DNA of 64,000 nucleotides from Pacificibacter marinus (lineage in GTDB: Bacteria; Pseudomonadota; Alphaproteobacteria; Rhodobacterales; Rhodobacteraceae), in the NCBI RefSeq assembly GCF_018860665.1, contig NZ_JAHKPK010000018.1, forward strand, positions 124,001 through 188,000, given 5' to 3'. Positions 1 to 64,000 of this stretch are shown here, piece by piece. The position numbers and the translations under genes are program-made. Position 1 is the first letter of the stretch. Every line of letters begins with the position of its first letter. The notes under the pieces were generated by a model. That model did not search any database, was not told the origin of the DNA, and saw only the letters and a list, made by a program, of their open reading frames with translations.

Positions 1-563
1 AGATAGGAAAACCCAAAAGCGCGCCACAAGATGAGCAAAACCATGCCAAGCTCTAGGATCAACGGAAACACGCCGAACAGCATGACGTTGAGCAAAAAGG
101 CAACGCCTTTGACGCCGCGCTCGATGATCCGGCTCAAACCGCCGGTTTTACGGGTCAAATGATAGCGCAGCGATAGGGCGTGAATGTGCTGGAACGTCTG
201 CAAAGCCAATTGGCGCAGTGCGGCTTGGCCCACAGGGGCAAAGATCGCATCGCGCAACTGTTGAAACCCATTGGTCATCAAACGCGCCAACCCGTAGGCC
301 ACCGTCAATCCAACCGCGCCGAACACCAACATCATCTCAGGCTTATCCGCGATATCTCCGCTAAGCACATCCACCGCGAGTTTATACAAATAAGGGGCCG
401 TGACAGAGATGACTTTTGCCGAAATCATCACCAGCAAGGCCAAAATCACGCGCACACGCGCAGGGCTATTGTTCTTGGGCCACAGGTACGGCGCCACTTG
501 TTTGACCACGGACCATCCGTTTTCGGGACCTTTAGAACTGGTGATCGACGGGCGTGGTGACAT
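1..563 (-). CDS. Atm1-type ABC exporter, N-terminal part (cut by window edge)
   Basis: First ~187 residues of a half-size ABC exporter of the Atm1/ABCB7 family, which exports glutathione-linked sulfur or metal species across the inner membrane. The start ATG lies at 561-563 on the reverse strand with a GAAAGG ribosome site about 8 bases upstream. Visible are a soluble lead of ~35 residues, hydrophobic segments near residues 37-58, 78-95 and 153-181, and the family hallmark RKTGGLSRIIERG at about residues 138-150. The nucleotide-binding domain lies outside the window, so Walker motifs cannot be checked. Another ABC exporter subfamily is possible but the GGLSR motif argues strongly for Atm1. 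Confidence 0.88.
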   Translation of the reverse strand, partial: MSPRPSITSSKGPENGWSVVKQVAPYLWPKNNSPARVRVILALLVMISAKVISVTAPYLYKLAVDVLSGDIADKPEMMLVFGAVGLTVAYGLARLMTNGFQQLRDAIFAPVGQAALRQLALQTFQHIHALSLRYHLTRKTGGLSRIIERGVKGVAFLLNVMLFGVFPLILELGMVLLILWRAFGFSY

Positions 564-662
564 AAAGCTGCCTTTCAAAATGAGGTGGCGCCAGCGGTAT
601 CCAGCACGAATGACGGGCTAAAACCAAACAAGATGAGGTATATAGGCGCTGCCCCAGTCTAT

Positions 663-697
663 AAACAGGGGCAAATGACGCGCCTGCCCCTGTTTTT
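663..697. terminator. Hairpin terminator, probably bidirectional
   Basis: An inverted repeat pairs AAACAGGGGCA with TGCCCCTGTTT around an 11-base loop and is followed on the forward strand by a T run. It sits between the end of the LysM gene and the start of the Atm1-type gene, so it most likely ends the LysM transcript on the reverse strand, although the T tract is better on the forward strand. Confidence 0.6.
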
Positions 698-729
698 ACT
701 AAAATATCGATATGCAAAACGTGCAGAGG

Positions 730-2337
730 TTATTCGTCGGGCAACACAAACACCTGTCCGGGATAGATCAAATCAGGGTCACGTATTTGGGCCACATTGG
801 CGTTGAACACACGCGCAAACAAAAATCCATCGCCGTAGGTTTCAGAGGCAATCCCCCAAAGCGTATTGCCCGGCTGCACAGTGACGGAAGCAATCCGCGG
901 CTGAGGTGCATCTTGTGTCGCCCTATCAGAACGCGCGGCCCGTGCGGTTTCGGTCTGGCTGCCTGCTTCAGTAGTCATCACTTGATCTGCAACCGGTTCC
1001 GTGCTCTGCGCAGCCCCTTGCGCCAAACGCTCTAGCACAGTGACATCTTCGCGTTTGAACGGAATTTCAACGCGGCTAAGCACTTTGCCAGCCTCATCCA
1101 CCATATCTGCACGCAAAGAATATATGCCAGTCGCGACATCCATTTTCGCACGCCACTGACCATCAGTGCCCACGGTTGTGTCCATCAAGGCCGCATTGTT
1201 CAGATACAACCGCACAGTCGCGCCCGCCGTGCCACGCCCAGACGCAAAGACAGCGCCATCGGGATCATAGGTGATCGCGTCGATACTGACGCCTGTGAGG
1301 GGCGCTGCCGATTGCAAGATTTTCACACCGGTCTCATCGGCCACCATTACGGTAGGCGCTGCGGGCGTTTCATTTGAAACTGTGGTGCTGACAGGCGGGG
1401 TCTCTGGTAAGGTTTGCGTTTTTGCCGCCTCGGTTTCGGTCACTTCCGCAACATCAGAATTGGCCTCAGTGACAGGATCAATCTGCGCGGTTTCGACAGG
1501 TTCCGGTGCCTGAACAGGCTTAAAGGGCGCGATGACGATTGAACTGCTGGCAAAGACGCGGGTCTCGCCCTTTTGCGCTGCGATCTGCATCTCGCGCGGG
1601 TGATCGACCGCAGGGATATCAAACAACGCAACATAGTCGCCGCTTGCGCCTGTTGTGACACGGGTCAATTCAACCCCATCAATAAAGATCAGAATATCCA
1701 CGTCAGAATCCGCGCGACCAGCAACGGTGGAAATGCCCTCTGGCGGAATACGCACGATATCGACCGTGGGCACAGACAGATTAGGCACAGCGGCGTCAAG
1801 GGGACTGTCATTCGGTTTCGGTGTCGGGTCTTGTGCGACGTCTTGAGGTGTAGCAGCACTAAGCGCGGCTGTTGCCGTTCCACTGTCTACAGCTTGGTCA
1901 ATGTCTGCGGGCACAATTTCAGGCGCAGTTATGGCGAGCGTTTCTGTCGGCGTGGTATCAACAAAATCTTCTTGCGCGGGAGCATGCTTGGGCTGAACAG
2001 GAGCCTCCATAGGCTGCAACACAACGGGTGGTTCAACAGGTTTAGACGCCACAACCGCAGGGTTTGGCACCGAATCTACGTTGTGACCTTCCTCGTTGCC
2101 ACCTTCAGTAACGGTTGCGCTTACGTCAGGCACCGTCATTTCGACCAATGCATCACCAGTGGTTTCGTCAACGGGTGGCGGTGCTGACATACTGACTGTT
2201 TCGACTTCACCTGGCACGGCAGCGTCGTCGCTTGGCGCGGCTATATAGATGACATATCCTATTGCGACTGCAATCGCGATCGCAGACGCCCCCGCGACAG
2301 GTAAAGCCGCTGACCCAAAAGCCTGTTTGAAAGGCAT
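730..2337 (-). CDS. LysM domain protein with Ig-like repeats, membrane anchored
   Basis: A 535-residue envelope protein, probably binding peptidoglycan. An N-terminal membrane anchor (about residues 13-33) is followed by a long Pro/Ala/Glu/Thr-rich stretch (about 35-190). Two Ig-like or bacterial adhesion-type modules come next (about 195-270 and 340-425, each with G-x-A-x-x-x-V-x-x-Y/F patterns). A C-terminal LysM domain (about 484-533) contains PGNTLWGIA and ends LIYPGQVFVLP. The acidic low-complexity middle is typical of alphaproteobacterial LysM proteins of this architecture. The gene is divergent from the LOG gene. The role in envelope maintenance is inferred from the LysM domain only. 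Confidence 0.8.
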   Translation of the reverse strand: MPFKQAFGSAALPVAGASAIAIAVAIGYVIYIAAPSDDAAVPGEVETVSMSAPPPVDETTGDALVEMTVPDVSATVTEGGNEEGHNVDSVPNPAVVASKPVEPPVVLQPMEAPVQPKHAPAQEDFVDTTPTETLAITAPEIVPADIDQAVDSGTATAALSAATPQDVAQDPTPKPNDSPLDAAVPNLSVPTVDIVRIPPEGISTVAGRADSDVDILIFIDGVELTRVTTGASGDYVALFDIPAVDHPREMQIAAQKGETRVFASSSIVIAPFKPVQAPEPVETAQIDPVTEANSDVAEVTETEAAKTQTLPETPPVSTTVSNETPAAPTVMVADETGVKILQSAAPLTGVSIDAITYDPDGAVFASGRGTAGATVRLYLNNAALMDTTVGTDGQWRAKMDVATGIYSLRADMVDEAGKVLSRVEIPFKREDVTVLERLAQGAAQSTEPVADQVMTTEAGSQTETARAARSDRATQDAPQPRIASVTVQPGNTLWGIASETYGDGFLFARVFNANVAQIRDPDLIYPGQVFVLPDE

Positions 2338-2456
2338 AGTGTTGTTCCCGTTTCCCTAAGTCCCCTCATCTTTTGAGAGGGGTTGAGCCACGGTAACAAT
2401 GCGCCTAACAAGGGTCAAAGACTTCCTTGCCCAATCTCTTGCCAAAGGACCGTAAA

Positions 2457-3014
2457 ATGGCTGATTTTTCCCTTTCTGTCTGTGTTTTTTGCGGTGCGCG
2501 CTCTGGCGGCGATCCTGTCTACGCTGAGACTGCTGCAAATCTTGGACGCGCGATTGCGGATCAAAACTGGCGTTTGGTCTATGGGGCCGGTGATGTTGGA
2601 CTGATGGGCACTGTTGCGCGCGCCACGCAAGAGGCCGGTGGGGCGACCTTTGGTGTGATTCCTGTGCATTTGCTCAAACAAGAGGTCGGCAAAGCCGATT
2701 TGTCGACATTTGTTGTCACTGAAAACATGCATGAGCGCAAAAAAGTCATGTTCATGAACTGCGACGCCATTGTGGTCTTGCCCGGTGGAGCTGGGTCTTT
2801 GGACGAGTTTTTCGAGGTATTGACATGGAAACAAATCGGCCTGCATGACAAACCGATCTATTTGTTGTCCGTGAATGACTACTGGGCCCCGCTTGAGGCC
2901 TTGATCGATCACGTGATTTCAGAAGGCTTTGCCTCTGAGATCAACAAAAGCTTTTATAAAACAGTCTCTTCCGTTGAAGAGCTGACAGCAGATATTTTAT
3001 CTGTACGCGCCTGA
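2457..3014 (+). CDS. LOG family protein (cytokinin riboside 5'-monophosphate phosphoribohydrolase type)
   Basis: A 185-residue Rossmann-fold protein of the TIGR00730/LOG family, whose studied members release a nucleobase from nucleoside 5'-monophosphates. The signature PGGAGSLDEFFEVLTWKQ and the early VCVFCGARSG match the family, and the length is normal. The ATG at 2457 is preferred over one 30 bases upstream because AAAGGAC lies 6 bases before it. The gene converges with the RarD gene and their 3' ends overlap by 61 bp. Bacterial LOG proteins are often nucleotide-recycling enzymes, so a hormone role is not implied. Confidence 0.88.
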   Translation: MADFSLSVCVFCGARSGGDPVYAETAANLGRAIADQNWRLVYGAGDVGLMGTVARATQEAGGATFGVIPVHLLKQEVGKADLSTFVVTENMHERKKVMFMNCDAIVVLPGGAGSLDEFFEVLTWKQIGLHDKPIYLLSVNDYWAPLEALIDHVISEGFASEINKSFYKTVSSVEELTADILSVRA

Positions 3015-3913
3015 CGGTCCGCACGCCAAGCGGTCCATGTGAACAGGGCAAGACCTGTCCAAATCATCGGTAAGGCGATCATATGCGACGGTGTTATCAC
3101 CTGACCGAACACCCAAACGGCGATGATCATCTGCAATGTCGAATTGTGGTAATTGCCAAGCCCAAGTACGATCATAGACATACGGCGCGAGGCGATTGAG
3201 AACAAAATCAACGGCACGCCTGTGACCGCGCCAGCAAGAATCAGCAAAACTGTGTCGCGGATCGTCGCCCCGAAAACCCCTGACGCCTGCGTCTCTGTGC
3301 CGCCCCAACCCCAGATTTCAACTCCGATCAAATAGATCAATGCGAAAGGCGCCAACAGTGCGGCTTCAGCGGCCATAGAAATCACCGCCCCCACAGCCAA
3401 GCCCTTTTTGATCGTGCCGTATATGACAAAACTGCCCGACATGGTCAAAGCAAGCCAAGGCGCCGCGCCAAGGCCGATCGTTAATACGACAACAGCAGCC
3501 AATCCCAACAGCATCGAGATATATTGCAGCCCCTTTAAGCGCTCGCCAAAGATCATAACCCCAACGCCAGCCGCCATCAACGGAAAGATGTAATAGGCCA
3601 AGGAGGCCTCAAGCGTTTGATCGGATTGAATAGCATAGATGAACAAAAACCAATTGAGCGACACGAGTATCGCTGCTGGCGCGATCCGGTACAGCCCCTG
3701 CGCGCCGCTTTTGGGATGCAGTAAAAACAGCAGCTCGCGCGTGCGCCCTTGCAAGGCAATAATAGCGCCAAACATGACAAAAGACCAAAAGGTACGATGC
3801 GCCAAAACCTCAAGCCCCGGGACGTGATTCACCTCGCGGTAATACAGTGCTGAGATGCCCCATAGGGTGTAGGCCAAGAAGAGAGCGAGAAATCCGGTTT
3901 TACGATCTGTCAT
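2954..3913 (-). CDS. rarD: RarD-type EamA family transporter
   Basis: A 319-residue inner-membrane protein with about ten hydrophobic segments and two EamA repeats, matching the RarD (chloramphenicol-sensitive) branch: the N terminus KTGFLALFLAYTLWG and the HRTFWS motif are characteristic. Substrates of RarD proteins are not well established. The start is set at 3911-3913, as in other family members; a longer frame to 4039 exists but its extra 42 residues look unlike this family. The 3' end overlaps the LOG gene tail to tail. Confidence 0.85.
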   Translation of the reverse strand: MTDRKTGFLALFLAYTLWGISALYYREVNHVPGLEVLAHRTFWSFVMFGAIIALQGRTRELLFLLHPKSGAQGLYRIAPAAILVSLNWFLFIYAIQSDQTLEASLAYYIFPLMAAGVGVMIFGERLKGLQYISMLLGLAAVVVLTIGLGAAPWLALTMSGSFVIYGTIKKGLAVGAVISMAAEAALLAPFALIYLIGVEIWGWGGTETQASGVFGATIRDTVLLILAGAVTGVPLILFSIASRRMSMIVLGLGNYHNSTLQMIIAVWVFGQVITPSHMIALPMIWTGLALFTWTAWRADRQARTDKISAVSSSTEETVL

Positions 3914-4022
3914 AGCATCAATTGGCGTGAAAGACTGCCAGCATGCAAGAATAAATGGTATACCAAAATAGCCCAGATGCGCACAGCCCTTCTGTAAAAA
4001 TAGAGCGACAGAGGCCAAAATG

Positions 4023-4058
4023 CAAAAAGGACGCCCCAAGGCGCCCTTTTCTTTTTTT
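4023..4058. terminator. GC-rich hairpin terminator with T tracts on both strands
   Basis: The hairpin pairs GGACGCC with GGCGCCC (one G-U) around a short loop. It is flanked by AAAAA and a long T run, so it can work in both directions. It lies downstream of sodB on the reverse strand and is the probable end of the sodB transcript. Confidence 0.8.
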
Positions 4059-4078
4059 TCTCAAACGTCAGGGCTTAG

Positions 4079-4106
4079 CCCAAACGGGATGCTACGTTTT
4101 CCCAGT
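4079..4106 (-). repeat. Partial duplicate of the sodB 3' end, copy 1
   Basis: A 28-base stretch identical to 4174-4201, the last codons of sodB. In both places the reverse strand reads W-E-N-V-A-S-R-L-G followed by a stop codon. The two copies are 95 bases apart, which is not a multiple of three, so copy 1 is out of frame with the gene. It looks like the relic of a small duplication, or of recombination with another sod allele that replaced the upstream part. Confidence 0.85.
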
Positions 4107-4169
4107 CCAGCTGCTAAGCGATAGCTTTGCGCAAGCAACTGGGGAACGACGCGATCAGCTTTGTTGAGC

Positions 4170-4772
4170 CTAACCCAAACGGGATGCTACGTTTTCCCAG
4201 TTCACAAGCTTTTCAAGGAAGTTTGTAAGGTAGACAGGGCGTTTGTTGCGGAAATCGATGTAGTAGGAATGTTCCCACACATCACAACCGAGCAATGTCG
4301 TTTGACCGAAACACACAGGGTTCACGCCGTTTTCAGTCTTAGTGACTTTCAAAGCGCCGTCTGTGTCTTTCACAAGCCAAGCCCAGCCAGAGCCGAATTG
4401 ACCCGCACCAGCCGCACAGAACTGTTTCTTAAATTCATCAACTGAGCCGAAGGATTCAACCAAAGCTTTTTCCAACTCAGTTGGCATCGCATTGCCATCT
4501 GGACCCATCATTTCCCAGAATTGGTTGTGGTTCCAAAGCTGAGAGATGTTGTTGAAAATGCCGTTTTGCGCAACAGAAGATTTGTCGTATGTGCCAACGA
4601 TGATCTCTTCCAAAGATTTGCCTTCCCACTCTGTGCCAGCAATAGCAGCGTTGCCATTGGTCACGTAAGCGTTGTGGTGCAAGTCGTGGTGAAATTCGAG
4701 CGTCTCAGCGGACATGCCGAGATCGGCAAGAGCATCGTGAGCGTATGGAAGATCTGGAAGTGAAAAGGCCAT
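4170..4772 (-). CDS. sodB: Superoxide dismutase, Fe/Mn family
   Basis: Cytoplasmic enzyme that dismutates superoxide to oxygen and peroxide. The 200-residue protein has the family's N-terminal helices and C-terminal alpha/beta domain. Predicted metal ligands are His28, His82, Asp164 and His168, the last two in DVWEHSYYIDF. The FWEMM and GAGQFGSGW segments favour the iron type. No signal peptide is seen. A GGGAG ribosome site precedes the ATG. The gene is divergent from ccmI. A duplicate of its last 28 bases lies 95 bp downstream. Confidence 0.95.
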   Translation of the reverse strand: MAFSLPDLPYAHDALADLGMSAETLEFHHDLHHNAYVTNGNAAIAGTEWEGKSLEEIIVGTYDKSSVAQNGIFNNISQLWNHNQFWEMMGPDGNAMPTELEKALVESFGSVDEFKKQFCAAGAGQFGSGWAWLVKDTDGALKVTKTENGVNPVCFGQTTLLGCDVWEHSYYIDFRNKRPVYLTNFLEKLVNWENVASRLG

Positions 4773-5041
4773 GATGAAGGCTCCCTATTTAAATGGTGCG
4801 TTTGATTGCCCTATAGGTGATGCGATGCGCGCGCGGGGTCAAGGGCCGACAGGCCAAGTTGTGCGAATTTAACGCAACTGGGGGCAAAGTTTAGCACGAA
4901 ACGCCCCCGCGATCAGATCATCAACAGGCCATAGCGTCACATCTGCTTGATAAGGCCTTTCCCAAGCGGCACGCGCGGTCTACATCTTTGGCCTGACACG
5001 ATTTGACACGACCTGACACTGACCTAGCGCGGATACACCTT

Positions 5042-6280
5042 ATGACCTTTTGGATCATCGCCACGATCATCGCCCTTCTTGCCTCAGCGCCTTTGGTGCT
5101 TGTCTTGCTACGGAAGCGTGGCTCGATCGCGGATGACATCGGCAATACAGCCATCGAATTGCGCGTCTATAAAGACCAACTGAATGAGGTGGATCGCGAT
5201 CTGACACGCGGAATGCTGACCGAAGAGGCCGCAAAACGCGCCCGTTTGGAAATTTCGCGGCGTATGTTAGAGGCGGACAGCAAAAAAGATCGTCACTCCA
5301 CCAAAGATGCCGCCCTGCCCCTTTGGGCCGCTTTGCTGATCGGTGCCATGGTTTTCGGGGGTGGCGTTTGGCTTTATACCGTCGAGGGCGCGCCGACCTA
5401 TCAAGATTTACCATTGAAAACCCGCTTGGCCTTGGCGCAAGAAATCCGCGAAACACGGCCCACGCAGGCTGACGCCGAAGACAGCGCCCCTGCGTCGCCG
5501 CCGCTTGAGACACCGAATCCACAGCACCTAGAGTTGCTCGATCAATTGCGCGCCGCACTGGAAACCCGCCCCGATGATCTGCAAGGCCACATGCTTTTGG
5601 CGCGCAATGCTTCAGTTGTCGGTGAATACCGTGAAGCCTATGCCGCCCAGACCCGCGTGATTGCCATCAAAGGCGATGCAGCCACAGCTGAGGATTATGC
5701 CACTTTGGCTGATTTGATGATCTTGGCCGTGGGCGGCTATGTCTCACCCGAGGCCGAAACCGCGATCACCAAATCATTGGCCCGCGATGCAGGCAATGGC
5801 ACGGCCAATTATTACGCAGGATTGATGTTTGCCCAAACGGGCCGTCCTGATATGACCTTTCGGCTTTGGTCCCGCCTGCTCAGCAATAGCGCGCCAGACG
5901 ATCTTTGGGTGGCACCCATTCGGGATCAAATCGAATCCGTCGCCTTTGCCGCTGGCGAACGCTACACTTTGCCGCCCTTGGCTGCGTCAGAATCTCCGCT
6001 TAAAGGCCCAACAGCCGACGACGTTGAGGCCGCAGCCGATATGGACGCAGGCGACCGTATGGCCTTTATTCAATCCATGGTCGATCAACTGTCAGCGCGT
6101 TTGGCCAATGATGGCGGCACGCCTGACGAATGGGCGCAGCTCATTTCAGCCTTGGGCGTATTGGGTGACACCAGCCGCGCACGTGCTATATGGGGCGAGG
6201 CACAGGTCATCTTTGGACCAGACGCCACAGCCTTAGCCACGGTTCGCAAAGCCGCCCAATCCGCAGGAATTGTTCAATGA
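5042..6280 (+). CDS. ccmI: Cytochrome c biogenesis protein CcmI
   Basis: A 412-residue subunit of the cytochrome c maturation (system I) heme-ligation complex, which holds apocytochrome c. Two membrane segments (about residues 2-20 and 97-115) flank a cytoplasmic loop with the typical VYKDQLNEVDRDL pattern and RLEISRRML. A periplasmic C-terminal part with TPR-like helices follows (about 160-410). The ATG at 5042 is chosen because it starts directly with the membrane segment; an upstream in-frame ATG at 5003 would add 13 hydrophilic residues. It overlaps ruvX by ATGA. Confidence 0.88.
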   Translation: MTFWIIATIIALLASAPLVLVLLRKRGSIADDIGNTAIELRVYKDQLNEVDRDLTRGMLTEEAAKRARLEISRRMLEADSKKDRHSTKDAALPLWAALLIGAMVFGGGVWLYTVEGAPTYQDLPLKTRLALAQEIRETRPTQADAEDSAPASPPLETPNPQHLELLDQLRAALETRPDDLQGHMLLARNASVVGEYREAYAAQTRVIAIKGDAATAEDYATLADLMILAVGGYVSPEAETAITKSLARDAGNGTANYYAGLMFAQTGRPDMTFRLWSRLLSNSAPDDLWVAPIRDQIESVAFAAGERYTLPPLAASESPLKGPTADDVEAAADMDAGDRMAFIQSMVDQLSARLANDGGTPDEWAQLISALGVLGDTSRARAIWGEAQVIFGPDATALATVRKAAQSAGIVQ

Positions 6281-6762
6281 GCGCCCAAATTTTCGAAGAC
6301 ATCGCTGAATTCGCGGCAACGCTTCCCATGATGACATCCATTGCGGGGCTTGATTTTGGCGACAAAACCATTGGCGTGGCGGTCTCTGATCGCTTTCGAA
6401 CGATTTCGTCATCAGCCATGACAGTGCGCCGCAAAAAATTCACTTTGGACGCGCAAGAGCTGATCAAGGTCTTTGCCGAGCGCGAAATCGGTGGTGTTAT
6501 CTTGGGATTGCCCCGCAATATGGACGGGTCCGAAGGCCCGCGCTGTCAAAAAACCCGCGCCTTTGCCCGCAACCTAAGCCAATTGATCGAACTACCGATC
6601 ACCTATTGGGACGAACGCCTGTCCACTGTCGCCGCTGAACGTGTGATGCTTGAGGCCGATATGTCGCGCGCCAAACGCGCCGAAAAAATAGATCAGGTTG
6701 CTGCAGGGCTGATTTTGCAAGGCGCGTTAGATCGTTTAGCGCATTTGAAAACCCAAGCCTGA
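6277..6762 (+). CDS. ruvX: Holliday junction resolvase-like YqgF/RuvX
   Basis: A 161-residue RNase H-fold protein of the YqgF family, implicated in pre-16S rRNA 5'-end maturation and first described as a putative resolvase. Visible are GLDFGDKTIGVAVSD (first acidic residue), VILGLPRNMDGSEG and the conserved YWDERLST, with a final acidic position near KIDQVAAG. The ATG overlaps the ccmI stop (ATGA), indicating translational coupling. Length is slightly above the usual 140-150 owing to a 20-residue N-terminal extension. Confidence 0.9.
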   Translation: MSAQIFEDIAEFAATLPMMTSIAGLDFGDKTIGVAVSDRFRTISSSAMTVRRKKFTLDAQELIKVFAEREIGGVILGLPRNMDGSEGPRCQKTRAFARNLSQLIELPITYWDERLSTVAAERVMLEADMSRAKRAEKIDQVAAGLILQGALDRLAHLKTQA

Positions 6763-6786
6763 CATAAAGTATTTGACCTAAAACAC

Positions 6787-7035
6787 ATGCCAGACAACAC
6801 AGATAATATTTGGACGCGTGCAGAAATCGAAAGCCCCTGCACCAAAGTCTGCCAAATCCATCCTGAAACACGGATGTGCTTGGGTTGTGCGCGCTCGATT
6901 GACGAAATCGGCGGTTGGTCAACAATGTCACCTGCCGAGCGCGCCGCCATAATGGCAGACCTGCCCAATCGCGCAGCCGCCCCAACCACGCGGCGCGGCG
7001 GACGTGCTGCCCGCCTCAAACGCAAGCTCGACTGA
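6787..7035 (+). CDS. DUF1289 small cysteine-rich protein
   Basis: An 82-residue protein with the DUF1289 pattern SPCTKVCQIHPETRMCLGC, followed by R-S-I-D-E-I-x-x-W. The four spaced cysteines suggest metal or Fe-S binding, but no function is established. A basic arginine-rich tail ends the protein. It lies 24 bp after ruvX in the same direction and just before a strong terminator, so it is probably the last gene of the ccmI operon. Confidence 0.82.
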   Translation: MPDNTDNIWTRAEIESPCTKVCQIHPETRMCLGCARSIDEIGGWSTMSPAERAAIMADLPNRAAAPTTRRGGRAARLKRKLD

Positions 7036-7068
7036 TCTCGCCCGTTGTTCTGCGTCATTTAAATAAAA

Positions 7069-7099
7069 TAGGTCGCCCGTGACAGAGCGACCTTTTTCT
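7069..7099. terminator. Rho-independent terminator between convergent genes
   Basis: The stem AGGTCGC/GCGACCT is followed by a T-rich tract on the forward strand and preceded by A-rich sequence, so it can serve both the ccmI-ruvX-DUF1289 operon and the converging acuI gene. Confidence 0.82.
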
Positions 7100-7133
7100 T
7101 TTTTGAAATCAAAGAGGCCACGCGCCTTTTGCT

Positions 7134-8120
7134 TCAAGTCATTGAAACAACAACACGCCCTTTGACTTGCCCGCTCAAGATATCAGCCCCAAGTTGAGGC
7201 ACATCCTCAAGTGTTGCTGGCACGATCATGTCCTCAAGCTTGTTCATCGGCAAATCCGTAGCAATCCGCGCCCAAGCTCGATTGCGATTCTCATAAGGTT
7301 GCATAACGCTGTCGATGCCCAATAGGTTCACGCCGCGCAGCAAAAAGGGGATCACACTGGCCGGCAGGCTCGCACCGCCTGCAAGACCAATCGCCGCAAC
7401 AGATCCGCCGTATTTCAATTGACCTAAGATGCGCGCCAGCATTTCACCGCCAACGGCATCAATGCATCCCGCCCAAGTTTCCGCCTCAAGCGGGCGCTTC
7501 ACGGTCTCATTGATCTCGGAGCGTGCAACAATCTGTGACGCCCCCAAAGATGTCAGATACTCCGCTTGCTCTGGGCGCCCAGTTACACCAGCCACCTCAT
7601 AGCCCAAATTGGCCAAGATCGCTGTAGCAACAGACCCCACACCACCGGCAGCGCCCGTGACCAAAACAGGGCCTTTTGCTGGCGTCAAACCATGATCTTC
7701 CAGCGCCAAAACCGCCAGCATGGCTGTGAAACCTGCCGTGCCAACAGCCATCGCTTGGCGTGTTGTCAGGCCCTGCGGCAAAGGCACCAACCAATCGGCT
7801 TTCACCCGTGCTTTCTCGGCATATCCGCCCCAATGTACCTCGCCCACACGCCAACCGGTCAATACAACCTTATCACCTGGGACATAGCGCGCATCCTCAG
7901 ACGCCTCGACAGTGCCCGCAAAATCGATTCCCGGCACATGGGGATAGCTGCGCACAAGACCGCCGCCTTTGGGCGATAGGCACAACCCGTCTTTGTAATT
8001 GAGCGTTGAATATTCAACCCGAACCATCACATCACCGGAGGGCAATAGACCCTCGTCGATGTCTTTGATCTGAGCCTCAGCCAGACCATCAGCCCCCTGT
8101 TCCATCACCAATGCCCGCAT
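7134..8120 (-). CDS. acuI: Acrylyl-CoA reductase AcuI-type MDR oxidoreductase
   Basis: A 328-residue zinc-free medium-chain dehydrogenase/reductase. AcuI proteins reduce acryloyl-CoA to propionyl-CoA with NADPH and protect cells from acrylate formed during DMSP breakdown. Visible are an N-terminal GroES-like domain with STLNYKDGL, the HVPGIDFAG motif, and the nucleotide-binding loop VTGAAGGVGSVA. The GMP-type IGLAGG stretch follows in the C-terminal half. The start at 8118-8120 has an excellent GGAGGACAC site. It is not next to dmdABCD or acuK here, so DMSP use is only suggested; the close relative YhdH cannot be excluded. Confidence 0.78.
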   Translation of the reverse strand: MRALVMEQGADGLAEAQIKDIDEGLLPSGDVMVRVEYSTLNYKDGLCLSPKGGGLVRSYPHVPGIDFAGTVEASEDARYVPGDKVVLTGWRVGEVHWGGYAEKARVKADWLVPLPQGLTTRQAMAVGTAGFTAMLAVLALEDHGLTPAKGPVLVTGAAGGVGSVATAILANLGYEVAGVTGRPEQAEYLTSLGASQIVARSEINETVKRPLEAETWAGCIDAVGGEMLARILGQLKYGGSVAAIGLAGGASLPASVIPFLLRGVNLLGIDSVMQPYENRNRAWARIATDLPMNKLEDMIVPATLEDVPQLGADILSGQVKGRVVVSMT

Positions 8121-8293
8121 TGTGTCCTCCCATAATCCGATGAAATTCACATCGATTGTCCCGTTGCAGGCGAGTGTCAGGCAATTGGATATAGAGCGCA
8201 AGCGCGTTATTTTGTGACGCGGCGATCACGCCCGCGCAATCATTGTTATAGCCCCGACCCCTTGCAGCCCGCGCCCAGACCCCCTATATCTAA

Positions 8294-8640
8294 TGCGTCG
8301 GGCTTGCTCGACTATGGACATAAACGCGCTCGTAATACACGGATCGGACCAGGGGGCGGTACCCTGCGTCTCCACCAATCACTCCTGTATCAACTCTCAT
8401 TTGGGGTATGGTCTAGGGCACATGGGGACGAAATAGGATCGACGGACGTCTAAAGGGGTTAGCTTTGTTTCGGTGAGTTACCACCGTTATCGGTACAAAC
8501 TGAGTAGTTGCAAATGACAACAAAGCTCCAATGGCTCTCGCAGCGTAAGCTGTGCGAAACATTGAAATCTTAAGCCCTGTCGCCTAGCAGCGTCAGGCGG
8601 GGTTCGCAGGTACCTGGCAACAGAAACCTGCACTTAACAC
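8294..8640 (+). ncRNA. ssrA: tmRNA, circularly permuted two-piece gene
   Basis: The acceptor piece comes first and ends in an encoded CCA at 8375-8377. After a ~46-base spacer the coding piece starts at 8424 with GGGGACGAAATAGGATCGAC. The acceptor stem pairs GGGGACG (8424-8430) with CGTCTCC (8368-8374), with a G-U at the third pair, the alanyl-tRNA synthetase identity element. The tag reads ANDNKAPMALAA plus stop at 8510-8548. The T-arm stem CAGGG/CCCTG carries the unusual loop GGCGGTA. A pseudoknot-like hairpin (8606-8631) lies near the 3' end. Outer ends are approximate. It rescues stalled ribosomes by trans-translation. Confidence 0.95.
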
Positions 8641-8776
8641 CCTCCCATTTCTTTACACTTTAGACACCATCAAACCAATGAGCGGGCTTGATGAAACACG
8701 CCCAATGAGATTGGTAAGTGTTCATTAATTGTTCTGATTGTATGATCATTCAAATCTGATCAATCGGAGCAGCATC

Positions 8777-9202
8777 ATGACTGGCGTGGAAATTTTACAA
8801 GCATGGTATGAACGCGTTTGGGAACAAGGCGACTTAGACGCAGTGGCAGAATACTTTGACGTTGACGCGATGGCCAACGGATTGATGACGGATTTGGCGG
8901 CAGAACTCGAAGATTTCCAAACCATTGTGCCTGCCGTCTTGCGCCTGATCCGAAATGTTAAAATCACCATCACGCACAGTATGGAAGATGGCGACAAAGC
9001 TTGGGCCTTGGTTGATATCAAGGCTCAAAATGCCGAAAATATGTCACCTGTTGTTTGCTCTGGTCAGGTTATGATTAAAACAAAAAACAATAAAATCATC
9101 GAAGCCTACAATCACTTCGACTTTATGAGCTTTTTCGAACAGCTTGGCTTTCTACCTAAAGACACAATTGCGCTGTGCTTGTCGGGGGAACAGCTTTCTT
9201 AA
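8777..9202 (+). CDS. SnoaL/NTF2-like small protein, polyketide-cyclase-like fold
   Basis: A 141-residue protein with the alpha+beta pattern of the NTF2/SnoaL superfamily. The N-terminal helix has the recurring W-x-x-x-D/Q-x-x-A-x-x-Y/F-F pattern, and central strands such as VKITITHSMEDGDKAW and the terminal FDFMSFFEQLGFLP fit too. The family includes cyclases, isomerases and scaffold proteins, so the reaction is unknown. The ATG at 8777 is chosen for the GGAG site about 8 bases upstream. It stands alone between tmRNA and sspB. Confidence 0.65.
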   Translation: MTGVEILQAWYERVWEQGDLDAVAEYFDVDAMANGLMTDLAAELEDFQTIVPAVLRLIRNVKITITHSMEDGDKAWALVDIKAQNAENMSPVVCSGQVMIKTKNNKIIEAYNHFDFMSFFEQLGFLPKDTIALCLSGEQLS

Positions 9203-9540
9203 CGACAAACCTGCAACACCTCTTTTTCAACCATGGTATCTTAGGCTTGTTCCAGCTTTTGTACACTTTCAACGGCCTCTAAATTAAACTTTCTACAAGC
9301 CATGAAACAAGGCAGTCATGCTTGGCTCCGCCCTGTGGTAAAGTTCTATCAAGATTGCAATATGCACGAGATTCACACCACAATCGAAAATCGCACAACT
9401 CAGGTCGACGCCAATAAACCCCGCACAAAAGAATGCCGCATCTTTAACCCAAAATGCTATCCCGATTGGGCACAGCCCCTCTTTCCTTTGGAATAGAATC
9501 CCTTATGCTAAGGTCACTACATCTTGGAAGGATGCATAAG
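9203..9540. other. Intergenic stretch before sspB
   Basis: This 338-base region holds no gene I can support. A 64-codon open frame at 9302-9496 has no ribosome site or recognisable family and was left out. The last part carries GGAAGG at 9526-9531, the ribosome site of sspB. The sspB promoter must lie here but no clear -35/-10 pair stands out. Confidence 0.5.
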
Positions 9541-10056
9541 ATGGCAAAATCCATTGACTACGGAAATCTAATGCACAACGCGATGCGTGGCTTGATCCGT
9601 CAAGTGCTCGAAAACGTGCGCAAAGAAGGTTTACCCGGTAACCACCATTTTTTCATCACCTTCGATACAATGCATCCTGATGTTGAATTGGCCGATTGGC
9701 TGTCGGATCGCTACCCCGAAGAAATGACCGTGGTGATCCAGCATTGGTTTGACAATCTAGAAGTCAATGAGGACAGTTTCTCTATCACGTTGAATTTCGG
9801 CGATAGCCCTGAGCCCCTGTTCATTCCATATGATGCGATACGGACCTTTGTGGATCCGTCCGTCGAGTTTGGCCTGCGGTTTGAAACCCAAGAGTCAAAT
9901 GACGATATTGACGAAGAAGATGACGATATCGAGATATCGAGCTCTGATGTATCCGAATTCACCACGCCCTCCATAAGCGCATCTGACGAAAAACCATCCA
10001 GTGAAGATAAACCTAAAGAAGCCGAAATTGTGTCCTTGGATCAATTCCGCAAATAA
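9541..10056 (+). CDS. sspB: ClpXP adaptor SspB, alphaproteobacterial type
   Basis: A 171-residue adaptor that binds ssrA-tagged proteins and hands them to ClpXP. The N terminus IDYGNLMHNAMRGLIRQVL and the core HHFFITFDT, DVELADWLSDRYPEEM and VIQHWF match alpha-type SspB, which is divergent from the E. coli protein. After residue ~115 comes a flexible acidic tail ending in a short conserved IVSLDQFRK, the ClpX-docking motif region. ATG 9541 is 9 bases from GGAAGG; an ATG at 9532 is too close. The tmRNA gene that makes its substrate lies 0.9 kb upstream. Confidence 0.9.
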   Translation: MAKSIDYGNLMHNAMRGLIRQVLENVRKEGLPGNHHFFITFDTMHPDVELADWLSDRYPEEMTVVIQHWFDNLEVNEDSFSITLNFGDSPEPLFIPYDAIRTFVDPSVEFGLRFETQESNDDIDEEDDDIEISSSDVSEFTTPSISASDEKPSSEDKPKEAEIVSLDQFRK

Positions 10057-10394
10057 TGCCTGCGTTGCGGCATTCTAAATGTTCGGTCTCTTCGCGCCTT
10101 TGTTTCCTACTGCCCAAAGCGTTTGATCAAGGCGTTTGTTGTTCTGCCATATAGTCTATGTCAGACCTCTCAGGACACGTCCTATAAGATTCCTGATATA
10201 GGACGGAATACCTATTCATGTCGAACCAAGAACTCGGCCGATATTTTACGCCGTCGTGCTGGCTTGCAGCCCCTTCGGCGATTTTTCTTTGACATCATTG
10301 CCTCCCAAAAAACGTTCTGCGAATCTATTGTGTAAAATCGCATTTCCCACGAACACACGAAGAACGATATAATACTGTTTTTAATGGAAAATAA
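10055..10394. other. Intergenic stretch with a weak terminator-like hairpin
   Basis: The hairpin AATGCC/GGCATT at 10055-10074, just at the sspB stop, may end the sspB transcript. The rest, up to the tRNA-Arg gene, shows no gene, repeat or clear signal. Open frames here lack ribosome sites and family features. Confidence 0.4.
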
Positions 10395-10471
10395 TGGCGC
10401 ACCCAGCAGGATTCGAACCTGCGGCCTCTGCCTTCGGAGGGCAGCGCTCTATCCAGCTGAGCTATGGGTGC
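10395..10471 (-). tRNA. tRNA-Arg (anticodon CCG)
   Basis: The cloverleaf runs from GCACCC at 10471 to an encoded CCA at 10395 and is 77 bases long. The anticodon stem CTGCC/GGCAG encloses CTCCGAA, giving anticodon CCG for arginine codon CGG. The T arm GCAGG-TTCGAAT-CCTGC is perfect and the acceptor stem pairs fully. Confidence 0.97.
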
Positions 10472-10541
10472 CTTTGAAATCGGTATAGGCGAAGGGTTTG
10501 GGGGGTGCAAACAGTTTTCGCACAGCCCCGACAATCATATT

Positions 10542-11759
10542 TTAAGCAAACAAATCATGGCACAGCTCTAGCGCTGAGACCAATGTGTCGACATCATCCT
10601 TGCTGTTGTACATCGCGAAAGACGCACGACAGGTCGCGGTGACGCCCAAGTGCTCCATCAGCGGCATGGCGCAATGCGACCCTGCCCGCACGGCCACGCC
10701 GCGTTTGTCCAACACCGTCGACAAATCATGGGCATGTGCGCCTTCCATGGTGAAGGAAAAAATCGCGCCTTTGTCGGGCGCCGTGCCTTGGACTTGCAGC
10801 CAATTGAGACTTTGCAATTTTGCGCTGGCATAAGTGGCAATCTCGGATTCATGTTTGGCAATATTGTCCATGCCAACAGTCATCAGCCAATCCAAAGCCA
10901 CGCCCATCCCAATGGTTTGCACGATCCCGGGTGTGCCCGCTTCGAACTTCATCGGTGGTTTATTATAGGTGACAGTATCGCGCCCCACCACATCGATCAT
11001 ATCGCCACCGCCCATAAAGGGGCGCATCTCGGCTTGGCGATCGGGGTGCACATAGATGGCACCGGATCCAGAGGGACCGTAGAGCTTATGACCTGTAATA
11101 GGATAGAAATCACAACCGATGTCTTGGACATCAACAGGCCCATGCACAGACCCTTGAGAGCCGTCCACCAGCGAGGCGATGCCTCTCTCGCGCGCAGCTG
11201 TACAGATGGTTTTCACATCAACCCGCGTGCCTGTTACATTGGACATCTGGGTGATGGCCACCAGTTTGGTTTTGGGCCCCATCGCGTCGATCACCGCTTG
11301 GGCGTCCAAACTGCCATCCATGGCGCAATCAACCCATTTGATCACAACGCCCAAACGTTCGCGCAAAAAATGCCACGGAACGATGTTGGCGTGATGCTCT
11401 AACACGGAAATCAAAATTTCATCACCCGCTTGCAGGCGCGGCATGGCCCAACTGTAGGCGACCAAATTGATGCCTTCAGTGGTGCCAGAGGTAAAGATGA
11501 TATCGTCTTCATGAGGGGCGTTTAGAAAGGTTTTGACGATGTCGCGCACGCCTTCATATTTATCGGTCGCAAGATTAGATAAGAAGTGCAAGCCACGGTG
11601 AACATTGGAATATTCCTCAGCGTAAGCCCGCGTGATCGCGTCAATCACCACCTGCGGTTTTTGCGCAGAGGCACCACTGTCGAGATAGGTCAAAGGCTTG
11701 CCGTTGACCTTGCGTGACAGGATCGGAAACTGCGCGCGGATGGCGTTTACGTCATACAT
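10542..11759 (-). CDS. sufS: Cysteine desulfurase SufS
   Basis: A 405-residue PLP enzyme that takes sulfur from cysteine for Fe-S cluster assembly. The PLP lysine is in ITGHKLYGPSG and the catalytic cysteine in AGSHCAMPL. The C-terminal ATCRASFAMYN is typical of SufS (group II). The ATG at 11757-11759 overlaps the end of the YIP1 gene by 8 bases, and it is the last gene of the iscR-suf operon. The SufS partner SufE or SufU is not present in this window. Confidence 0.95.
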   Translation of the reverse strand: MYDVNAIRAQFPILSRKVNGKPLTYLDSGASAQKPQVVIDAITRAYAEEYSNVHRGLHFLSNLATDKYEGVRDIVKTFLNAPHEDDIIFTSGTTEGINLVAYSWAMPRLQAGDEILISVLEHHANIVPWHFLRERLGVVIKWVDCAMDGSLDAQAVIDAMGPKTKLVAITQMSNVTGTRVDVKTICTAARERGIASLVDGSQGSVHGPVDVQDIGCDFYPITGHKLYGPSGSGAIYVHPDRQAEMRPFMGGGDMIDVVGRDTVTYNKPPMKFEAGTPGIVQTIGMGVALDWLMTVGMDNIAKHESEIATYASAKLQSLNWLQVQGTAPDKGAIFSFTMEGAHAHDLSTVLDKRGVAVRAGSHCAMPLMEHLGVTATCRASFAMYNSKDDVDTLVSALELCHDLFA

Positions 11760-12249
11760 GAGGGGCCTCTTTCGGGAAGGCGACTTCGACAAGTCCCAAG
11801 CCCCAGAAAATTGTAAAAGCAGCAAAGGCGATCAGACCAACAAGCGTCACGCCAGCCCCAGCCCCAAGAAATCCAACGCACAAACCGTAAAGCAGCCACA
11901 GTGGCGAGGCCGCCAAAAGCGCCCAAAAGGTTGCCATGCGCGCCTCGTAAGCAGATTGTTTTCCACCAACAAGGCGCAGCACAAAGTGCAAAAGTACCGC
12001 CAAAGCATAGAGCACCAGAGGCATGATAAAGACCCATGCCAAAAGCGCGCCTCCGACCATCATGTCCAAGTCTTGGCCTTGCTCAAAAGCCTCACGAGAC
12101 AGACGCGGCCATTGCGCCACAAAGATGAGGCCGCAGGCCAACACCACTGTGATCAATGCACCGCCTTCATTGACCTCGGGGCCAATGCGATGGCGCAACA
12201 CCGCGCGTGGGGCGCGATAGTTGCGTAAAATATCAGAGACGACGCCCAT
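11752..12249 (-). CDS. YIP1 family membrane protein in the suf operon
   Basis: A 165-residue protein with about four to five hydrophobic segments (roughly residues 32-50, 65-90, 105-125 and 130-155), resembling the YIP1 family. The chosen start at 12247-12249 lies four bases after the sufD stop. It is tightly embedded between sufD and sufS, which suggests a membrane-linked role in the operon, but none is established. Confidence 0.7.
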   Translation of the reverse strand: MGVVSDILRNYRAPRAVLRHRIGPEVNEGGALITVVLACGLIFVAQWPRLSREAFEQGQDLDMMVGGALLAWVFIMPLVLYALAVLLHFVLRLVGGKQSAYEARMATFWALLAASPLWLLYGLCVGFLGAGAGVTLVGLIAFAAFTIFWGLGLVEVAFPKEAPHV

Positions 12250-12253
12250 AAAC

Positions 12254-13549
12254 CTATCCTTTACGGCGTGCGAGCCATGCTTCCAGACGTTCCAAAACGT
12301 TTGCTGCAATGTCTTCGCGTGCGATTTCGTCGATGGCTTCGGCCAAAAAGGCCAAGGTCAACAGGTCTGTGGCCTCTTGGGTGCCAACGCCGCGTGATTT
12401 GAGGTAAAACAAAGCCTCTTCATCAATCGCGCCCGTCGTGGATCCGTGCGAACACACAACATCATCAGCGTAGATTTCTAGTTCAGGTTTTGCCAAGAAC
12501 TGACTGTCATCATCCAACAAAAGCGATTGTGAAATTTGATAGCCATCTGTTTTTTGAGCGCCGTCCTTGACCAAGATTTTGCCTTGGAACACGCCTGTCG
12601 CGCCATTGCGTAGCACTTTTTTGAACACCTGACGGGACTCGCAACGTTCTGCATCATGGGTGATAAACACCGTATCATCGTGCAAAAATGTGCCATCGCC
12701 CATGCACACACCGCCGACATGCGCCTGTGAATCGTCGCCCAAAAGTTCAAGGACAACTTCGTTGCGCGTCAAAATGCCATTCGCCGTCATGGTGAAGGAT
12801 TTGAACAAAGCGTTGGCGCCAATGCGGCCAAAGATATGCGTCGCAGCACGACGTTCATGATCTCGCCCTTGCGCACGCACGTGGTGGAAAGACGCCCCGT
12901 CAGCGACTTCGACTTCAAGCACAGTGTTGTAACGCGCAGCCGCTGGACCATTTTCCAGCAGGGTCAGTTCAGCCCCCTCTTCGAGTTTCACAAGGTTGTG
13001 CAAAATCGCGTCCGAAGTCTCGTCGGTATGTTTGTAGATAATTGAGATCGGCTGAGCGACTTTTCCAGTGACGCGGATCACAACGCCGTCTGTCGCGAAA
13101 GCTGTATTCATCGCCGCAATCGGACGCTCGACCGGTGTTTGACCGGCTTGTTCAAGCACACCGTAACTGTCTTTCGCCCAATGGATATCGGCACTTAACG
13201 CGTCATTGAGCAATGAGACTTCAACACCCTCGCCCGTCAAATCATCAGACGCCGCGGCATCGAACACACCATCGACAAAGACGATTTTCAAACGCTCAAT
13301 CGCGTCGAAAATTGGCACCTCTGCTGCGTCAAAAACCTCTGCGGATGTTGGTGCGGCTGAGGTCAAGGTCGCAGGATCGGTCCACCTCCAATACTCATCG
13401 CGTTTGGTCGGAAGACCCATCTCAAGCAGGCGTGTCAGCGAGTGTTGGCGCAGTTCAGTGGCCCAAGCAGCCCCTGAAGGGACCGCTAAGCCATCAAGAC
13501 GCGCCGCCGTGTCATCGCATTTGCGTTGTTTCATTTGTGCCCGTGTCAT
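12254..13549 (-). CDS. sufD: Fe-S assembly scaffold subunit SufD
   Basis: A 431-residue partner of SufB and SufC in the SufBC2D scaffold. It has the beta-helix core and the C-terminal SHGSTTGAIDEEALFYLKSRGV motif that carries the conserved histidine at the SufB-SufD interface. The start codon overlaps the sufC stop in TAATG, indicating coupling. Length is normal for the family. Confidence 0.95.
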   Translation of the reverse strand: MTRAQMKQRKCDDTAARLDGLAVPSGAAWATELRQHSLTRLLEMGLPTKRDEYWRWTDPATLTSAAPTSAEVFDAAEVPIFDAIERLKIVFVDGVFDAAASDDLTGEGVEVSLLNDALSADIHWAKDSYGVLEQAGQTPVERPIAAMNTAFATDGVVIRVTGKVAQPISIIYKHTDETSDAILHNLVKLEEGAELTLLENGPAAARYNTVLEVEVADGASFHHVRAQGRDHERRAATHIFGRIGANALFKSFTMTANGILTRNEVVLELLGDDSQAHVGGVCMGDGTFLHDDTVFITHDAERCESRQVFKKVLRNGATGVFQGKILVKDGAQKTDGYQISQSLLLDDDSQFLAKPELEIYADDVVCSHGSTTGAIDEEALFYLKSRGVGTQEATDLLTLAFLAEAIDEIAREDIAANVLERLEAWLARRKG

Positions 13550-14310
13550 TATGAATTCTCCTGCTCCGCAAGCAGATCAGCATAGCCATTGTTCTCGACT
13601 TCCAACGCCAGCTCAGGACCACCGGATTTGATGATGCGACCGTTGGACATGATGTGCACGTAATCTGGTTTGATGTGATCCAACAGACGTTGGTAGTGGG
13701 TGATCACCACGAAAGACCGTGTACCATCGCGCAGCGCATTCACGCCTTCGGCCACCAGTTTCATCGCATCAACGTCCAAACCGGAATCGGTTTCATCCAA
13801 GATGCACACCTTTGGCTCAAGCATCGCCATTTGCAAAATCTCGTTGCGTTTCTTTTCGCCGCCGGAAAAACCAACATTCACGGGACGTTTCAGCATCTCG
13901 GCGTCGATTTTCAGCGCTTTTGCTTTTTCGCGAATGATTTTAAGAAACTCGCCTGCTGTCAATTCATCTTCGCCGCGCAATTTACGTTGCGAATTCACAG
14001 CTGTACGCAAAAAGGTCATGTTGCCCACACCTGGGATTTCCACAGGGTATTGGAAGGCCAAGAAAAGGCCCGCCGCCGCGCGTTCTTCTGGTTCCATGTC
14101 AAACAGGTCTTCACCGTTCAGCGTGGCAGAGCCTTCGGTCACTTCATAGCCATCACGACCAGACAGGACATAAGATGTCGTGGATTTACCTGAGCCGTTC
14201 GGCCCCATGATCGCATGTACTTTGCCGGGCTCGACCGTCAAGTTTACACCCTTGAGAATTTGTTTTTCTTCTTCTTCAAGTTTGACGTGTAGATTTTTGA
14301 TTTCTAACAT
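13549..14310 (-). CDS. sufC: Fe-S assembly ATPase SufC
   Basis: A 253-residue ABC-type ATPase that drives the SufBD scaffold. Walker A is GPNGSGKST, the signature is FSGGEKKRNE and Walker B is CILDETDSGLD, all of the SufC type. A six-gene block separates it from sufB, while sufD follows with overlapping stop and start. Confidence 0.96.
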   Translation of the reverse strand: MLEIKNLHVKLEEEEKQILKGVNLTVEPGKVHAIMGPNGSGKSTTSYVLSGRDGYEVTEGSATLNGEDLFDMEPEERAAAGLFLAFQYPVEIPGVGNMTFLRTAVNSQRKLRGEDELTAGEFLKIIREKAKALKIDAEMLKRPVNVGFSGGEKKRNEILQMAMLEPKVCILDETDSGLDVDAMKLVAEGVNALRDGTRSFVVITHYQRLLDHIKPDYVHIMSNGRIIKSGGPELALEVENNGYADLLAEQENS

Positions 14311-14452
14311 TTATCTATCCTTCATACGGAAAGGCCCGCACGACTGTATCCAGTCGGCAAGCGCAGTTGTGCGTTGTGGGTGAAAGCGTGATCTTGCGCG
14401 ACATCAGTCGCAGGTGAACACGCGAAATAAGAGGGGCTGTTAGCTGTTACAG

Positions 14453-14704
14453 CTACAGACCGAAGTGGCGAATATACAAAGTCAGACAGGTGCCAAAGAC
14501 CATAACCTGTATCACGGCTGAGCGCAGCCCTTTGAACATCAACGCTGCGTGCGAAGGCGCGGCCATCGCGTTCTTTGGCGTTATTTTGCGGGATGTCGCT
14601 GCATTGGAGGTCTCGCCCACATGAACAACGCCGCAAGTGTTTGCACCCTTTGTACCGATCCGTGACAGACGATCCGCGAAGGCTTGTTTTTGCGCTGGCT
14701 GCAT
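14453..14704 (-). CDS. Small hypothetical protein with C-terminal membrane segment
   Basis: An 83-residue protein of unknown function. The first 60 residues are polar and basic and the last 20 (VIQVMVFGTCLTLYI) form a likely membrane segment. A good GAGGAA ribosome site lies 9 bases before the ATG at 14702-14704, which is the main support. It sits between sufB and sufC with five other small genes. No family recognised. Confidence 0.5.
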   Translation of the reverse strand: MQPAQKQAFADRLSRIGTKGANTCGVVHVGETSNAATSRKITPKNAMAAPSHAALMFKGLRSAVIQVMVFGTCLTLYIRHFGL

Positions 14705-14845
14705 CTGTGGTCTTTCCTCGGCTTGTCCGTAACAGGTTACAGTTGACAGGTTGCGAGGAAATTAAGGATAGAACGAGGCAGTCATCGGGCAAACTGGTGT
14801 CGGCAAACCTTGACGTTGCGTTAGTGTCTGCCGGCACATGTGTTG

Positions 14846-15412
14846 TTAGATATGAATTTCGCGACCACGGAAAACCAAAGTGCCCAGCTCGGTCGTCTCG
14901 GTCACATGTTGAACCCATTCGCTCGAGAACAGGCGCGTGAACGGTCCCGGAAATTCGTGCACGATGTTGTGCATCGTTGTCAAAGCCAGCAAAATGCCCG
15001 CGCATTGCGCGCCCATTTGCCGAATGGCTGACAAAGACACCAGCTCGCGCAGCAAAAAGGCGATTGCGATGGCCAATAGCACATCCACGGTGACATCCAA
15101 ATTCGCGGACAGGTTGACGCCGATGGCCCCTGTTAGCTGAAAATGTATGTAACGGGCGATCATCGCGGACAGAGCGCCCATGGCAACAGCCAAGATCACC
15201 GATAGAAACGGTGTCCATGGTGCTGGTTTGTCCAAATTGACCCCGTAAAATTCTTGACCTTTGTCCCACGCCTCTTGGCGCTCCAACATCGTTTGGATGC
15301 GTTCGTTGCGCTCCATGCGCGGGGACTTCGACGGGCCAACTCCGGCACGTTGATCGCTTATAATTGGTGCGACGCGGGCGATGCGTCGTTGAAAATCTAT
15401 TTTCTGGTCCAT
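14846..15412 (-). CDS. Hypothetical membrane protein in the suf operon
   Basis: A 188-residue protein with a charged N-terminal ~60 residues (an EAWDKGQEF-type helix) and two or three membrane segments (about residues 68-88, 103-122 and 130-150). The C-terminal part is soluble and ends TTELGTLVFRGREIHI. The ATG at 15410-15412 is preferred, 8 bases after GAGAGG. It looks like a gene conserved in this bacterial group, but I cannot name a family. Confidence 0.6.
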   Translation of the reverse strand: MDQKIDFQRRIARVAPIISDQRAGVGPSKSPRMERNERIQTMLERQEAWDKGQEFYGVNLDKPAPWTPFLSVILAVAMGALSAMIARYIHFQLTGAIGVNLSANLDVTVDVLLAIAIAFLLRELVSLSAIRQMGAQCAGILLALTTMHNIVHEFPGPFTRLFSSEWVQHVTETTELGTLVFRGREIHI

Positions 15413-15521
15413 AAACATGACCTCTCCCATACAGTAACGTAAGTATGGTTACTGAAAGATTATGGCGAGAGGTGGGCGCGGCCATTACATTTTTATGGGA
15501 TTGCGAAAACATGTCTCTGAC

Positions 15522-15728
15522 CTAGCCGATCACCAGCCGCAAAATCACGACAAAGGCCCAAGAGGCCATAGACGCAAGGAAAGCTGTCGCGAAAACAGAA
15601 TCACGAAACAGCCCCTCGCGATTGCCCTTGTTGGCACGAATGCTCAACCCGATGACGACACCAAGAAACACGCCAATCGCGACGCCAGAAGATTTCATCG
15701 CAACAAGAGACAGAAGTTCAGGGGACAT
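15522..15728 (-). CDS. Small two-segment membrane protein
   Basis: A 68-residue hydrophobic protein with two membrane segments (about residues 10-28 and 43-65) separated by a basic loop RANKGNREGLF. GAGG lies 8 bases before the ATG at 15726-15728. Function unknown; it is part of the small-gene block between sufB and sufC. Confidence 0.6.
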   Translation of the reverse strand: MSPELLSLVAMKSSGVAIGVFLGVVIGLSIRANKGNREGLFRDSVFATAFLASMASWAFVVILRLVIG

Positions 15729-15743
15729 ATTCAAAGCCTCACT

Positions 15744-16016
15744 TTAATTAACGTTGCCAAATGCGGTGACCACATCTCGCAAACGGGCTGGGTCGATCTG
15801 GATCGGATCGCGTTGGGATTGGATCATGTGGCCTTGGCTGGCAATGGGAAAGTCAGTTTCTCCAGCGTGCTTACAGCTCATCAAGGTAGATACACCAAAG
15901 TCGTCTTCCATGATGGGTGTCGTCGCCGCGTCATGTGCATGCGCCCCCAAAGAAAAGGTCAGCTCTGGCCCCTCAGACGGGAAGGCAAATATGGGGGATG
16001 CGATGATGTGCTGCAT
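15744..16016 (-). CDS. Hypothetical protein after the YbjQ gene
   Basis: A 90-residue soluble protein with several His and Met residues (HIIASP, GAHAHDAATTP, MSCKHAG, QGHMIQS) and an acidic middle. No family recognised. It follows the YbjQ gene by 4 bases; a TTG four codons earlier overlaps the ybjQ stop and could be an alternative start. The tight spacing supports it being a real gene in the operon. Confidence 0.5.
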   Translation of the reverse strand: MQHIIASPIFAFPSEGPELTFSLGAHAHDAATTPIMEDDFGVSTLMSCKHAGETDFPIASQGHMIQSQRDPIQIDPARLRDVVTAFGNVN

Positions 16017-16020
16017 CTGA

Positions 16021-16332
16021 TCAGGCAAAGCTCACGGCGGTACCAGAGGCAGAGACCATCAACATGTTATTGATCACCTCATAGTCCAGATCAACGCCGA
16101 CCACGGCCTGCGCGCCAAGTGCCGCTGCACGGTGTTCCATTTCAAGCAAAGCAGCACTGCGTGCATCCGCCAGTTTCTTTTCGTATGAACCTGAGCGCCC
16201 GCCAACAATATCAGTCACTTGCGCAAATATATCGCGCACGATGTTGGCCCCCATAATAGCCTCGCCTGTGACGATACCTTTATAGCTGGCGATGGATTGC
16301 CCTTCGACGGATTGGGTGGTGGTGATGATCAT
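16021..16332 (-). CDS. YbjQ/UPF0145 family protein
   Basis: A 103-residue YbjQ-family protein, annotated in databases as a putative heavy-metal-binding domain. Visible are [11 protein letters not shown] at the N terminus, the [19 protein letters not shown] core, the [14 protein letters not shown] strand and VSASGTAV at the end. Family members form a pentameric beta-barrel; function is unproven. It overlaps the upstream gene by ATGA. Its location inside a suf operon is notable. Confidence 0.85.
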
Positions 16333-16577
16333 TCAGAAGTCTCACTTTTTGACGAAACGGCATCGCGGCGGTGTTTGAAAACGGCAAATACCGAGACTAT
16401 CACAAAATAGATGGCCGCAAATTTAAAGGCTGTTGGCAAGAACCCGTCGTTCACACGTGCAAGATATGATTGCTCAGACCCGTCCAGCGAAATAGCTTCT
16501 AAAAACGGAAACAAGCACCCCAAGATAAGGGAGCCCATCCACGCTTCGCGAAACCGTTTGCTTTGGAAAAACGACAT
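16329..16577 (-). CDS. Small hypothetical membrane protein after sufB
   Basis: An 82-residue protein with two membrane segments (about residues 13-29 and 48-67) and a basic C-terminal tail. The start at 16575-16577 is preceded by AGGAAG. Its stop overlaps the YbjQ start (ATGA). Unknown function; it is the first of the six small genes between sufB and sufC. Confidence 0.6.
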
Positions 16578-16674
16578 CTCAGTATCTTCCTGTGCCAAAG
16601 TGACAAAACAGGCCCGTGACAATCACAAAAAGCAATGTGGTTTTCATCATGTCTCGGGCCTTTCAATCCAATTG

Positions 16675-18210
16675 TTACCCTACAGAACCTTCGAGAGAAA
16701 TCGCGACCAAGGCCTGCGCTTCCATCGCAAATTCCATCGGCAAAGCTTGCAAGACTTCTTTACAGAACCCGTTGACAACCAAGGCCACGGCCTCTTCTTC
16801 GCCCATGCCACGTGCGCGGCAGTAGAACAGTTGATCGTCGTCCACTTTTGATGTGGTCGCCTCATGTTCCACGCGCGACGAATTGTTGCGCACTTCGATG
16901 TAGGGCACAGTGTGCGCACCACAATTGGACCCGATCAGCAGGCTGTCACATTGGGTGTAATTGCGCGAATTTTTCGCCCGCGGGTGCATGGTGACCTGAC
17001 CACGATAAGTATTTTGCGCCTTCCCCGCAGAGATACCTTTGGACACGATCCGCGACTTGGTGTTCTTGCCAAGGTGGATCATCTTCGTGCCAGTGTCGGC
17101 CTGCTGCATATTATTGGCGATGGCGATGGAATAGAACTCACCTTGGCTGTCGTCGCCGCGCAAAATGCAAGACGGGTATTTCCACGTTACGGCAGAGCCG
17201 GTTTCCACTTGTGTCCACATCACTTTGGACCGCGCGCCACGACAATCAGCACGTTTGGTCACAAAGTTATAGATGCCGCCTTTGCCTTCTTCATCGCCAG
17301 GGAACCAGTTTTGGACGGTTGAATATTTGATCTCGGAGTCTTCCAACAGAACCAATTCCACCACAGCCGCGTGCAATTGCGCGACGTCGCGTTTTGGCGC
17401 GGTACAGCCTTCAAGATAAGACACGTATGATTTTTCATCGGCGATGATCAATGTGCGTTCAAACTGGCCGGTGTTTTCCGCGTTGATACGGAAATAGGTG
17501 GACAGCTCCATCGGGCAGCGGGTGTTTGGCGGGATGTAGACAAAAGACCCATCCGAGAACACAGCAGAGTTGAGCGTCGCGTAATAGTTGTCAGATACAG
17601 GCACAACAGTGCCGAGGTATTTTTTAACCAGTTCAGGGTGATCTTGGATCGCCTCAGAGATCGAACAGAAAATAACGCCTGCGGCCTCAAGTTCCTTTTT
17701 GAATGTCGTGCCAACAGATACGGAATCGAATACCGCATCCACAGCCACTTTGCGCTCGCCATCCGCAGGAACATCGCCCGCGCCTTCGACGCCCGCCAAG
17801 ATGGCTTGTTCTTTTAATGAGATGCCCAATTTGGCATAGGTGGCCAAAAGTTTCGGGTCCACATCATCCAAAGACTTGGGTTTTTCCATCATAGATTTCG
17901 GACGCGCGTAGTAATACTGGTCCTGAAAATCGATCTTAGGGTAATCCACCATCGCCCAATCGGGTTCTTCCAAGGTTAGCCAACGGCGGTACGCCTCAAG
18001 ACGCCAGTCCAGCATCCATTGAGGTTCGTTGTTCTTCGCAGAAATCAACCGCACGATATCCTCGGACAGGCCTTTGGGGGCATATTCCATCTCGATATCG
18101 GTTTCCCAGCCGTACTTGTAAGCGCCGCCAAGCGCCTGCACCGCATCAACTGTGTCTTGCTCGACGCCGTCTTTGACTTGGACTTTGTCTTTTACCGATG
18201 TGTCATCCAT
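16675..18210 (-). CDS. sufB: Fe-S assembly scaffold SufB
   Basis: A 511-residue main scaffold subunit of SufBC2D. Recognisable are the N-terminal [50 protein letters not shown] and the C-terminal [23 protein letters not shown] with cysteine and glutamate near the cluster site. The ATG at 18208-18210 has AAGGAG 8 bases upstream and is preferred over an in-frame GTG. Length is as usual for longer alphaproteobacterial SufB. Confidence 0.96.
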
Positions 18211-18294
18211 GCGGATCACTCCTTCAAGTGCGTATCTATCGGGCTCTGATGGCCCATTTTATCTGTGCGGCACCGCAAGGGGGCCATATTATTC

Positions 18295-19347
18295 TCAAGC
18301 TGCGCGCTGTTTCCAGCGGTCATAGGCGTTCAGCCAAGCATTGGCAAACCGCTCGATCTCATCTGTTGTGGTCTCAGGTCCCAAAGACACCCGCATCGCG
18401 CAAGAGGCTTCCAGATCCGAGTATCCCATAGCACGCAAAACGCGGCTGGATTTCACCTTACCGCTGGAACAGGCTGATCCTGCTGACACAGCAAACCCAG
18501 CCAGATCCATTTGCATCACTTGGGTCTCGCCCTTCCAATTGGGTGTGATGACACTCAATGTATTGGGCAGACGTTTTACATCCTTCCCAACACATATGAT
18601 GCCCTCAGCCCCATCTTCAAGCCGCGCTTGCAGTAGATCACGGCGCGTGACCACCTGATCCCAAACGCCATCTGCGATCAGTTTCGCGCTGGCTTCAGCC
18701 GCAGCGCCAAACCCGACGATTCCAAGCAGGTTTTCAGTGCCAGAGCGACGCCCCATTTCTTGGCCTCCGCCCAAAATCTGCGCTTTAACATCCAGACCTT
18801 GTTTAAGCACCAAAGCACCAATGCCTTTAGGACCGCCGATTTTATGCGCCGAGATTAGCGTCATGTCGCAACCCAACCAGTTGAACGCAATGGGCAGTTT
18901 GCCGAACCCTTGGGTCGCATCCACCACAGCAAGGCCTTCAGGTAGGTTTTGTACAATTCCACTTTCAGAATTGGCCAGTTGCAGTGCTGTTTCTGTTCGA
19001 TTTGTGCAAGTCACTGCACCATTTGCATCAACAGTTAAGTCTGTTTCACACCAAGATGACACCGCCTCATGTTCCACATCGGCGCAATGCATCGCGCGAC
19101 CCGCGAGTGCCAAAGCTGCTGCCTCAGTCGCGCCTGATGTGAAAACGATATCGGCGGAACTGGCGCCAAAAGCGTCAGAGACTTGTCCACGCGCTTTTTC
19201 AATTAAGCCCTTAGCAATGCGTCCCTCGCCATGCACAGACGACGGGTTGCCCACCACATCCATAGCGTCAATCATCGCCTCGCGAGCGGCCTGACAGAGC
19301 GGCGCAGTGGCGTTGTAATCCAAATATGTGCGAGGCGCGCGCGCCAT
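18295..19347 (-). CDS. IscS/NifS-type cysteine desulfurase
   Basis: A 350-residue group I cysteine desulfurase, shorter than typical IscS (~400). The N terminus YLDYNATAPL, the PLP lysine in ISAHKIGGPKGIGAL, RSGTEN and the catalytic cysteine in GSACSSGKV are all present. It starts at the iscR stop (TAATG overlap), so the operon encodes two cysteine desulfurases, this one and SufS. The division of labour between them is unknown. IscU and the HscAB chaperones are absent from the window. Confidence 0.9.
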   Translation of the reverse strand: MARAPRTYLDYNATAPLCQAAREAMIDAMDVVGNPSSVHGEGRIAKGLIEKARGQVSDAFGASSADIVFTSGATEAAALALAGRAMHCADVEHEAVSSWCETDLTVDANGAVTCTNRTETALQLANSESGIVQNLPEGLAVVDATQGFGKLPIAFNWLGCDMTLISAHKIGGPKGIGALVLKQGLDVKAQILGGGQEMGRRSGTENLLGIVGFGAAAEASAKLIADGVWDQVVTRRDLLQARLEDGAEGIICVGKDVKRLPNTLSVITPNWKGETQVMQMDLAGFAVSAGSACSSGKVKSSRVLRAMGYSDLEASCAMRVSLGPETTTDEIERFANAWLNAYDRWKQRAA

Positions 19348-19862
19348 TATTCGCTCAGGTCCTCTGATGCCAATTCTTGAGCTTGCGCCTCAACAGCAGC
19401 TTTGCTGTCATCCACCACTTCGACAAAGTTCGGCACCGCAGGGCATGGGCGCAAACCATTGCCAGTGATGTCGGACAAGCGGGTCTGATGCAAAAATACA
19501 TAAACATGCGCTGAAAGCCCTTCCCACAACCTGTTGGTTACCGATTGGGCACGACTGCCAGACACGCCACCTGACGCCCCTGCCCCAGTGTGCATTGCAG
19601 ATACGGTTTCGTCCACAGCCTCAAGTATGTCAGAGACCCGAATATCAGACGGAGATTTCGCCAGCTTATATCCGCCACCAGGCCCACGCACTGAGGTGAC
19701 AAGTTCAGCGCGGCGCAATTTGACGAACAACTGCTCTAGGTAGGGCAAGGATATGTCTTGGCGTTTGGAAATTTCGGACAAAGACAGCAACGCGCCGTCA
19801 TTTTGAAGCGCAAGATCCGCCAAGGCGACCATCGCGTAGCGGCCCTTTGTTGATAACTTCAT
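19347..19862 (-). CDS. iscR: Rrf2-family regulator IscR
   Basis: A 171-residue winged-helix regulator of Fe-S genes. The N terminus MKLSTKGRYAMVALADLAL, the recognition region SLPYLEQLFVKLRRAELV and the wing RGPGGGYKLAKSP are typical IscR. The three cluster-ligand cysteines of E. coli IscR are absent: the corresponding segment (about residues 88-112) is Gly/Ser/Ala rich, and the only cysteine is in RPCPAVP. Rhodobacter sphaeroides IscR is described as this single-cysteine type. GGGAGA precedes the ATG. It heads the suf operon. Confidence 0.93.
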   Translation of the reverse strand: MKLSTKGRYAMVALADLALQNDGALLSLSEISKRQDISLPYLEQLFVKLRRAELVTSVRGPGGGYKLAKSPSDIRVSDILEAVDETVSAMHTGAGASGGVSGSRAQSVTNRLWEGLSAHVYVFLHQTRLSDITGNGLRPCPAVPNFVEVVDDSKAAVEAQAQELASEDLSE

Positions 19863-19992
19863 ATCTCGATCTCCCATTCAAAGGCGTCGCAAAACGCGAT
19901 TCACCCGCTCTAGCTCAGTGCCTTGCCCCATATTTGCAGTGATTCCCCCGCAAAACGGGTAATTCTTGAGCAAAATCATTGACGTTAGCGCT

Positions 19993-20010
19993 TTGGAGCC
20001 TTAACTCCAA
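19993..20010. promoter_or_regulatory. Palindrome TTGGAG-N6-CTCCAA, candidate IscR or other operator
   Basis: Perfect 6-bp arms with a 6-base spacer, centred about 140 bp upstream of iscR. A dimeric regulator such as IscR is a natural candidate because iscR genes are usually autoregulated. The assignment is inference. Confidence 0.45.
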
Positions 20011-20041
20011 TGCAACTCGTATGCCCTAAAAGAGCAGTTAG

Positions 20042-20058
20042 TTTAGAATGCTTCTAAA
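20042..20058. promoter_or_regulatory. Irr-type iron control element (ICE box)
   Basis: The sequence TTTAGAATGCTTCTAAA is a perfect palindrome with 7-bp arms, matching the published alphaproteobacterial ICE/Irr pattern TTTAGAA-N3-TTCTAAA. It lies about 180 bp upstream of iscR and 142 bp upstream of the forward hydrolase gene. It suggests that Irr, sensing iron through heme, controls the suf operon. Confidence 0.75.
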
Positions 20059-20199
20059 GTTCCTGATCTTATTCGTCAACTATAGCCGGACAGGGCATTT
20101 AACACGAGCACAAAACGACACCCCATAATGGATGTCTCGGCCCGTCCCACGACGTTGTGGTGGCGCAGCTGACAAGACATCTAAGGAGACAGGGACGCA

Positions 20200-20853
20200 A
20201 TGCCCGAAGTGATTTTTCCCGGCCCAGAAGGCCGCCTCGAAGGCCGCTACCACCCACAACGCGCCAAAGATGCCCCCATCGCGATTATCTTGCACCCGCA
20301 CCCACAGTTTGGCGGCACGATGAACAACCGCGTTGTGTACAACATGCATTACGCCTTTCACAAAATGGGTTTCACTGTTTTGCGGTTCAACTTTCGCGGC
20401 GTTGGTCGTTCGCAAGGTGAATACGATCAAGGCATCGGCGAATTGTCTGATGCGGCATCCGCACTCGATTACCTGCAGTCGTTGAACCCGAACGCGAAAC
20501 ATTGCTGGGTCGCGGGCTTTAGCTTTGGTGCTTGGATCGGTATGCAGCTTTTGATGCGCCGCCCCGAGATCACTGGCTTTATCTCTGTGTCGCCCCCCGC
20601 CAATATGTATGATTTCTCGTTCTTGGCCCCGTGCCCGGCATCGGGTTTGATCATCAACGGCACAGCCGACCGCGTGGCGCCGCCCAAAGACACCCATACG
20701 CTTGTGAACAAATTGCACGAGCAAAAGGGCATCACCATCACCCACCAAGAACTTGAAGGTGCTGGCCACTTCTTTGAAGACCCGCATATGGAAGAGATGA
20801 TCGGCAATGTTGACACATATGTGCGCCGCCGATTGACCGAAAACACACGTTAA
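20200..20853 (+). CDS. Alpha/beta hydrolase
   Basis: A 217-residue cytoplasmic alpha/beta-hydrolase of the dienelactone-hydrolase-like group. It has the oxyanion HPHPQFGGTMNN region, FRGVGRSQG, the nucleophile elbow GFSFGAW (serine), an acid in NGTADRVAPP and the catalytic histidine in GAGHFF. The substrate is unknown. AAGGAG lies near 20180-20190. It may form an operon with the next two genes (11-base gap, then overlap). Confidence 0.8.
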   Translation: MPEVIFPGPEGRLEGRYHPQRAKDAPIAIILHPHPQFGGTMNNRVVYNMHYAFHKMGFTVLRFNFRGVGRSQGEYDQGIGELSDAASALDYLQSLNPNAKHCWVAGFSFGAWIGMQLLMRRPEITGFISVSPPANMYDFSFLAPCPASGLIINGTADRVAPPKDTHTLVNKLHEQKGITITHQELEGAGHFFEDPHMEEMIGNVDTYVRRRLTENTR

Positions 20854-20864
20854 GGACTGCTGCT

Positions 20865-21134
20865 ATGGGGATTATGGACGACCTATCGGACGATCTTGCA
20901 AAAGACGCCATCAAAGCGATGGATGTGATCGGCGATGAACAGTTTATCCAGCAAGTGTCCCAAGTGATTGGCGCGACATCGACCACCACACAAGAGGCGT
21001 TTAACACCGCCGCGCGTGTGCGTTTGGCCGAACGTCGCGCCCGTGACTATATTTTACAACGCGTGAAAGAACACAAAGCGGGTTTGGCCCCAACGGCCCC
21101 GCCCCCAAGTGCGGAAGATGACTTTGAAGTCTAA
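20865..21134 (+). CDS. Conserved small helical hypothetical protein
   Basis: An 89-residue mostly helical, acidic-ended protein (DDLSDDLAKDAIKAMDVIGD... RLAERRARDYILQRVKEHKAG). It ends in a proline-rich tail PTAPPPSAEDD. No family named. The end overlaps the following HD-protein gene by 17 bases, suggesting coupled translation. Confidence 0.6.
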   Translation: MGIMDDLSDDLAKDAIKAMDVIGDEQFIQQVSQVIGATSTTTQEAFNTAARVRLAERRARDYILQRVKEHKAGLAPTAPPPSAEDDFEV

Positions 21135-22305
21135 CCCCAAAGATCTGGCGCGTCTCAATGCGCAATTCGCGTTTTTGTTAGAGGCCGATAAGCTCAAAAC
21201 CGTTGACCGCGCCAATCAAGTGATGGATCGGTCTCGGTTCGAAAATTCTGCCGAACATTCATGGCATGCGGCGCTCTTAGCGGTGCTCTGCGCGCCTTTG
21301 GCGGGTGCAGATGTTGATTTGGCGCGCGTGATCGAAATGTTGATCTTACACGATATCGTTGAAATCGACGCAGGCGACCATCCAATCCATATCACCCACA
21401 ATCCCCAAGATATTGAGCTGGCCGAACAGGCTGCCGCGGCCCGTATTTACGGGCTTCTGCCCGATGATATCGCGGATCACTATCTGACCACATGGCGCGA
21501 ATTTGAGGCCATGCAGACGCCAAGTGCGCGTTTTGCCAAATCCATCGACTTCCTCGCGCCCGCGCTGCAGTGCCTTGGCGCGCCTGTGCAACTGGACGAG
21601 GAACGCGAGATTGTGGAACGCAATCTATATCGAGGGCGCGCGTCCAAAATCAAAGATCTGTTTCCTGCGCTTTATGAATTCACGTTGGCCTTGTTTGAGA
21701 CCCGCGCGACGGATCCTGTGATGGATCAGCGCTATGCCTTTTGGTGTGAAGCAGACCGTCTGAAAAGCATTTTGCGTGCCACGCCAATCATGGATGGATC
21801 GCGTCCTGAAAACTCAGGTGAGCATTCGTGGCATGTGATGCTCTACGCGCTGACCTTGACCGACCAAGCCCGTGGCGCGATTGATGCCTCGCGCGCGATT
21901 ACGATGATGCTTTTGCATGATATCGTCGAAGTGGACGCAGGCGACACGCCTATCCATGGTGCCGTAACAGCAGAGGCGCAACAAGCCCAAGAAGCCGCCG
22001 AAATCAAAGCCGCAGATCGCCTATTTGGGCTGTTGCCAAGCGATCAAGGTCAAAACCTGCGCGGCATTTGGGAAGAGTTTGAAGCGGCACAGACACCAAC
22101 GGCGCTCTACGCCAAATCCATTGACCGCGCGCAGCCCGTTTTGCACAACTTGGCAAACGATGGCGGGTCTTGGCGCAAATACACGGTCTCATTGAGCCAG
22201 CTGGACACCCGCGTTGGCGATAAAATCACCCGTGGCTGCCCTGCCCTTTGGCGCTTCATTCGTGCCCGTGTGGAACCTTGGTTTACCGCCCAAAACGCAC
22301 TGTGA
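21118..22305 (+). CDS. Tandem double HD-domain phosphohydrolase
   Basis: A 395-residue protein made of two copies of a YfbR/HDDC2-like HD domain (5'-deoxynucleotidase type), about residues 5-195 and 205-395. Each copy has the HD-family metal site: ENSAEHSWH with LHDIVEIDAGDHPIH in the first, and ENSGEHSWH with LHDIVEVDAGDTPIH in the second. Both look catalytically complete. Single-domain relatives dephosphorylate deoxynucleoside monophosphates. The start is uncertain: the ATG at 21118 has GGAAG directly adjacent, and a GTG at 21109 is also in frame. Confidence 0.8.
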   Translation: MTLKSNPKDLARLNAQFAFLLEADKLKTVDRANQVMDRSRFENSAEHSWHAALLAVLCAPLAGADVDLARVIEMLILHDIVEIDAGDHPIHITHNPQDIELAEQAAAARIYGLLPDDIADHYLTTWREFEAMQTPSARFAKSIDFLAPALQCLGAPVQLDEEREIVERNLYRGRASKIKDLFPALYEFTLALFETRATDPVMDQRYAFWCEADRLKSILRATPIMDGSRPENSGEHSWHVMLYALTLTDQARGAIDASRAITMMLLHDIVEVDAGDTPIHGAVTAEAQQAQEAAEIKAADRLFGLLPSDQGQNLRGIWEEFEAAQTPTALYAKSIDRAQPVLHNLANDGGSWRKYTVSLSQLDTRVGDKITRGCPALWRFIRARVEPWFTAQNAL

Positions 22306-22338
22306 CAAAGCACACTTTGGACGATTTTCAGCGCAGCC

Positions 22339-23814
22339 TTAAAGGCCGTAAATACCGCTGAATTTCTCTTCGAGATAATCCAACAATGGCACTTCCGTGG
22401 GCTCAAACCCGCAGGCATGCACGATCGTGTCATGCGGTGTGCGCAGGCCCCCGTATTGCTGCAGGTTTTCGCGCAACCAATCCGTGGCAAGAGATGTGTC
22501 CCCCTTGGCCAAAGCCGCATCAATGCCAGAAACCTCATTACGCATCGCTGTGTTCAAACAGCCCGCATAGACGTTGCCCAATGAATAGGTCGGGAAATAG
22601 CCGAAGAGGCCAACGGGCCAATGCACGTCTTGCAAACAGCCGTTGGACACCTTGTCGACCTTTACGCCAAAATCGGCTTCGAACCGCGCGTTCCACGCCT
22701 CTGGCAGGTCTTTGATTTCCAAAGCACCAGAGATAATGTCGCGTTCCAGATCAAAGCGCAAAAGCACATGCAGGTTGTATTGAATTTCGTCGCTTTCGGT
22801 GCGGATAAAGCCTTTGGTGACGCGGTTCACAGCTGCGTAAAACCCTTCAGCGCTATTGATACCGAAATCGCCAAAGCTGCTCCGCATTTTGCCATACAGG
22901 TATTCCGTATAAGCACGCGAGCGGCCCAACTGGTTCTCGTAAATCCGCGATTGGCTTTCATGCACGCCCATCGACACGCCCCCGCCAAGCGGTGTGAACA
23001 GATGCGCGTCATCAATGCCTAGCTCGTAACAGGCATGGCCAACTTCGTGGATCGTAGAATACAGGCAGTTGAACGGATCATCATGGGATGTGCGCGTGGT
23101 GATACGCGAATCCGAACCAGAGCCGCTTGAAAACGGATGCACGGCCTTGTCGATCCGACCGCGATTGAAGTCATAGCCAAAGCTTTTCGCGACCTCATGG
23201 GTCAGCGCCATTTGCGCCGCCTCATCGAAGGTACCGCTGACGCCCTTGGGTTGATCAGCGCCCAAAACCTTATCACGCAGCGCGCTTAAACGAGGACGCA
23301 GCGCGCCAAACATTGCAGACAACTCTGCCGCTGTTGCGCCTGGTTCATAGTCTTGCAGCATCGCATCATACAGATCGCCGCCATCGGCCAAAGCCGCCGC
23401 TTCTTCGCGTTTGAGCGCCACCACGCGTTCGAAGGTCGGGGCGAAATGGGCGAAATCATCATTGGCGCGCGCCTCGGCCCAAATGCCTTGGGACAATGAT
23501 GTCACCTTAGCAATTTCAGTGGCCAAATCGGCGGGCACCTTGGTGTTACGCGCATAAGACCGCGTGATGTGGCGCAGGTTTGCAGCCTGCACCGCATCCA
23601 ATCCCTGTGGATCGATCGCCGCCAGCCACGCCCCCACACGCGGGTCTGTGCGCCGCGCGTGCAACACGGTTTCCATCGCGGACAGTTCTTCACCGCGTTG
23701 GGCGGCTGCACCTTCGGGCATGATGGTTTCTTGATCCCAATTGAGCCGCCCAGCAACAGATCCAAGCGCCTCGGTGGTTTTTTGAAACGCCATTAAGTCA
23801 GTATATGCAGTCAT
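22339..23814 (-). CDS. Carboxypeptidase M32 (Taq-type metallocarboxypeptidase)
   Basis: A 491-residue cytoplasmic zinc carboxypeptidase of family M32. The HEVGH zinc motif is near residues 259-263, with HESQSRIYEN downstream supplying the third ligand. WDQETIMP near the N terminus and the conserved C-terminal IRTESDEIQYNLHV and YFPTYSLGN are family features. It begins 2 bases after the heme A synthase stop, so both are likely cotranscribed. General peptide turnover is the expected role. Confidence 0.92.
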   Translation of the reverse strand: MTAYTDLMAFQKTTEALGSVAGRLNWDQETIMPEGAAAQRGEELSAMETVLHARRTDPRVGAWLAAIDPQGLDAVQAANLRHITRSYARNTKVPADLATEIAKVTSLSQGIWAEARANDDFAHFAPTFERVVALKREEAAALADGGDLYDAMLQDYEPGATAAELSAMFGALRPRLSALRDKVLGADQPKGVSGTFDEAAQMALTHEVAKSFGYDFNRGRIDKAVHPFSSGSGSDSRITTRTSHDDPFNCLYSTIHEVGHACYELGIDDAHLFTPLGGGVSMGVHESQSRIYENQLGRSRAYTEYLYGKMRSSFGDFGINSAEGFYAAVNRVTKGFIRTESDEIQYNLHVLLRFDLERDIISGALEIKDLPEAWNARFEADFGVKVDKVSNGCLQDVHWPVGLFGYFPTYSLGNVYAGCLNTAMRNEVSGIDAALAKGDTSLATDWLRENLQQYGGLRTPHDTIVHACGFEPTEVPLLDYLEEKFSGIYGL

Positions 23815-23816
23815 TA

Positions 23817-24971
23817 TCAGGTTCCTCGGACAGATTGGGTTTTGGGGTATTGGCTCAAAAACCGCGCCCGCAAGACTGATACAAACAAGGCCACGGCCCC
23901 GATTTGATGCGCAAGGCCAAGATGCATCGGCGCGCCATGCAGCACTGTGACGATGCCCAAAGCCACCTGCAAGAACAAGATCGCAGCCATCATATTAAAG
24001 GCCGCAGCCGTGCTGCGATTGGCTGATTTACGCGCGCGCAACCATACTGTCAGCCCATAAATGAACACGACATATCCCATCATCCGATGCATGAATTGCA
24101 CAAGACCGGCATCTTCAAAGAAATTGCGCCACATCGGCGTCAAACTTAACGGATCAGGTGGCAAGAATTGTCCGCCCATCAACGGCCAATCGGTAAACCC
24201 GCGCCCAGCATCAATACCCGCAACCAAAGCCCCCAGCAAAATTTGCAAAAACACCATATGCAGCATCCCTGTGCCTTTGGTGAACAGCTTGGCATCACGG
24301 TTGCGCCGCGCTTGCATGAGTTCGCCCTCAGACTGGCTGAGTTGGAACACGTACCACGCAATAAATCCAAGGATCACAAAGGCCAACCCAAGATGGGTTG
24401 CGAGCCTATAGGACGCCACATCCAAACGATCTCCAGTGAGGCCAGAGGAGACCATCCACCAGCCAATCGCGCCCTGAAGACCGCCCAAAGCGCCGATGAA
24501 CAGCAGTTTTTTGGTCCAACCTGTGGGGATTTTACGCGCGAGGGCGAAGCCTGCAAAGCCAAGGAACCAAACAAGTCCGATGGTGCGGCCCAATTGACGA
24601 TGACCCCATTCCCACCAATAGATCGCCTTGAATTCAGACAAAGACATGCCAGCGTTTTGCAGCTGATATTCGGGTATTTCTTTGTATTTCTCGAACTCTG
24701 TTGCCCAAGCTGCCGCATTCATCGGCGGCATGGCACCCGTGACAGGCTTCCATTCCGTGATCGACAGACCGGAATCCGTCAAACGCGTCATGCCCCCCAC
24801 AGCGATCATCACCATCACCATAGCAAACAAGATCAACAGCCAAGCGCGGATGCCTTTGCGTGCGCCGGATTTGCCTGTATCGATCAAGCCACCTTTGGGG
24901 GCTGATACAGGTTTTGCGTCTGCGCCGACCTCTTCAAAAATACTGCGTTTCGATGTTGGTTTTTGAGCCAT
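23817..24971 (-). CDS. ctaA: Heme A synthase, COX15/CtaA type 2
   Basis: A 384-residue inner-membrane enzyme that oxidises the heme O methyl group to heme A for aa3-type cytochrome oxidase. It has about eight membrane segments. Conserved features are GGMTRLTDSGLSITEWKP, WEWGHRQLGR (heme-ligand histidine), YRLATHLG, FMHRMMGY and GLAHQIGAV (further histidines). The start at 24969-24971 excludes a poorly coding upstream extension. Length fits the alphaproteobacterial/mitochondrial type. Confidence 0.93.
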   Translation of the reverse strand: MAQKPTSKRSIFEEVGADAKPVSAPKGGLIDTGKSGARKGIRAWLLILFAMVMVMIAVGGMTRLTDSGLSITEWKPVTGAMPPMNAAAWATEFEKYKEIPEYQLQNAGMSLSEFKAIYWWEWGHRQLGRTIGLVWFLGFAGFALARKIPTGWTKKLLFIGALGGLQGAIGWWMVSSGLTGDRLDVASYRLATHLGLAFVILGFIAWYVFQLSQSEGELMQARRNRDAKLFTKGTGMLHMVFLQILLGALVAGIDAGRGFTDWPLMGGQFLPPDPLSLTPMWRNFFEDAGLVQFMHRMMGYVVFIYGLTVWLRARKSANRSTAAAFNMMAAILFLQVALGIVTVLHGAPMHLGLAHQIGAVALFVSVLRARFLSQYPKTQSVRGT

Positions 24972-25111
24972 GCGATGCGCCCCTATATGTGCGGTGTTTG
25001 CATGGGAAACTAGGCAGCACCCCGCCCAAGGGCAAGCACATCCAGACGTCAAAAGACGCTTTGACGCGCTTAAATTTGAAAAACTATCCATTGAACGCGC
25101 ATATCGCGGGT

Positions 25112-25885
25112 CTAGCGACCCGAACCGCGTTCTTTCCAGCGTTTCATTTGTCGCATCATTCCGTGCATCATCTGCACATCCATCTTGGTCATCGGCATCC
25201 GCGACCACAGATTGCGCAGGTTCAGCTTCATGCTGGTGGCTTTGTCTTCGGGGAAAAAGAACCCTGCTTGATCCAACGTCTCTTCATAATGATCGCCGAG
25301 CTTTTCCATCTCGACATGCCCTGCCCATTCGGTGCCCGCCATTTCCACCACTTCAGGGACGATGTCAGCGGTTTGGCGACGCCATTCATAGGCCGTTAAC
25401 AAGACACATTGCGCGAGATTTAAAGACGGAAACTCAGGGTTGATCGGCACGGTGATCAGCGCATTGGCATGGACCACATCGTCGTTTTCCAACCCTGCCC
25501 GCTCAGGCCCGAACATCACGCCGACTTTGCCACCATTGGCCATAATGGCGCGGGCGTGTTCCATGGCGCGTTCAGGCGACATCACAGGTTTGGTGATGTC
25601 TCGCATCCGCGCGGTGGTCGCAAAAACATAGTCACAATCGGCCAAAGCGTCTGGCACGGTGTCAAACATGCCCGCCTCGTCCAAAAGACGCCCCGCGCCC
25701 GAGGCCATCGCCACGGCTTTTTGATTGGGCCAGCCATCACGCGGATCAACGATGCGCATCCGGTCCAAGCCGAAATTCCACATCGCGCGCGCCGCCCCGC
25801 CGATGTTTTCGCCCATCTGAGGGCGCACCAGAATGAACGCAGGTGTAGGACCGGACAGATCGAAGTCTTGGGGCGTATCGGACAT
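25112..25885 (-). CDS. trmJ: TrmJ-like tRNA 2'-O-methyltransferase (SPOUT)
   Basis: A 257-residue SPOUT-class RNA methylase. TrmJ methylates the ribose of nucleotide 32 in the tRNA anticodon loop. The motifs are ILVRPQMGENIGGAARAMWNFG at the N terminus (motif 1), GVMFGPERAGLENDD (motif 2) and INPEFPSLNLAQCV (motif 3, AdoMet knot). The C-terminal ~80-residue helical extension is typical of TrmJ. The start at 25883-25885 fits the family; an upstream extension is rejected. Confidence 0.85.
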   Translation of the reverse strand: MSDTPQDFDLSGPTPAFILVRPQMGENIGGAARAMWNFGLDRMRIVDPRDGWPNQKAVAMASGAGRLLDEAGMFDTVPDALADCDYVFATTARMRDITKPVMSPERAMEHARAIMANGGKVGVMFGPERAGLENDDVVHANALITVPINPEFPSLNLAQCVLLTAYEWRRQTADIVPEVVEMAGTEWAGHVEMEKLGDHYEETLDQAGFFFPEDKATSMKLNLRNLWSRMPMTKMDVQMMHGMMRQMKRWKERGSGR

Positions 25886-26078
25886 GTGTTGAACTTTCTT
25901 GGTCGTAGCTTGATTGCAGCATGAGATTACAGCAAAGGGGCCTGCGCGTGATAGGCGCAGATCGCCAAATGCGCAAGGGACTGTGACTGCGGACGATGAG
26001 CGGCATGGGACACGCGCAAAGCCTTCCACACAAAGTCTAAAGCCGCTATATCAAACCAAACGTCAAAAGGAGTCGCCC

Positions 26079-26711
26079 ATGTCCGATCACACAGATCAAT
26101 CCGAAGTGCCGCAAATCTATCTGCTGACTCCTGCCGCTTTTGATGTGCAGACATTTCCTGCCCTTTTGGCACAAGTATTGGACGATCATGAAGTCGCTTG
26201 TGTGCGCTTGGCTTTGGCCAGCAAAGACGAAGTTGAACTTGGCCGTGCCGCCGATGCTGTGCGCGAAGTTTGCCATGCGCGTGATGTGGCGATTGTCATC
26301 GATTCCCATGTGGCTTTGGCCGAAAAGCACGGGCTTGACGGGGTGCATTTGCTCGACGGTGCGCGCTCTGTGCGAGATGTGCGCAAAACGCTTGGGGCGG
26401 ATGCGATTGTCGGCGCATTTTGTGGGGCCACGCGTCATGATGGCATGACGGCTGGCGAAATTGGCGCGGATTACGTGGCCTTTGGCCCTGCGGGGGCCAG
26501 TGGCCTTGGCACTGGCGAGCAGGCGGAAAAAGATTTGTTTGAATGGTGGTCGTTGATGATCGAAGTGCCAGTTGTCGCCGAAGGCGCTTTGGACGTGGAG
26601 ACGATCAAAGCCTTGACGCCACACACTGATTTCTTTGCCATTGGTGATGAAATTTGGGGCCAAGACGACCCAAGTGCAGCATTGGGCACTTTGATCGCAG
26701 CCATGGGCTAA
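26079..26711 (+). CDS. Thiamine phosphate synthase-like protein (TenI/ThiE family), divergent
   Basis: A 210-residue TIM-barrel protein related to ThiE/TenI, seen in DGVHLLDG, VGAFCGATRH and GADYVAFGPAG. The ThiE active-site segments are altered: the VNDR loop is replaced by VIDSH and the T-x-T-K phosphate segment is missing. A true ThiE is encoded at 37974-38588, so this copy probably has another job (isomerase-like TenI or a lost function). AAAAGGAG precedes the ATG. It is divergent from trmJ. Confidence 0.7.
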   Translation: MSDHTDQSEVPQIYLLTPAAFDVQTFPALLAQVLDDHEVACVRLALASKDEVELGRAADAVREVCHARDVAIVIDSHVALAEKHGLDGVHLLDGARSVRDVRKTLGADAIVGAFCGATRHDGMTAGEIGADYVAFGPAGASGLGTGEQAEKDLFEWWSLMIEVPVVAEGALDVETIKALTPHTDFFAIGDEIWGQDDPSAALGTLIAAMG

Positions 26712-26750
26712 TCGGGCCTGCTAACGCATATATTTACATGAATAACTTAC

Positions 26751-26778
26751 TTTAAGGCCCCCTCAGCGGGGTCTTTTA
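26751..26778 (+). terminator. Terminator after the ThiE-like gene
   Basis: A short stem GGCCCC/GGGGTC (one G-U) is followed by TTTT, between the convergent ThiE-like gene and olsA. Confidence 0.6.
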
Positions 26779-26793
26779 GTGTCAGCTATCGCT

Positions 26794-27639
26794 TTAGACG
26801 TTTTTGAATTTATCAGAGATTTCAGGCAGAGCTGAGCGCACAGCCTTTTCGCATAAAACCGCCATGTCTTTGCGGTTTGGCACGTCTTTCACGGCGATTG
26901 GATCATGAAACGTGATCTCGATAGATCCCTGCTTGCGGGCTTTCAAAAAGGTGATCAAAGACGGTGCGAACTCCATATCGCCCCACCAGCCGTAAAAGCG
27001 TGGATCAGCCCCCAAGGGCGCAATGTATCGCACTGTAACCGGCTGGATAGAGACCTCATCACGCAATTCTGGCGCGAAAAACGCCGCAAACAACGTGGGT
27101 TTAAACGGCAAAACCCGCAAACCATCGGTCGATGTGCCCTCTGGGAAAAACAACAATTTATGCCCCATGTGCAAACGCGCCTCGAACAGCGCCTTTTGAC
27201 GCCCCGCCTCTTTGCGATCACGCGCGATAAACACTGTGCCACTGGCACGTGCCAAAGGGCCAATACCAGCCCAATTGGCCACCTCGGCTTTCGAGACAAA
27301 AAAAACATTCTGGCAGGCATTCAGCGTAAAAATATCCAACCAAGAGGAATGATTTGCCACCACTGCACCAGGGGCTGACATCGGCGCGCCGGTTGTATGT
27401 AAGGGAATGCCCATAATCCTTAGGGACATCCGCGACACAAAGCGCGGAAAAAACGACGACCAAGGCCTGCGCGCGCCAACACTCAGGCGCTCGATGCCCC
27501 TTGTGAGCATCATCAGCGGTAGGCATACCAATATCAACAGCACGATCGGCGCACCGCGCAAAACGGCCCGCAGCCCGTCGAAACGTTCCCATGGCGGTTC
27601 AACAGGTGGCACGGAACTGTTCCAAAGTGGCGACGTCAT
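26794..27639 (-). CDS. olsA: Lyso-ornithine lipid / 1-acyl-glycerol-3-phosphate acyltransferase (OlsA-like)
   Basis: A 281-residue PlsC-domain acyltransferase with one N-terminal membrane segment (about residues 30-50). The motifs NHSSWLD (HX4D catalytic pair) and FPEGTSTDG are present. OlsA adds the second acyl chain to lyso-ornithine lipid. The start ATG overlaps the olsB stop (ATGA), which is the main reason to prefer OlsA over a general PlsC. Confidence 0.85.
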   Translation of the reverse strand: MTSPLWNSSVPPVEPPWERFDGLRAVLRGAPIVLLILVCLPLMMLTRGIERLSVGARRPWSSFFPRFVSRMSLRIMGIPLHTTGAPMSAPGAVVANHSSWLDIFTLNACQNVFFVSKAEVANWAGIGPLARASGTVFIARDRKEAGRQKALFEARLHMGHKLLFFPEGTSTDGLRVLPFKPTLFAAFFAPELRDEVSIQPVTVRYIAPLGADPRFYGWWGDMEFAPSLITFLKARKQGSIEITFHDPIAVKDVPNRKDMAVLCEKAVRSALPEISDKFKNV

Positions 27640-28415
27640 CTCAGACGCTCGCGCGTATACATGTCCTTTTGGCGTGGCGAAACCTGCGCAATATCCAAAA
27701 TCAAGCACACATCGATGGTGTTAAACGCGTGGTCAATGAAAGCGCCCTCGCCCACAGTTCCCCCCAAACGCAGGTAAGCTTTGATCAGCGCAGGCACCTG
27801 TAGCATGGCTGAGCGTCGGTCGATTTGATCCTCAGGGATCAGATCCATGTTCTGAAATAAGTCATCGGTGGCGCGGACTCGCAATTCTTGCGGCGCAAGG
27901 TGGCGATGATGCAGCAAGGACAGGGGTTCTGCCAGCTTCGTCATGTCTGTGCCGTGAAAAGATGCCACGCCGAACAACACGTCGAACCCGCCTTCAAAGA
28001 CGTATTTCGCAAGGCCAGCCCACATGTGGTATAACGCTGTGCCGCCGCGATATTCTGGGGCCACACAAGACCGACCAAGTTCTAACAGACGTTTGCCTGA
28101 GGCTTTGAGTACGCTCAGATCATATTCGGCCTCTGTATAGAAACCGCCGATTTCAACAGCTTTCTCGCCCGTCAAAAGGCGGTACACCCCAACGCATTGT
28201 TCAAGCGGGTCATCAGAGCGCGATTTATCGATCAACATCAAATGGTCGTAAACGGGATCAAACTTATCCGCCTCGAGCTGAGCCTCATGATCGACCATTG
28301 CGCCGTCAGAGCCAAGCTCTTCGACAAAAACCCTATAACGCAGACGCTGCGCCGCGCGCATATCTTGTGTGCAGGTTGCAAAGCGCAGTTCGAACTTGTG
28401 ATCGAGTTCACTCAT
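27636..28415 (-). CDS. olsB: Ornithine-acyl-ACP N-acyltransferase OlsB
   Basis: A 259-residue GNAT-like acyltransferase that makes lyso-ornithine lipid from ornithine and 3-hydroxyacyl-ACP. Diagnostic features are the N-terminal QRLRYRVFVEELG, FDPVYDHLMLID, GGFYTEAEYDLS and LELGRSCVAPEYRGG. Together with olsA it supplies phosphorus-free ornithine lipids, which many alphaproteobacteria use when phosphate is scarce. This may link to the phosphodiester-scavenging locus later in the window. Confidence 0.92.
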   Translation of the reverse strand: MSELDHKFELRFATCTQDMRAAQRLRYRVFVEELGSDGAMVDHEAQLEADKFDPVYDHLMLIDKSRSDDPLEQCVGVYRLLTGEKAVEIGGFYTEAEYDLSVLKASGKRLLELGRSCVAPEYRGGTALYHMWAGLAKYVFEGGFDVLFGVASFHGTDMTKLAEPLSLLHHRHLAPQELRVRATDDLFQNMDLIPEDQIDRRSAMLQVPALIKAYLRLGGTVGEGAFIDHAFNTIDVCLILDIAQVSPRQKDMYTRERLR

Positions 28416-28586
28416 TGGGGGTCTTTTTTAAAAGGAAGAGGTGGGCGGTTTCTACGGCGTTCGCGGTATCAATGCAACACAGCTTGCCCAAGGAACGCCT
28501 CTATACACCTTTAGGTTGTAAATAAATTCAATACGACGCCCAATAAGAGTGTGGCCCATATCAATGAAACTTTAACCATAACGAGA

Positions 28587-28766
28587 CTAATCAAACACAG
28601 GAAGGAGAGCGACGCGACGGCTATCAATGACAATCTTACCAACCTGTTCGAACATCACCGTCAGTTTGCCATTGATATTGGATTGAACCTGCCCCCTGCC
28701 CCAATCTTCGCAGTTAGGGTGGCGCACGAACTGACCTGGTTCAAGCATAGCATTTAAATCGTCCAT
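28587..28766 (-). CDS. DUF3553 small protein
   Basis: A 59-residue protein, read on the reverse strand from ATG 28764-28766 to TAG 28587-28589. It matches the DUF3553 pattern: EPGQFVRHPNCEDWGRGQVQ, a beta-rich turn with NGKLTVMFEQVGK, and a terminal RVALLPV. AGGAAAG lies about 8 bases upstream. The short SH3-like fold recalls the C-terminal domains of UvrD/PcrA helicases; function unknown. It is head to head with chpT, only 40 bases apart. Confidence 0.82.
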   Translation of the reverse strand: MDDLNAMLEPGQFVRHPNCEDWGRGQVQSNINGKLTVMFEQVGKIVIDSRRVALLPVFD

Positions 28767-28806
28767 CGCAGTACTTTCCTATGTTAGCCCCACTTCAGGA
28801 GACACA

Positions 28807-29406
28807 ATGACCAAAGAATTGACCCGCGACATCGCCGCCATGATCGGTTCTCGAATCTGCCATGATCTTATCAGCCCTGTCGGCGCGATTTCCAATGGCG
28901 TTGAATTGCTTGGCATGTCTAGCGGAAACACCAATCCCGAACTCAGCCTTATCGCGGAAAGCGTTGACAATGCAAACGCCCGTGTAAAGTTTTTTCGGAT
29001 CGCATTCGGTATGGCCTCTCCCAATCAAATGACCGGACGGATGGAGATGTTGACGATCTTGAAGGCTTTGGAAACCGCCCGTTTGAAATACGAGTGGCAA
29101 CCTGAAACGGATATGCTGCGCGATGAAGTGAAACTCGCCTGTTTGATGATGCTGTGTATTGAAACCGCGATGCCGCGAGGCGGAATGATCAAAATCAGTA
29201 ATGATAATGGCCAATGGTGTGTTGATGCGCGTGCCGACCGTCTGGATCCCTCGCCTGACTTGTGGGCGCGATTGGGCGCCACCACCACCGCTGATGGGCT
29301 GAAGCCATCCGAAGTTCAGTTTATTTTGGCCCCGCTACAAGCGGAATTGCTCAACAGACACATCACCGCCCAAACCCAAGAAGGCGTTTTGCGCCTCATA
29401 GCTTAA
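28807..29406 (+). CDS. chpT: Histidine phosphotransferase ChpT
   Basis: A 199-residue phosphotransferase that relays phosphate from the hybrid kinase CckA to CtrA (and CpdR). The phospho-accepting His19 lies in SRICHDLISPVGAISNGVEL. The rest has the degenerate HATPase-like C-terminal domain of ChpT with no ATP-binding G boxes. AGGAG lies 8 bases before the ATG. In Rhodobacterales this pathway controls motility, gene transfer agents and related traits. Confidence 0.9.
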   Translation: MTKELTRDIAAMIGSRICHDLISPVGAISNGVELLGMSSGNTNPELSLIAESVDNANARVKFFRIAFGMASPNQMTGRMEMLTILKALETARLKYEWQPETDMLRDEVKLACLMMLCIETAMPRGGMIKISNDNGQWCVDARADRLDPSPDLWARLGATTTADGLKPSEVQFILAPLQAELLNRHITAQTQEGVLRLIA

Positions 29407-29448
29407 ACCCGTTTGAGTCCCGTGATGTTGTCCTCCCCAAGGTCACAC

Positions 29449-29475
29449 AAAAGGCGCGCCTCTCCGGCGCGCCTT
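29449..29475. terminator. Strong bidirectional terminator
   Basis: The 10-bp stem AAGGCGCGCC/GGCGCGCCTT with a 5-base loop is flanked by A-rich and T-rich ends, between convergent chpT and proA. Confidence 0.85.
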
Positions 29476-29506
29476 CTTTATATCCGTGACCGGTTAGTGT
29501 TTCAGA

Positions 29507-30768
29507 TCACTTGCGCGTCGCGCCGTCCGATGTCACCAAATATTTAAACGAGGTCAACTGCTCAGCGCCCACAGGGCCGCGCGCGTGCATTTTACCTGTT
29601 GAAATGCCGATCTCTCCGCCCATACCAAACTCGCCACCATCCGCGAATTGCGTCGAGGAATTGTGCATCAAAATCGCGCTATCAATCCGCTCAAAGAACT
29701 TGGCGACATTGTCAGCCGTCTCGGAAATGATGCAGTCGGTGTGAGACGACGAATACTGATGGATATGCGCAATTGCGCCATCGATATCGTCAACAACCTT
29801 GGCCGCAATGATGGCATCAGCATATTCACAGCCCCAATCGTCTTGGGTTGCAGGCACGACGCCCGCAATCGATTGCAAGGTCTCGTCACCACGCACTTCG
29901 ATGCCAGCTTTCATCAATGCCTGGATCACATCCACGCCAAGAGTGCCCGCTAAGTCTTTATGAATAAGCAAACATTCTGCCGCGCCACAAATACCAGTGC
30001 GGCGCGCCTTAGCGTTGACCACGACCTCCATCGCCTTTTTGGGATCGCTTGAGGCATCCATGAATACATGCACGATGCCCTCTAAATGCGCAAACACCGG
30101 CACACGCGCTTCGCGTTGCACAAGGCCCACAAGCCCCTTACCGCCGCGCGGCACGATCACGTCGATATAATCTGTCATCGACAGCATTTCACTGACCGCT
30201 GCGCGATCACGGGTTGGCACGCGCTGGATGGCATCCGCAGGCAGGCCTGCTTTGACCAATCCATCGACCAGACAGTCGTGGATCAGACCTGAAGAGTGAA
30301 AACTTTCTGACCCGCCGCGCAAAATCACCGCATTGCCAGCTTTCAAACACAAAGCCCCCGCATCGGCGGTCACATTGGGGCGCGATTCATAGATCACGCC
30401 GATAACGCCCAAAGGCGTGCGCGTACGTTTGATGTGCAAACCAGAGGGCATATCCCATTCGGCAATCACATCGCCGACAGGGTCTTTTTGCTCTGCGATG
30501 GTGCGCAAAGCCTCTTTGATCCCTGCAATGCGATCTTCGGTCAGCAACAACCGATCCAACATCGCATCACTCAGACCTTTGTCCCGACCAAAGGCCATGT
30601 CTTTTTCGTTTGCTGCAAGGATTTCGTCACGGCGGGCCCAAATGGCCTCTGCCGCACCAATCAAGGCCGCCTGTTTGGTTTCGGCCGAAGCATAAGCCAA
30701 GGTCGCTGAAGCTGCTTTGGCCCGTTTGCCGATGTCTTGCATCAGTTCAGTTATGTTAACGTCTTGTG

Positions 30769-30772
<4 letters not shown>
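29507..30772 (-). CDS. proA: Gamma-glutamyl phosphate reductase
   Basis: A 421-residue NADPH-dependent enzyme reducing gamma-glutamyl phosphate to the semialdehyde in proline synthesis. It has the aldehyde dehydrogenase-like fold with [18 protein letters not shown], the catalytic cysteine in [12 protein letters not shown] and the [14 protein letters not shown] region. The ATG overlaps the proB stop by ATGA. Confidence 0.96.
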
Positions 30773-32915
<2,143 letters not shown>

Positions 32916-32950
32916 TCAGATCGAAGACTTAGCCTGCGTTGGCGGCAAAT

Positions 32951-33460
32951 TCAATGTGCCTTATGCGCGTGATAGCGCGTGGGCGTAAGGGTTAAAATGC
33001 GCGTTTTCACCTCTTTATCCCGTGCTTTCGAGAATTTATAGGTGATTTCGCGCGGTTCAAAGCCCAAGGCGGTCAGAATGGCCTTGGAACCCCTGTTGCC
33101 CAGAAAATACGATGAGGCCAGCGTGTCGCCATATTGGCCCATCCAATGGTTGACGACCGCATTGGCCGCCTCAGACATGTATCCTTGACGCCAAAACGGT
33201 TGCCCAAGCCAATAGCCGAATTCGGTAACGACTTCGACACTGCCCATAAATGCGCCAGTGTCGCGCGAAGTAATCGCAAAGCGCCAAGGGTTGCTCACCG
33301 CGCTGATATACCAATGTGCCTCGACAATCGAATAGGGAAAGCTGACGCGCGTCAACCAGCTGCTCACGTCAAGATTGTTGAGCAGGCGCACAAGATCAGG
33401 CGCATCATCGCCCCGAAAAGGGCGCAGGATCAGTCTTTTGGTGGTTAATATTTGGGTCAT
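32951..33460 (-). CDS. GNAT family N-acetyltransferase (RimJ-like)
   Basis: A 169-residue acetyltransferase beginning ILTTKRLILRPFRGDDAPDLVRLL, the typical start of RimJ/RimL-like GNATs. The CoA-binding A/B region is weakly conserved: the expected Q/R-x-x-G-x-G/A site is only partly visible as WRQGYMSEAANAV. The substrate is unknown. It is located between a second GNAT gene and obgE. Confidence 0.8.
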   Translation of the reverse strand: MTQILTTKRLILRPFRGDDAPDLVRLLNNLDVSSWLTRVSFPYSIVEAHWYISAVSNPWRFAITSRDTGAFMGSVEVVTEFGYWLGQPFWRQGYMSEAANAVVNHWMGQYGDTLASSYFLGNRGSKAILTALGFEPREITYKFSKARDKEVKTRILTLTPTRYHAHKAH

Positions 33461-33504
33461 CGGGGTCGTCCTTGATTTTGGCGACCCCGTTTTGGCTCAT
33501 GGGG

Positions 33505-34062
33505 TCAGTCGAGCTTGCACACATAGGTCCATGTCGGGACCCGCGCGCCACGTGAGACACTGAATGTTTCGGCGTCTCCGAGATATTCAAAGCCTGCATT
33601 TGTCACCACGCGGGCCGAGGCTTGGTTGTCTTGGAAAATCTCGGCGAACATGGTTTTGTCCCCCAAAGGATTTGCTGCAACCAGTGCCTTCAGCGCCGAT
33701 GACGCAATGCCAGTGCCCCAAAACGACGGGGCGACCCAAAAGCTGACCTCGGATTGGTCGCGCTCAAGCGGTTTCAACTGCATAACGCCCAGAACTTCGG
33801 ACAGGCCCGCGGCCTCGCCATCGATGATAAAGGTGTGCAATGGCACAGCCGGATCAAGAGATCGCGCGATGAAGGCCTCAGTCGCCCCTGGTGGCAATGG
33901 GTGCGGCAAGGACCGTGACGCGTTCGCCACGCGCTTGTCGCTGGCATAGAGTGACAACAGCCCCACATCAGAGGATTTAGGACCCCGCAACGTAAACCGG
34001 TCAGCCTCAATAGGGTCTTGTGTCACTTTCAAATCGCGAACGATGGTGTGATCTAATTTCAT
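33505..34062 (-). CDS. GNAT family N-acetyltransferase
   Basis: A 185-residue GNAT protein with RFTLRGPKSSDVGLLSLY, the strand VLGVMQLKPL, the CoA-binding loop FWGTGIASSALKALV and the late AEIFQDNQASARVVTNAGFEYLG. The ATG at 34060-34062 has GGAGGAGAG just upstream, so the longer frame is rejected. The pair of GNAT genes beside rpmA may modify ribosomal proteins, but this is inference from location. Confidence 0.82.
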   Translation of the reverse strand: MKLDHTIVRDLKVTQDPIEADRFTLRGPKSSDVGLLSLYASDKRVANASRSLPHPLPPGATEAFIARSLDPAVPLHTFIIDGEAAGLSEVLGVMQLKPLERDQSEVSFWVAPSFWGTGIASSALKALVAANPLGDKTMFAEIFQDNQASARVVTNAGFEYLGDAETFSVSRGARVPTWTYVCKLD

Positions 34063-34218
34063 ATCTCTCCTCCTCGAAGAGTACCTCAAAACAACGCCAC
34101 CCCTCCCAAGGGGCGCCTGCGGCGAAGGACGTTTTCACATAGCCGTATAGCTAAGCAATTTTAACATTCGTTAACGTACTTGGTGTGGCAGGTAAAAAAT
34201 CACAAGCCCCACACAGAA

Positions 34219-34250
34219 AAAGGGACCGGCCCGAAGGCCGATCCCTTGAA
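34219..34250 (-). terminator. Terminator after rpmA
   Basis: On the reverse strand the 12-bp stem AAGGGATCGGCC/GGCCGGTCCCTT (G-U pairs) has a stable TTCG tetraloop and is followed by a T run. It separates rplU-rpmA from the GNAT-obgE-proBA genes. Confidence 0.9.
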
Positions 34251-34271
34251 TTTTAAACCATCAAGGTCGGC

Positions 34272-34541
34272 TTATTCAGCGGCCTCTGCCACTGGAAGCA
34301 CAGAGATGAAAGTCCGTTTTTTCAAGCCCTTGTGAAATTTCACAGCGCCGTCAGTTGTTGCAAAGATTGTGTGGTCTTTGCCAAGGCCAACGCCTTCACC
34401 TGGGTAGAATTTCGTACCGCGCTGACGCACGATGATGTTGCCTGCGATTGCAGACTGACCACCGTAGAGTTTAACGCCGAGACGACGACCAGCTGAGTCG
34501 CGACCGTTGCGGGATGAACCGCCTGCTTTTTTATGTGCCAT
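34272..34541 (-). CDS. rpmA: 50S ribosomal protein L27
   Basis: An 89-residue ribosomal protein near the peptidyl transferase centre. The N terminus [24 protein letters not shown] and [19 protein letters not shown] are diagnostic. It lies 22 bases after rplU. Confidence 0.98.
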
Positions 34542-34563
34542 GGTGTGCTCTCCTTAACTCTAC

Positions 34564-35202
34564 TTACTTCGCCAAAGCTTTGGCTTGATCAATCCAACCT
34601 TCGCGCTCGATACGGCCTTTGAAAGACAGTTTCTCGCCGAATTCTTCAACATCCGCTTCAGTCCAAGCTGCAACTTGAGCAAAGCTTGTCACGCCAGCAG
34701 CGTGCAATTTCTTCTCAAGAGCAGGACCAACGCCTGACAATTGTTTCAGATCGTCTGCGCCAGCGGCTGCAGGGGCAGCTTTCGGAGCAGATTTTTTAGC
34801 AGCCGCAGCTTTTGGAGCAGCAGCTGCGCCAGAACCGTGGGCTTCTTTACGAGCAAGGCTTGCACCGATTGCCGCTTTCACGCCAGATGCGTCTGCACCT
34901 GTTTCAAGGATATCCGTAATACGCAACAATGTAAGCTGCTGACGGTGACCCTTAGTACGCTTGGAAGAGTGCTTACGACGACGCTTAACGAAGTTGATAA
35001 GCTTTTCGCCTTTGATCTGGTCGATCACTTCAGCTTGGACGCCAGCGCCCTCGACCAAAGGGGCACCAACAGTGGAGCCCACCATGAGAATCTCGTTGAA
35101 CTGGATTTTTTCACCAGCAGCGACAGCAAGCTTTTCCACGCGCAAAACGTCACCGCTTTGGACTTTGTATTGCTTACCGCCAGTTTTCAGAACTGCGAAC
35201 AT
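34564..35202 (-). CDS. rplU: 50S ribosomal protein L21 with C-terminal helix-hairpin-helix extension
   Basis: A 212-residue protein, twice the usual L21 length (~103). Residues 1-103 are ordinary L21 (MFAVLKTGGKQYKVQ ... KRRRKHSSKRTKGHRQ). An Ala/Lys/Pro-rich linker (about 118-148) follows. The final ~60 residues form a helix-hairpin-helix-like domain with LSGVGPALEKKLHAAGV and FKGRIEREGWIDQAK. Similar extensions occur in alphaproteobacterial L21 proteins. Their role is unknown; the extra domain resembles DNA/RNA-binding HhH modules. Confidence 0.95.
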   Translation of the reverse strand: MFAVLKTGGKQYKVQSGDVLRVEKLAVAAGEKIQFNEILMVGSTVGAPLVEGAGVQAEVIDQIKGEKLINFVKRRRKHSSKRTKGHRQQLTLLRITDILETGADASGVKAAIGASLARKEAHGSGAAAAPKAAAAKKSAPKAAPAAAGADDLKQLSGVGPALEKKLHAAGVTSFAQVAAWTEADVEEFGEKLSFKGRIEREGWIDQAKALAK

Positions 35203-35490
35203 GCAGTCGTCCTTTCAATATACCCGCGTTTTTTGGTCCCTTTGCCAATCAGTTACCCGATAAGCGCCAGCGTTTGTTACCTCAAACAGCGCGTCCCTCT
35301 GTGGGGACGAGATTATCTAAACCCATTGACTGGGGCCTATCTTGCGACAGGGTTTTCCCAAAACAATAGCGCTCGGTCGTACCGATGGCACGCCAAGTGG
35401 CGCGTGTATCAAGAATCTTATACTATAAGTCAAGCTGCGATTGGCTTTATTGCCGCGCTTATTGCTTAAAAGCGCACAAAGCGCCTTAGA
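35203..35490. other. Leader and promoter region of rplU-rpmA
   Basis: This 288-base gap holds no convincing gene. It must carry the rplU promoter (reverse strand). A weak hairpin at 35468-35486 on the reverse strand (GGCGC-TTT-GTGCGC then TTTT) may end the DUF2059 transcript. Confidence 0.4.
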
Positions 35491-36348
35491 TCACAATTCT
35501 TGCCCATCAAATGTCTGGATCAACAGGGCTGTCCCTGCGCCAAGACCGCGTGCCAGATCGGCATAGACATTATCGAAAGCCGCAAAGACGGCTGTGTTCA
35601 ACGCCCGCCCCGCATCCGATTTACCAAAGGCGATATAGTCATCAAACTCGTCTTCATCAAGCGGCTGATAGGCCAAGGCGGAAAACCCGTAAACCCATTC
35701 CATCACCTGCGCGCGGGCCTCTGGTTCGCCGGCCCAAACCTCGCGCATGATATCCGCCTCACTCAACCCCATACCCTCTTGGGCCCCAGCGCTGAATCCC
35801 CTAAAATAGGCGATGTCAGAATTCATCGCGCCGACGACATTCAACTCGATCAAATCGTTTGAGGTCACATAGTCTTCGATCAATTGCGCGCGCTGACTTT
35901 GAGGGTCCAGCTCTGCCCACATGTCGCCAGCAGCACTCAGCACCGCGTCATCTGTGATCGCTTTGCGCGCATCCAGTTCCAGATCGGCAATTTCGCGCCC
36001 CAGATCGCTTTCATAAAATGCGACGATAGGCGTCAAATCGGTGGCACCAAAAGCTGTTTCCAACTCGATCCGAAAGGCCTCATGCATCGCCTCCTCGTTG
36101 TACAGCTTGGTGATCATACTGTCCCAAGCGTATCGCGGCATTCCAAGGTCGATATCGGGAGTGTCGTCAGCCATGCTGCGCCCCTCCTCCGCCAAAAGTT
36201 CGATCACTTCGGGAAATTTCATTAACGTCATCAGGTGATCAATCGGCGCCGCAGCCAATGGCATGCTTGTCATACAAAACAGCAAGGCCGCCCCCCCAAG
36301 TGAGCGCGCAGAGGTGTCGCCAAACTTCAACGTGATGAGATTGAGCAT
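35491..36348 (-). CDS. DUF2059 exported protein
   Basis: A 285-residue protein with an N-terminal signal sequence ending near LPLAAA (about residue 34). It then shows two DUF2059-like helical repeats, for example AFRIELETAFGATDLTPIVAFYESDLGREI and the later DDYIAFGKSDAGRALNTAVFAAFD, with the shared F-Y/G-x-S-x-x-G-R pattern. It is probably periplasmic. Function unknown. GGGGCGG precedes the ATG. Confidence 0.78.
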   Translation of the reverse strand: MLNLITLKFGDTSARSLGGAALLFCMTSMPLAAAPIDHLMTLMKFPEVIELLAEEGRSMADDTPDIDLGMPRYAWDSMITKLYNEEAMHEAFRIELETAFGATDLTPIVAFYESDLGREIADLELDARKAITDDAVLSAAGDMWAELDPQSQRAQLIEDYVTSNDLIELNVVGAMNSDIAYFRGFSAGAQEGMGLSEADIMREVWAGEPEARAQVMEWVYGFSALAYQPLDEDEFDDYIAFGKSDAGRALNTAVFAAFDNVYADLARGLGAGTALLIQTFDGQEL

Positions 36349-36556
36349 TGCCGCCCCTTTAAAATAAATTCATGACCAACAGTTAAGCAAGCGTGTGACC
36401 ATTTCCAAGTGGCGCGGCTGCATCTTACACAGAACACACACAATAGTGAATCTCATATACGAGGCTGAAGCAAACAAGTTCTAAACACCTCAGACATGCG
36501 AAAACCTCTTGCGCAGAGGTCGCAGCAACGCTAATCACCCGCCACCACACCACCGC

Positions 36557-36646
36557 GGAGAGGTGCCGGAGTGGTCGAACGGGCCGGTTTCGAAAGCCGT
36601 TGTGCCTTTACGGGCACCCAGGGTTCGAATCCCTGTCTCTCCGCCA
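36557..36646 (+). tRNA. tRNA-Ser (anticodon CGA)
   Basis: A 90-base class II tRNA with encoded CCA (36644-36646), a long variable arm and an anticodon loop TTCGAAA giving CGA for codon UCG. The T arm CAGGG-TTCGAAT-CCCTG is perfect. The anticodon stem has a wobble at 31-39 and a likely mismatch at its outer pair. tRNA-Ser genes are frequent integration sites, and the gene content changes downstream of this one. Confidence 0.95.
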
Positions 36647-37046
36647 TTTTTACATTTTTATGTCATTAAATCAGAATTTTAGAATCAAACCTTACGAATA
36701 CCCCGTGAATGAACCCATGAGTTCGACAAGGCGATTTATCCCCTTTTCCGAGCAAGGGGGCTGCCCTCCGGCTACCCTAACCACATGGCAGGCCGGAAAG
36801 CCCCATAGCGGGTCGTGCATCGCGGCCCCTGATAGCCAAACGACGTGCCGTGCTCGTTCATCTAGCTTCGCCTGACCCTCAATCGCTGCAAAGGTCGTCG
36901 CGGGCACGTCTGCGGCCACAAGCGAGGAAACGGGCCGAAGGTTAGCCTTGCTCAGCAAGGACTAAATGGCTGACTTTGACTGGATTCATCGAGGGGTCGA
37001 AGTTAACTCGGCATTTGACACGAGAATTGAAATCGTTAGCATCACC
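36647..37046. other. Non-coding stretch between tRNA-Ser and the TPP riboswitch
   Basis: This 400-base region starts AT-rich, then has a GC-rich ~300-base block (about 36720-36960) unlike the flanks. Open frames on both strands lack ribosome sites and recognisable families. It may be a scar of an integrated element or a decayed gene; no integrase remains and I could not find a repeat of the tRNA 3' end. The thi operon promoter should be near its right end. Confidence 0.4.
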
Positions 37047-37130
37047 CACACAACAGGGGCATCCGACATCAGTCGGGTTGAGACGTACCCTTTGAACCTG
37101 AACCGGCTCATACCGGCGTAGGAAGTTGTT
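37047..37130 (+). promoter_or_regulatory. TPP riboswitch (THI element)
   Basis: The conserved cores AACAGGGGC, GTTGAGAC and CCCTTTGAACCTGAACCGG, then TACCGGCGTAGGAAG, match the thiamine pyrophosphate riboswitch. The closing P1 helix pairs ACAAC (37050-37054) with GTTGT (37125-37129). It lies 59 bases before the thiM start and should shut off the operon when TPP is plentiful, probably at translation since no clear terminator follows. Confidence 0.95.
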
Positions 37131-37188
37131 TTGGACCCTGTGATTTACTGGGCCAGACCGATTCCCTTCGTCTTAGAAAGGGATGCAT

Positions 37189-37977
37189 ATGAACCAACCA
37201 TCACACCACCTGAACGCCATGCGTGCTGCAGCGCCGCTGGTGCAGAACATAACCAATTATGTGGCCATGAATGTGATGGCCAACATCATGCTGGCGGCGG
37301 GGGCGTCGCCTGCCATGGCTCATGCGCGGGGCGAGGCCGCTGAGTTCGTAGGTCTGGCATCCGCACTCAGCATTAACATCGGCACGCTTGATGATGAATG
37401 GGCCGCGTGCATGCATATCGCGGCCCAAACGGCGAGTGAGCTTGGAAAGCCTTGGGTTTTGGATCCAGTTGCCGTGGGCGCAACAGCGTTGAGGCGTGAC
37501 CTTGGCGCGCGCTTACTGGCATTGGGGCCAACCGTCATCCGTGGGAATGCGTCTGAAATTCTCGCCTTGTCGGGCGCGGCAGCACGAGGGCGTGGTGCCG
37601 ATTCTGCCGATCCTGTCTTTGCCGCCGAGGCTGCTGCGCGCGATCTTGCGAGGCGCACAAACGCCGTTGTGGCGGTGACCGGAGAGGTCGATTTCGTCAC
37701 GGATGGCACCCAGTCTGCGCGCATAACCAACGGTGATGCGATGATGCCCCGCATCACGGCTTTGGGGTGTTCACTGACGGGCATTGTGGCCGCGTTTTGC
37801 GCCGTTTCCCCGCCCTTTGAGGCAACAGTTGCCGCATTGGCCTATTATGGTGCTGCCGGCGAAGTGGCGGCGCAAACCGCTTGTGGTCCTGGTCGTTTTC
37901 AGGTGGCGTTTATAGATGCCTTGTTCGCTATGACCGGCGAGGCGCTGGACGCGGCGGCGCGGATCGAAGCAGCATGA
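37189..37977 (+). CDS. thiM: Hydroxyethylthiazole kinase
   Basis: A 262-residue ribokinase-like enzyme phosphorylating the thiazole alcohol in thiamine salvage. The motifs are PLVQNITNYVAMNVMANIMLAAGASPAM, PWVLDPVAVGAT, GNASEILAL and the catalytic ITALGCSLTGIVAAF; the cysteine next to the glycine-rich site is typical. The ATG at 37189 is better placed than 37183 relative to AAAGGGA. The first gene after the riboswitch. Confidence 0.95.
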   Translation: MNQPSHHLNAMRAAAPLVQNITNYVAMNVMANIMLAAGASPAMAHARGEAAEFVGLASALSINIGTLDDEWAACMHIAAQTASELGKPWVLDPVAVGATALRRDLGARLLALGPTVIRGNASEILALSGAAARGRGADSADPVFAAEAAARDLARRTNAVVAVTGEVDFVTDGTQSARITNGDAMMPRITALGCSLTGIVAAFCAVSPPFEATVAALAYYGAAGEVAAQTACGPGRFQVAFIDALFAMTGEALDAAARIEAA

Positions 37978-38588
37978 TCCCGCCTCTTTGCTTCATCACC
38001 GATGCCGCTGCGCCGCTGCCCATTGTCGACCAGGCTGAACAGGCCGCGCGCGGCGGGGCAAAATGGGTTCAGTTGCGCCACAAAACACTGAATGACGCAG
38101 AGTTTGCTGATCTTGCGAGGGCTATAGCTGCGCGGCTTGATCCATTGGGCGCGAAACTGATTGTGAATGATCGTGTCGAAATCGCCCGTGCCTTAGGCTG
38201 TTTTGGCGTACATGTCGGCCAATCAGATGGCGATCCTGCCGCTATTCGCGCACGGATAGGGCCGGACGCCGTGCTTGGCCTGTCAATTGAAACGCAGACG
38301 CAACTGGCGGCAATTCCACGTGATTGTGTTACCTATTTGGGCGTCGGTCCGGTGCGCGCGACGGCTTCCAAACCCGACCATGCCAGCCCTTTGGGCTTTG
38401 ATGGTCTCGCAAGTATCGCCAGAGCGATATCGCTGCCCAGCATGGCCATTGGCGGGCTGACCTCTGTGGACGTGGCTGACGTGCGCCGCGCAGGCTGCGC
38501 TGGCATTGCTGTGGTGTCCGCCATTTCGCGTGCGGCGCAGCCAGATCGTGCAGCGCGTGATTTTCTTGATCAATGGAGCGACACATGA
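37974..38588 (+). CDS. thiE: Thiamine phosphate synthase
   Basis: A 204-residue enzyme joining HMP-pyrophosphate and HET-phosphate. The family motifs are VQLRHKTLNDAEF, LIVNDRVEIARALGCFGVHVGQSD, LGLSIET, YLGVGPVRATASKPDH and IAVVSAI. The ATG overlaps the thiM stop (ATGA), and thiD starts the same way at its end. The active-site loops are intact, unlike the divergent copy at 26079-26711. Confidence 0.94.
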   Translation: MIPPLCFITDAAAPLPIVDQAEQAARGGAKWVQLRHKTLNDAEFADLARAIAARLDPLGAKLIVNDRVEIARALGCFGVHVGQSDGDPAAIRARIGPDAVLGLSIETQTQLAAIPRDCVTYLGVGPVRATASKPDHASPLGFDGLASIARAISLPSMAIGGLTSVDVADVRRAGCAGIAVVSAISRAAQPDRAARDFLDQWSDT

Positions 38589-39385
38589 TCCCCAACATAC
38601 TTTCCATCGCGGGGTCGGACCCGTCAGGCGGGGCCGGCATTCAGGCTGACATCAAATCGATTTCGGCGAATGGCGGTTATGCAATGGCGGTCATCACTGG
38701 GCTGACGGCTCAAAATACACGCGGCGTCACGTCTGTCGAAATGGTGTCTGCCTCTATGATTATGGCCCAGATCGCAGCGCTTCGCGCAGATATAGACATT
38801 CACGCGGTCAAGATTGGGATGCTAGGGGATGTCGCGACGATTGAAACCGTGGCGAATGCTCTGGAAGGTTTGGATGTGCCCATAGTGCTGGACCCTGTGA
38901 TGGTGGCCAAAGGTGGCGATAGGTTGTTGGCGGCGGATGCCGTTGCGGCCCTGCGCGAGCGCCTGTTGCCCCGCGCCAGTGTGTTGACCCCAAACCTGCC
39001 CGAAGCTGCGGACCTGTTGCAAACATCTGAGGCCAAAACCTTGGGCGAAATGCGCGACCACGCCTTACAACTCAAGGCGATGGGCTGCGGTGCCGTTTTG
39101 ATCAAGGGCGGGCATCTGGCGCATGATATGGCGACGGATCTGTTGATCACGTCACGCGGCGAAACAACACTGCCTGCTCAGCGGTTTCAAACGCGCAACA
39201 CACACGGAACCGGCTGCACATTGTCTTCTGCGCTGGCGACACAGATCGGGTTTGGCCACGCCCTGCCCGACGCCGCCCGTCTCGCCAAGATCTATATCAC
39301 CGGTGCGATTATCGCCGCCGATGATTTGTCAGTCGGTAAAGGACACGGCCCCGTTCATCATTTTCATCCCCGAACCGAGGGCTAG
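38585..39385 (+). CDS. thiD: HMP / HMP-phosphate kinase ThiD
   Basis: A 266-residue ribokinase-fold kinase producing HMP-pyrophosphate. It has LSIAGSDPSGGAGIQADIKSI, NGGYAMAVITGLTAQNT, VLDPVMVAKGGDRLL, LTPNLPEAADLL and NTHGTGCTLSSALAT (catalytic Cys-containing anion hole). It overlaps thiE by ATGA and is followed by tenA after 2 bases. Confidence 0.96.
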   Translation: MIPNILSIAGSDPSGGAGIQADIKSISANGGYAMAVITGLTAQNTRGVTSVEMVSASMIMAQIAALRADIDIHAVKIGMLGDVATIETVANALEGLDVPIVLDPVMVAKGGDRLLAADAVAALRERLLPRASVLTPNLPEAADLLQTSEAKTLGEMRDHALQLKAMGCGAVLIKGGHLAHDMATDLLITSRGETTLPAQRFQTRNTHGTGCTLSSALATQIGFGHALPDAARLAKIYITGAIIAADDLSVGKGHGPVHHFHPRTEG

Positions 39386-39387
39386 AC

Positions 39388-40089
39388 ATGAGCTTTACCC
39401 AAGACCTATGGACCATGACGTCCGACCTCCAAGACGCAATTCGCACGATGCCGTTCAATACAGAACTGGCGCAAGGCACTCTCCCATCAGAGACCTTTCG
39501 TGAATACATCATTCAGGATGCACATTATCTGGAAGGCTTCGCGCGGGCCCTCGCGCTTGCGGCCTCCCGTGCGCCGGATGCAGACACCATCGCGCGGCTG
39601 GCCGGCTCCGCCAGTGGGGCCATTGCGGTGGAGCGACAGTTGCACAGCGAATATATGGTGCTTTACGGCGTCTCGCCTGCGGATTTCGCGGCAACACCAC
39701 CATCGTGCGCCTGCGATCACTACGTCAACTTTCTCATCCGCGCGGCGGCCGTTGATCCCTTTCCGGTCGCTGTGGCGTCACTGCTGCCTTGCTTTTGGAT
39801 ATATCAGCGCGTTGGCGCCGCTATCCACGCCCAAGCGGCGGCAAATCATCCTTATCGCGCTTGGATTGATACCTATGCCAGCGACGCTTTCGAGGCATCG
39901 GTGCAAGGCATGCTTGATCTGACGGACGTTCTGGGAAAAGCCGCCGACATCTCGACACGTACTGCTATGCAAAAAGCCTTTGCCGCAGCGTCTTGGCATG
40001 AGTGGACGTTCTGGGACAGCGCCTATCATCGCAAAGGTTGGGTCTCGCCGATCAACGGGGATGGAGCCAAGCCACATACCTCAGCTTGA
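39388..40089 (+). CDS. tenA: Aminopyrimidine aminohydrolase TenA
   Basis: A 233-residue helical enzyme that hydrolyses thiamine breakdown products (aminomethyl-HMP) to HMP. It has FNTELAQGTLPSETFREYIIQDAHYLEGFARAL and the catalytic cysteine in LLPCFWIYQRVG (position equivalent to Cys135 of B. subtilis TenA). Near the end is a WHEWTFWDSAY segment. Together with thiM, thiE and thiD this is a pure salvage operon: no thiC, thiG or thiO is present. Confidence 0.94.
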   Translation: MSFTQDLWTMTSDLQDAIRTMPFNTELAQGTLPSETFREYIIQDAHYLEGFARALALAASRAPDADTIARLAGSASGAIAVERQLHSEYMVLYGVSPADFAATPPSCACDHYVNFLIRAAAVDPFPVAVASLLPCFWIYQRVGAAIHAQAAANHPYRAWIDTYASDAFEASVQGMLDLTDVLGKAADISTRTAMQKAFAAASWHEWTFWDSAYHRKGWVSPINGDGAKPHTSA

Positions 40090-40122
40090 AAATGTGAACG
40101 GAGTGCTCTCCAGTTTCCCAAG

Positions 40123-40266
40123 ATGCCTCTGGCCAGAGCTGGAGGCGGTTTGGCTAACATTTTGGGGCGCTTTCGTGAAATGGCACCCTCCGAGAACATG
40201 CTAGAAATCATTTGCGAACAACTACCTGTACTTACGCCGGAACATAGATTGATGCGTTCGCTTTAA
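40123..40266 (+). CDS. Possible 47-residue small protein or gene remnant
   Basis: An open frame MPLARAGGGLANILGRFREM followed by ENMLEIICEQLPVLTPEHR, ending at TAA 40264-40266. Its composition looks coding, but there is no clear ribosome site and no family is recognised. It could be a remnant of a larger gene or chance. Confidence 0.25.
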   Translation: MPLARAGGGLANILGRFREMAPSENMLEIICEQLPVLTPEHRLMRSL

Positions 40267-40299
40267 CCTAAAACCCAACCTCCAACCCCGCTCAGTAAT

Positions 40300-40350
40300 G
40301 TTTCACAGAAATGTCACGGAGTTCGCAAGCTGCTGTTACAGACTTCATCA
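40300..40350 (+). promoter_or_regulatory. Candidate PHO box array upstream of the Ugp-like operon
   Basis: GTTTCAC (40300) and ATGTCAC (40311) form an 11-bp-phased direct repeat resembling the PhoB half-site CTGTCAT/C with 4-base spacers. CTGTTAC (40333) and TTCATCA (40344) continue on the same 11-bp phase. Half-sites match only partly, so this is a candidate for PhoB control. Confidence 0.4.
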
Positions 40351-40356
40351 AATCTA

Positions 40357-40370
40357 TGCACACGTGTGCA
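40357..40370. promoter_or_regulatory. LacI-type operator palindrome TGCACACGTGTGCA
   Basis: A perfect 14-bp palindrome with the central CG typical of LacI-family operators, 42 bases upstream of the binding-protein gene. The probable ligand is the LacI-family protein encoded later in the same operon (46411-47442). Confidence 0.6.
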
Positions 40371-40411
40371 AACTGTTGTCGCGCACCTCATTTTTTGGAG
40401 ATACCGACCTG

Positions 40412-41755
40412 ATGAAACAGATAACTTGCGCTCTCGCGCTGCTCGCCTCCACAGCCGCTATGCCGGTTCTGGCAGAAGACATAACCATTACAGTTTGGGC
40501 CGGTGGGTCCAACGACAGCGATCATTACCGTATTGATAACATCATGATCGCAGCCGATCTTTTATCGCGCGAAGCTGCCATCCGTGGTGAAGAACTTAAC
40601 ATCACCGTAGAAGGCAAGCGCGATTTTGATGGCTGGGACGGTTTCAAGCAAGCCGTAACCCTTGGCGCTGAAGCGGGCAATGCGCCCAATATCGTCGTCA
40701 CATCGCATCTGGATATCGCACCTTGGGCCAGTGCCGGTTACATCGTGCCGATTGAAGATTACGTCGATCTGGATTCATGGCCGCTGAACAACGTTTATGC
40801 AAACCTGATGGAAATAGCGACCTTTGACGGTACGCAATGGGGCGTCCCTCAAGATGCTGAAAGCCGCCCGTTTTTCTTCTGGAAAGACACTATGGCAAAG
40901 CTTGGTTATAGCGACGCTGACATGAATGACATGGCCGCCCGCGTTCAAGCTGGTGACTACACATTGCGTGATATGCTTGCAGATGCCAAAAAGGCCGTGG
41001 ATATGGGTCTTGTGGACGAGGGATACGGCTTCTACCCACGCGTATCTAACGGTCCTGATTATGCTCAATTTTACCAATCTTTCGGCGGCGAGCTGATGGA
41101 TCCTGAAACGGGCAAACTGGTACTTGACCGCACAGCCATGACCGAGATGTATCAATTCTTTGTGGATGCTGTTGAGGCCGGCGTGACGCGTAAGAACCAT
41201 ATCGGCACCGATTGGGACCAATGGTATTCTGAAGTGGCCAGCGGTAAGGCCGCGTTCTGGCACGGTGGGACATGGCACTATGGCCGCTACACTGGCAAAG
41301 AAGGCAACGACGACTTTTTTGGCACCATTGGTTTCACTTTGATCCCAGCGGGCAATGAAGCGGGCCGTGCCAACACGATCACACATCCGCTGGTTTATCT
41401 CGTGACGGATCAAGAAGAAGATCGTGCCGAAGAGATTGCCGCGCAATTGGTCTCCATCGCGTCCGAGCCGCGCTTGAATACCCTTCATGCGATTGCATCC
41501 TCGCACTTGGCTATCGGCAAAGCAGAGTCTGATCTGGACCTTTATGCGGGCGATCGTTGGGCCTCCGAAGCAACGGACGTCCTTTTGCCGCACGCAAATG
41601 CGCAGCCGAACCACCCAAGCTACGGGGCGTTTTCGGAAGCGATGTTCAAAGGCTTAGAGGCCGCTTGGGCAGGCGTTCAAACCCCTGAAGAGGCCGTGGC
41701 CGAAATCGAAGCACAGATGAGCGCCACACTCGGTGACGAGTTGATCATCCGCTAA
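40412..41755 (+). CDS. Family 1 extracellular solute-binding protein (Ugp/sugar type)
   Basis: A 447-residue periplasmic binding protein with a clear signal peptide (about residues 1-20, cleaved after MPVLA). The mature start EDITITVWAGG is typical of cluster-B sugar/glycerol-phosphate binding proteins. The ligand is not readable from sequence. The following GDPD and phosphatase genes suggest a phosphodiester or phosphorylated polyol. The ATG at 40412 follows TTGGAG and gives a clean signal peptide; an upstream frame to 40298 is rejected. A strong hairpin follows the stop. Confidence 0.85.
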   Translation: MKQITCALALLASTAAMPVLAEDITITVWAGGSNDSDHYRIDNIMIAADLLSREAAIRGEELNITVEGKRDFDGWDGFKQAVTLGAEAGNAPNIVVTSHLDIAPWASAGYIVPIEDYVDLDSWPLNNVYANLMEIATFDGTQWGVPQDAESRPFFFWKDTMAKLGYSDADMNDMAARVQAGDYTLRDMLADAKKAVDMGLVDEGYGFYPRVSNGPDYAQFYQSFGGELMDPETGKLVLDRTAMTEMYQFFVDAVEAGVTRKNHIGTDWDQWYSEVASGKAAFWHGGTWHYGRYTGKEGNDDFFGTIGFTLIPAGNEAGRANTITHPLVYLVTDQEEDRAEEIAAQLVSIASEPRLNTLHAIASSHLAIGKAESDLDLYAGDRWASEATDVLLPHANAQPNHPSYGAFSEAMFKGLEAAWAGVQTPEEAVAEIEAQMSATLGDELIIR

Positions 41756-41774
41756 ATCACTTAATCCAACCTTT

Positions 41775-41803
41775 GCGGCGGTGCGCCCAATGCGTGCCGC
41801 CGC
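41775..41803 (+). terminator. Intercistronic hairpin between binding protein and permease
   Basis: GCGGCGG pairs with CCGCCGC, extended by four further pairs including G-U, and there is no T run after it. It is more likely an mRNA-stabilising or partial attenuation element than a full terminator. Confidence 0.6.
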
Positions 41804-41827
41804 TCCTATTTCATGACGAGGTGCAAC

Positions 41828-43129
41828 ATGAACCGACAGACCCTATTGGGCTTGAGCTTTATCAGCCCCGCACTGCTGGCTGTGGTGATGTTCTTTCTGC
41901 TTCCGGTCGTTTTGACCGTTGTTTTTGCCTTCACCAATATGAGCACCTCAACTGGTATTCTTGGCGGCGAATACCAAATCAGTGAAAGCGATCTGCGTCG
42001 CCTCCCCGCAGCGGGAGTGAGTGACGAAGTCGCCGAAATGTTGACGGGCGCGGGCTATGCCGTGCGTCCCGAAACACTGGCACTTTTTGCGGCTGACTTT
42101 GGCAAAGATCGCGCCGATGAATTTGACACGCTGCATGGCGGAGCCACTTTCAATGATCGCCGCGCGATGGAGCGGGCGCTTAAGGACCTACGCGGTGATC
42201 CGATCCGTGTCGTACGCGAGCGCAAGGCGGCGGCAGAGCTTTTTCGCGTTTCCATCCTTGGCCAGCGCTATCCTACCGAAGCCGAATTTCAAACCGCGAT
42301 CCGCGAGTTAGGCATCCCCGAGGCCGACCATGCGGCATTGACCAAGGCCGCCTATACAGGCTGGACCTTTACCACCCAGAATTTCGAGCTTTTGTGGGAG
42401 CTTCCCGCCACCTGGCGCTATGCACTGAATTCAACAATCTACGTGGTTTTGACCTTGGCATTCAACGTGGGGTTTGGGCTTTTTCTGGCGTTCTCTACCT
42501 TTTACCTGCCAACACGCACGGCACAGACCTTCCGCGCCATCTGGTTTTTGCCACGCATTCTGCCGCCCGTCCTCTATGTGGTGATGTGGCAATGGCTGAC
42601 CTGGGATCAAGGGTTCATATCTGCCATATTGCGCCCCTTTGGCATCGAGCCGATCAACTGGATGCGCCACACGGCCACTCACGCATGGACCTTTATCGTG
42701 CTGATCAACGGCTGCGTGGGCGCGTCTTTGGGCATGATTTTGTTTTCATCATCCCTGCGCGCGATCCCCGAAACACATCTATTTGCGGCGCAAGTGGATG
42801 GGGCCAACCGCTGGCAACAAGTGCGCTTTGTGCTGCTGCCGCAAATGCGCTGGCCGATCCTATTTATCACGTCCTACCAAACGCTCTCACTGTTGACTTC
42901 GTTTGAATACATTCTGCTCGCCACTGACGGCGGCCCAGGACGTCAGACCGAAGTTTGGGCGCTTGCGGCCTATCACACGGCGCTGTCGAACTACGGTGGC
43001 AACCTCGAATACGGGCTTGGCGCGGCCTATGCACTTGCGCTGGTCATCATCGGCATTCTGCTTTCCGCGCTTTATTTACGGTTCTTCAATTTCCGCGATC
43101 TTGTCGCCAAACCGAGGATCGAACAATGA
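41828..43129 (+). CDS. ABC transporter permease, MalF/UgpA type, with large extracytoplasmic insert
   Basis: A 433-residue inner-membrane permease. The first membrane segment (about residues 8-33) is followed by a ~150-residue hydrophilic insert (about 40-185, rich in helices and repeats of EAD and RRAMERALKDL). Five further segments and the EAA loop (FAAQVDGANRWQQVRFVLLPQM) come after. MalF carries a comparable periplasmic P2 loop, whereas UgpA does not. GAGG precedes the ATG. It couples by ATGA to the second permease. Confidence 0.88.
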   Translation: MNRQTLLGLSFISPALLAVVMFFLLPVVLTVVFAFTNMSTSTGILGGEYQISESDLRRLPAAGVSDEVAEMLTGAGYAVRPETLALFAADFGKDRADEFDTLHGGATFNDRRAMERALKDLRGDPIRVVRERKAAAELFRVSILGQRYPTEAEFQTAIRELGIPEADHAALTKAAYTGWTFTTQNFELLWELPATWRYALNSTIYVVLTLAFNVGFGLFLAFSTFYLPTRTAQTFRAIWFLPRILPPVLYVVMWQWLTWDQGFISAILRPFGIEPINWMRHTATHAWTFIVLINGCVGASLGMILFSSSLRAIPETHLFAAQVDGANRWQQVRFVLLPQMRWPILFITSYQTLSLLTSFEYILLATDGGPGRQTEVWALAAYHTALSNYGGNLEYGLGAAYALALVIIGILLSALYLRFFNFRDLVAKPRIEQ

Positions 43130-43956
43130 ACACATCACTCAAAGGCAATTGGCTACTTGTCCTCGCCATGTCGCTTATGTCCGCCCCATTGGTCATCATG
43201 TATGGTTTCCAATTGATCGATAGCATCTCGCGCCCTGCCCCCGGTGGGATCATTCCACAGGAATGGGAACTGACCAATTGGCGATTTTTGTGGGAGCCTA
43301 TAGACAGCGCGCGTCCCTCGATCTGGCGCGTGACCTTTAACACCTTTGTCTTCGCCAGCAGCACGGCGCTTTTGGTCTGCGCCTTCTCCATCACGGCGGC
43401 CTATGCGCTCTCGCGGCTAAACTTTCCAGCGCGGCGGTTCTTCCTCGCGGGGCTGATTATGTTGCACGCATTCCCGACGATCACCTTAATCATCGCGATC
43501 TTCATCGTGCTGCAATTCCTTGGCCTCTACGACAGCTTAATGGGGGTGATCCTTGTCAAAGCCGCATTGGAGTTGCCCTTTGGGATTTGGATTATGAAGG
43601 GGTTTTACGACTCTGTACCTTGGGAAATAGAGATGGCAGGCGTCCAAGATGGTGCCTCGCGGTTCCGTGTCTGGCGGGAACTGATCCTGCCGCAGGTCAA
43701 GCCGGGCCTTTTAGCGCTGTTGATCTTTTCCTTTCTTGCGGGTTGGTCAGAATTCATTTTGCCACTCGTGCTGGCCCCTGGCGCCGATGCGCAGGTGTTG
43801 GCCACTTACATGAACGCGGTCATCGCGGACGACACACGCCCAGACTACGGGCTCTTCAAGGCGATCGGCATGTTCTACGCATTGCCCGTAATCGCTATTT
43901 ACCTGCTGTTCCAAAAACGGCTCATGAACATCTATGGCGGAGGCACGAAAGGCTAA
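43126..43956 (+). CDS. ABC transporter permease, MalG/UgpE type
   Basis: A 276-residue inner-membrane permease with six membrane segments and the EAA loop EIEMAGVQDGASRFRVWRELI, the contact point with the ATPase. It starts within the stop of the first permease (ATGA) and its own stop overlaps the ATPase start (TAATG). Second half of the heterodimeric channel. Confidence 0.92.
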   Translation: MNTSLKGNWLLVLAMSLMSAPLVIMYGFQLIDSISRPAPGGIIPQEWELTNWRFLWEPIDSARPSIWRVTFNTFVFASSTALLVCAFSITAAYALSRLNFPARRFFLAGLIMLHAFPTITLIIAIFIVLQFLGLYDSLMGVILVKAALELPFGIWIMKGFYDSVPWEIEMAGVQDGASRFRVWRELILPQVKPGLLALLIFSFLAGWSEFILPLVLAPGADAQVLATYMNAVIADDTRPDYGLFKAIGMFYALPVIAIYLLFQKRLMNIYGGGTKG

Positions 43957-45002
43957 TGCAGATCAAATTGCAAAATTTTACCAAGCGCTTTGGTGACACA
44001 ACTGTCATCGAGGATATGTCGCTCTCGATCGCCTCGGGCGAAATGATCGCGCTGCTTGGCCCCTCGGGGTGCGGCAAGTCGACAACGCTTTTCGCCATCA
44101 GTGGCATTCACCGCATCGATGGTGGATCGCTACACTTTGGCGACCGCGACGTGACCACGCTGCCACCGCAAGACCGCCCCGTGGGTGTCGTGTTCCAAAA
44201 CTATGCGCTTTACCCGCATATGAGCGTGGCCGAAAACATCGGCTTTCCGCTGCGGGTGCAAAAACTGAAGACGGCAGAGATCAAACGCCGCGTGGGGGAA
44301 ATGGCTGAGCTGGTCCAAATCGGAAACCTTCTAAAACGCAGACCGCAGCAGCTTTCCGGCGGACAACAGCAACGTGTGGCACTGGCCCGCGCCTTGGTGC
44401 GCAAGCCCGACGTGTTGCTTCTTGACGAACCGCTCGCCAATCTAGATGCCAAGTTGCGCCTTGAAATGCGGTCGGAAATCCGCCGCCTTCAGCGCGAAAC
44501 GGGCATCACCGCGATCCTCGTCACCCATGACCAGATCGAAGCCATGTCCATGTGTGACCGCATCGCCTTGATGAGGGACGGTCGGATTGAGCAAATCAGC
44601 ACGCCATCCGAGATGTATGAACGCCCCGCATCGCATTACGTTGCAGGTTTTCTTGGCAATCCGCCGATCAGCTTTGTGCAGGCCGAAGCCAATGGGAAAC
44701 TCATACTCGGCGCAGGAAACGCCTTGCCAATGCCGCAGGGCATTTCCGCTCGCGGCGCGATCACCATTGGCATCCGCCCTGAACATTTCGGGCCGCAGCA
44801 TCAAGGGCCTTCTGTGTCTGGTCGCGTGAGCTTTATCGAACCGCAGGGGCGCGAGGATTTGATCGACGTGACCCTGCCCGATACCCAACGTCTGCGCGCC
44901 ATCGTGCCAGCTGGTCATAACTTCGCACTTGGTCAGGATGTCAGTTGGCAAGTGGATTTATCGCGCACGCATTTGTTTAACGCCGATGGGGCACGTCTAT
45001 GA
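43956..45002 (+). CDS. ABC transporter ATPase, MalK/UgpC type
   Basis: A 348-residue ATPase with Walker A GPSGCGKST, the signature LSGGQQQRVALARAL and Walker B LLLDEPLANLDAKL. VTHDQIEAM and a C-terminal TOBE regulatory domain (about residues 240-340, with IGIRPEHFG) follow. This is the classic CUT1 (sugar, glycerol phosphate) arrangement. Overlaps both neighbours, so the operon is tightly coupled. Confidence 0.94.
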   Translation: MQIKLQNFTKRFGDTTVIEDMSLSIASGEMIALLGPSGCGKSTTLFAISGIHRIDGGSLHFGDRDVTTLPPQDRPVGVVFQNYALYPHMSVAENIGFPLRVQKLKTAEIKRRVGEMAELVQIGNLLKRRPQQLSGGQQQRVALARALVRKPDVLLLDEPLANLDAKLRLEMRSEIRRLQRETGITAILVTHDQIEAMSMCDRIALMRDGRIEQISTPSEMYERPASHYVAGFLGNPPISFVQAEANGKLILGAGNALPMPQGISARGAITIGIRPEHFGPQHQGPSVSGRVSFIEPQGREDLIDVTLPDTQRLRAIVPAGHNFALGQDVSWQVDLSRTHLFNADGARL

Positions 45003-46414
45003 CCGCTATTGATTGGACCCGCCCCGCGCGCCCTTATTCTATCGCCCATCGAGGTGCGGCGGCCTATGCGCCCGACAACACGATAGAGGCCTTTCGCATC
45101 GCCAGCCGCATTGGCGCGGATATGTGGGAGGTTGACATCCGCGTGACCTCTGATGGTGAAATCATCGCCTTCCACGACAAAATACTCTCGGACGGGCGCA
45201 AGATTATCGACACGCCCTTTGCCGAGATCCTTGCCCATACCACCGCAGAACACCGCCCCTGCCCGCTGCTGCGCGATGTGGTGGCCGAGGCTGCAAAACT
45301 TGGTGCGGGCATCTATGCCGACATCAAAGACACGGATGCCACCTTGCCGACCCTTCACATGCTGCAAGAGCACGGTATCACCCGCGCGATCCTTGGGGCG
45401 TTTAATCCGAAAGCCGCACAGATTCTGGCCGAGGCAGACAGCCCCTACCCGCGTTCCGTGCTTGTCCCGCTTGGGGCCGAACCATTTTCCTATGCCGATG
45501 GCGCAGATGTGATCCATTTGTGTTGGGAGCGCATGGAACGCCCGCAGGACACCCTAACGGATGAACTGTTCGAGCGCGCCTTTGCCAATGGTCAAACGAT
45601 TGCGATCTGGCATGAAGAAGACCCCCTGCGCATGGCTGCGATCCGCAACCGTCCTGTCATCGGCATTTGCTCTGACCTACCCGAGTTGGTCAATCAACCC
45701 GGGCACGGCTTGCCGTTTGAAACAGCCTGCCATCGCGGTGCCAACAAGATCGCGCCTGAGAATACTTTGCCCGCATTTGAATGTGCTCTCGCCGCTGGAT
45801 TTGAATATGTAGAATGCGACCTACAACTGACCGCTGACGGGGAAATTGTACTCCACCATGACCAGACACTGGAGCGGACGACGAATGGACGGGGGCCAAT
45901 CACCGCGTTGACCCTGTCTGAGTTGCGCGCGCTGGATGCCGGGCATTGGTTCAGCCCGCATTTCGCAGGGACGCAGATACCGACACTGACCGAGCTTCTC
46001 GATCTCCTACACCGCTACGACGGGCGAGCTTACTTGGAACTCAAATCCGCCCCTCCCGCACCCGCGTGGCAGAAGGTATGTGATGCAGGACTGCAAGATC
46101 GCGTGTTTTTCTGGTCCTTCAATCACGCCGCCCTCAAAGAGTTACGCGTCCTCGCGCCAAAGGCGAACATCATGGCGCGGCGACAGGATTACGCCACGCT
46201 CCAAGACACACTCGACGATCTCGCACCGCAAATCGTTGAGTTTACGTTGCCAGAAGGCACAGAGGATTTCGCCGCAGTGCGAGACGCGGGGGCCTGCGTT
46301 ATGATCGCCGCGATGGCTGGTGATCGCGCAACCTTGGCGCAGGTCATAGCCGCAGCCCCTGACATCGCCAATGTTGATCATCCCTTTGATCTTGCCCGAC
46401 AGGTGCGCGGATGA
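44999..46414 (+). CDS. Tandem double glycerophosphodiester phosphodiesterase
   Basis: A 471-residue protein consisting of two GDPD domains (about residues 8-230 and 236-470). UgpQ-like enzymes cleave glycerophosphodiesters to an alcohol and glycerol 3-phosphate. Domain 1 has His17/Arg18 (AHRGAAAYAPDNT), Glu44/Asp46 and His59, but the later metal-binding E-x-K strand reads ADIK. Domain 2 has His245/Arg246 (HRGANKIAPENT), Glu272/Asp274, His287 and a normal YLELK. No signal peptide is seen, so it acts on imported substrate. The double form is unusual. Confidence 0.9.
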   Translation: MTAIDWTRPARPYSIAHRGAAAYAPDNTIEAFRIASRIGADMWEVDIRVTSDGEIIAFHDKILSDGRKIIDTPFAEILAHTTAEHRPCPLLRDVVAEAAKLGAGIYADIKDTDATLPTLHMLQEHGITRAILGAFNPKAAQILAEADSPYPRSVLVPLGAEPFSYADGADVIHLCWERMERPQDTLTDELFERAFANGQTIAIWHEEDPLRMAAIRNRPVIGICSDLPELVNQPGHGLPFETACHRGANKIAPENTLPAFECALAAGFEYVECDLQLTADGEIVLHHDQTLERTTNGRGPITALTLSELRALDAGHWFSPHFAGTQIPTLTELLDLLHRYDGRAYLELKSAPPAPAWQKVCDAGLQDRVFFWSFNHAALKELRVLAPKANIMARRQDYATLQDTLDDLAPQIVEFTLPEGTEDFAAVRDAGACVMIAAMAGDRATLAQVIAAAPDIANVDHPFDLARQVRG

Positions 46415-47442
46415 ACGATCACACGGTGAATGAACATCGCCGCCCCACATCGCATGACGTGGCACGATTGGCAGGTGTCTCACGCTCTGCCGTGTCACGT
46501 TGCTTCACGCCCGGAGCCAGCATTGCAGACGAGACCCGTGCAAAAATTATGACAGCCGCGGCAGAACTGGGCTATCGCACCAATGCGTTAGCGCGCAACC
46601 TAAAGTCACAACAATCACAACTGGTCGCGATCCTCGCCTCACGTTTGGATACACCGTTTCGTGCGCGGCAGGTGAAATATCTCTCTCGGGCGCTGATTGC
46701 GCAGGGGTTTCGCCCCCTGCTACTGACCGCCGAGCGCAGTGATGATCTGGAGCCGTTGCTGTCGTCCATGCTTGATTATAATCTTGCGGGCATGATCGTC
46801 ACCTCGGACACGCCACCCACTGCCGTGATTGAGGAATGCAAACGATTGCGGGTGCCATTGGTGCTGATCAACCGAAACCCAGAACCCAACGGAGGGGATC
46901 GGATCGAGCTTGATACCACGGCTGCCGCCGAGGTTGTTTTTGATATATTGTACCAAGCAGGTGCGCGCCGCTTTGCCGTGCTGCGCCCCGAAGATCGAAC
47001 CTATACTGTGATGGGGCGCGTTCATGCCTTTGACGCGCTTGTGCGTGCCAAAGGTATGACCTGTCATCAGTTGCCCTGTGATAGCCAATCCTATGGCGCA
47101 GGGCGCGACGCAATGCGCCAATACGCAGATATTTTGCAAACCTGCGACGGTCTTTTTGCCACGTCAGATTTACTGGCCTGCGGGGCCTTAGATGGGCTGC
47201 GCCTTGATCTCAATATGCAGGTGCCCAAAGATATTCACGTTGTGGGATTTGATGATATAGAACAGGCAAGCTGGGCGTCTTATGATCTCAGCACCGTACG
47301 ACAAGACCCAGAAAAGCAAGCCGGCACAGCCGTCGAGGTCATGCTATATCGCTTGCAAATGCCCGACGCGCCGACACTTTTGAAACATCCGCCGCTCAAA
47401 CCGATCCTGCGCGGCACCACTGGAAAGCCTGATTTCACATGA
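46411..47442 (+). CDS. LacI-family regulator of the first phosphodiester operon
   Basis: A 343-residue repressor-type protein. The N-terminal HTH is SHDVARLAGVSRSAVSRCFTPGASIADETR, and a sugar-binding-type effector domain follows with ALARNLKSQQSQLVAIL and HVVGFDDIEQASWASYDLSTV. It is encoded inside the operon it probably controls, between the GDPD and phosphatase genes, with ATGA overlaps on both sides. A palindrome at 40357-40370 is the likely operator. Confidence 0.9.
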   Translation: MNDHTVNEHRRPTSHDVARLAGVSRSAVSRCFTPGASIADETRAKIMTAAAELGYRTNALARNLKSQQSQLVAILASRLDTPFRARQVKYLSRALIAQGFRPLLLTAERSDDLEPLLSSMLDYNLAGMIVTSDTPPTAVIEECKRLRVPLVLINRNPEPNGGDRIELDTTAAAEVVFDILYQAGARRFAVLRPEDRTYTVMGRVHAFDALVRAKGMTCHQLPCDSQSYGAGRDAMRQYADILQTCDGLFATSDLLACGALDGLRLDLNMQVPKDIHVVGFDDIEQASWASYDLSTVRQDPEKQAGTAVEVMLYRLQMPDAPTLLKHPPLKPILRGTTGKPDFT

Positions 47443-48230
47443 CCCTGCACGACCGACTGTCCTTTGCCGTATCTCTCGCAAAAGAGGCAGGCTCCCTCGC
47501 TCTCACGATGCGCGCATCGCAAGAGGGGCTAACAATCGACGCCAAAGGCCCGCAAGATTTTGTGACCGCCGCGGATCTTGCCGTGGAAACCTTGATCCGT
47601 GATCGTATAGCCAAGGCCTTCCCCAACGACGCCATCATCGGCGAGGAAGAAGGGCGTCACGGGGATACATCCTCTGGTGAGGTGTGGATCATTGATCCCA
47701 TCGATGGGACGACAAATTTCATGCGCGGATTGCCCGATTGGGCCGTGTCCATTGCCTGTGCAACTGCGGGGGAGATCGTCCTCGGGGTGATATTTGCGCC
47801 CGACCACGATCTGATGCTCGAAGGTCTGTTGGCGGACACACCAATCGCACGCAAAAACGGAGCGGCCGTGCAGCCCGCAACCAGTCGCACGGCCACAGAG
47901 GCGTTGATCGCCGTCGGGTGGTCCCCACGGACGGCCTTCACTGATCATGCAGCTTTCCTTGCTCAGATCGTCGCACAAGGTGGTGAATATCGCCGTTCAG
48001 GAGCCGCCACAATCGGCTTAATCGGCGTCGCGTGCGGGTGGGTTGATGCCTATGTCGAGCGCGAATTGAACCTATGGGATGCCGCTGCGGGGATCGCAAT
48101 TATTCGTGCGGCAGGCGGGACCGTGGAGGCGCCTGACTTTACGCCTAATCTCAAATCGCCCGCCCCTTTTCTGGCCTTAGCGCGCGCAGATCATGAGCTG
48201 GCGCCGATCTTGCGTTTATCAAACGTTTAA
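47439..48230 (+). CDS. Inositol monophosphatase family protein
   Basis: A 263-residue Mg-dependent phosphatase of the IMPase/SuhB/CysQ family. It has DFVTAADLAVE, GEEEG, the metal-binding WIIDPIDGTTNFMRG and the late ELNLWDAAAGIAIIRAAGG. In this operon it may remove phosphate from inositol or another polyol phosphate released by the GDPD. HisN-like or CysQ-like specificity cannot be excluded. Confidence 0.88.
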   Translation: MTLHDRLSFAVSLAKEAGSLALTMRASQEGLTIDAKGPQDFVTAADLAVETLIRDRIAKAFPNDAIIGEEEGRHGDTSSGEVWIIDPIDGTTNFMRGLPDWAVSIACATAGEIVLGVIFAPDHDLMLEGLLADTPIARKNGAAVQPATSRTATEALIAVGWSPRTAFTDHAAFLAQIVAQGGEYRRSGAATIGLIGVACGWVDAYVERELNLWDAAAGIAIIRAAGGTVEAPDFTPNLKSPAPFLALARADHELAPILRLSNV

Positions 48231-48461
48231 CGACAGAAAACGCTGTGCCAAATTGTCGGTGCCAAATTTCAGGACGTTGCATTGCAACATTGTAATCGTC
48301 TGCCAAAAGGCACTTTGGCCAATATCTGATCGGTGTTAGAGAAAACTGATTTCCAAGCCCGTGATTTGAGTGACCATTTCACCCGAATTTACAGCGCTAT
48401 ATATCGACCTTGGGGTGGTCTCTTTTCATTTTTTTATGCAAAGGGGCCACTGGTTTTTCTG

Positions 48462-48479
48462 CCGTCATAATCCTGTAAC
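48462..48479 (+). promoter_or_regulatory. Candidate PHO box CCGTCAT-AATC-CTGTAAC
   Basis: Two 7-base half-sites with a 4-base AT-rich spacer match the PhoB pattern CTGTCAT-N4-CTGTCAT at 6/7 and 5/7 positions. It lies 47 bases upstream of the LacI-family start. It suggests induction by phosphate starvation. Confidence 0.5.
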
Positions 48480-48497
48480 GAATCTCAAATATGTAAA

Positions 48498-48511
48498 TGG
48501 AAACGTTTCCA
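48498..48511. promoter_or_regulatory. LacI-type operator palindrome TGGAAACGTTTCCA
   Basis: A perfect 14-bp palindrome with central CG, immediately upstream of a LacI-family gene (start 48526). The presumed binding site of that regulator. Confidence 0.7.
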
Positions 48512-48525
48512 ATGAGACATATGAC

Positions 48526-49623
48526 ATGCGACCCGCAGCCCCCGCTACAATCAAAGACGTTGCTCGGCTTGCGGGCTGTGGCATAGCGACCGCCAGTCGG
48601 GTGTTGAATAAATCCGGCCCAGCAAGCACGGAAATGCGAGAACGGGTCGAACGTGCTGCACGTGATTTAGGGTTTAATTTCAACGCGGCAGGACGCGCCC
48701 TTCAGAGCCGGAAATCAATGACCATCGGCTGCCTGGTGCCCTCTTTGGCAAATCCAGTATTTGCCGAAGCCGTGCAAGGGGTGCAATCCGAACTTTTGGG
48801 ATCAGGCTACCAACTGTTGATTTCATGTTCGAACTACGACGATGACGCAGACAACGCAGCAATCACCACATTGCTGGAAAACAATGTGGACGGGATCATA
48901 GCCACCATGGTCGCCCCAAACCGCAGCACGGCATTGATGCAAACAAAACAGCGCGATATCCCTGTGTCGCTCATGTTTCATGATCCGATAGACGGCATGG
49001 TGACGGCCTACGTTGATAATTTTGTCGCCGCAGCAGAGGTCGCACGCCGTTTTGCAGCCTTTGGCCACACACGCGTCGGCTTTCTGGCGCTGCGTTTTTC
49101 GACCTCGGATCGGTCGCGCAATCGATATGCAGGATTTTACAAACAATGTAGAACAAGCGGATTGGCCCAACCGAGCTTGATCGAAATTAGCGAAGAGGAT
49201 GCGCACCATCCCGAACGATTGGCCGCCATTCTTGCCAGTTACCCTGATGTCACAGCGTTGTTTGCATCGAATGATTTCCTTGCCATCGCTGTCCAAAAAG
49301 CAACGCGGCATTTGGGGTGGCAGGTGCCTCAGGATCTTTCTGTTGTTGGGTTTGACGGGATCGAAGTCGGACGGTTGCTGGAAACGCCCTTAAGCACCAT
49401 TGAAACATCCCCCGAAGCGATGGGGCGGCAGGCCGCTCAGTCGCTTCTAAACGCATTGCAGGGGCTTGGATTGAAACAACGCCCGCCCCTGCCCTTTTCT
49501 TTTCGGGAGGGCGAAACCCTTGCGGCTCCCAACCCGAAAAGGACTGACGACGATCGGGTCGCCGCCCAACCGTCGTCTGTTCACCCCGCTCAAGATCAAA
49601 ATCAATCAAGGACGAACCCATGA
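48526..49623 (+). CDS. LacI-family regulator of the second phosphodiester operon
   Basis: A 365-residue regulator. The HTH TIKDVARLAGCGIATASRVLN is near the N terminus. The effector domain contains GRALQSRKSMTIGCLVPSLANPVFAEAVQGV and VVGFDGIEVGRLLETPLSTIE. It starts at 48526, since the upstream frame back to 48370 overlaps the operator and PHO box. Its stop overlaps the next start (ATGA), so the regulator heads the operon. Confidence 0.92.
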   Translation: MRPAAPATIKDVARLAGCGIATASRVLNKSGPASTEMRERVERAARDLGFNFNAAGRALQSRKSMTIGCLVPSLANPVFAEAVQGVQSELLGSGYQLLISCSNYDDDADNAAITTLLENNVDGIIATMVAPNRSTALMQTKQRDIPVSLMFHDPIDGMVTAYVDNFVAAAEVARRFAAFGHTRVGFLALRFSTSDRSRNRYAGFYKQCRTSGLAQPSLIEISEEDAHHPERLAAILASYPDVTALFASNDFLAIAVQKATRHLGWQVPQDLSVVGFDGIEVGRLLETPLSTIETSPEAMGRQAAQSLLNALQGLGLKQRPPLPFSFREGETLAAPNPKRTDDDRVAAQPSSVHPAQDQNQSRTNP

Positions 49624-50624
49624 AACATACACTTTTTGCTGCCTTGGCTGCAACCGCACTTACCGCAGTTGCCACGCCTCTATTTGCGGATGATGCTATC
49701 TGTTACAACTGCCCACCCCAATGGGCAGACTGGGCTTCTATGTTAGAGGCGATTGACGAAAAACTTGATATCCAGATGCCACATGACAACAAAAACTCTG
49801 GTCAAACCATCAGCCAGTTGATTGCCGAACGTGCAAGCCCTGTGGCCGATGTTGCCTACTACGGTGTCACAACGGGCATCAAAGCGGGCCAAGACGGGCT
49901 TGTTGAACCTTATAAACCAACCGGTTTTGACGACATCCCTGACGGATTAAAAGACGCTGACGGCAATTGGTTTGCTATTCACTATGGCACAATCGGCTTT
50001 TTCGTAAACGTCGACGCATTGGCCGGCGCGCCTGTGCCGCAATGTTTCGCGGACCTGACCAAACCTGAATACCGCGGCATGGTTGGCTATCTTGATCCGT
50101 CATCCGCCTTTGTCGGCTACACGGGTGCGGTTGCTGTGAACCAAGCCTTTGGTGGTGATTTGAACAACTTCGATCCAGCCATCGAATATTTCAACGATCT
50201 GGCAAAAAATGATCCTATCGTACCAAAACAAACGTCTTTTGCGCGTGTCGTATCTGGCGAAATTCCAATCTTGGTTGATTACGATTTCAACGCCTATCGC
50301 GGCAAATATGAAGAAGACGGCAATTTCGAATTTGTACTGCCCTGCGAAGGGTCTTTGCGCGTGCCTTATGTCATGAGCCTTGTAAAAGACGCACCGAACT
50401 CGGATGCAGGCAAACGCGTTTTGGATTTCATCTTGTCTGATGAAGGCCAAGCGATCTGGACCAATGCTTACTTGCAACCAGCGCGCCCTGTGGAATTGCC
50501 TGCCGATGTGGCTGCCAAATTCCTGCCTGCCAGCGAATATGACCGCGCCGCATCTGTTGACTACAGCGACATGGCCGCCGTGCAAGCTGCCTTTGGCGAA
50601 CGGTATTTGTCAGACGTAAAATAA
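49620..50624 (+). CDS. Periplasmic binding protein, Fe3+/AEP/spermidine-type ABC importer
   Basis: A 334-residue binding protein with a signal peptide (about 1-23, ending FADD) and two mature cysteines in ICYNCPPQW. Its domain order and the VAYYGVTTGIKAG and LVDYDFNAYRGKYEE regions fit the group including iron, 2-aminoethylphosphonate and polyamine binding proteins. The presence of a metallophosphoesterase in the operon suggests an organophosphate ligand. A strong hairpin lies between it and the permease gene. Confidence 0.82.
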   Translation: MKHTLFAALAATALTAVATPLFADDAICYNCPPQWADWASMLEAIDEKLDIQMPHDNKNSGQTISQLIAERASPVADVAYYGVTTGIKAGQDGLVEPYKPTGFDDIPDGLKDADGNWFAIHYGTIGFFVNVDALAGAPVPQCFADLTKPEYRGMVGYLDPSSAFVGYTGAVAVNQAFGGDLNNFDPAIEYFNDLAKNDPIVPKQTSFARVVSGEIPILVDYDFNAYRGKYEEDGNFEFVLPCEGSLRVPYVMSLVKDAPNSDAGKRVLDFILSDEGQAIWTNAYLQPARPVELPADVAAKFLPASEYDRAASVDYSDMAAVQAAFGERYLSDVK

Positions 50625-50640
50625 CGCCATTTTCACACAA

Positions 50641-50664
50641 GGAGGGTGCGTCACCGCGCCCTCC
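50641..50664 (+). terminator. Intercistronic hairpin after the binding-protein gene
   Basis: A 10-bp stem GGAGGGTGCG/CGCGCCCTCC (one G-U) with loop TCAC and no following T run. It probably stabilises the upstream mRNA, giving more binding protein than permease. Confidence 0.65.
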
Positions 50665-50689
50665 ACTTGCGTCAACCAAAGGCATTCAA

Positions 50690-51493
50690 ATGACCTCTCG
50701 AACCTTCGTCCAGCTGTGCTTGCTGCCGCTGGCAGTCTTCACACTGACCTTTTTGGCCTTACCCTTGGCCCGCTTGATCCTTGCCTCGGGCGAAGGAGAA
50801 TTTGGCTGGGGCATTTACCTGAAAATTCTGCAAACCCCGCGCTATTATACAACCTTGCTGCAAACGGTTTTGATCTCAATCGCGGTCACAATCACTGCAT
50901 TGGGCATTTCAACAACCGCCGGATTGTTCCTTGTGCGGAACCGATTTGCGGGGCGCGGCGTGTTATTGTCCATTCTGACCCTGCCCCTTGCCTTTCCCGG
51001 CGTGGTGGTCGGGTTTATGATCATACTCTTGGGGGGACGTCAGGGCTTGGTCAACCAAATCCTGCCCGGTCATTGGGTGTTTGCCTATTCTGCCTTTGGG
51101 TTATTTCTTGGGTATCTTTATTTCTCGATCCCGCGCGTTTTACTGACCGTGATGGCCGCCGCAGAAAAGATCGATCCCGCACTCGAAGAAGCCGCACTCA
51201 CTTTAGGTGCCCCACCGCACCGTGTTGTGCTGGATGTGATCCTGCCCGCTTTGGCGCCTGCGATGATCGCGGCAGGGGCGATTGCCTTTGCCACGGCCAT
51301 GGGGGCTTTTGGGACTGCATTCACACTGGCCACCAATATCGATGTCTTGCCGATGGTCATTTACACTGAATTCACCTTATCGGCCAATATCGCCATGGCG
51401 GCGGCATTGTCGGTTGTTTTAGGCGTGATCACTTGGGCCTTACTTTTAATTGCGCGCAGTTTTTCCGGCACAACTGTCGCGGCAGGAGGTTGA
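50690..51493 (+). CDS. ABC transporter permease 1 (Sfu/PhnU-like)
   Basis: A 267-residue permease with about six membrane segments and the EAA loop LEEAALTLGAPPHRVVLDVILPAL. It belongs to the iron/phosphonate/polyamine (PotB-like) group, not the CUT1 sugar group of the first operon. The second permease follows after 1 base with GGAGG. Confidence 0.9.
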   Translation: MTSRTFVQLCLLPLAVFTLTFLALPLARLILASGEGEFGWGIYLKILQTPRYYTTLLQTVLISIAVTITALGISTTAGLFLVRNRFAGRGVLLSILTLPLAFPGVVVGFMIILLGGRQGLVNQILPGHWVFAYSAFGLFLGYLYFSIPRVLLTVMAAAEKIDPALEEAALTLGAPPHRVVLDVILPALAPAMIAAGAIAFATAMGAFGTAFTLATNIDVLPMVIYTEFTLSANIAMAAALSVVLGVITWALLLIARSFSGTTVAAGG

Positions 51494-51494
51494 G

Positions 51495-52286
51495 ATGTTC
51501 AAATCACCCGCAAAGCTATTCCAGCTCGTCATCACATTACTGGCTTGCGCATTTCTTTTAATCCCCACGTTGCAATCCGCGCTGGCGGGCGTCACCGTGA
51601 ACTACTTTAGAGGGGTTTCTTCAGGTCTCACGTTCAAATGGATCATCGAGGTTTGGGCGCTCTATTCGGGCAGCATCTTTTTATCAATCTGGCTGGCGCT
51701 GGCCTGTCTTATGTGCACCCTGATCATCGGCGTGCCTGCGGCCTATGCGCTTGCACGCAATCCGGGCCGCCTGTCACGCATGCTCGAAGAATTCATCTCG
51801 CTTCCACTCGCCATTCCCGGCCTTGCACTGGCATTGGCGCTGTTGCAACTGTATGGTGGTTGGCGTGAATTTCGTATGAGCTGGACATTCATTCTGGTCG
51901 GTCACGTTCTGTATACGCTGCCATTTATGGTCCGCTCAGTCATGTCCGTTTTGGCCGCGATAGATTTGAAAACCCTCGAAGAAGGCGCTGCCTCTTTGGG
52001 CGCGCCGCCCCATCGCAGGTTCTTGGACATCGTGGTTCCAAATGCGCTGCCCGGTATTCTGGCTGGGGCGCTGACCGTGGTGACCCTATCCATCGGTGAA
52101 TTCAATCTGACTTGGATGCTGCACACACCGTTTTTGAAAACCCTGCCTGTCGGGCTGGCCGATAGCTATGCCTCTATGCGGTTGGAAATCGCATCCGCTT
52201 ATACCCTGATCTTCTTTGTGATGATCGTTCCCCTTTTGCTGGCCATGCAATGGGCCACCGCCCGCGCCCAAAGGATCATGTCATGA
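51495..52286 (+). CDS. ABC transporter permease 2 (PotC/PhnV-like)
   Basis: A 263-residue partner permease with about six membrane segments and the EAA loop LEEGAASLGAPPHRRFLDIVVPNAL. GGAGG ends 5 bases before the ATG at 51495. Its stop overlaps the ATPase start (ATGA). Confidence 0.9.
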   Translation: MFKSPAKLFQLVITLLACAFLLIPTLQSALAGVTVNYFRGVSSGLTFKWIIEVWALYSGSIFLSIWLALACLMCTLIIGVPAAYALARNPGRLSRMLEEFISLPLAIPGLALALALLQLYGGWREFRMSWTFILVGHVLYTLPFMVRSVMSVLAAIDLKTLEEGAASLGAPPHRRFLDIVVPNALPGILAGALTVVTLSIGEFNLTWMLHTPFLKTLPVGLADSYASMRLEIASAYTLIFFVMIVPLLLAMQWATARAQRIMS

Positions 52287-53317
52287 CACTTTCGCTAACC
52301 AATACCGCAAAAACCTATGCCGATGGCACGCGTGCTTTGAAGCCCACAAAACTGGATATTGCTCAAGGCGAGATCGTCTCGCTGCTCGGTCCGTCGGGTT
52401 GCGGCAAATCCACCTTGCTGCGCATAATCGCAGGGCTAGAAACGCCTGATGAGGGCGCAAAGCTTTTGTTTGATGGCGAAGACTTTACCCGATTTCCCGT
52501 TGAAAAACGCAAAGTCGGCATGGTGTTCCAATCTTACGCGCTGTTCCCGAATATGTCGGTGCGCGGCAACATAGGCTACGGCCTAAAAATGCAAAAACTA
52601 CCCAAAACCGAAATCAACAGACGTGTGGATGAGGTCATCACGCTGTGCCAACTTGAACCCTATGCGGCCCGCCCCATCAATGCGCTTTCAGGCGGCCAGC
52701 GCCAAAGGGTCGCCTTGGCCCGCGCCTTTGCACCGCGTCCGCGACTGTTGTTGTTGGATGAACCTCTGTCGGCATTGGATGCCGCCTTGCGCGGGCAATT
52801 GTGTGATGAATTGGCACAGCTTTTGCGCAGCTTTGGTATAACGGCGATATTTGTGACCCATGATCAAGACGAAGCCATGGCCATCGCAGATCGCGTTGCT
52901 GTGATGTCTCATGGTGAAATCGCTCAAATCGGCACGCCTGAAGTGCTCTACCGCGCGCCCCAGTCTGAATTCGTCGCACGCTTCATAGGGGCCGCCATGC
53001 CGCTGGGGCGTCACATCGATGACAACACGTTGCACTTTGAAACGGGGTCTCTCAATCTAGCGGGCTCACAAGCAGGCAAAAAAGCGTTCATACGTGCCGA
53101 AGATGTCCGTCTGGACGACACTGGCCCGCTACGAGCCAAGGTCATATCGGTGACATTCTTAGGCACGCATTACCGCATCGCTCTTGCAGGTTTGGCCCCA
53201 GATCCAGTCTTTGCCTTGCACAGCGCACTCAGCGCCCCCAAAGTTGGCGACACAGTGGGCGTTGCCATCAATCCTGCTGCAATATTGATGTTGCCCTCTG
53301 ATAAGAAAGCCGCCTAA
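52283..53317 (+). CDS. ABC transporter ATPase (PotA/PhnT-like)
   Basis: A 344-residue ATPase with Walker A GPSGCGKST, the signature LSGGQRQRVALARAF and Walker B LLLLDEPLSALDAAL. A C-terminal TOBE domain follows (about residues 255-340, with KKAFIRAEDVRL). It couples by TAATG to the phosphoesterase gene. Confidence 0.93.
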   Translation: MTLSLTNTAKTYADGTRALKPTKLDIAQGEIVSLLGPSGCGKSTLLRIIAGLETPDEGAKLLFDGEDFTRFPVEKRKVGMVFQSYALFPNMSVRGNIGYGLKMQKLPKTEINRRVDEVITLCQLEPYAARPINALSGGQRQRVALARAFAPRPRLLLLDEPLSALDAALRGQLCDELAQLLRSFGITAIFVTHDQDEAMAIADRVAVMSHGEIAQIGTPEVLYRAPQSEFVARFIGAAMPLGRHIDDNTLHFETGSLNLAGSQAGKKAFIRAEDVRLDDTGPLRAKVISVTFLGTHYRIALAGLAPDPVFALHSALSAPKVGDTVGVAINPAAILMLPSDKKAA

Positions 53318-54126
53318 TGCCTGCATTTATTCAAATCACCGACACTCATATCGTCGAAAAAGGCCGGTTGGTCTGTGATGCGTCTGATACAAATGCGGCG
53401 CTTCGCAAGGCTATACTATCGATCAATAACCGTTTGCCTGCGCTGGGACAGATAGACTGCGCGATTGTCACGGGCGATCTGACAGACAATGGCACCCTCG
53501 AAGAGTATGCGCATTTTTCCGAAATCATGGCTGACCTTGACTTGCCGTGGATCGCCATTCCGGGCAATCATGATCATCGCGAGACGATGCGCACAGCTTT
53601 TGCGCAACAAGACTGGATGCCATCCTCTGGCCCGATCCAATGGTTGCGTGATTTTGGTCCCTTCGCGGTCTTGGGGCTTGATACCTTGCTGGAGGGCGCG
53701 CATCACGGAGAACTGTCGGCCCCTGCATTCGCTTTCCTTGACGAACAGCTGATCAAACTTGCAGGAAAGCCCTTGATTGTCGCCACACATCATCCGTGGA
53801 TGCATTGTGGAATTACAGAAATGGACGCCGATAATCTGCGCAATGGCGCAAAACTGATGGAACGGCTGGAACACTATTCCGGCCCAACCCGCATGATATC
53901 GGGACATGTCCATCGTGCGGTTACAGGTCAAATTGGCAGTGTTTTGTGTCAGATTTCGCCTAGCACGTGTCACTCCGTGCATCGTGACCAACGTAAAGAG
54001 GCCATCCATTCACTCGCGCTGGAACCAGGAGCTGTCACATTGTTCACATGGGCTCGCGGAGCTCAATCAGGATTGATCTCGGACATTTTATCACTTGAAA
54101 AGATTGACCACCCAGTCCCGTTTTGA
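53317..54126 (+). CDS. GpdQ/CpdA-like metallophosphoesterase
   Basis: A 269-residue class III phosphodiesterase with a complete dinuclear metal site: Asp9-x-His11 (QITDTHI), Asp54 (TGDLTDNG), Asn84-His85 (GNHDH), THHPWMH and GHVH. GpdQ cleaves glycerophosphodiesters and CpdA cleaves cAMP. Within a LacI-regulated importer operon a phosphodiester scavenging role is favoured. No signal peptide, so it works inside the cell. Last gene of its operon. Confidence 0.88.
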   Translation: MPAFIQITDTHIVEKGRLVCDASDTNAALRKAILSINNRLPALGQIDCAIVTGDLTDNGTLEEYAHFSEIMADLDLPWIAIPGNHDHRETMRTAFAQQDWMPSSGPIQWLRDFGPFAVLGLDTLLEGAHHGELSAPAFAFLDEQLIKLAGKPLIVATHHPWMHCGITEMDADNLRNGAKLMERLEHYSGPTRMISGHVHRAVTGQIGSVLCQISPSTCHSVHRDQRKEAIHSLALEPGAVTLFTWARGAQSGLISDILSLEKIDHPVPF

Positions 54127-54240
54127 TGTCTCCCACTATTGCGGACAGCTTTGCGGTTGCACAGTCTGAACGTGGTCGAAACCTGACGCCAACACTTGGT
54201 CGCTCGCCTTGTTCAAAAACAGCATAAACATACAGGATTT

Positions 54241-54275
54241 TAGCCCAGCCTTCGCAAAAGAAAGCTGGGCCTTTT
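54241..54275. terminator. Terminator between convergent operons
   Basis: The 7-bp stem GCCCAGC/GCTGGGC is followed by CCTTTT on the forward strand, between the second phosphodiester operon and the converging peptide-importer operon. Confidence 0.8.
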
Positions 54276-54297
54276 CGCATGTTTTTAAGCTATGTGA

Positions 54298-55974
54298 TTA
54301 CGAGCACACCCTTGCGCGCGGCGCTGTTTCCAACAACATCCGCGTGTAATCATTCTCAGGTGCATCGAACAAAGCCTCAGACTCGCGGCATTCAATAATC
54401 ACACCCTTTTTCATCACGGCAACACGATCAGACACCTGACGCACAACCGCCAAATCATGGCTGACAAACAACATTGTAAGCCCCAAGGAGCGCCGCAATT
54501 CCATTAACAGTGCCAGCATGTCAGCCTGAATAGACACATCAAGTGCTGAAGTCGGTTCATCACATAACAAGAATCTTGGCCGCACAGAAAGCGCGCGGGC
54601 GATGCAAATTCGCTGACGCTGGCCGCCCGAAAACTGGTGCGGAAATTTTCGCCCCGCATCTGCAGGCAACCCCACACGCTCTAAAAGCGCCCCGACAAGA
54701 TGATTAATCTGACCACGCTCTGCCAACCCATGAAACCGAATGGGTTCGGCAAGAATTTGATCAACGCGCATGCGACTGTTTAATGACGAATATGGATCCT
54801 GAAACACCACTTGCACATCCCGACGCAAAGCCTTTCGCGCGGCGGCAGATTTGACCTGTGTCAGCGGGCCGTGATCGGTGAAGGACACAGTTCCATGTGT
54901 GGGCTGCATCAAGCCAGTCAAAATACGCCCAAGCGTTGATTTGCCAGAGCCGCTTTCCCCCACAAGCCCTAAAACTTCGCCGCGTGCGATGGAAATATCC
55001 GGCACCTCAAGAGCACGAAACCCACTGCCCTTGCCCCAAAAGGTCGTTTTACGGGTGGCGAAATCCATTTCCAAAGCTGTTGCTGTTAAAAAGTCGCCAG
55101 TCTGCGCACTGGGCTTGTTTTCAAGCAGCCACTTATCGATTTCTCCCGTCTTTTTGGGCGGATTTCTAAACCGTTCTTCGCGCAGATCAATGCGTGGGAT
55201 CGCGGCAATCAAATCTTGGGTATATTGATTGCTCGGCGCCTCGATCACCTGCGCAGAAGCGCCTGTTTCGATCAGTTTCCCATGCCGCATCACATAAACA
55301 CGATCCGTCGTTTGCGCGATGACGCCCATATCATGGGTCACAAGGATCACCCCAAGAAACCGTTCAACACAAATGCTACGGATCAAATCCAACACCTGTT
55401 TTTGCACGGATACATCCAGCGCCGTTGTGGGTTCATCTGCGATCAAAAGATCAGGATCGCCTGCCATCGCCAGCGCAATCACCACTCTTTGCCGCATGCC
55501 ACCTGAAAACTCATGTGGGTATTGATTCATGCGATCCGAAGCTTCGGGAATACCTACGCCGCTTAGCCGTTCAACGGCCATGACACGGGCCTGTTGCATC
55601 GTCACATTTTGCAGCACAGAAATGGTTTCACTAAGTTGATCCCCCACGGTCATCAACGGATTGAGCGATGTCATAGGGTCTTGAAAAATCATCCCGATCC
55701 GCCGACCGCGCAGATAGGCCATTTCCTTGTCGGTCTTTTGAACAATGTCATCGCCGTCTAGCAAAACACGCCCGCCAGTGACTTTGCCCGGATGGGACAA
55801 CAGGTCCATAATAGCGTTACCAATGGTGGATTTCCCTGCCCCGCTTTCACCAATCAGGCCAACAATTTCACCTCGTTTGACATGCATATCAAATCCGTGA
55901 ACCGCGACGAAATCACCATTTCGATGAGGAAAGGTCACTTGCAGACCTTCCACTTTGCATAAAAAATCTGTCAT
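54298..55974 (-). CDS. Peptide-type ABC importer, fused double ATPase (DppD-DppF)
   Basis: A 558-residue protein with two ATPase domains in one chain. Domain 1 (about 1-265) has GESGAGKST, FSGGMRQRVVIALAM and LLIADEPTTALDVS. Domain 2 (about 300-555) has GESGSGKST, FSGGQRQRICIARAL and LLCDEPTSALDVS. Such fusions are known (YejF, GsiA). It provides both motors for the oligopeptide-type importer of this operon and overlaps the upstream permease gene by ATGA. Confidence 0.92.
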   Translation of the reverse strand: MTDFLCKVEGLQVTFPHRNGDFVAVHGFDMHVKRGEIVGLIGESGAGKSTIGNAIMDLLSHPGKVTGGRVLLDGDDIVQKTDKEMAYLRGRRIGMIFQDPMTSLNPLMTVGDQLSETISVLQNVTMQQARVMAVERLSGVGIPEASDRMNQYPHEFSGGMRQRVVIALAMAGDPDLLIADEPTTALDVSVQKQVLDLIRSICVERFLGVILVTHDMGVIAQTTDRVYVMRHGKLIETGASAQVIEAPSNQYTQDLIAAIPRIDLREERFRNPPKKTGEIDKWLLENKPSAQTGDFLTATALEMDFATRKTTFWGKGSGFRALEVPDISIARGEVLGLVGESGSGKSTLGRILTGLMQPTHGTVSFTDHGPLTQVKSAAARKALRRDVQVVFQDPYSSLNSRMRVDQILAEPIRFHGLAERGQINHLVGALLERVGLPADAGRKFPHQFSGGQRQRICIARALSVRPRFLLCDEPTSALDVSIQADMLALLMELRRSLGLTMLFVSHDLAVVRQVSDRVAVMKKGVIIECRESEALFDAPENDYTRMLLETAPRARVCS

Positions 55975-56873
55975 CGTAACCTCGGATTTAAATAGTCGCG
56001 GACCCAGTCAGCAACAAGATTGAAAGCAACCACCATCACAAGCAGCATCGTGCCGGGAAAAATAACCACCCACCAAATACCGGAGAACAAATACTGACTG
56101 CCGATTTGAATAAGCGCACCCAGAGATGGTTCGGTAAGCGGCGTGCCTAATCCCAGAAACGACAACGTCGCCTCGGTCACGATGGCCACGGCAATCTGCA
56201 GCATCGCCAACACCAGCACCGGTCCCAAAATATTAGGCGTGATGTGACGCAAAATGATTGTCCGCGTTGGTAGGCCAATAGCCTCGCAAGATGTCACATA
56301 ATCCTGCCGCCGCTGGACCATAACAGACGCCCGCACAATACGCGCAAACTGCACCCAGCCGGCCAGCCCAATGGCCAAAACCATGATCGGAACCGCCGCA
56401 GCCGCAAAGACCTCTGCGGGCAATGTGGTTTTAAGGATGCCGTTGAACAGCAATGCAATCAAAATGGGTGGAAAGGCAAATTGAACTTCGGCAACGCGCA
56501 TCAATATCGCGTCTGTCCAGCCCCCAAAATAGCCAGCCAGCAACCCGACAGCCATGCCAATCAGCACGGATAGAAGCACAGCCCCCAAGCCGACGATCAA
56601 GGAAATACGGCCACCATATAACATCGCGGACAACACATCACGTCCTTGCAAATCAGTGCCCAACAAGAACCGCGCGTCGGCTCCATCTTGCCAAACGGGC
56701 GGCAAGTTATTGTCCATGATCGATATTGTGGCAGGATCAAACGGCGTATGCGGTGCAAATATCGGCGCGAATGCGCATCCGATGACAATCATTCCAATGA
56801 TAAGCGAAGATATGACGGTGACGGGTGAATTCAGCAATTCGTACCAAAAATCAGAGCGTATTTTTTCAAACAT
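55971..56873 (-). CDS. Peptide-type ABC permease DppC-like
   Basis: A 300-residue permease with an N-terminal membrane segment, a periplasmic loop with FLLGTDLQGRDVLS (typical of DppC/OppC) and five further segments. The EAA-like loop reads YVTSCEAIGLPTRTIILRHI. It lies 1 base after the DppB-like gene. Confidence 0.92.
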   Translation of the reverse strand: MFEKIRSDFWYELLNSPVTVISSLIIGMIVIGCAFAPIFAPHTPFDPATISIMDNNLPPVWQDGADARFLLGTDLQGRDVLSAMLYGGRISLIVGLGAVLLSVLIGMAVGLLAGYFGGWTDAILMRVAEVQFAFPPILIALLFNGILKTTLPAEVFAAAAVPIMVLAIGLAGWVQFARIVRASVMVQRRQDYVTSCEAIGLPTRTIILRHITPNILGPVLVLAMLQIAVAIVTEATLSFLGLGTPLTEPSLGALIQIGSQYLFSGIWWVVIFPGTMLLVMVVAFNLVADWVRDYLNPRLR

Positions 56874-56874
56874 A

Positions 56875-57843
56875 TCAGCGGGCTCCGTGACGAATACGCG
56901 GATCGATCAGAACATAGATCGCATCAACGAGAAGATTTGAGATTGTAAAAATAAGCCCAACGAAAATCAGATAAGCGGCCAGCAACGGAATGTCGCTTTG
57001 GCCGATTGCATGCAAAAGCAAAGACCCCATGCCCGGCCATTGGAAAACCCGTTCGGTGATGATCGAAAAGGCAAACAACGAACTCAGTTGCAAACCAATG
57101 GCCGTCACCACAGGCACCAAGGTATTTTTCAAAGCGTGCCCAAGATATACATGGCGCGCCGGAAGTCCGCGCGCCCATGCGAACCGAATGTAATCCGTGC
57201 GTAATACTTCAAGCATTTCGGCACGTATCAAGCGTAAGATCACGCCCAATTGGAACAGACACAACACCGCAGCCGGCATCAACGCATGTCGCAAGCCATC
57301 CAAGGTGAACAGGCTTGTCTCAAAGCCGAGCACCGAAGCCACATCCCCGCGTCCAAAGGATGGCAACCAGTTCAGCCATACCGAATAAACAAGGATCAAC
57401 AAGATCCCCAACAAGAATGAAGGTACAGAGACACCAATGACTGACAGCGCCATGATGGTCTGAGCAATACCGCCTTTGCGTTTGATCCCTGTGTAAATAC
57501 CAGCCGGAACAGCCAGCAAAAGCGACAAAACACCAGACAATAGCACAAGTTCAATCGTGGCCGGTAAACGGTCGGCAATCATTTCGCTGACCTCGCGATT
57601 GAAACTATAGGAAATGCCAAAATCACCCTGAATCGCATTGGCGACATAGCGAAAATATTGGACAATGATAGGGTCGTTAAGCCCTAGACTTTCGCGCAAC
57701 GCATCGCGTTCAGCGACGGTGGTTTCCTGTCCGACAAGTGCCAGCACGGGATCACCGATATATTGAAAGACAAGAAAGCCAATGAAAGCGACGCAAAGCA
57801 TCACGATGGCCGCCTGAAAAAGTCTGGCGATTAGAAACTGCAT
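56875..57843 (-). CDS. Peptide-type ABC permease DppB-like
   Basis: A 322-residue permease beginning FLIARLFQAAIVMLCVAFIGFLVF. It has the VAERDALRESLGLNDPIIVQYFRY loop, DFGISYSFNREV and six membrane segments, the standard DppB layout. It is separated from the binding-protein gene by a hairpin at 57868-57897. Confidence 0.92.
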   Translation of the reverse strand: MQFLIARLFQAAIVMLCVAFIGFLVFQYIGDPVLALVGQETTVAERDALRESLGLNDPIIVQYFRYVANAIQGDFGISYSFNREVSEMIADRLPATIELVLLSGVLSLLLAVPAGIYTGIKRKGGIAQTIMALSVIGVSVPSFLLGILLILVYSVWLNWLPSFGRGDVASVLGFETSLFTLDGLRHALMPAAVLCLFQLGVILRLIRAEMLEVLRTDYIRFAWARGLPARHVYLGHALKNTLVPVVTAIGLQLSSLFAFSIITERVFQWPGMGSLLLHAIGQSDIPLLAAYLIFVGLIFTISNLLVDAIYVLIDPRIRHGAR

Positions 57844-57867
57844 ATATGATTTCCGAAACTAGAGACT

Positions 57868-57897
57868 GTGCCACCCACTCACAAAAGCGGGCGGCAC
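57868..57897 (-). terminator. Intercistronic hairpin after the peptide-binding-protein gene
   Basis: On the reverse strand GTGCCGCCC pairs with GGGTGGCAC (one G-U) around a 12-base loop with no T run. This is the third such hairpin following a binding-protein gene in the window. Confidence 0.6.
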
Positions 57898-57904
57898 CTA
57901 GGGG

Positions 57905-59494
57905 TTAGTTCACGTTAAAAAGTTCTAACGGGAATTCGGATGTCGGATGTTGAACCGCTTCAATATTTGCACCGGTGCCCCAGACAAGTTGCTGCGCATG
58001 CAAGGGGATAAGGCACACATCGTCAACCATCAGCTGCATCGCATGTTGCAACATGGCTTCACGAGCTTCAGGATCCATCGTCGTGGCCGCTTTGGCTACG
58101 ATTGCATCAGCCTCAGGGACAGAGCACCCTGAAATATTCCATGCGCCAGTGCCCCCTTCCAAGTCACGTGTACCAAGGACGTTTTGGAACACGTTCAAAC
58201 TGTCCATCGTGGACGGCGTCCAGCTGAGCAAAAAGAAGGAAGTGCCAAATTCAGGCGCCACAACTTTTGGGAAAAACTGAGCTTTAGATTGCGCGATCAA
58301 GTTCACCTTGATGTTCACCCGCGCCAACAAACTGACCACCGCCTGACAAATTTGGCCATCATTGACATAGCGGTCTGTGGAACAGTCCATGGTCAACTCG
58401 AACCCATCGGGATATCCCGCCTCGGCCAGCAGCGATTTCGCTGTCTCGATGTTGTATTCCAGCTGCTTCAGATCAGGGTTAAAGCCGTTCACCTTATCCA
58501 TCACATATTGGCTAACAAGCGTGGCTTGGCCTTGCATCACCCGATCAATAATTGCCTGCGCGTCAATGGCATGGGCAAAAGCTTGGCGCACGCGCAGATC
58601 AAGAAACGGGTTGCCTTCGACAGGGCTTTCGATGATTTGATCGCGCCATTGATCCATGCCGATGTACATTGTCCGCGCCTCGGCGCTGGAAACGACTTTC
58701 GCCCCCTCAGCGCTTTCAACCCGCGCGATGTCTTGCAATGGCAGCGGCATCACGACATCCACTTCACCTGACAACAAAGCAGACACCAATGTCGCGGCAT
58801 TATTGATCGGCGTAAAATCGACTTCGGTTACATTGCCGATTTCTCCCCAATAGGCCTCATTGACGGCCATGGTTGTTCTTTCACCCTGCGCCCGCGACAC
58901 AATTTGATACGGGCCGGTGCCGTTCGCATTTGTGGCGCTGAATGATTTTTCCTCAGCTTGTAGATTGATCGGCTCTTGCGCGCCATTGGCCTCGGCCCAG
59001 TCTTTATCCAAGATCATAAGATCCAACAGATCATTCAAAAGAATGGGGTTTGGCGCTTTGGTGATGATTTCGACAGTCAAATCATCAATCGCGCGAAAGC
59101 TGTCAACAGAGGCCAGAACATGTTTGAAATTGGACGTCTCAGCCAAAGCACGGGTCATGCTGAAGACCACATCATCAGCCGCGAAAGCCGCCCCATCATG
59201 AAACGTCACATTGGGGCGCAATTTGAAATGCCATGTGTTCGCGTCGATCTGTTCCCAGCTTTCCGCCAACTGTCCCGTAATTTCAAAATTTACGTCGCGG
59301 GCCACCAATCCTTCATACACATTCGCCAAAAAATAGTTGGTAAAACTCTCGTTGTGACTGTGTGGATCAAGGCTGGATGCATCCCCTTGCGAGGCCACCC
59401 GCAGGATTTCGGCTTGGGCTGCACCTGACAACCCGATCGTTATCGCGCAGGTTGAAATCAGTCTGATCAATGTTTTTGACATCTTCGTTTTCAT
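57905..59494 (-). CDS. Peptide-type periplasmic binding protein (family 5)
   Basis: A 529-residue binding protein with a signal peptide (about 1-28, ending AAQA). It has the family 5 features LDPHSHNESFTNYFLANVYEGLV, WHFKLRPNVTFHDGAAFAADDVVFS and LRVRQAFAHAIDAQAI. Ligands of this family include peptides, nickel, opines and other small compounds. The M20 enzyme upstream suggests an N-acyl amino acid or dipeptide. Highest copy expected owing to the following hairpin. Confidence 0.9.
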   Translation of the reverse strand: MKTKMSKTLIRLISTCAITIGLSGAAQAEILRVASQGDASSLDPHSHNESFTNYFLANVYEGLVARDVNFEITGQLAESWEQIDANTWHFKLRPNVTFHDGAAFAADDVVFSMTRALAETSNFKHVLASVDSFRAIDDLTVEIITKAPNPILLNDLLDLMILDKDWAEANGAQEPINLQAEEKSFSATNANGTGPYQIVSRAQGERTTMAVNEAYWGEIGNVTEVDFTPINNAATLVSALLSGEVDVVMPLPLQDIARVESAEGAKVVSSAEARTMYIGMDQWRDQIIESPVEGNPFLDLRVRQAFAHAIDAQAIIDRVMQGQATLVSQYVMDKVNGFNPDLKQLEYNIETAKSLLAEAGYPDGFELTMDCSTDRYVNDGQICQAVVSLLARVNIKVNLIAQSKAQFFPKVVAPEFGTSFFLLSWTPSTMDSLNVFQNVLGTRDLEGGTGAWNISGCSVPEADAIVAKAATTMDPEAREAMLQHAMQLMVDDVCLIPLHAQQLVWGTGANIEAVQHPTSEFPLELFNVN

Positions 59495-59599
59495 AACACT
59501 CTCCTATGTTGGGGTCTTTGATGACAACGGCTTTGCGTTTAGATTTGTCTTATGCAAATTTGCGCTTAAAACCGGCGTCAGGCTGTCACTTGAGACAGA

Positions 59600-60748
59600 T
59601 TACATCCTCTGCCTTTCGATTATTTTTTGGATAAACGCGTCACCAGCCTCTAGCTGCGACAGTTCAATAAACTCGTTTGGCTTATGCGCTTGTTCGATAG
59701 AACCAGGCCCGCAGACAACAACCGAATATCCACCGTCTTGGAATTGGCCGCCTTCGGTCGCAAAGGACACCACTTGATTGCGGCCATTATCGCCTGTGAT
59801 ACTGCGCGCCAGATCGGCAGCCACAGGGTTGGGTTCTGAAGTCAAAGCGGGCACCTGCGTGTCTATCGTCAACACCGCACCGCAAGTTGCGTCTTGCGCT
59901 TTCAACTGCGCGTCGATTTTGTCAGTGGCGCGCTGAAGCTCTGCAATCATCGCCGCAGGGTCATCATGATCCATCACTCTGGCGGACCAACCGATTTTAC
60001 AGGTTCCAGCGACGATATTGGTCGCCGCCCCCCCCTGAAGTGTTCCGATATTGATCGTCGAATACGGTGGATCAAACGGGCTGTCTACCTGGCGTCCTGC
60101 CCGAAGTTTCTCGGTCACAGCAATGATGTCCGTCATCCAGGCATGCGCTGCCAAATTGGAATCCACGCCAAGCTGCGGCATGCTGGAATGTGCATCACGG
60201 CCAACAATCGACACATGTCCCGCCATCATGCCTTTGTGGTTTTCGATCACTTTCATATTCGTCGGTTCACCGACCACGACCGCATCCACAGGGGGCAATT
60301 TTTTCACAAGTTCTGCAATCATTGATGGCGCCCCGACACAGCCCAGTTCTTCGTCATACGACAATGCGAAATAGATCGGGCGCGTCAAATTTTCCGCGAC
60401 CATTTGAGGCAAGGCAGCAAGTGCAGTGCTCACGAACCCTTTCATGTCACAGGTCCCACGCCCATAAGCGCGCCCATCACGTATAGTCAGCTCGAACGGC
60501 GGTGTATCCCATGTTTGTCCATCGACAGGCACCACATCAGTATGGCCACTGAGAATGATCCCCCCCGCACAAGATGGGCCCACCCTTGCATAAATATTAG
60601 CCTTGGTTCCCCCAGCATCGTAAACCCGTGTCGCCGTGATGCCGTAGTCGGCCAAATAGGATTCAACCCAATCCAATAAATCAAGATTCGACCGTGATGG
60701 TTCTGAATTAAATGCAACCAGCTTTTTTAACACATCTATAGATTTCAT
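59600..60748 (-). CDS. M20 family deacylase/peptidase (ArgE-like)
   Basis: A 382-residue zinc enzyme of the ArgE/DapE family. It has SGHTDVVPVDG, GRGTCDMKGF, the catalytic DEELGCVG and GEPTNMKVIENHKG, with a dimerisation domain in the middle (about 175-290). ArgE removes acetyl from acetylornithine, but operon context with a peptide-type importer suggests hydrolysis of an imported N-acyl amino acid or similar. The ATG is at 60746-60748. The gene is divergent from LysR. Confidence 0.87.
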   Translation of the reverse strand: MKSIDVLKKLVAFNSEPSRSNLDLLDWVESYLADYGITATRVYDAGGTKANIYARVGPSCAGGIILSGHTDVVPVDGQTWDTPPFELTIRDGRAYGRGTCDMKGFVSTALAALPQMVAENLTRPIYFALSYDEELGCVGAPSMIAELVKKLPPVDAVVVGEPTNMKVIENHKGMMAGHVSIVGRDAHSSMPQLGVDSNLAAHAWMTDIIAVTEKLRAGRQVDSPFDPPYSTINIGTLQGGAATNIVAGTCKIGWSARVMDHDDPAAMIAELQRATDKIDAQLKAQDATCGAVLTIDTQVPALTSEPNPVAADLARSITGDNGRNQVVSFATEGGQFQDGGYSVVVCGPGSIEQAHKPNEFIELSQLEAGDAFIQKIIERQRM

Positions 60749-60844
60749 AAGGTTGCAGTCTCGCTTTGTTTGTAATGACACTTAATCGTTGACCGACTGG
60801 CCTTTCTACGCAATAGAAAATGTTGAGTGATAGTATTCACTTTT

Positions 60845-60862
60845 GATATACCAATTGATATC
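60845..60862. promoter_or_regulatory. Candidate LysR operator GATAT-N8-ATATC
   Basis: An imperfect dyad GATATACCAATTGATATC lies in the divergent region 16 bases before the LysR start and resembles the T-N11-A-type sites of LysR regulators. Suggestive only. Confidence 0.35.
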
Positions 60863-60877
60863 GCAAAGGATGCTCGC

Positions 60878-61795
60878 ATGCGGCTAAGACATTTAGAGGC
60901 TTTTCGCGCGACTGTACTTGAGGGATCGGTGACCGCCGCGGCGGCACGCCTCAAGACATCGCAGCCCACCCTAAGCCGTATGCTCACAGAACTTGAGGAA
61001 AGCGTTGGTTTTGCTCTGTTTCAGCGCAAAAAAGGACGGATCAGCCCGACTGCAGATGGCATCTTATTTTACGAAAAAATGAGCGAAGTCAGTGGTGCTC
61101 TCTCGCGTCTGAAGCGTGCCGCAGAGCTGATCAAACGCGATAGCAATAAACACCTGACCATTGCAGGATCGCCCGCATTGATGACATTATTTTTGCCCAA
61201 CGTCCTAAAGGACTTCTGCGCAAAATATCCAGATGTGCAGGTCGATCTGCTAACACAATCCATTCCAGAACTGTTCGAGTCCCTTCAGCGCTCTGAAGTG
61301 GATTTAGCCTTTTCAATCAAGCTCGGTGGCCTGAAAGAACATCTCCAGACAGACCTCATCACCCAAAGCTATGTTTGCGCCCTTCCGCCAGGGCACCGGC
61401 TGGCAGAGCTGGACGTCATACACGACACCGATCTCAAAGGTGAAAAAGTTATTTTGCTTAGGGACTTTGACAATCTGGATTTTACAGAGCATCGCAGCCT
61501 CATCGAAAAGCATGATTGGTGGCAAAACGCAAATGTAACGACCCAAGTGTCAAACGTTGGATATGCACTGGTTTTAAACGGCCTTGGGATCGGACTTTTG
61601 GATCCTTTCTCGGCCAAGATATGGGCTGCACAGGGGGTTCATATCCGCCCATTCATCCCCAAGCTGGAATATCAATTTGTCGTTTGTTTTGACCCAAAGT
61701 CAAAGAATGCCAGCCTATCTCGGGACTTCATTGAATTTGCGAAAAAAATACTATCCGAACAAGATATCCCCGCTTTGAACGAGCGCCGAAAATAA
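60878..61795 (+). CDS. LysR-family regulator
   Basis: A 305-residue regulator with the N-terminal HTH LRHLEAFRATVLEGSVTAAAARLKTSQPTLSRMLTELEESVG and a periplasmic-binding-like effector domain (about 95-300). The ATG at 60878 has AAAGGA upstream; a longer frame from 60827 is rejected because it adds non-family residues. Divergent to the M20/importer operon, which it probably controls. Confidence 0.92.
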   Translation: MRLRHLEAFRATVLEGSVTAAAARLKTSQPTLSRMLTELEESVGFALFQRKKGRISPTADGILFYEKMSEVSGALSRLKRAAELIKRDSNKHLTIAGSPALMTLFLPNVLKDFCAKYPDVQVDLLTQSIPELFESLQRSEVDLAFSIKLGGLKEHLQTDLITQSYVCALPPGHRLAELDVIHDTDLKGEKVILLRDFDNLDFTEHRSLIEKHDWWQNANVTTQVSNVGYALVLNGLGIGLLDPFSAKIWAAQGVHIRPFIPKLEYQFVVCFDPKSKNASLSRDFIEFAKKILSEQDIPALNERRK

Positions 61796-62075
61796 GCCAC
61801 CCATTCTTGTAGCTATGCCCTTTTATATAGCGATAATGATCACCGATCAGCGCGAGATGCCCACCAAGCGGGGCGCATAGGGTTTTGATCAGCCGATGGA
61901 CACAAACGTATCCGCAGCAGATTTCATTGCATCCAGTATTAGACATTTCTGCGGTTTGATTTCGTGGTAGGCGATTTCAAGTTTGGGCCCGAACCTTTAC
62001 ATTCAGGTAATACTCAAGGAAGATTAAGGTATATAAACCCCATAAAGTAGCCAAATTGAGAAAGAATCCCTCATA

Positions 62076-62534
62076 ATGACTTTGGACCGAATTGATAAGC
62101 GTATGCTCAGGCTGCTGCAAAGCAACGGTCGCCTGACGAATGCAGAGCTGGCGACGCAAGTCAATGTCAGCCCCGCAACCTGCCACAGACGCACTCAACG
62201 GCTTTTTGAGGAAGGCTACATCCAGTCCGTGCGCGCCCTTGTCGCCCCCGAAACTGTCGGACTGGGGGCTGTGGTTATGGTCGGTGTGGTTTTGGACCGT
62301 TCCACACCGGAAAGCTTTGCCAACTTTGAAAGTGCGGTGCTTGATCTGCCTATGATTTTAGATTGCCATCTGGTCGCTGGGGATTTTGATTACCTGCTTA
62401 AAATCCGCGTGGCTGATATGGCCGACTTCAATCGGTTCCACGGAGAGGTGTTGATCACCCTGCCCGAAGTGCGTCAAGCGCGGACGTTTTTTGTCATGAA
62501 AGAGGTCAAAGACGGCGCGCCCCTTCATTTTTGA
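62076..62534 (+). CDS. Lrp/AsnC-family regulator
   Basis: A 152-residue regulator with the HTH LTNAELATQVNVSPATCHRRTQRL and a RAM ligand-binding domain (about 65-145, with DCHLVAGDFDYLLKIRVADM). Typical of local amino-acid-responsive control. It converges with the VOC gene; its targets are unknown. Confidence 0.92.
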   Translation: MTLDRIDKRMLRLLQSNGRLTNAELATQVNVSPATCHRRTQRLFEEGYIQSVRALVAPETVGLGAVVMVGVVLDRSTPESFANFESAVLDLPMILDCHLVAGDFDYLLKIRVADMADFNRFHGEVLITLPEVRQARTFFVMKEVKDGAPLHF

Positions 62535-62557
62535 CCACGCCTTCCCCAATTTTTCGC

Positions 62558-63448
62558 TCAAGCTGCGAAAAAACGGAAAACCGTATTGGCTGTGGCATCG
62601 CTAAAATCCAAAGTCACAATATCCTGACCTGTCCACGAGATCCCCGCCCGATCTAAAATGCCGCACAGACGGGTTAAACTGGCGGCCGAAAAATCCATTC
62701 CTGCAATGAATGGCGTTTGGGTGTCAGCAAAATCTTTGGCCGATGCTTTCGCCAAAGGGCCTATTGTCTTGTCAAAGGTGACAGCATCCACAACGCGCAA
62801 AATGCCATTGGCTGTAGTACATTCAAACCCACCCTCGATCTGCGTGATCTGGCCATATAGCCCGCCAAACTTTTCTTGCAACGCAACGTGATGACTCGGC
62901 AAAGCCACAATCGTGACCCCGCAAATCCCCGATACAGTGTTGGGGTGTTCCAACCATTCTGGCACATAAATCAGGTCGGGGCGATGCTGTTGGCAAAGAA
63001 AAAATGACAAGCGTGGGAAATCCTGATCAGGCAACAAAGCCAAAGTGGTTTTCGTACGACCCGCCGTGCCATCTGGCAAGATGACATCACGGCCAAATTC
63101 CAGATGCCCTGCCACAGAGAACCCAGCGCGTTGCGCCGTTGCCGCATCCGCTTGTGAATCCGTGCTATGCAGGGCGGTTAAGGCCACACCTTCACGCGTT
63201 TGTAGATGTTCGTATACATGACGCCCGAACCGAAACTTGCCCGCAGGCACCTCATCAATCAGCCTATCGTCATAAATGCCCATGATCTCAAGTAAGCAAC
63301 CGTTAAACATCGCAAGACTGGTGCTTGTGCCCCACGGATGCTTGCCAACGGCCGTCATATTAAATCCCATATCGATCAAATGCGCCCGAAGTTTTTCAAT
63401 ATCGTATGTTGCCAAAAGCGGATGATCTATTCCGAAGGATGCAGTCAT
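62558..63448 (-). CDS. VOC/glyoxalase-like protein
   Basis: A 296-residue protein resembling the Glyoxalase_3 type of the vicinal oxygen chelate superfamily. It starts FGIDHPLLATYDIEKLRAHLIDMGFNMT, and the middle part has WLEHPNTVSGI followed by a second VOC-like half. The reaction is unknown. It overlaps the serine acetyltransferase gene by ATGA. Confidence 0.72.
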   Translation of the reverse strand: MTASFGIDHPLLATYDIEKLRAHLIDMGFNMTAVGKHPWGTSTSLAMFNGCLLEIMGIYDDRLIDEVPAGKFRFGRHVYEHLQTREGVALTALHSTDSQADAATAQRAGFSVAGHLEFGRDVILPDGTAGRTKTTLALLPDQDFPRLSFFLCQQHRPDLIYVPEWLEHPNTVSGICGVTIVALPSHHVALQEKFGGLYGQITQIEGGFECTTANGILRVVDAVTFDKTIGPLAKASAKDFADTQTPFIAGMDFSAASLTRLCGILDRAGISWTGQDIVTLDFSDATANTVFRFFAA

Positions 63449-64000
63449 GATTTGGCCTCAGATGGGGTGAAAGACACGCGGGCTTTGCCGCGCAACTGCG
63501 CTTTACAGCCCACAACCAAACTGTTGTCAGCCACATCTTCGACAACAATGGCGCCCGCAGCGATATTGCTGCCTTTGCCGATCAGGATTCCCCCAAGCAA
63601 AATAGCTCCAGCGCCGATGACAGCGCCGCGCCCCACATGCGGGTGGCGACGCGGGCCGTCATCATTCAACGTGCTGCCAAGGGTGACATTGTGCCAGATC
63701 GATACGTCTTCTTCGATCACGCTTGTTTCGCCAATAACACAGCCCAAGCCATGATCAAGCCACACCCCAGCACCGATACGAGCGGCGGGGTGGATATCTG
63801 TGTCGAAAGATCGACCGCAAGTCGCTTTGAGCGCCAAGGCCAGTGCCGGATTGCCATTTGTCCAAATTTTATGCGCCACACGGTGCGCCATAACGGCATG
63901 AATCCCGCGCGAAAACAACACTGTTGCAGATGCCCCACCCGGTTCAAAATTGCGCCGTGCGGTTTCTTCGATATCGTAACACGACATTTCAGCCAGTGTT
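63445..64000 (-). CDS. cysE: Serine O-acetyltransferase CysE-like (cut by window edge)
   Basis: The readable frame continues without a stop through the window end at 64000, so the N terminus is missing. The ATG at 63985-63987 would give a 180-residue protein, shorter than CysE (~260). Visible are RGIHAVMAHRVAHKIW from the helical N-terminal domain, DIHPAARIGAGVWLDHGLGCVIGETSVIEEDV and the left-handed beta-helix hexapeptides HPHVGRGAVIGAGA, ILLGGILIGKGSNIAAGAIV. It makes O-acetylserine for cysteine synthesis. It is cotranscribed with the VOC gene. Confidence 0.85.
   Translation of the reverse strand, partial: TLAEMSCYDIEETARRNFEPGGASATVLFSRGIHAVMAHRVAHKIWTNGNPALALALKATCGRSFDTDIHPAARIGAGVWLDHGLGCVIGETSVIEEDVSIWHNVTLGSTLNDDGPRRHPHVGRGAVIGAGAILLGGILIGKGSNIAAGAIVVEDVADNSLVVGCKAQLRGKARVSFTPSEAKS

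Follow-up and report, generated by a model that had tools for sequence, protein, structure and literature searches.

What do two back-to-back operons of Pacificibacter marinus, each pairing an importer with a phosphodiesterase, bring into the cell, and do they work as one locus? In the window (the whole 64,000-nucleotide stretch analysed), the initial annotation had described two adjacent plus-strand operons, each with a LacI-family regulator, a full ABC importer and one or more phosphodiesterase genes. This layout is borne out by the open reading frames, their order and their strand. Operon 1 occupies 40412..48230 (+) and operon 2 occupies 48526..54126 (+), with the following features:

40300..40317, + strand: weak PHO-box-like site GTTTCACAGAAATGTCAC, 39 bp upstream of the operon-1 operator (score 8.9, p = 0.023 against same-stretch shuffles)
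40357..40370, palindrome without assigned strand: operon-1 LacI operator TGCACACGTGTGCA, conserved among relatives
40412..41755, + strand: SBP1, CUT1 solute-binding protein of operon 1 (SBP_bac_1)
41813..43129, + strand: permease A of operon 1, MalF-like, with a ~100-residue insertion between TM1 and TM2 (NCBIfam MalF 56 bits; alignment)
43126..43956, + strand: permease B of operon 1, MalG-like (NCBIfam MalG 92.5 bits, UgpE 60.4 bits)
~43956..45002, + strand: importer ATPase of operon 1, UgpC/MalK type (PRK11650, 388 of 432 bits; start set by inspection)
44999..46414, + strand: two-domain GDPD of operon 1 (PF03009 twice; catalytic residues)
46411..47442, + strand: LacI-family regulator of operon 1, its sixth gene (PF00356, PF13377)
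47439..48230, + strand: inositol-monophosphatase-family phosphatase (IMPase) of operon 1 (PF00459, 175.6 bits; motifs)
48462..48479, + strand: PHO-box-like site CCGTCATAATCCTGTAAC, 18 bp upstream of the operon-2 operator (score 15.9; 1000 same-stretch shuffles give p = 0.002)
48498..48511, palindrome without assigned strand: operon-2 LacI operator TGGAAACGTTTCCA, conserved among relatives
~48526..49623, + strand: LacI-family regulator of operon 2, its first gene (LacI family profiles; start set by inspection)
49620..50624, + strand: SBP2, SBP_bac_6 solute-binding protein of operon 2 (PF13343, 136.9 bits)
50690..51493, + strand: first permease of operon 2 (family profile)
51495..52286, + strand: second permease of operon 2 (family profile)
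52283..53317, + strand: importer ATPase of operon 2 (family profile)
53317..54126, + strand: GpdQ-like metallophosphoesterase of operon 2 (PF00149; PDB match to GpdQ at 5.7e-21; motifs)

The Pfam families are SBP_bac_1, BPD_transp_1 (twice), ABC_tran, GDPD (twice), LacI and Inositol_P in operon 1, and LacI, SBP_bac_6, two permeases, an ATPase and Metallophos in operon 2. SBP1 starts at ATG 40412, which opens a stretch that by eye resembles a signal peptide; the automatic ORF start at 40298 is too early. Inside either operon, consecutive genes share a few bases or are separated by gaps within ~70 bp, and the same gene order of either cassette recurs in other genomes. Given this spacing and recurrence, the arrangement is far beyond chance.

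Genome comparison indicates that operons 1 and 2 are neighbouring but independently inherited gene sets. Among 295 family genomes, the operon-1 marker occurs in 11 (E ≤ 1e-60) and the operon-2 phosphodiesterase in 27 (E ≤ 1e-40), with both together only in the window's own genome. We compared operon 1 across 78 loci (flanks of 10 kb or less) obtained from the best 80 of 211 relatives, and at E ≤ 1e-15 none of these flanks contained a close relative of the operon-2 solute-binding protein, permeases or phosphodiesterase. Conversely, no operon-1 SBP or GDPD was found in the operon-2 cassette regions examined; the genomes covered were 10 of the 26 other family genomes carrying the phosphodiesterase (7 with the full cassette) and 18 of the 20 other class-wide genomes carrying SBP2. 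A single co-adapted locus, acquired and kept together, would fit the back-to-back, same-strand placement and the similar promoter design (PHO-box-like site plus LacI operator), yet the two operators are wholly different. With the own genome as the sole overlap, we discard the joint locus on co-occurrence and regard it as very improbable. The earlier proposal thus survives as two LacI-regulated, phosphodiesterase-coupled importers, probably for two different phosphodiesters, and falls as a single dedicated locus: no other genome examined carries both operons. The two gene sets probably take up residual head groups of membrane lipids and cleave them as sources of phosphorus and carbon. In the same-genus genome G260, a look at the history of the site gave no match to the thiD anchor at E ≤ 1e-40.

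Conservation of the promoter regions indicates that each operon has its own dedicated LacI operator. TGCACACGTGTGCA is present within two mismatches at 60 of 62 loci with LacI-1 and at 0 of 9 untruncated loci without it (best 80 of 211 relatives), and TGGAAACGTTTCCA is found at all 12 closer operon-2 loci, 11 times exactly and once with one mismatch. In the own genome, the operon-1 operator is the only TGCACACGTGTGCA site at 0–1 mismatch; a reversed-pattern control also gave one site. Regulation of the genome's iol genes by LacI-1 is unsupported, the one operator site not lying at them. Genome G201 has a second operon-1-type site (L181:5791, one mismatch) just before a weak LacI-type ligand-domain match (Pfam, 28.2 bits) and a DUF5054 gene, and a same-strand iolE-family gene 3.8 kb from it scores above cut-off (314.6 of 290 bits); the site may belong to a different LacI and was therefore left uncounted.

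A link to phosphorus is supported by PHO-box-like sites, by pst-phoU-phoB adjoining operon 2 in Roseovarius sp. Pro17 and by phosphonate genes beside operon-1 cassettes of marine single-cell genomes. Using a PHO-box matrix built from 29 of 30 pst promoters, including the genome's own, with percentiles taken against shuffles, we found operon-2 scores over the 90th percentile at 9 of 12 loci. In 9 of the 12, the best site lay 18–22 bp before the operator, and 8 of these exceeded the 90th percentile. For operon 1 (best 80 of 211 relatives), 53 of 77 upstream regions exceeded the 90th, 43 the 95th and 15 the 99th percentile, counts uncorrected for relatedness; the best site fell at the two commonest distances (22–23 or 39–41 bp) in only 28 of 64 loci with an operator (best 80 of 211 relatives). 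For both operons, joint control by PhoB and a local LacI is probable. Phosphate starvation would switch on each module through PhoB at the PHO box, and its own LacI would hold it down at the dedicated operator until substrate is present. Two small regulons, testable at once, are delimited by the conserved operators together with the PHO-box-like sites, which also provide a motif for recognising carriers in metagenomes.

The importer of operon 1 had been called CUT1/Ugp-like. The CUT1 assignment stands, with an SBP_bac_1 protein, two MalFG-type permeases and a MalK-type ATPase; the Ugp assignment gives way to a MalEFG-like one, the ATPase alone being nearest UgpC. SBP1 had no match to the UgpB profile (PRK10974) at E ≤ 0.001, and permease A matches MalF without a UgpA match. 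A separate Ugp-like set with its own GDPD lies on a different contig (below cut-off for UgpB at 120 bits and for UgpA at 144 bits), and together with the SBP1 and permease profile scores it led us to reject the Ugp assignment for operon 1. Relative to UgpBAEC-UgpQ of Escherichia coli, operon 1 shares a CUT1 importer, a predicted intracellular GDPD, the UgpC-type ATPase and, as proposed here, PhoB control, which is known for ugp of E. coli. It differs in an SBP without the UgpB match and in permeases closer to MalF/MalG, and adds its own LacI repressor, the IMPase, a second GDPD domain and the ~100-residue permease insertion. The predicted structure of SBP1 (pLDDT 91.9) gave SmoF with sulfoquinovosyl glycerol (SQGro) as the top Foldseek match, followed by MalE3, GacH and proteins binding the UpG dinucleotide, a phosphodiester. 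A SmoF-type ligand cannot be read straight from SBP1, because profile comparison with the PDB matched it to general proteins of the maltose type.

The initial annotation's double GDPD was confirmed by profile (PF03009 twice), and its IMPase matches the Inositol_P family (PF00459 above cut-off). The catalytic HR, ExD and HD residues are present in both domains of 67 aligned double GDPDs (relatives from the best 80 of 211). The N-domain is nearest a single GDPD of a Rhizobium cassette (37–39% over 228–230 residues) and the C-domain is closest to a Martelella GDPD of the UgpQ type (39% over 232 residues), which indicates that the double GDPD is a joining of two different GDPDs; a tandem duplication is unlikely, the two domains having different nearest relatives. 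The IMPase retains intact GEE, DPIDGT and WD motifs but scores below the curated NCBIfam cut-offs, at 124.6 of 332 bits for IMPase and 143.7 of 275 for HisN. Its gene was detected at 38 of 78 operon-1 loci and was absent at the cut-off used from the other 40, partly owing to contig ends (best 80 of 211 relatives).

A statistically modest tie between operon 1 and inositol catabolism emerges from three loci and from the distribution of iolD (hypergeometric p = 0.008). On plasmid pTHTHE1601 of Thermus thermophilus, whose SBP is 35% identical to SBP1 (Martelella follows at 33% and Terrarubrum at 29%), annotated iolD, iolC and iolG and a gene for a DeoR-type regulator precede, on the same strand, an operon-1-like SBP-permease-permease-ATPase-GDPD set. 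Thalassobius sp. I31.1 (L116) has iolC, D, E and B, all above NCBIfam cut-offs, in the orientation of the cassette and ending ~340 bp ahead of it, and in the Rhodobacterales MAG UBA3077 (L152), iolG and an iolC kinase domain, above cut-off, follow it. Such neighbours occur at 2 of 78 loci (best 80 of 211 relatives) against 0.17–0.33 expected (P = 0.013–0.045, a rough estimate from an assumed iol frequency). Weak iolG-type matches (25–26%) in two further loci, L124 and L164, were left out of this count, and clustering of the ORFs flanking the 78 loci (best 80 of 211 relatives) returned generic families with few small groups. The gene iolD is present in 10 of 11 operon-1 genomes versus 154 of 295 overall (p = 0.014 once the own genome is left out, and 0.024 when G209, with only a GDPD fragment, is dropped as well) and in 4 of 8 control operon-2 genomes; one operon-1 genome, G018, lacks it, against the inositol link. 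A class-wide sample added a single carrier, G333; it too has iolD, found in 36 of 289 genomes overall. In the own genome, iolD and iolG are both present over cut-off.

Operon 1 most likely imports glycerophosphoinositol, judging by the IMPase in the operon, the iol genes beside the cassette and the presence of iolD in most carriers. Under this reading glycerophosphoinositol, the deacylated head group of phosphatidylinositol, would enter by the MalEFGK-type ABC importer, and the two-domain GDPD would cleave it to glycerol-3-phosphate and inositol, to glycerol and inositol phosphate, or both. The IMPase would then release inositol and phosphate from inositol phosphate, and the inositol would pass into the iol pathway. 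More tentatively, operon 1 may be a dedicated route for this compound, widespread among marine and plant-associated bacteria. One GDPD active site would then yield glycerol-3-phosphate and inositol and the other glycerol and inositol phosphate, the latter being cleared by the IMPase; with the phosphate thus cut from either side, the cell would regain its phosphorus as well as the glycerol and the inositol, and phosphate starvation combined with LacI as a sensor of the inositol product would form the gate. Among lipids, phosphatidylinositol belongs mainly to eukaryotes, algae and plants included; if the assignment is true, a bacterial importer of its head group would tie algal and root lipid turnover to bacterial phosphorus and inositol nutrition. 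By title and the start of the abstract, we found no paper describing either cassette, and no description of a glycerophosphoinositol-type uptake route, in the open-access literature searched.

Operon 1 could instead take up glycerophosphodiesters broadly, or glycerophosphoglycerol or glycerophosphoethanolamine, mainly for phosphate, in which case the IMPase would act on sugar phosphates generally and the iol neighbours would be coincidental. In marine single-cell genomes (L129, L131–L133) the cassette adjoins phosphonate genes and an SpdA-like phosphoesterase, with no matches to LacI, IMPase or iol at these loci; at L133, PhnA and PhnW score above cut-off and an HD oxygenase slightly under. 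At L138 the cassette adjoins glpD; with the phosphonate neighbours, this means that operon 1 may serve another glycerophosphodiester. The many loci where no IMPase was detected and the UgpQ-like C-domain point the same way, as do most plasmid-borne cassettes viewed: no iol genes are annotated in the flanks viewed (8–10 kb) of the Marinovum, Antarctobacter, Martelella, Terrarubrum and four Rhizobium plasmid cassettes. Against a broad specificity stand the iol genes directly adjoining the cassettes of Thermus and two Rhodobacterales-type genomes, the prevalence of iolD among carriers and the separate Ugp-like system with a GDPD already in the genome. We judge it a minority possibility.

We give still less weight to a different substrate, either another inositol phosphodiester (di-myo-inositol phosphate, for example) or a sugar phosphodiester resembling agrocinopine, which the GDPD would cleave before the IMPase removed the phosphate. 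Di-inositol phosphate is a heat-related solute, and Thermus, a carrier of the cassette, is a thermophile; by their record descriptions, however, the 78 loci (best 80 of 211 relatives) come mostly from marine-type mesophiles, in which, to our knowledge, this solute is not expected. GDPD domains, moreover, normally act on glycerol phosphodiesters. The cassette lies on many Rhizobium plasmids, which would suit an agrocinopine-like substrate. According to PMC4526662, the acc operon of Agrobacterium Ti plasmids imports agrocinopine, with proposed roles for AccF as phosphodiesterase and AccG as phosphatase, and its repressor AccR responds to a cleavage product; operon 1 resembles it in phosphodiester import, cleavage, dephosphorylation and a local repressor. 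The likeness drawn here to AccF, AccG and AccR is one of role, and operon 1 bears no sign of an opine substrate. The acc importer is also of the peptide type, unlike that of operon 1.

Operon 2 most likely imports another glycerophosphodiester, because relatives of the cassette adjoin pst-phoUB or carry a GlpR-type regulator: in four LacI-less relatives tested, the regulator is a DeoR protein that scores best with the GlpR family (214–236 bits, cut-off 331). Its enzyme had been termed GpdQ/CpdA-like. The GpdQ half holds, GpdQ being the closest solved structure and the class III metallophosphoesterase metal site being complete (D-x-H, GD, GNHD, HHP and GHxH motifs); CpdA is not supported, at 99.6 of 225 bits in NCBIfam, and SpdA is likewise below cut-off (103.4 of 400). 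Coupling to its own importer and LacI repressor sets the enzyme apart from GpdQ. Glycerophosphocholine, -ethanolamine or -glycerol would enter by the SBP_bac_6-type ABC importer and be cleaved to glycerol-3-phosphate and the alcohol.

SBP2, whose PDB relatives include 5t1p and 4r72, shares its family and importer architecture with PhnSTUV and other SBP_bac_6 importers for aminoethylphosphonate, iron or hexose phosphates (AfuA). AfuA-type proteins bind organophosphates. Operon 2 differs from these systems in carrying a phosphodiesterase, not phosphonate genes, and in an SBP below the NCBIfam cut-offs. We doubt that it imports aminoethylphosphonate, iron or a cyclic nucleotide, even though SBP2 scores with PhnS and iron-binding relatives and the enzyme with SpdA and CpdA. 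The PhnS scores lie far under their cut-offs (91.5 of 395.3 and 95.7 of 310 bits) and no phnW or phnA match (E ≤ 1e-9) appeared in 20 operon-2 regions, which makes the aminoethylphosphonate first suggested for operon 2 unlikely; a phosphodiesterase would serve no purpose for iron, and the GlpR-type regulators also argue against this group of substrates. Taken whole, with glycerophosphoinositol through operon 1, another glycerophosphodiester through operon 2 and PhoB plus LacI gating, the two-module explanation is one we favour slightly. In distant operon-2 cassettes the GpdQ-like enzyme is only 30–36% identical, with SBP2 still at 55–74%.

Two adjacent forward operons, each combining a LacI regulator and a full ABC importer with one or more phosphodiesterase genes, are present in the window, as the initial annotation had claimed.

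40412-48230, + strand: operon 1; solute-binding protein (SBP1), permease A, permease B, ATPase, two-domain GDPD, LacI (LacI-1), IMPase (ORFs, family profiles)
48526-54126, + strand: operon 2; LacI, solute-binding protein (SBP2), two permeases, ATPase, metallophosphoesterase (ORFs, family profiles)
54298-61795, opposite strand: right of operon 2; Opp-type importer and ArgE-type deacetylase, then a LysR regulator

All three enzymes carry catalytic or metal-binding residues in motif checks. Thiamine-type genes (thiM, thiE, thiD, tenA) lie left of operon 1, and the set to the right of operon 2, with its fused two-domain ATPase and a deacetylase scoring over its curated cut-off, resembles a unit for taking up peptides or N-acyl amino acids.

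Contrary to what had been proposed, operon 1 is not Ugp-like: SBP1 has no UgpB match at E<=0.001, the permeases match MalF/MalG rather than UgpA/UgpE, and within the importer only the ATPase resembles its Ugp counterpart (UgpC). Its nearest family relatives are maltose-type importers and Ugp, and the nearest working analogue is the agrocinopine acc operon (PMC4526662). The genome has a Ugp-like set with a GDPD on contig C23 (UgpB 120 bits, UgpA 144 bits, below cut-off). Because a spermidine/iron-type importer with its own GDPD lies on contig C64 (L068 9785-14553), the genome holds at least four phosphodiesterase-linked importers; it encodes six GDPD domains in five genes. Searches of open-access literature turned up no paper on either cassette. 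Importers by which marine bacteria take up glycerol-1-phosphate are described with GpxB (PhnT family) and UgpB (CUT1 family) (PMC12718374); going by the families stated there, GpxB does not belong to that of SBP2.

Among named genomes, SBP1 has its best relatives in Rhodobacterales (Pacificibacter marinus D2R04, 94%; Celeribacter halophilus, 92%). Between TM1 and TM2, permease A (41813-43129) has an insertion of ~100 residues (about 60-160) that is kept in three compared relatives sharing the cassette (433 residues each) and absent, by alignment, from Thermus, Martelella, Terrarubrum and the genome's own UgpA; it is possibly a docking loop for SBP1. The two GDPD domains appear to differ in origin, the N-domain matching the Rhizobium cassette's single GDPD and the C-domain a UgpQ-type enzyme. 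Both keep their catalytic residues in 67 aligned proteins, and labour may be divided between the two active sites. In three Rhizobium cassettes (L074, L081, L085) the opposite strand encodes a further GDPD of a different kind, either directly next to the cassette or no more than about 2 kb away, which groups with the Thermus cassette GDPD.

The two operons had also been read as one joint locus, a reading the distribution does not bear out. The double GDPD (E<=1e-60) occurs in 11 of 295 family genomes, including this one, while 27 carry the operon-2 phosphodiesterase (E<=1e-40); this genome alone is common to both lists, and G260, from the same genus, lacks both at these thresholds. Operon-1 gene order was seen around the double GDPD in 9 of 10 other genomes, among them one in which the contig end cuts it short (G293) and two without an IMPase match (G201, G211); G209 has only a GDPD fragment. 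A profile search over named genomes gave 78 operon-1 loci from the best 80 of 211 relatives, spanning, to judge by record titles, Rhodobacterales, Roseibium, Rhizobiales, Thalassospira, Oceanospirillaceae, SAR324-type bacteria and a planctomycete MAG. GDPD is present in 74 (double in 66, single in 8) and IMPase was detected in 38; their flanks (<=10 kb) hold no relative of the operon-2 SBP, permease or phosphodiesterase at E<=1e-15. A more distant SpdA-like phosphoesterase lies beside SBP1 in four marine single-cell genomes (170 of 400 bits in L133). Two Boseongicola MAGs (L143, L145) carry the SBP1 gene as tandem copies, and a lincosamide-nucleotidyltransferase-like gene (in L098, Lnu(D) 95.7 of 325 bits) adjoins the cassette in six loci, ~0.7 kb before SBP1 in L098, L101, L104, L105 and L124 and downstream in L151.

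Three lines point to an inositol compound as the operon-1 substrate: the last gene belongs to the IMPase family; inositol-breakdown genes adjoin the cassette in Thermus (by annotation), Thalassobius sp. I31.1 and Rhodobacterales UBA3077; and iolD occurs in 10 of 11 operon-1 genomes versus 154 of 295 (p 0.008; 0.014 minus this genome), with 4 of 8 in operon-2 genomes as control. The sole further operon-1 carrier in the class-wide sample also has iolD, and iolD and iolG are present in this genome. On gene content, glycerophosphoinositol would be the simplest compound calling for GDPD, IMPase and iol genes together. Against this, the cassette may serve another glycerophosphodiester: in marine single-cell genomes it adjoins phosphonate genes (in L133, PhnA and PhnW, over cut-off, and an HD oxygenase at 201 of 214.6 bits), in L138 it lies beside glpD, and no annotated iol gene is nearby in the viewed cassettes of Marinovum, Antarctobacter, Rhizobium, Martelella and Terrarubrum. 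SmoF bound to sulfoquinovosyl glycerol, a deacylated lipid head group like the proposed ligand, is the closest match to the predicted SBP1 fold, with maltose-type and dinucleotide phosphodiester-binding proteins close behind; this is compatible with glycerophosphoinositol without proving it. In marine single-cell alphaproteobacterial loci (L129, L131-L133) the cassette sits inside an organophosphorus island (about 1-20 kb), which in L133 also holds an aldehyde dehydrogenase (by eye), a PiT/CysP-type permease and the SpdA-like gene, directly divergent from SBP1.

Of 62 loci with LacI-1, 60 have a TGCACACGTGTGCA palindrome (<=2 mismatches) ahead of the operon-1 SBP gene; none of 9 untruncated loci that lack LacI-1 has it there (Fisher 7e-10, uncorrected for kinship). 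Two loci with too short an upstream were left out, and five LacI-less loci judged truncated were set aside (3 with operator, 2 without). At 0-1 mismatch it is a single site in this genome; a reversed-pattern control gave one site here and none in nine other genomes. G201 (L181:992-5804) has a second copy, with one mismatch, before a weak LacI-type match and a DUF5054 gene, an iolE-family gene lying 3.8 kb off on the same strand. All 12 closer loci carry the operon-2 operator, TGGAAACGTTTCCA, with a mismatch in one of them; it was rare in 20 more distant regions (one exact, one with one mismatch) and is thus a property of the closer group.

A PHO-box weight matrix built from pst upstream stretches (consensus CTGTCATAAAACTGTTAC) found a site in 29 of 30 of them, this genome's included. 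Before operon 2, the PHO-box-like site CCGTCATAATCCTGTAAC lies 18 bp ahead of the operator and scores 15.9 (p 0.002 relative to shuffled versions of that stretch); before operon 1, a weak one lies at 39 bp (score 8.9, p 0.023). Since the upstreams are related, counts across loci are not independent events: the best site falls 18-22 bp before the operator in 9 of 12 operon-2 loci (8 of the 9 >90th percentile of shuffles), and 53, 43 and 15 of 77 operon-1 upstreams exceed the 90th, 95th and 99th percentiles, with the best site at 22-23 bp in 21 and at 39-41 bp in 7 of the 64 with an operator. Two operon-2 loci, L063 and L064, lack a good site; in L076, beside pst-phoUB, the site is at 44 bp. Operon 2 of Roseovarius sp. 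Pro17 comes immediately after pstCAB-phoU-phoB.

Operon 2 spans Alphaproteobacteria and Cupriavidus: its full order is present in 7 of 10 other family genomes examined, and 21 of 289 class-wide genomes have an SBP2 relative (E<=1e-55). Among 17 distant cassettes (L235-L251, SBP2 >=55%), LacI is present in 12 and the phosphodiesterase in 14, at 30-36% identity versus 55-74% for SBP2; its retention despite this divergence makes a constant substrate probable. In E. coli, the effector of GlpR is glycerol-3-phosphate. The four LacI-less relatives tested (L247, L248, L250, L251) have a DeoR regulator nearest GlpR (214-236 of 331 bits, below cut-off), which, given that effector, points to a glycerophosphodiester as substrate. 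A distant version on a Halopenitus (archaeal) plasmid, with an SBP at 40%, lies beside a gene annotated as metallophosphoesterase.
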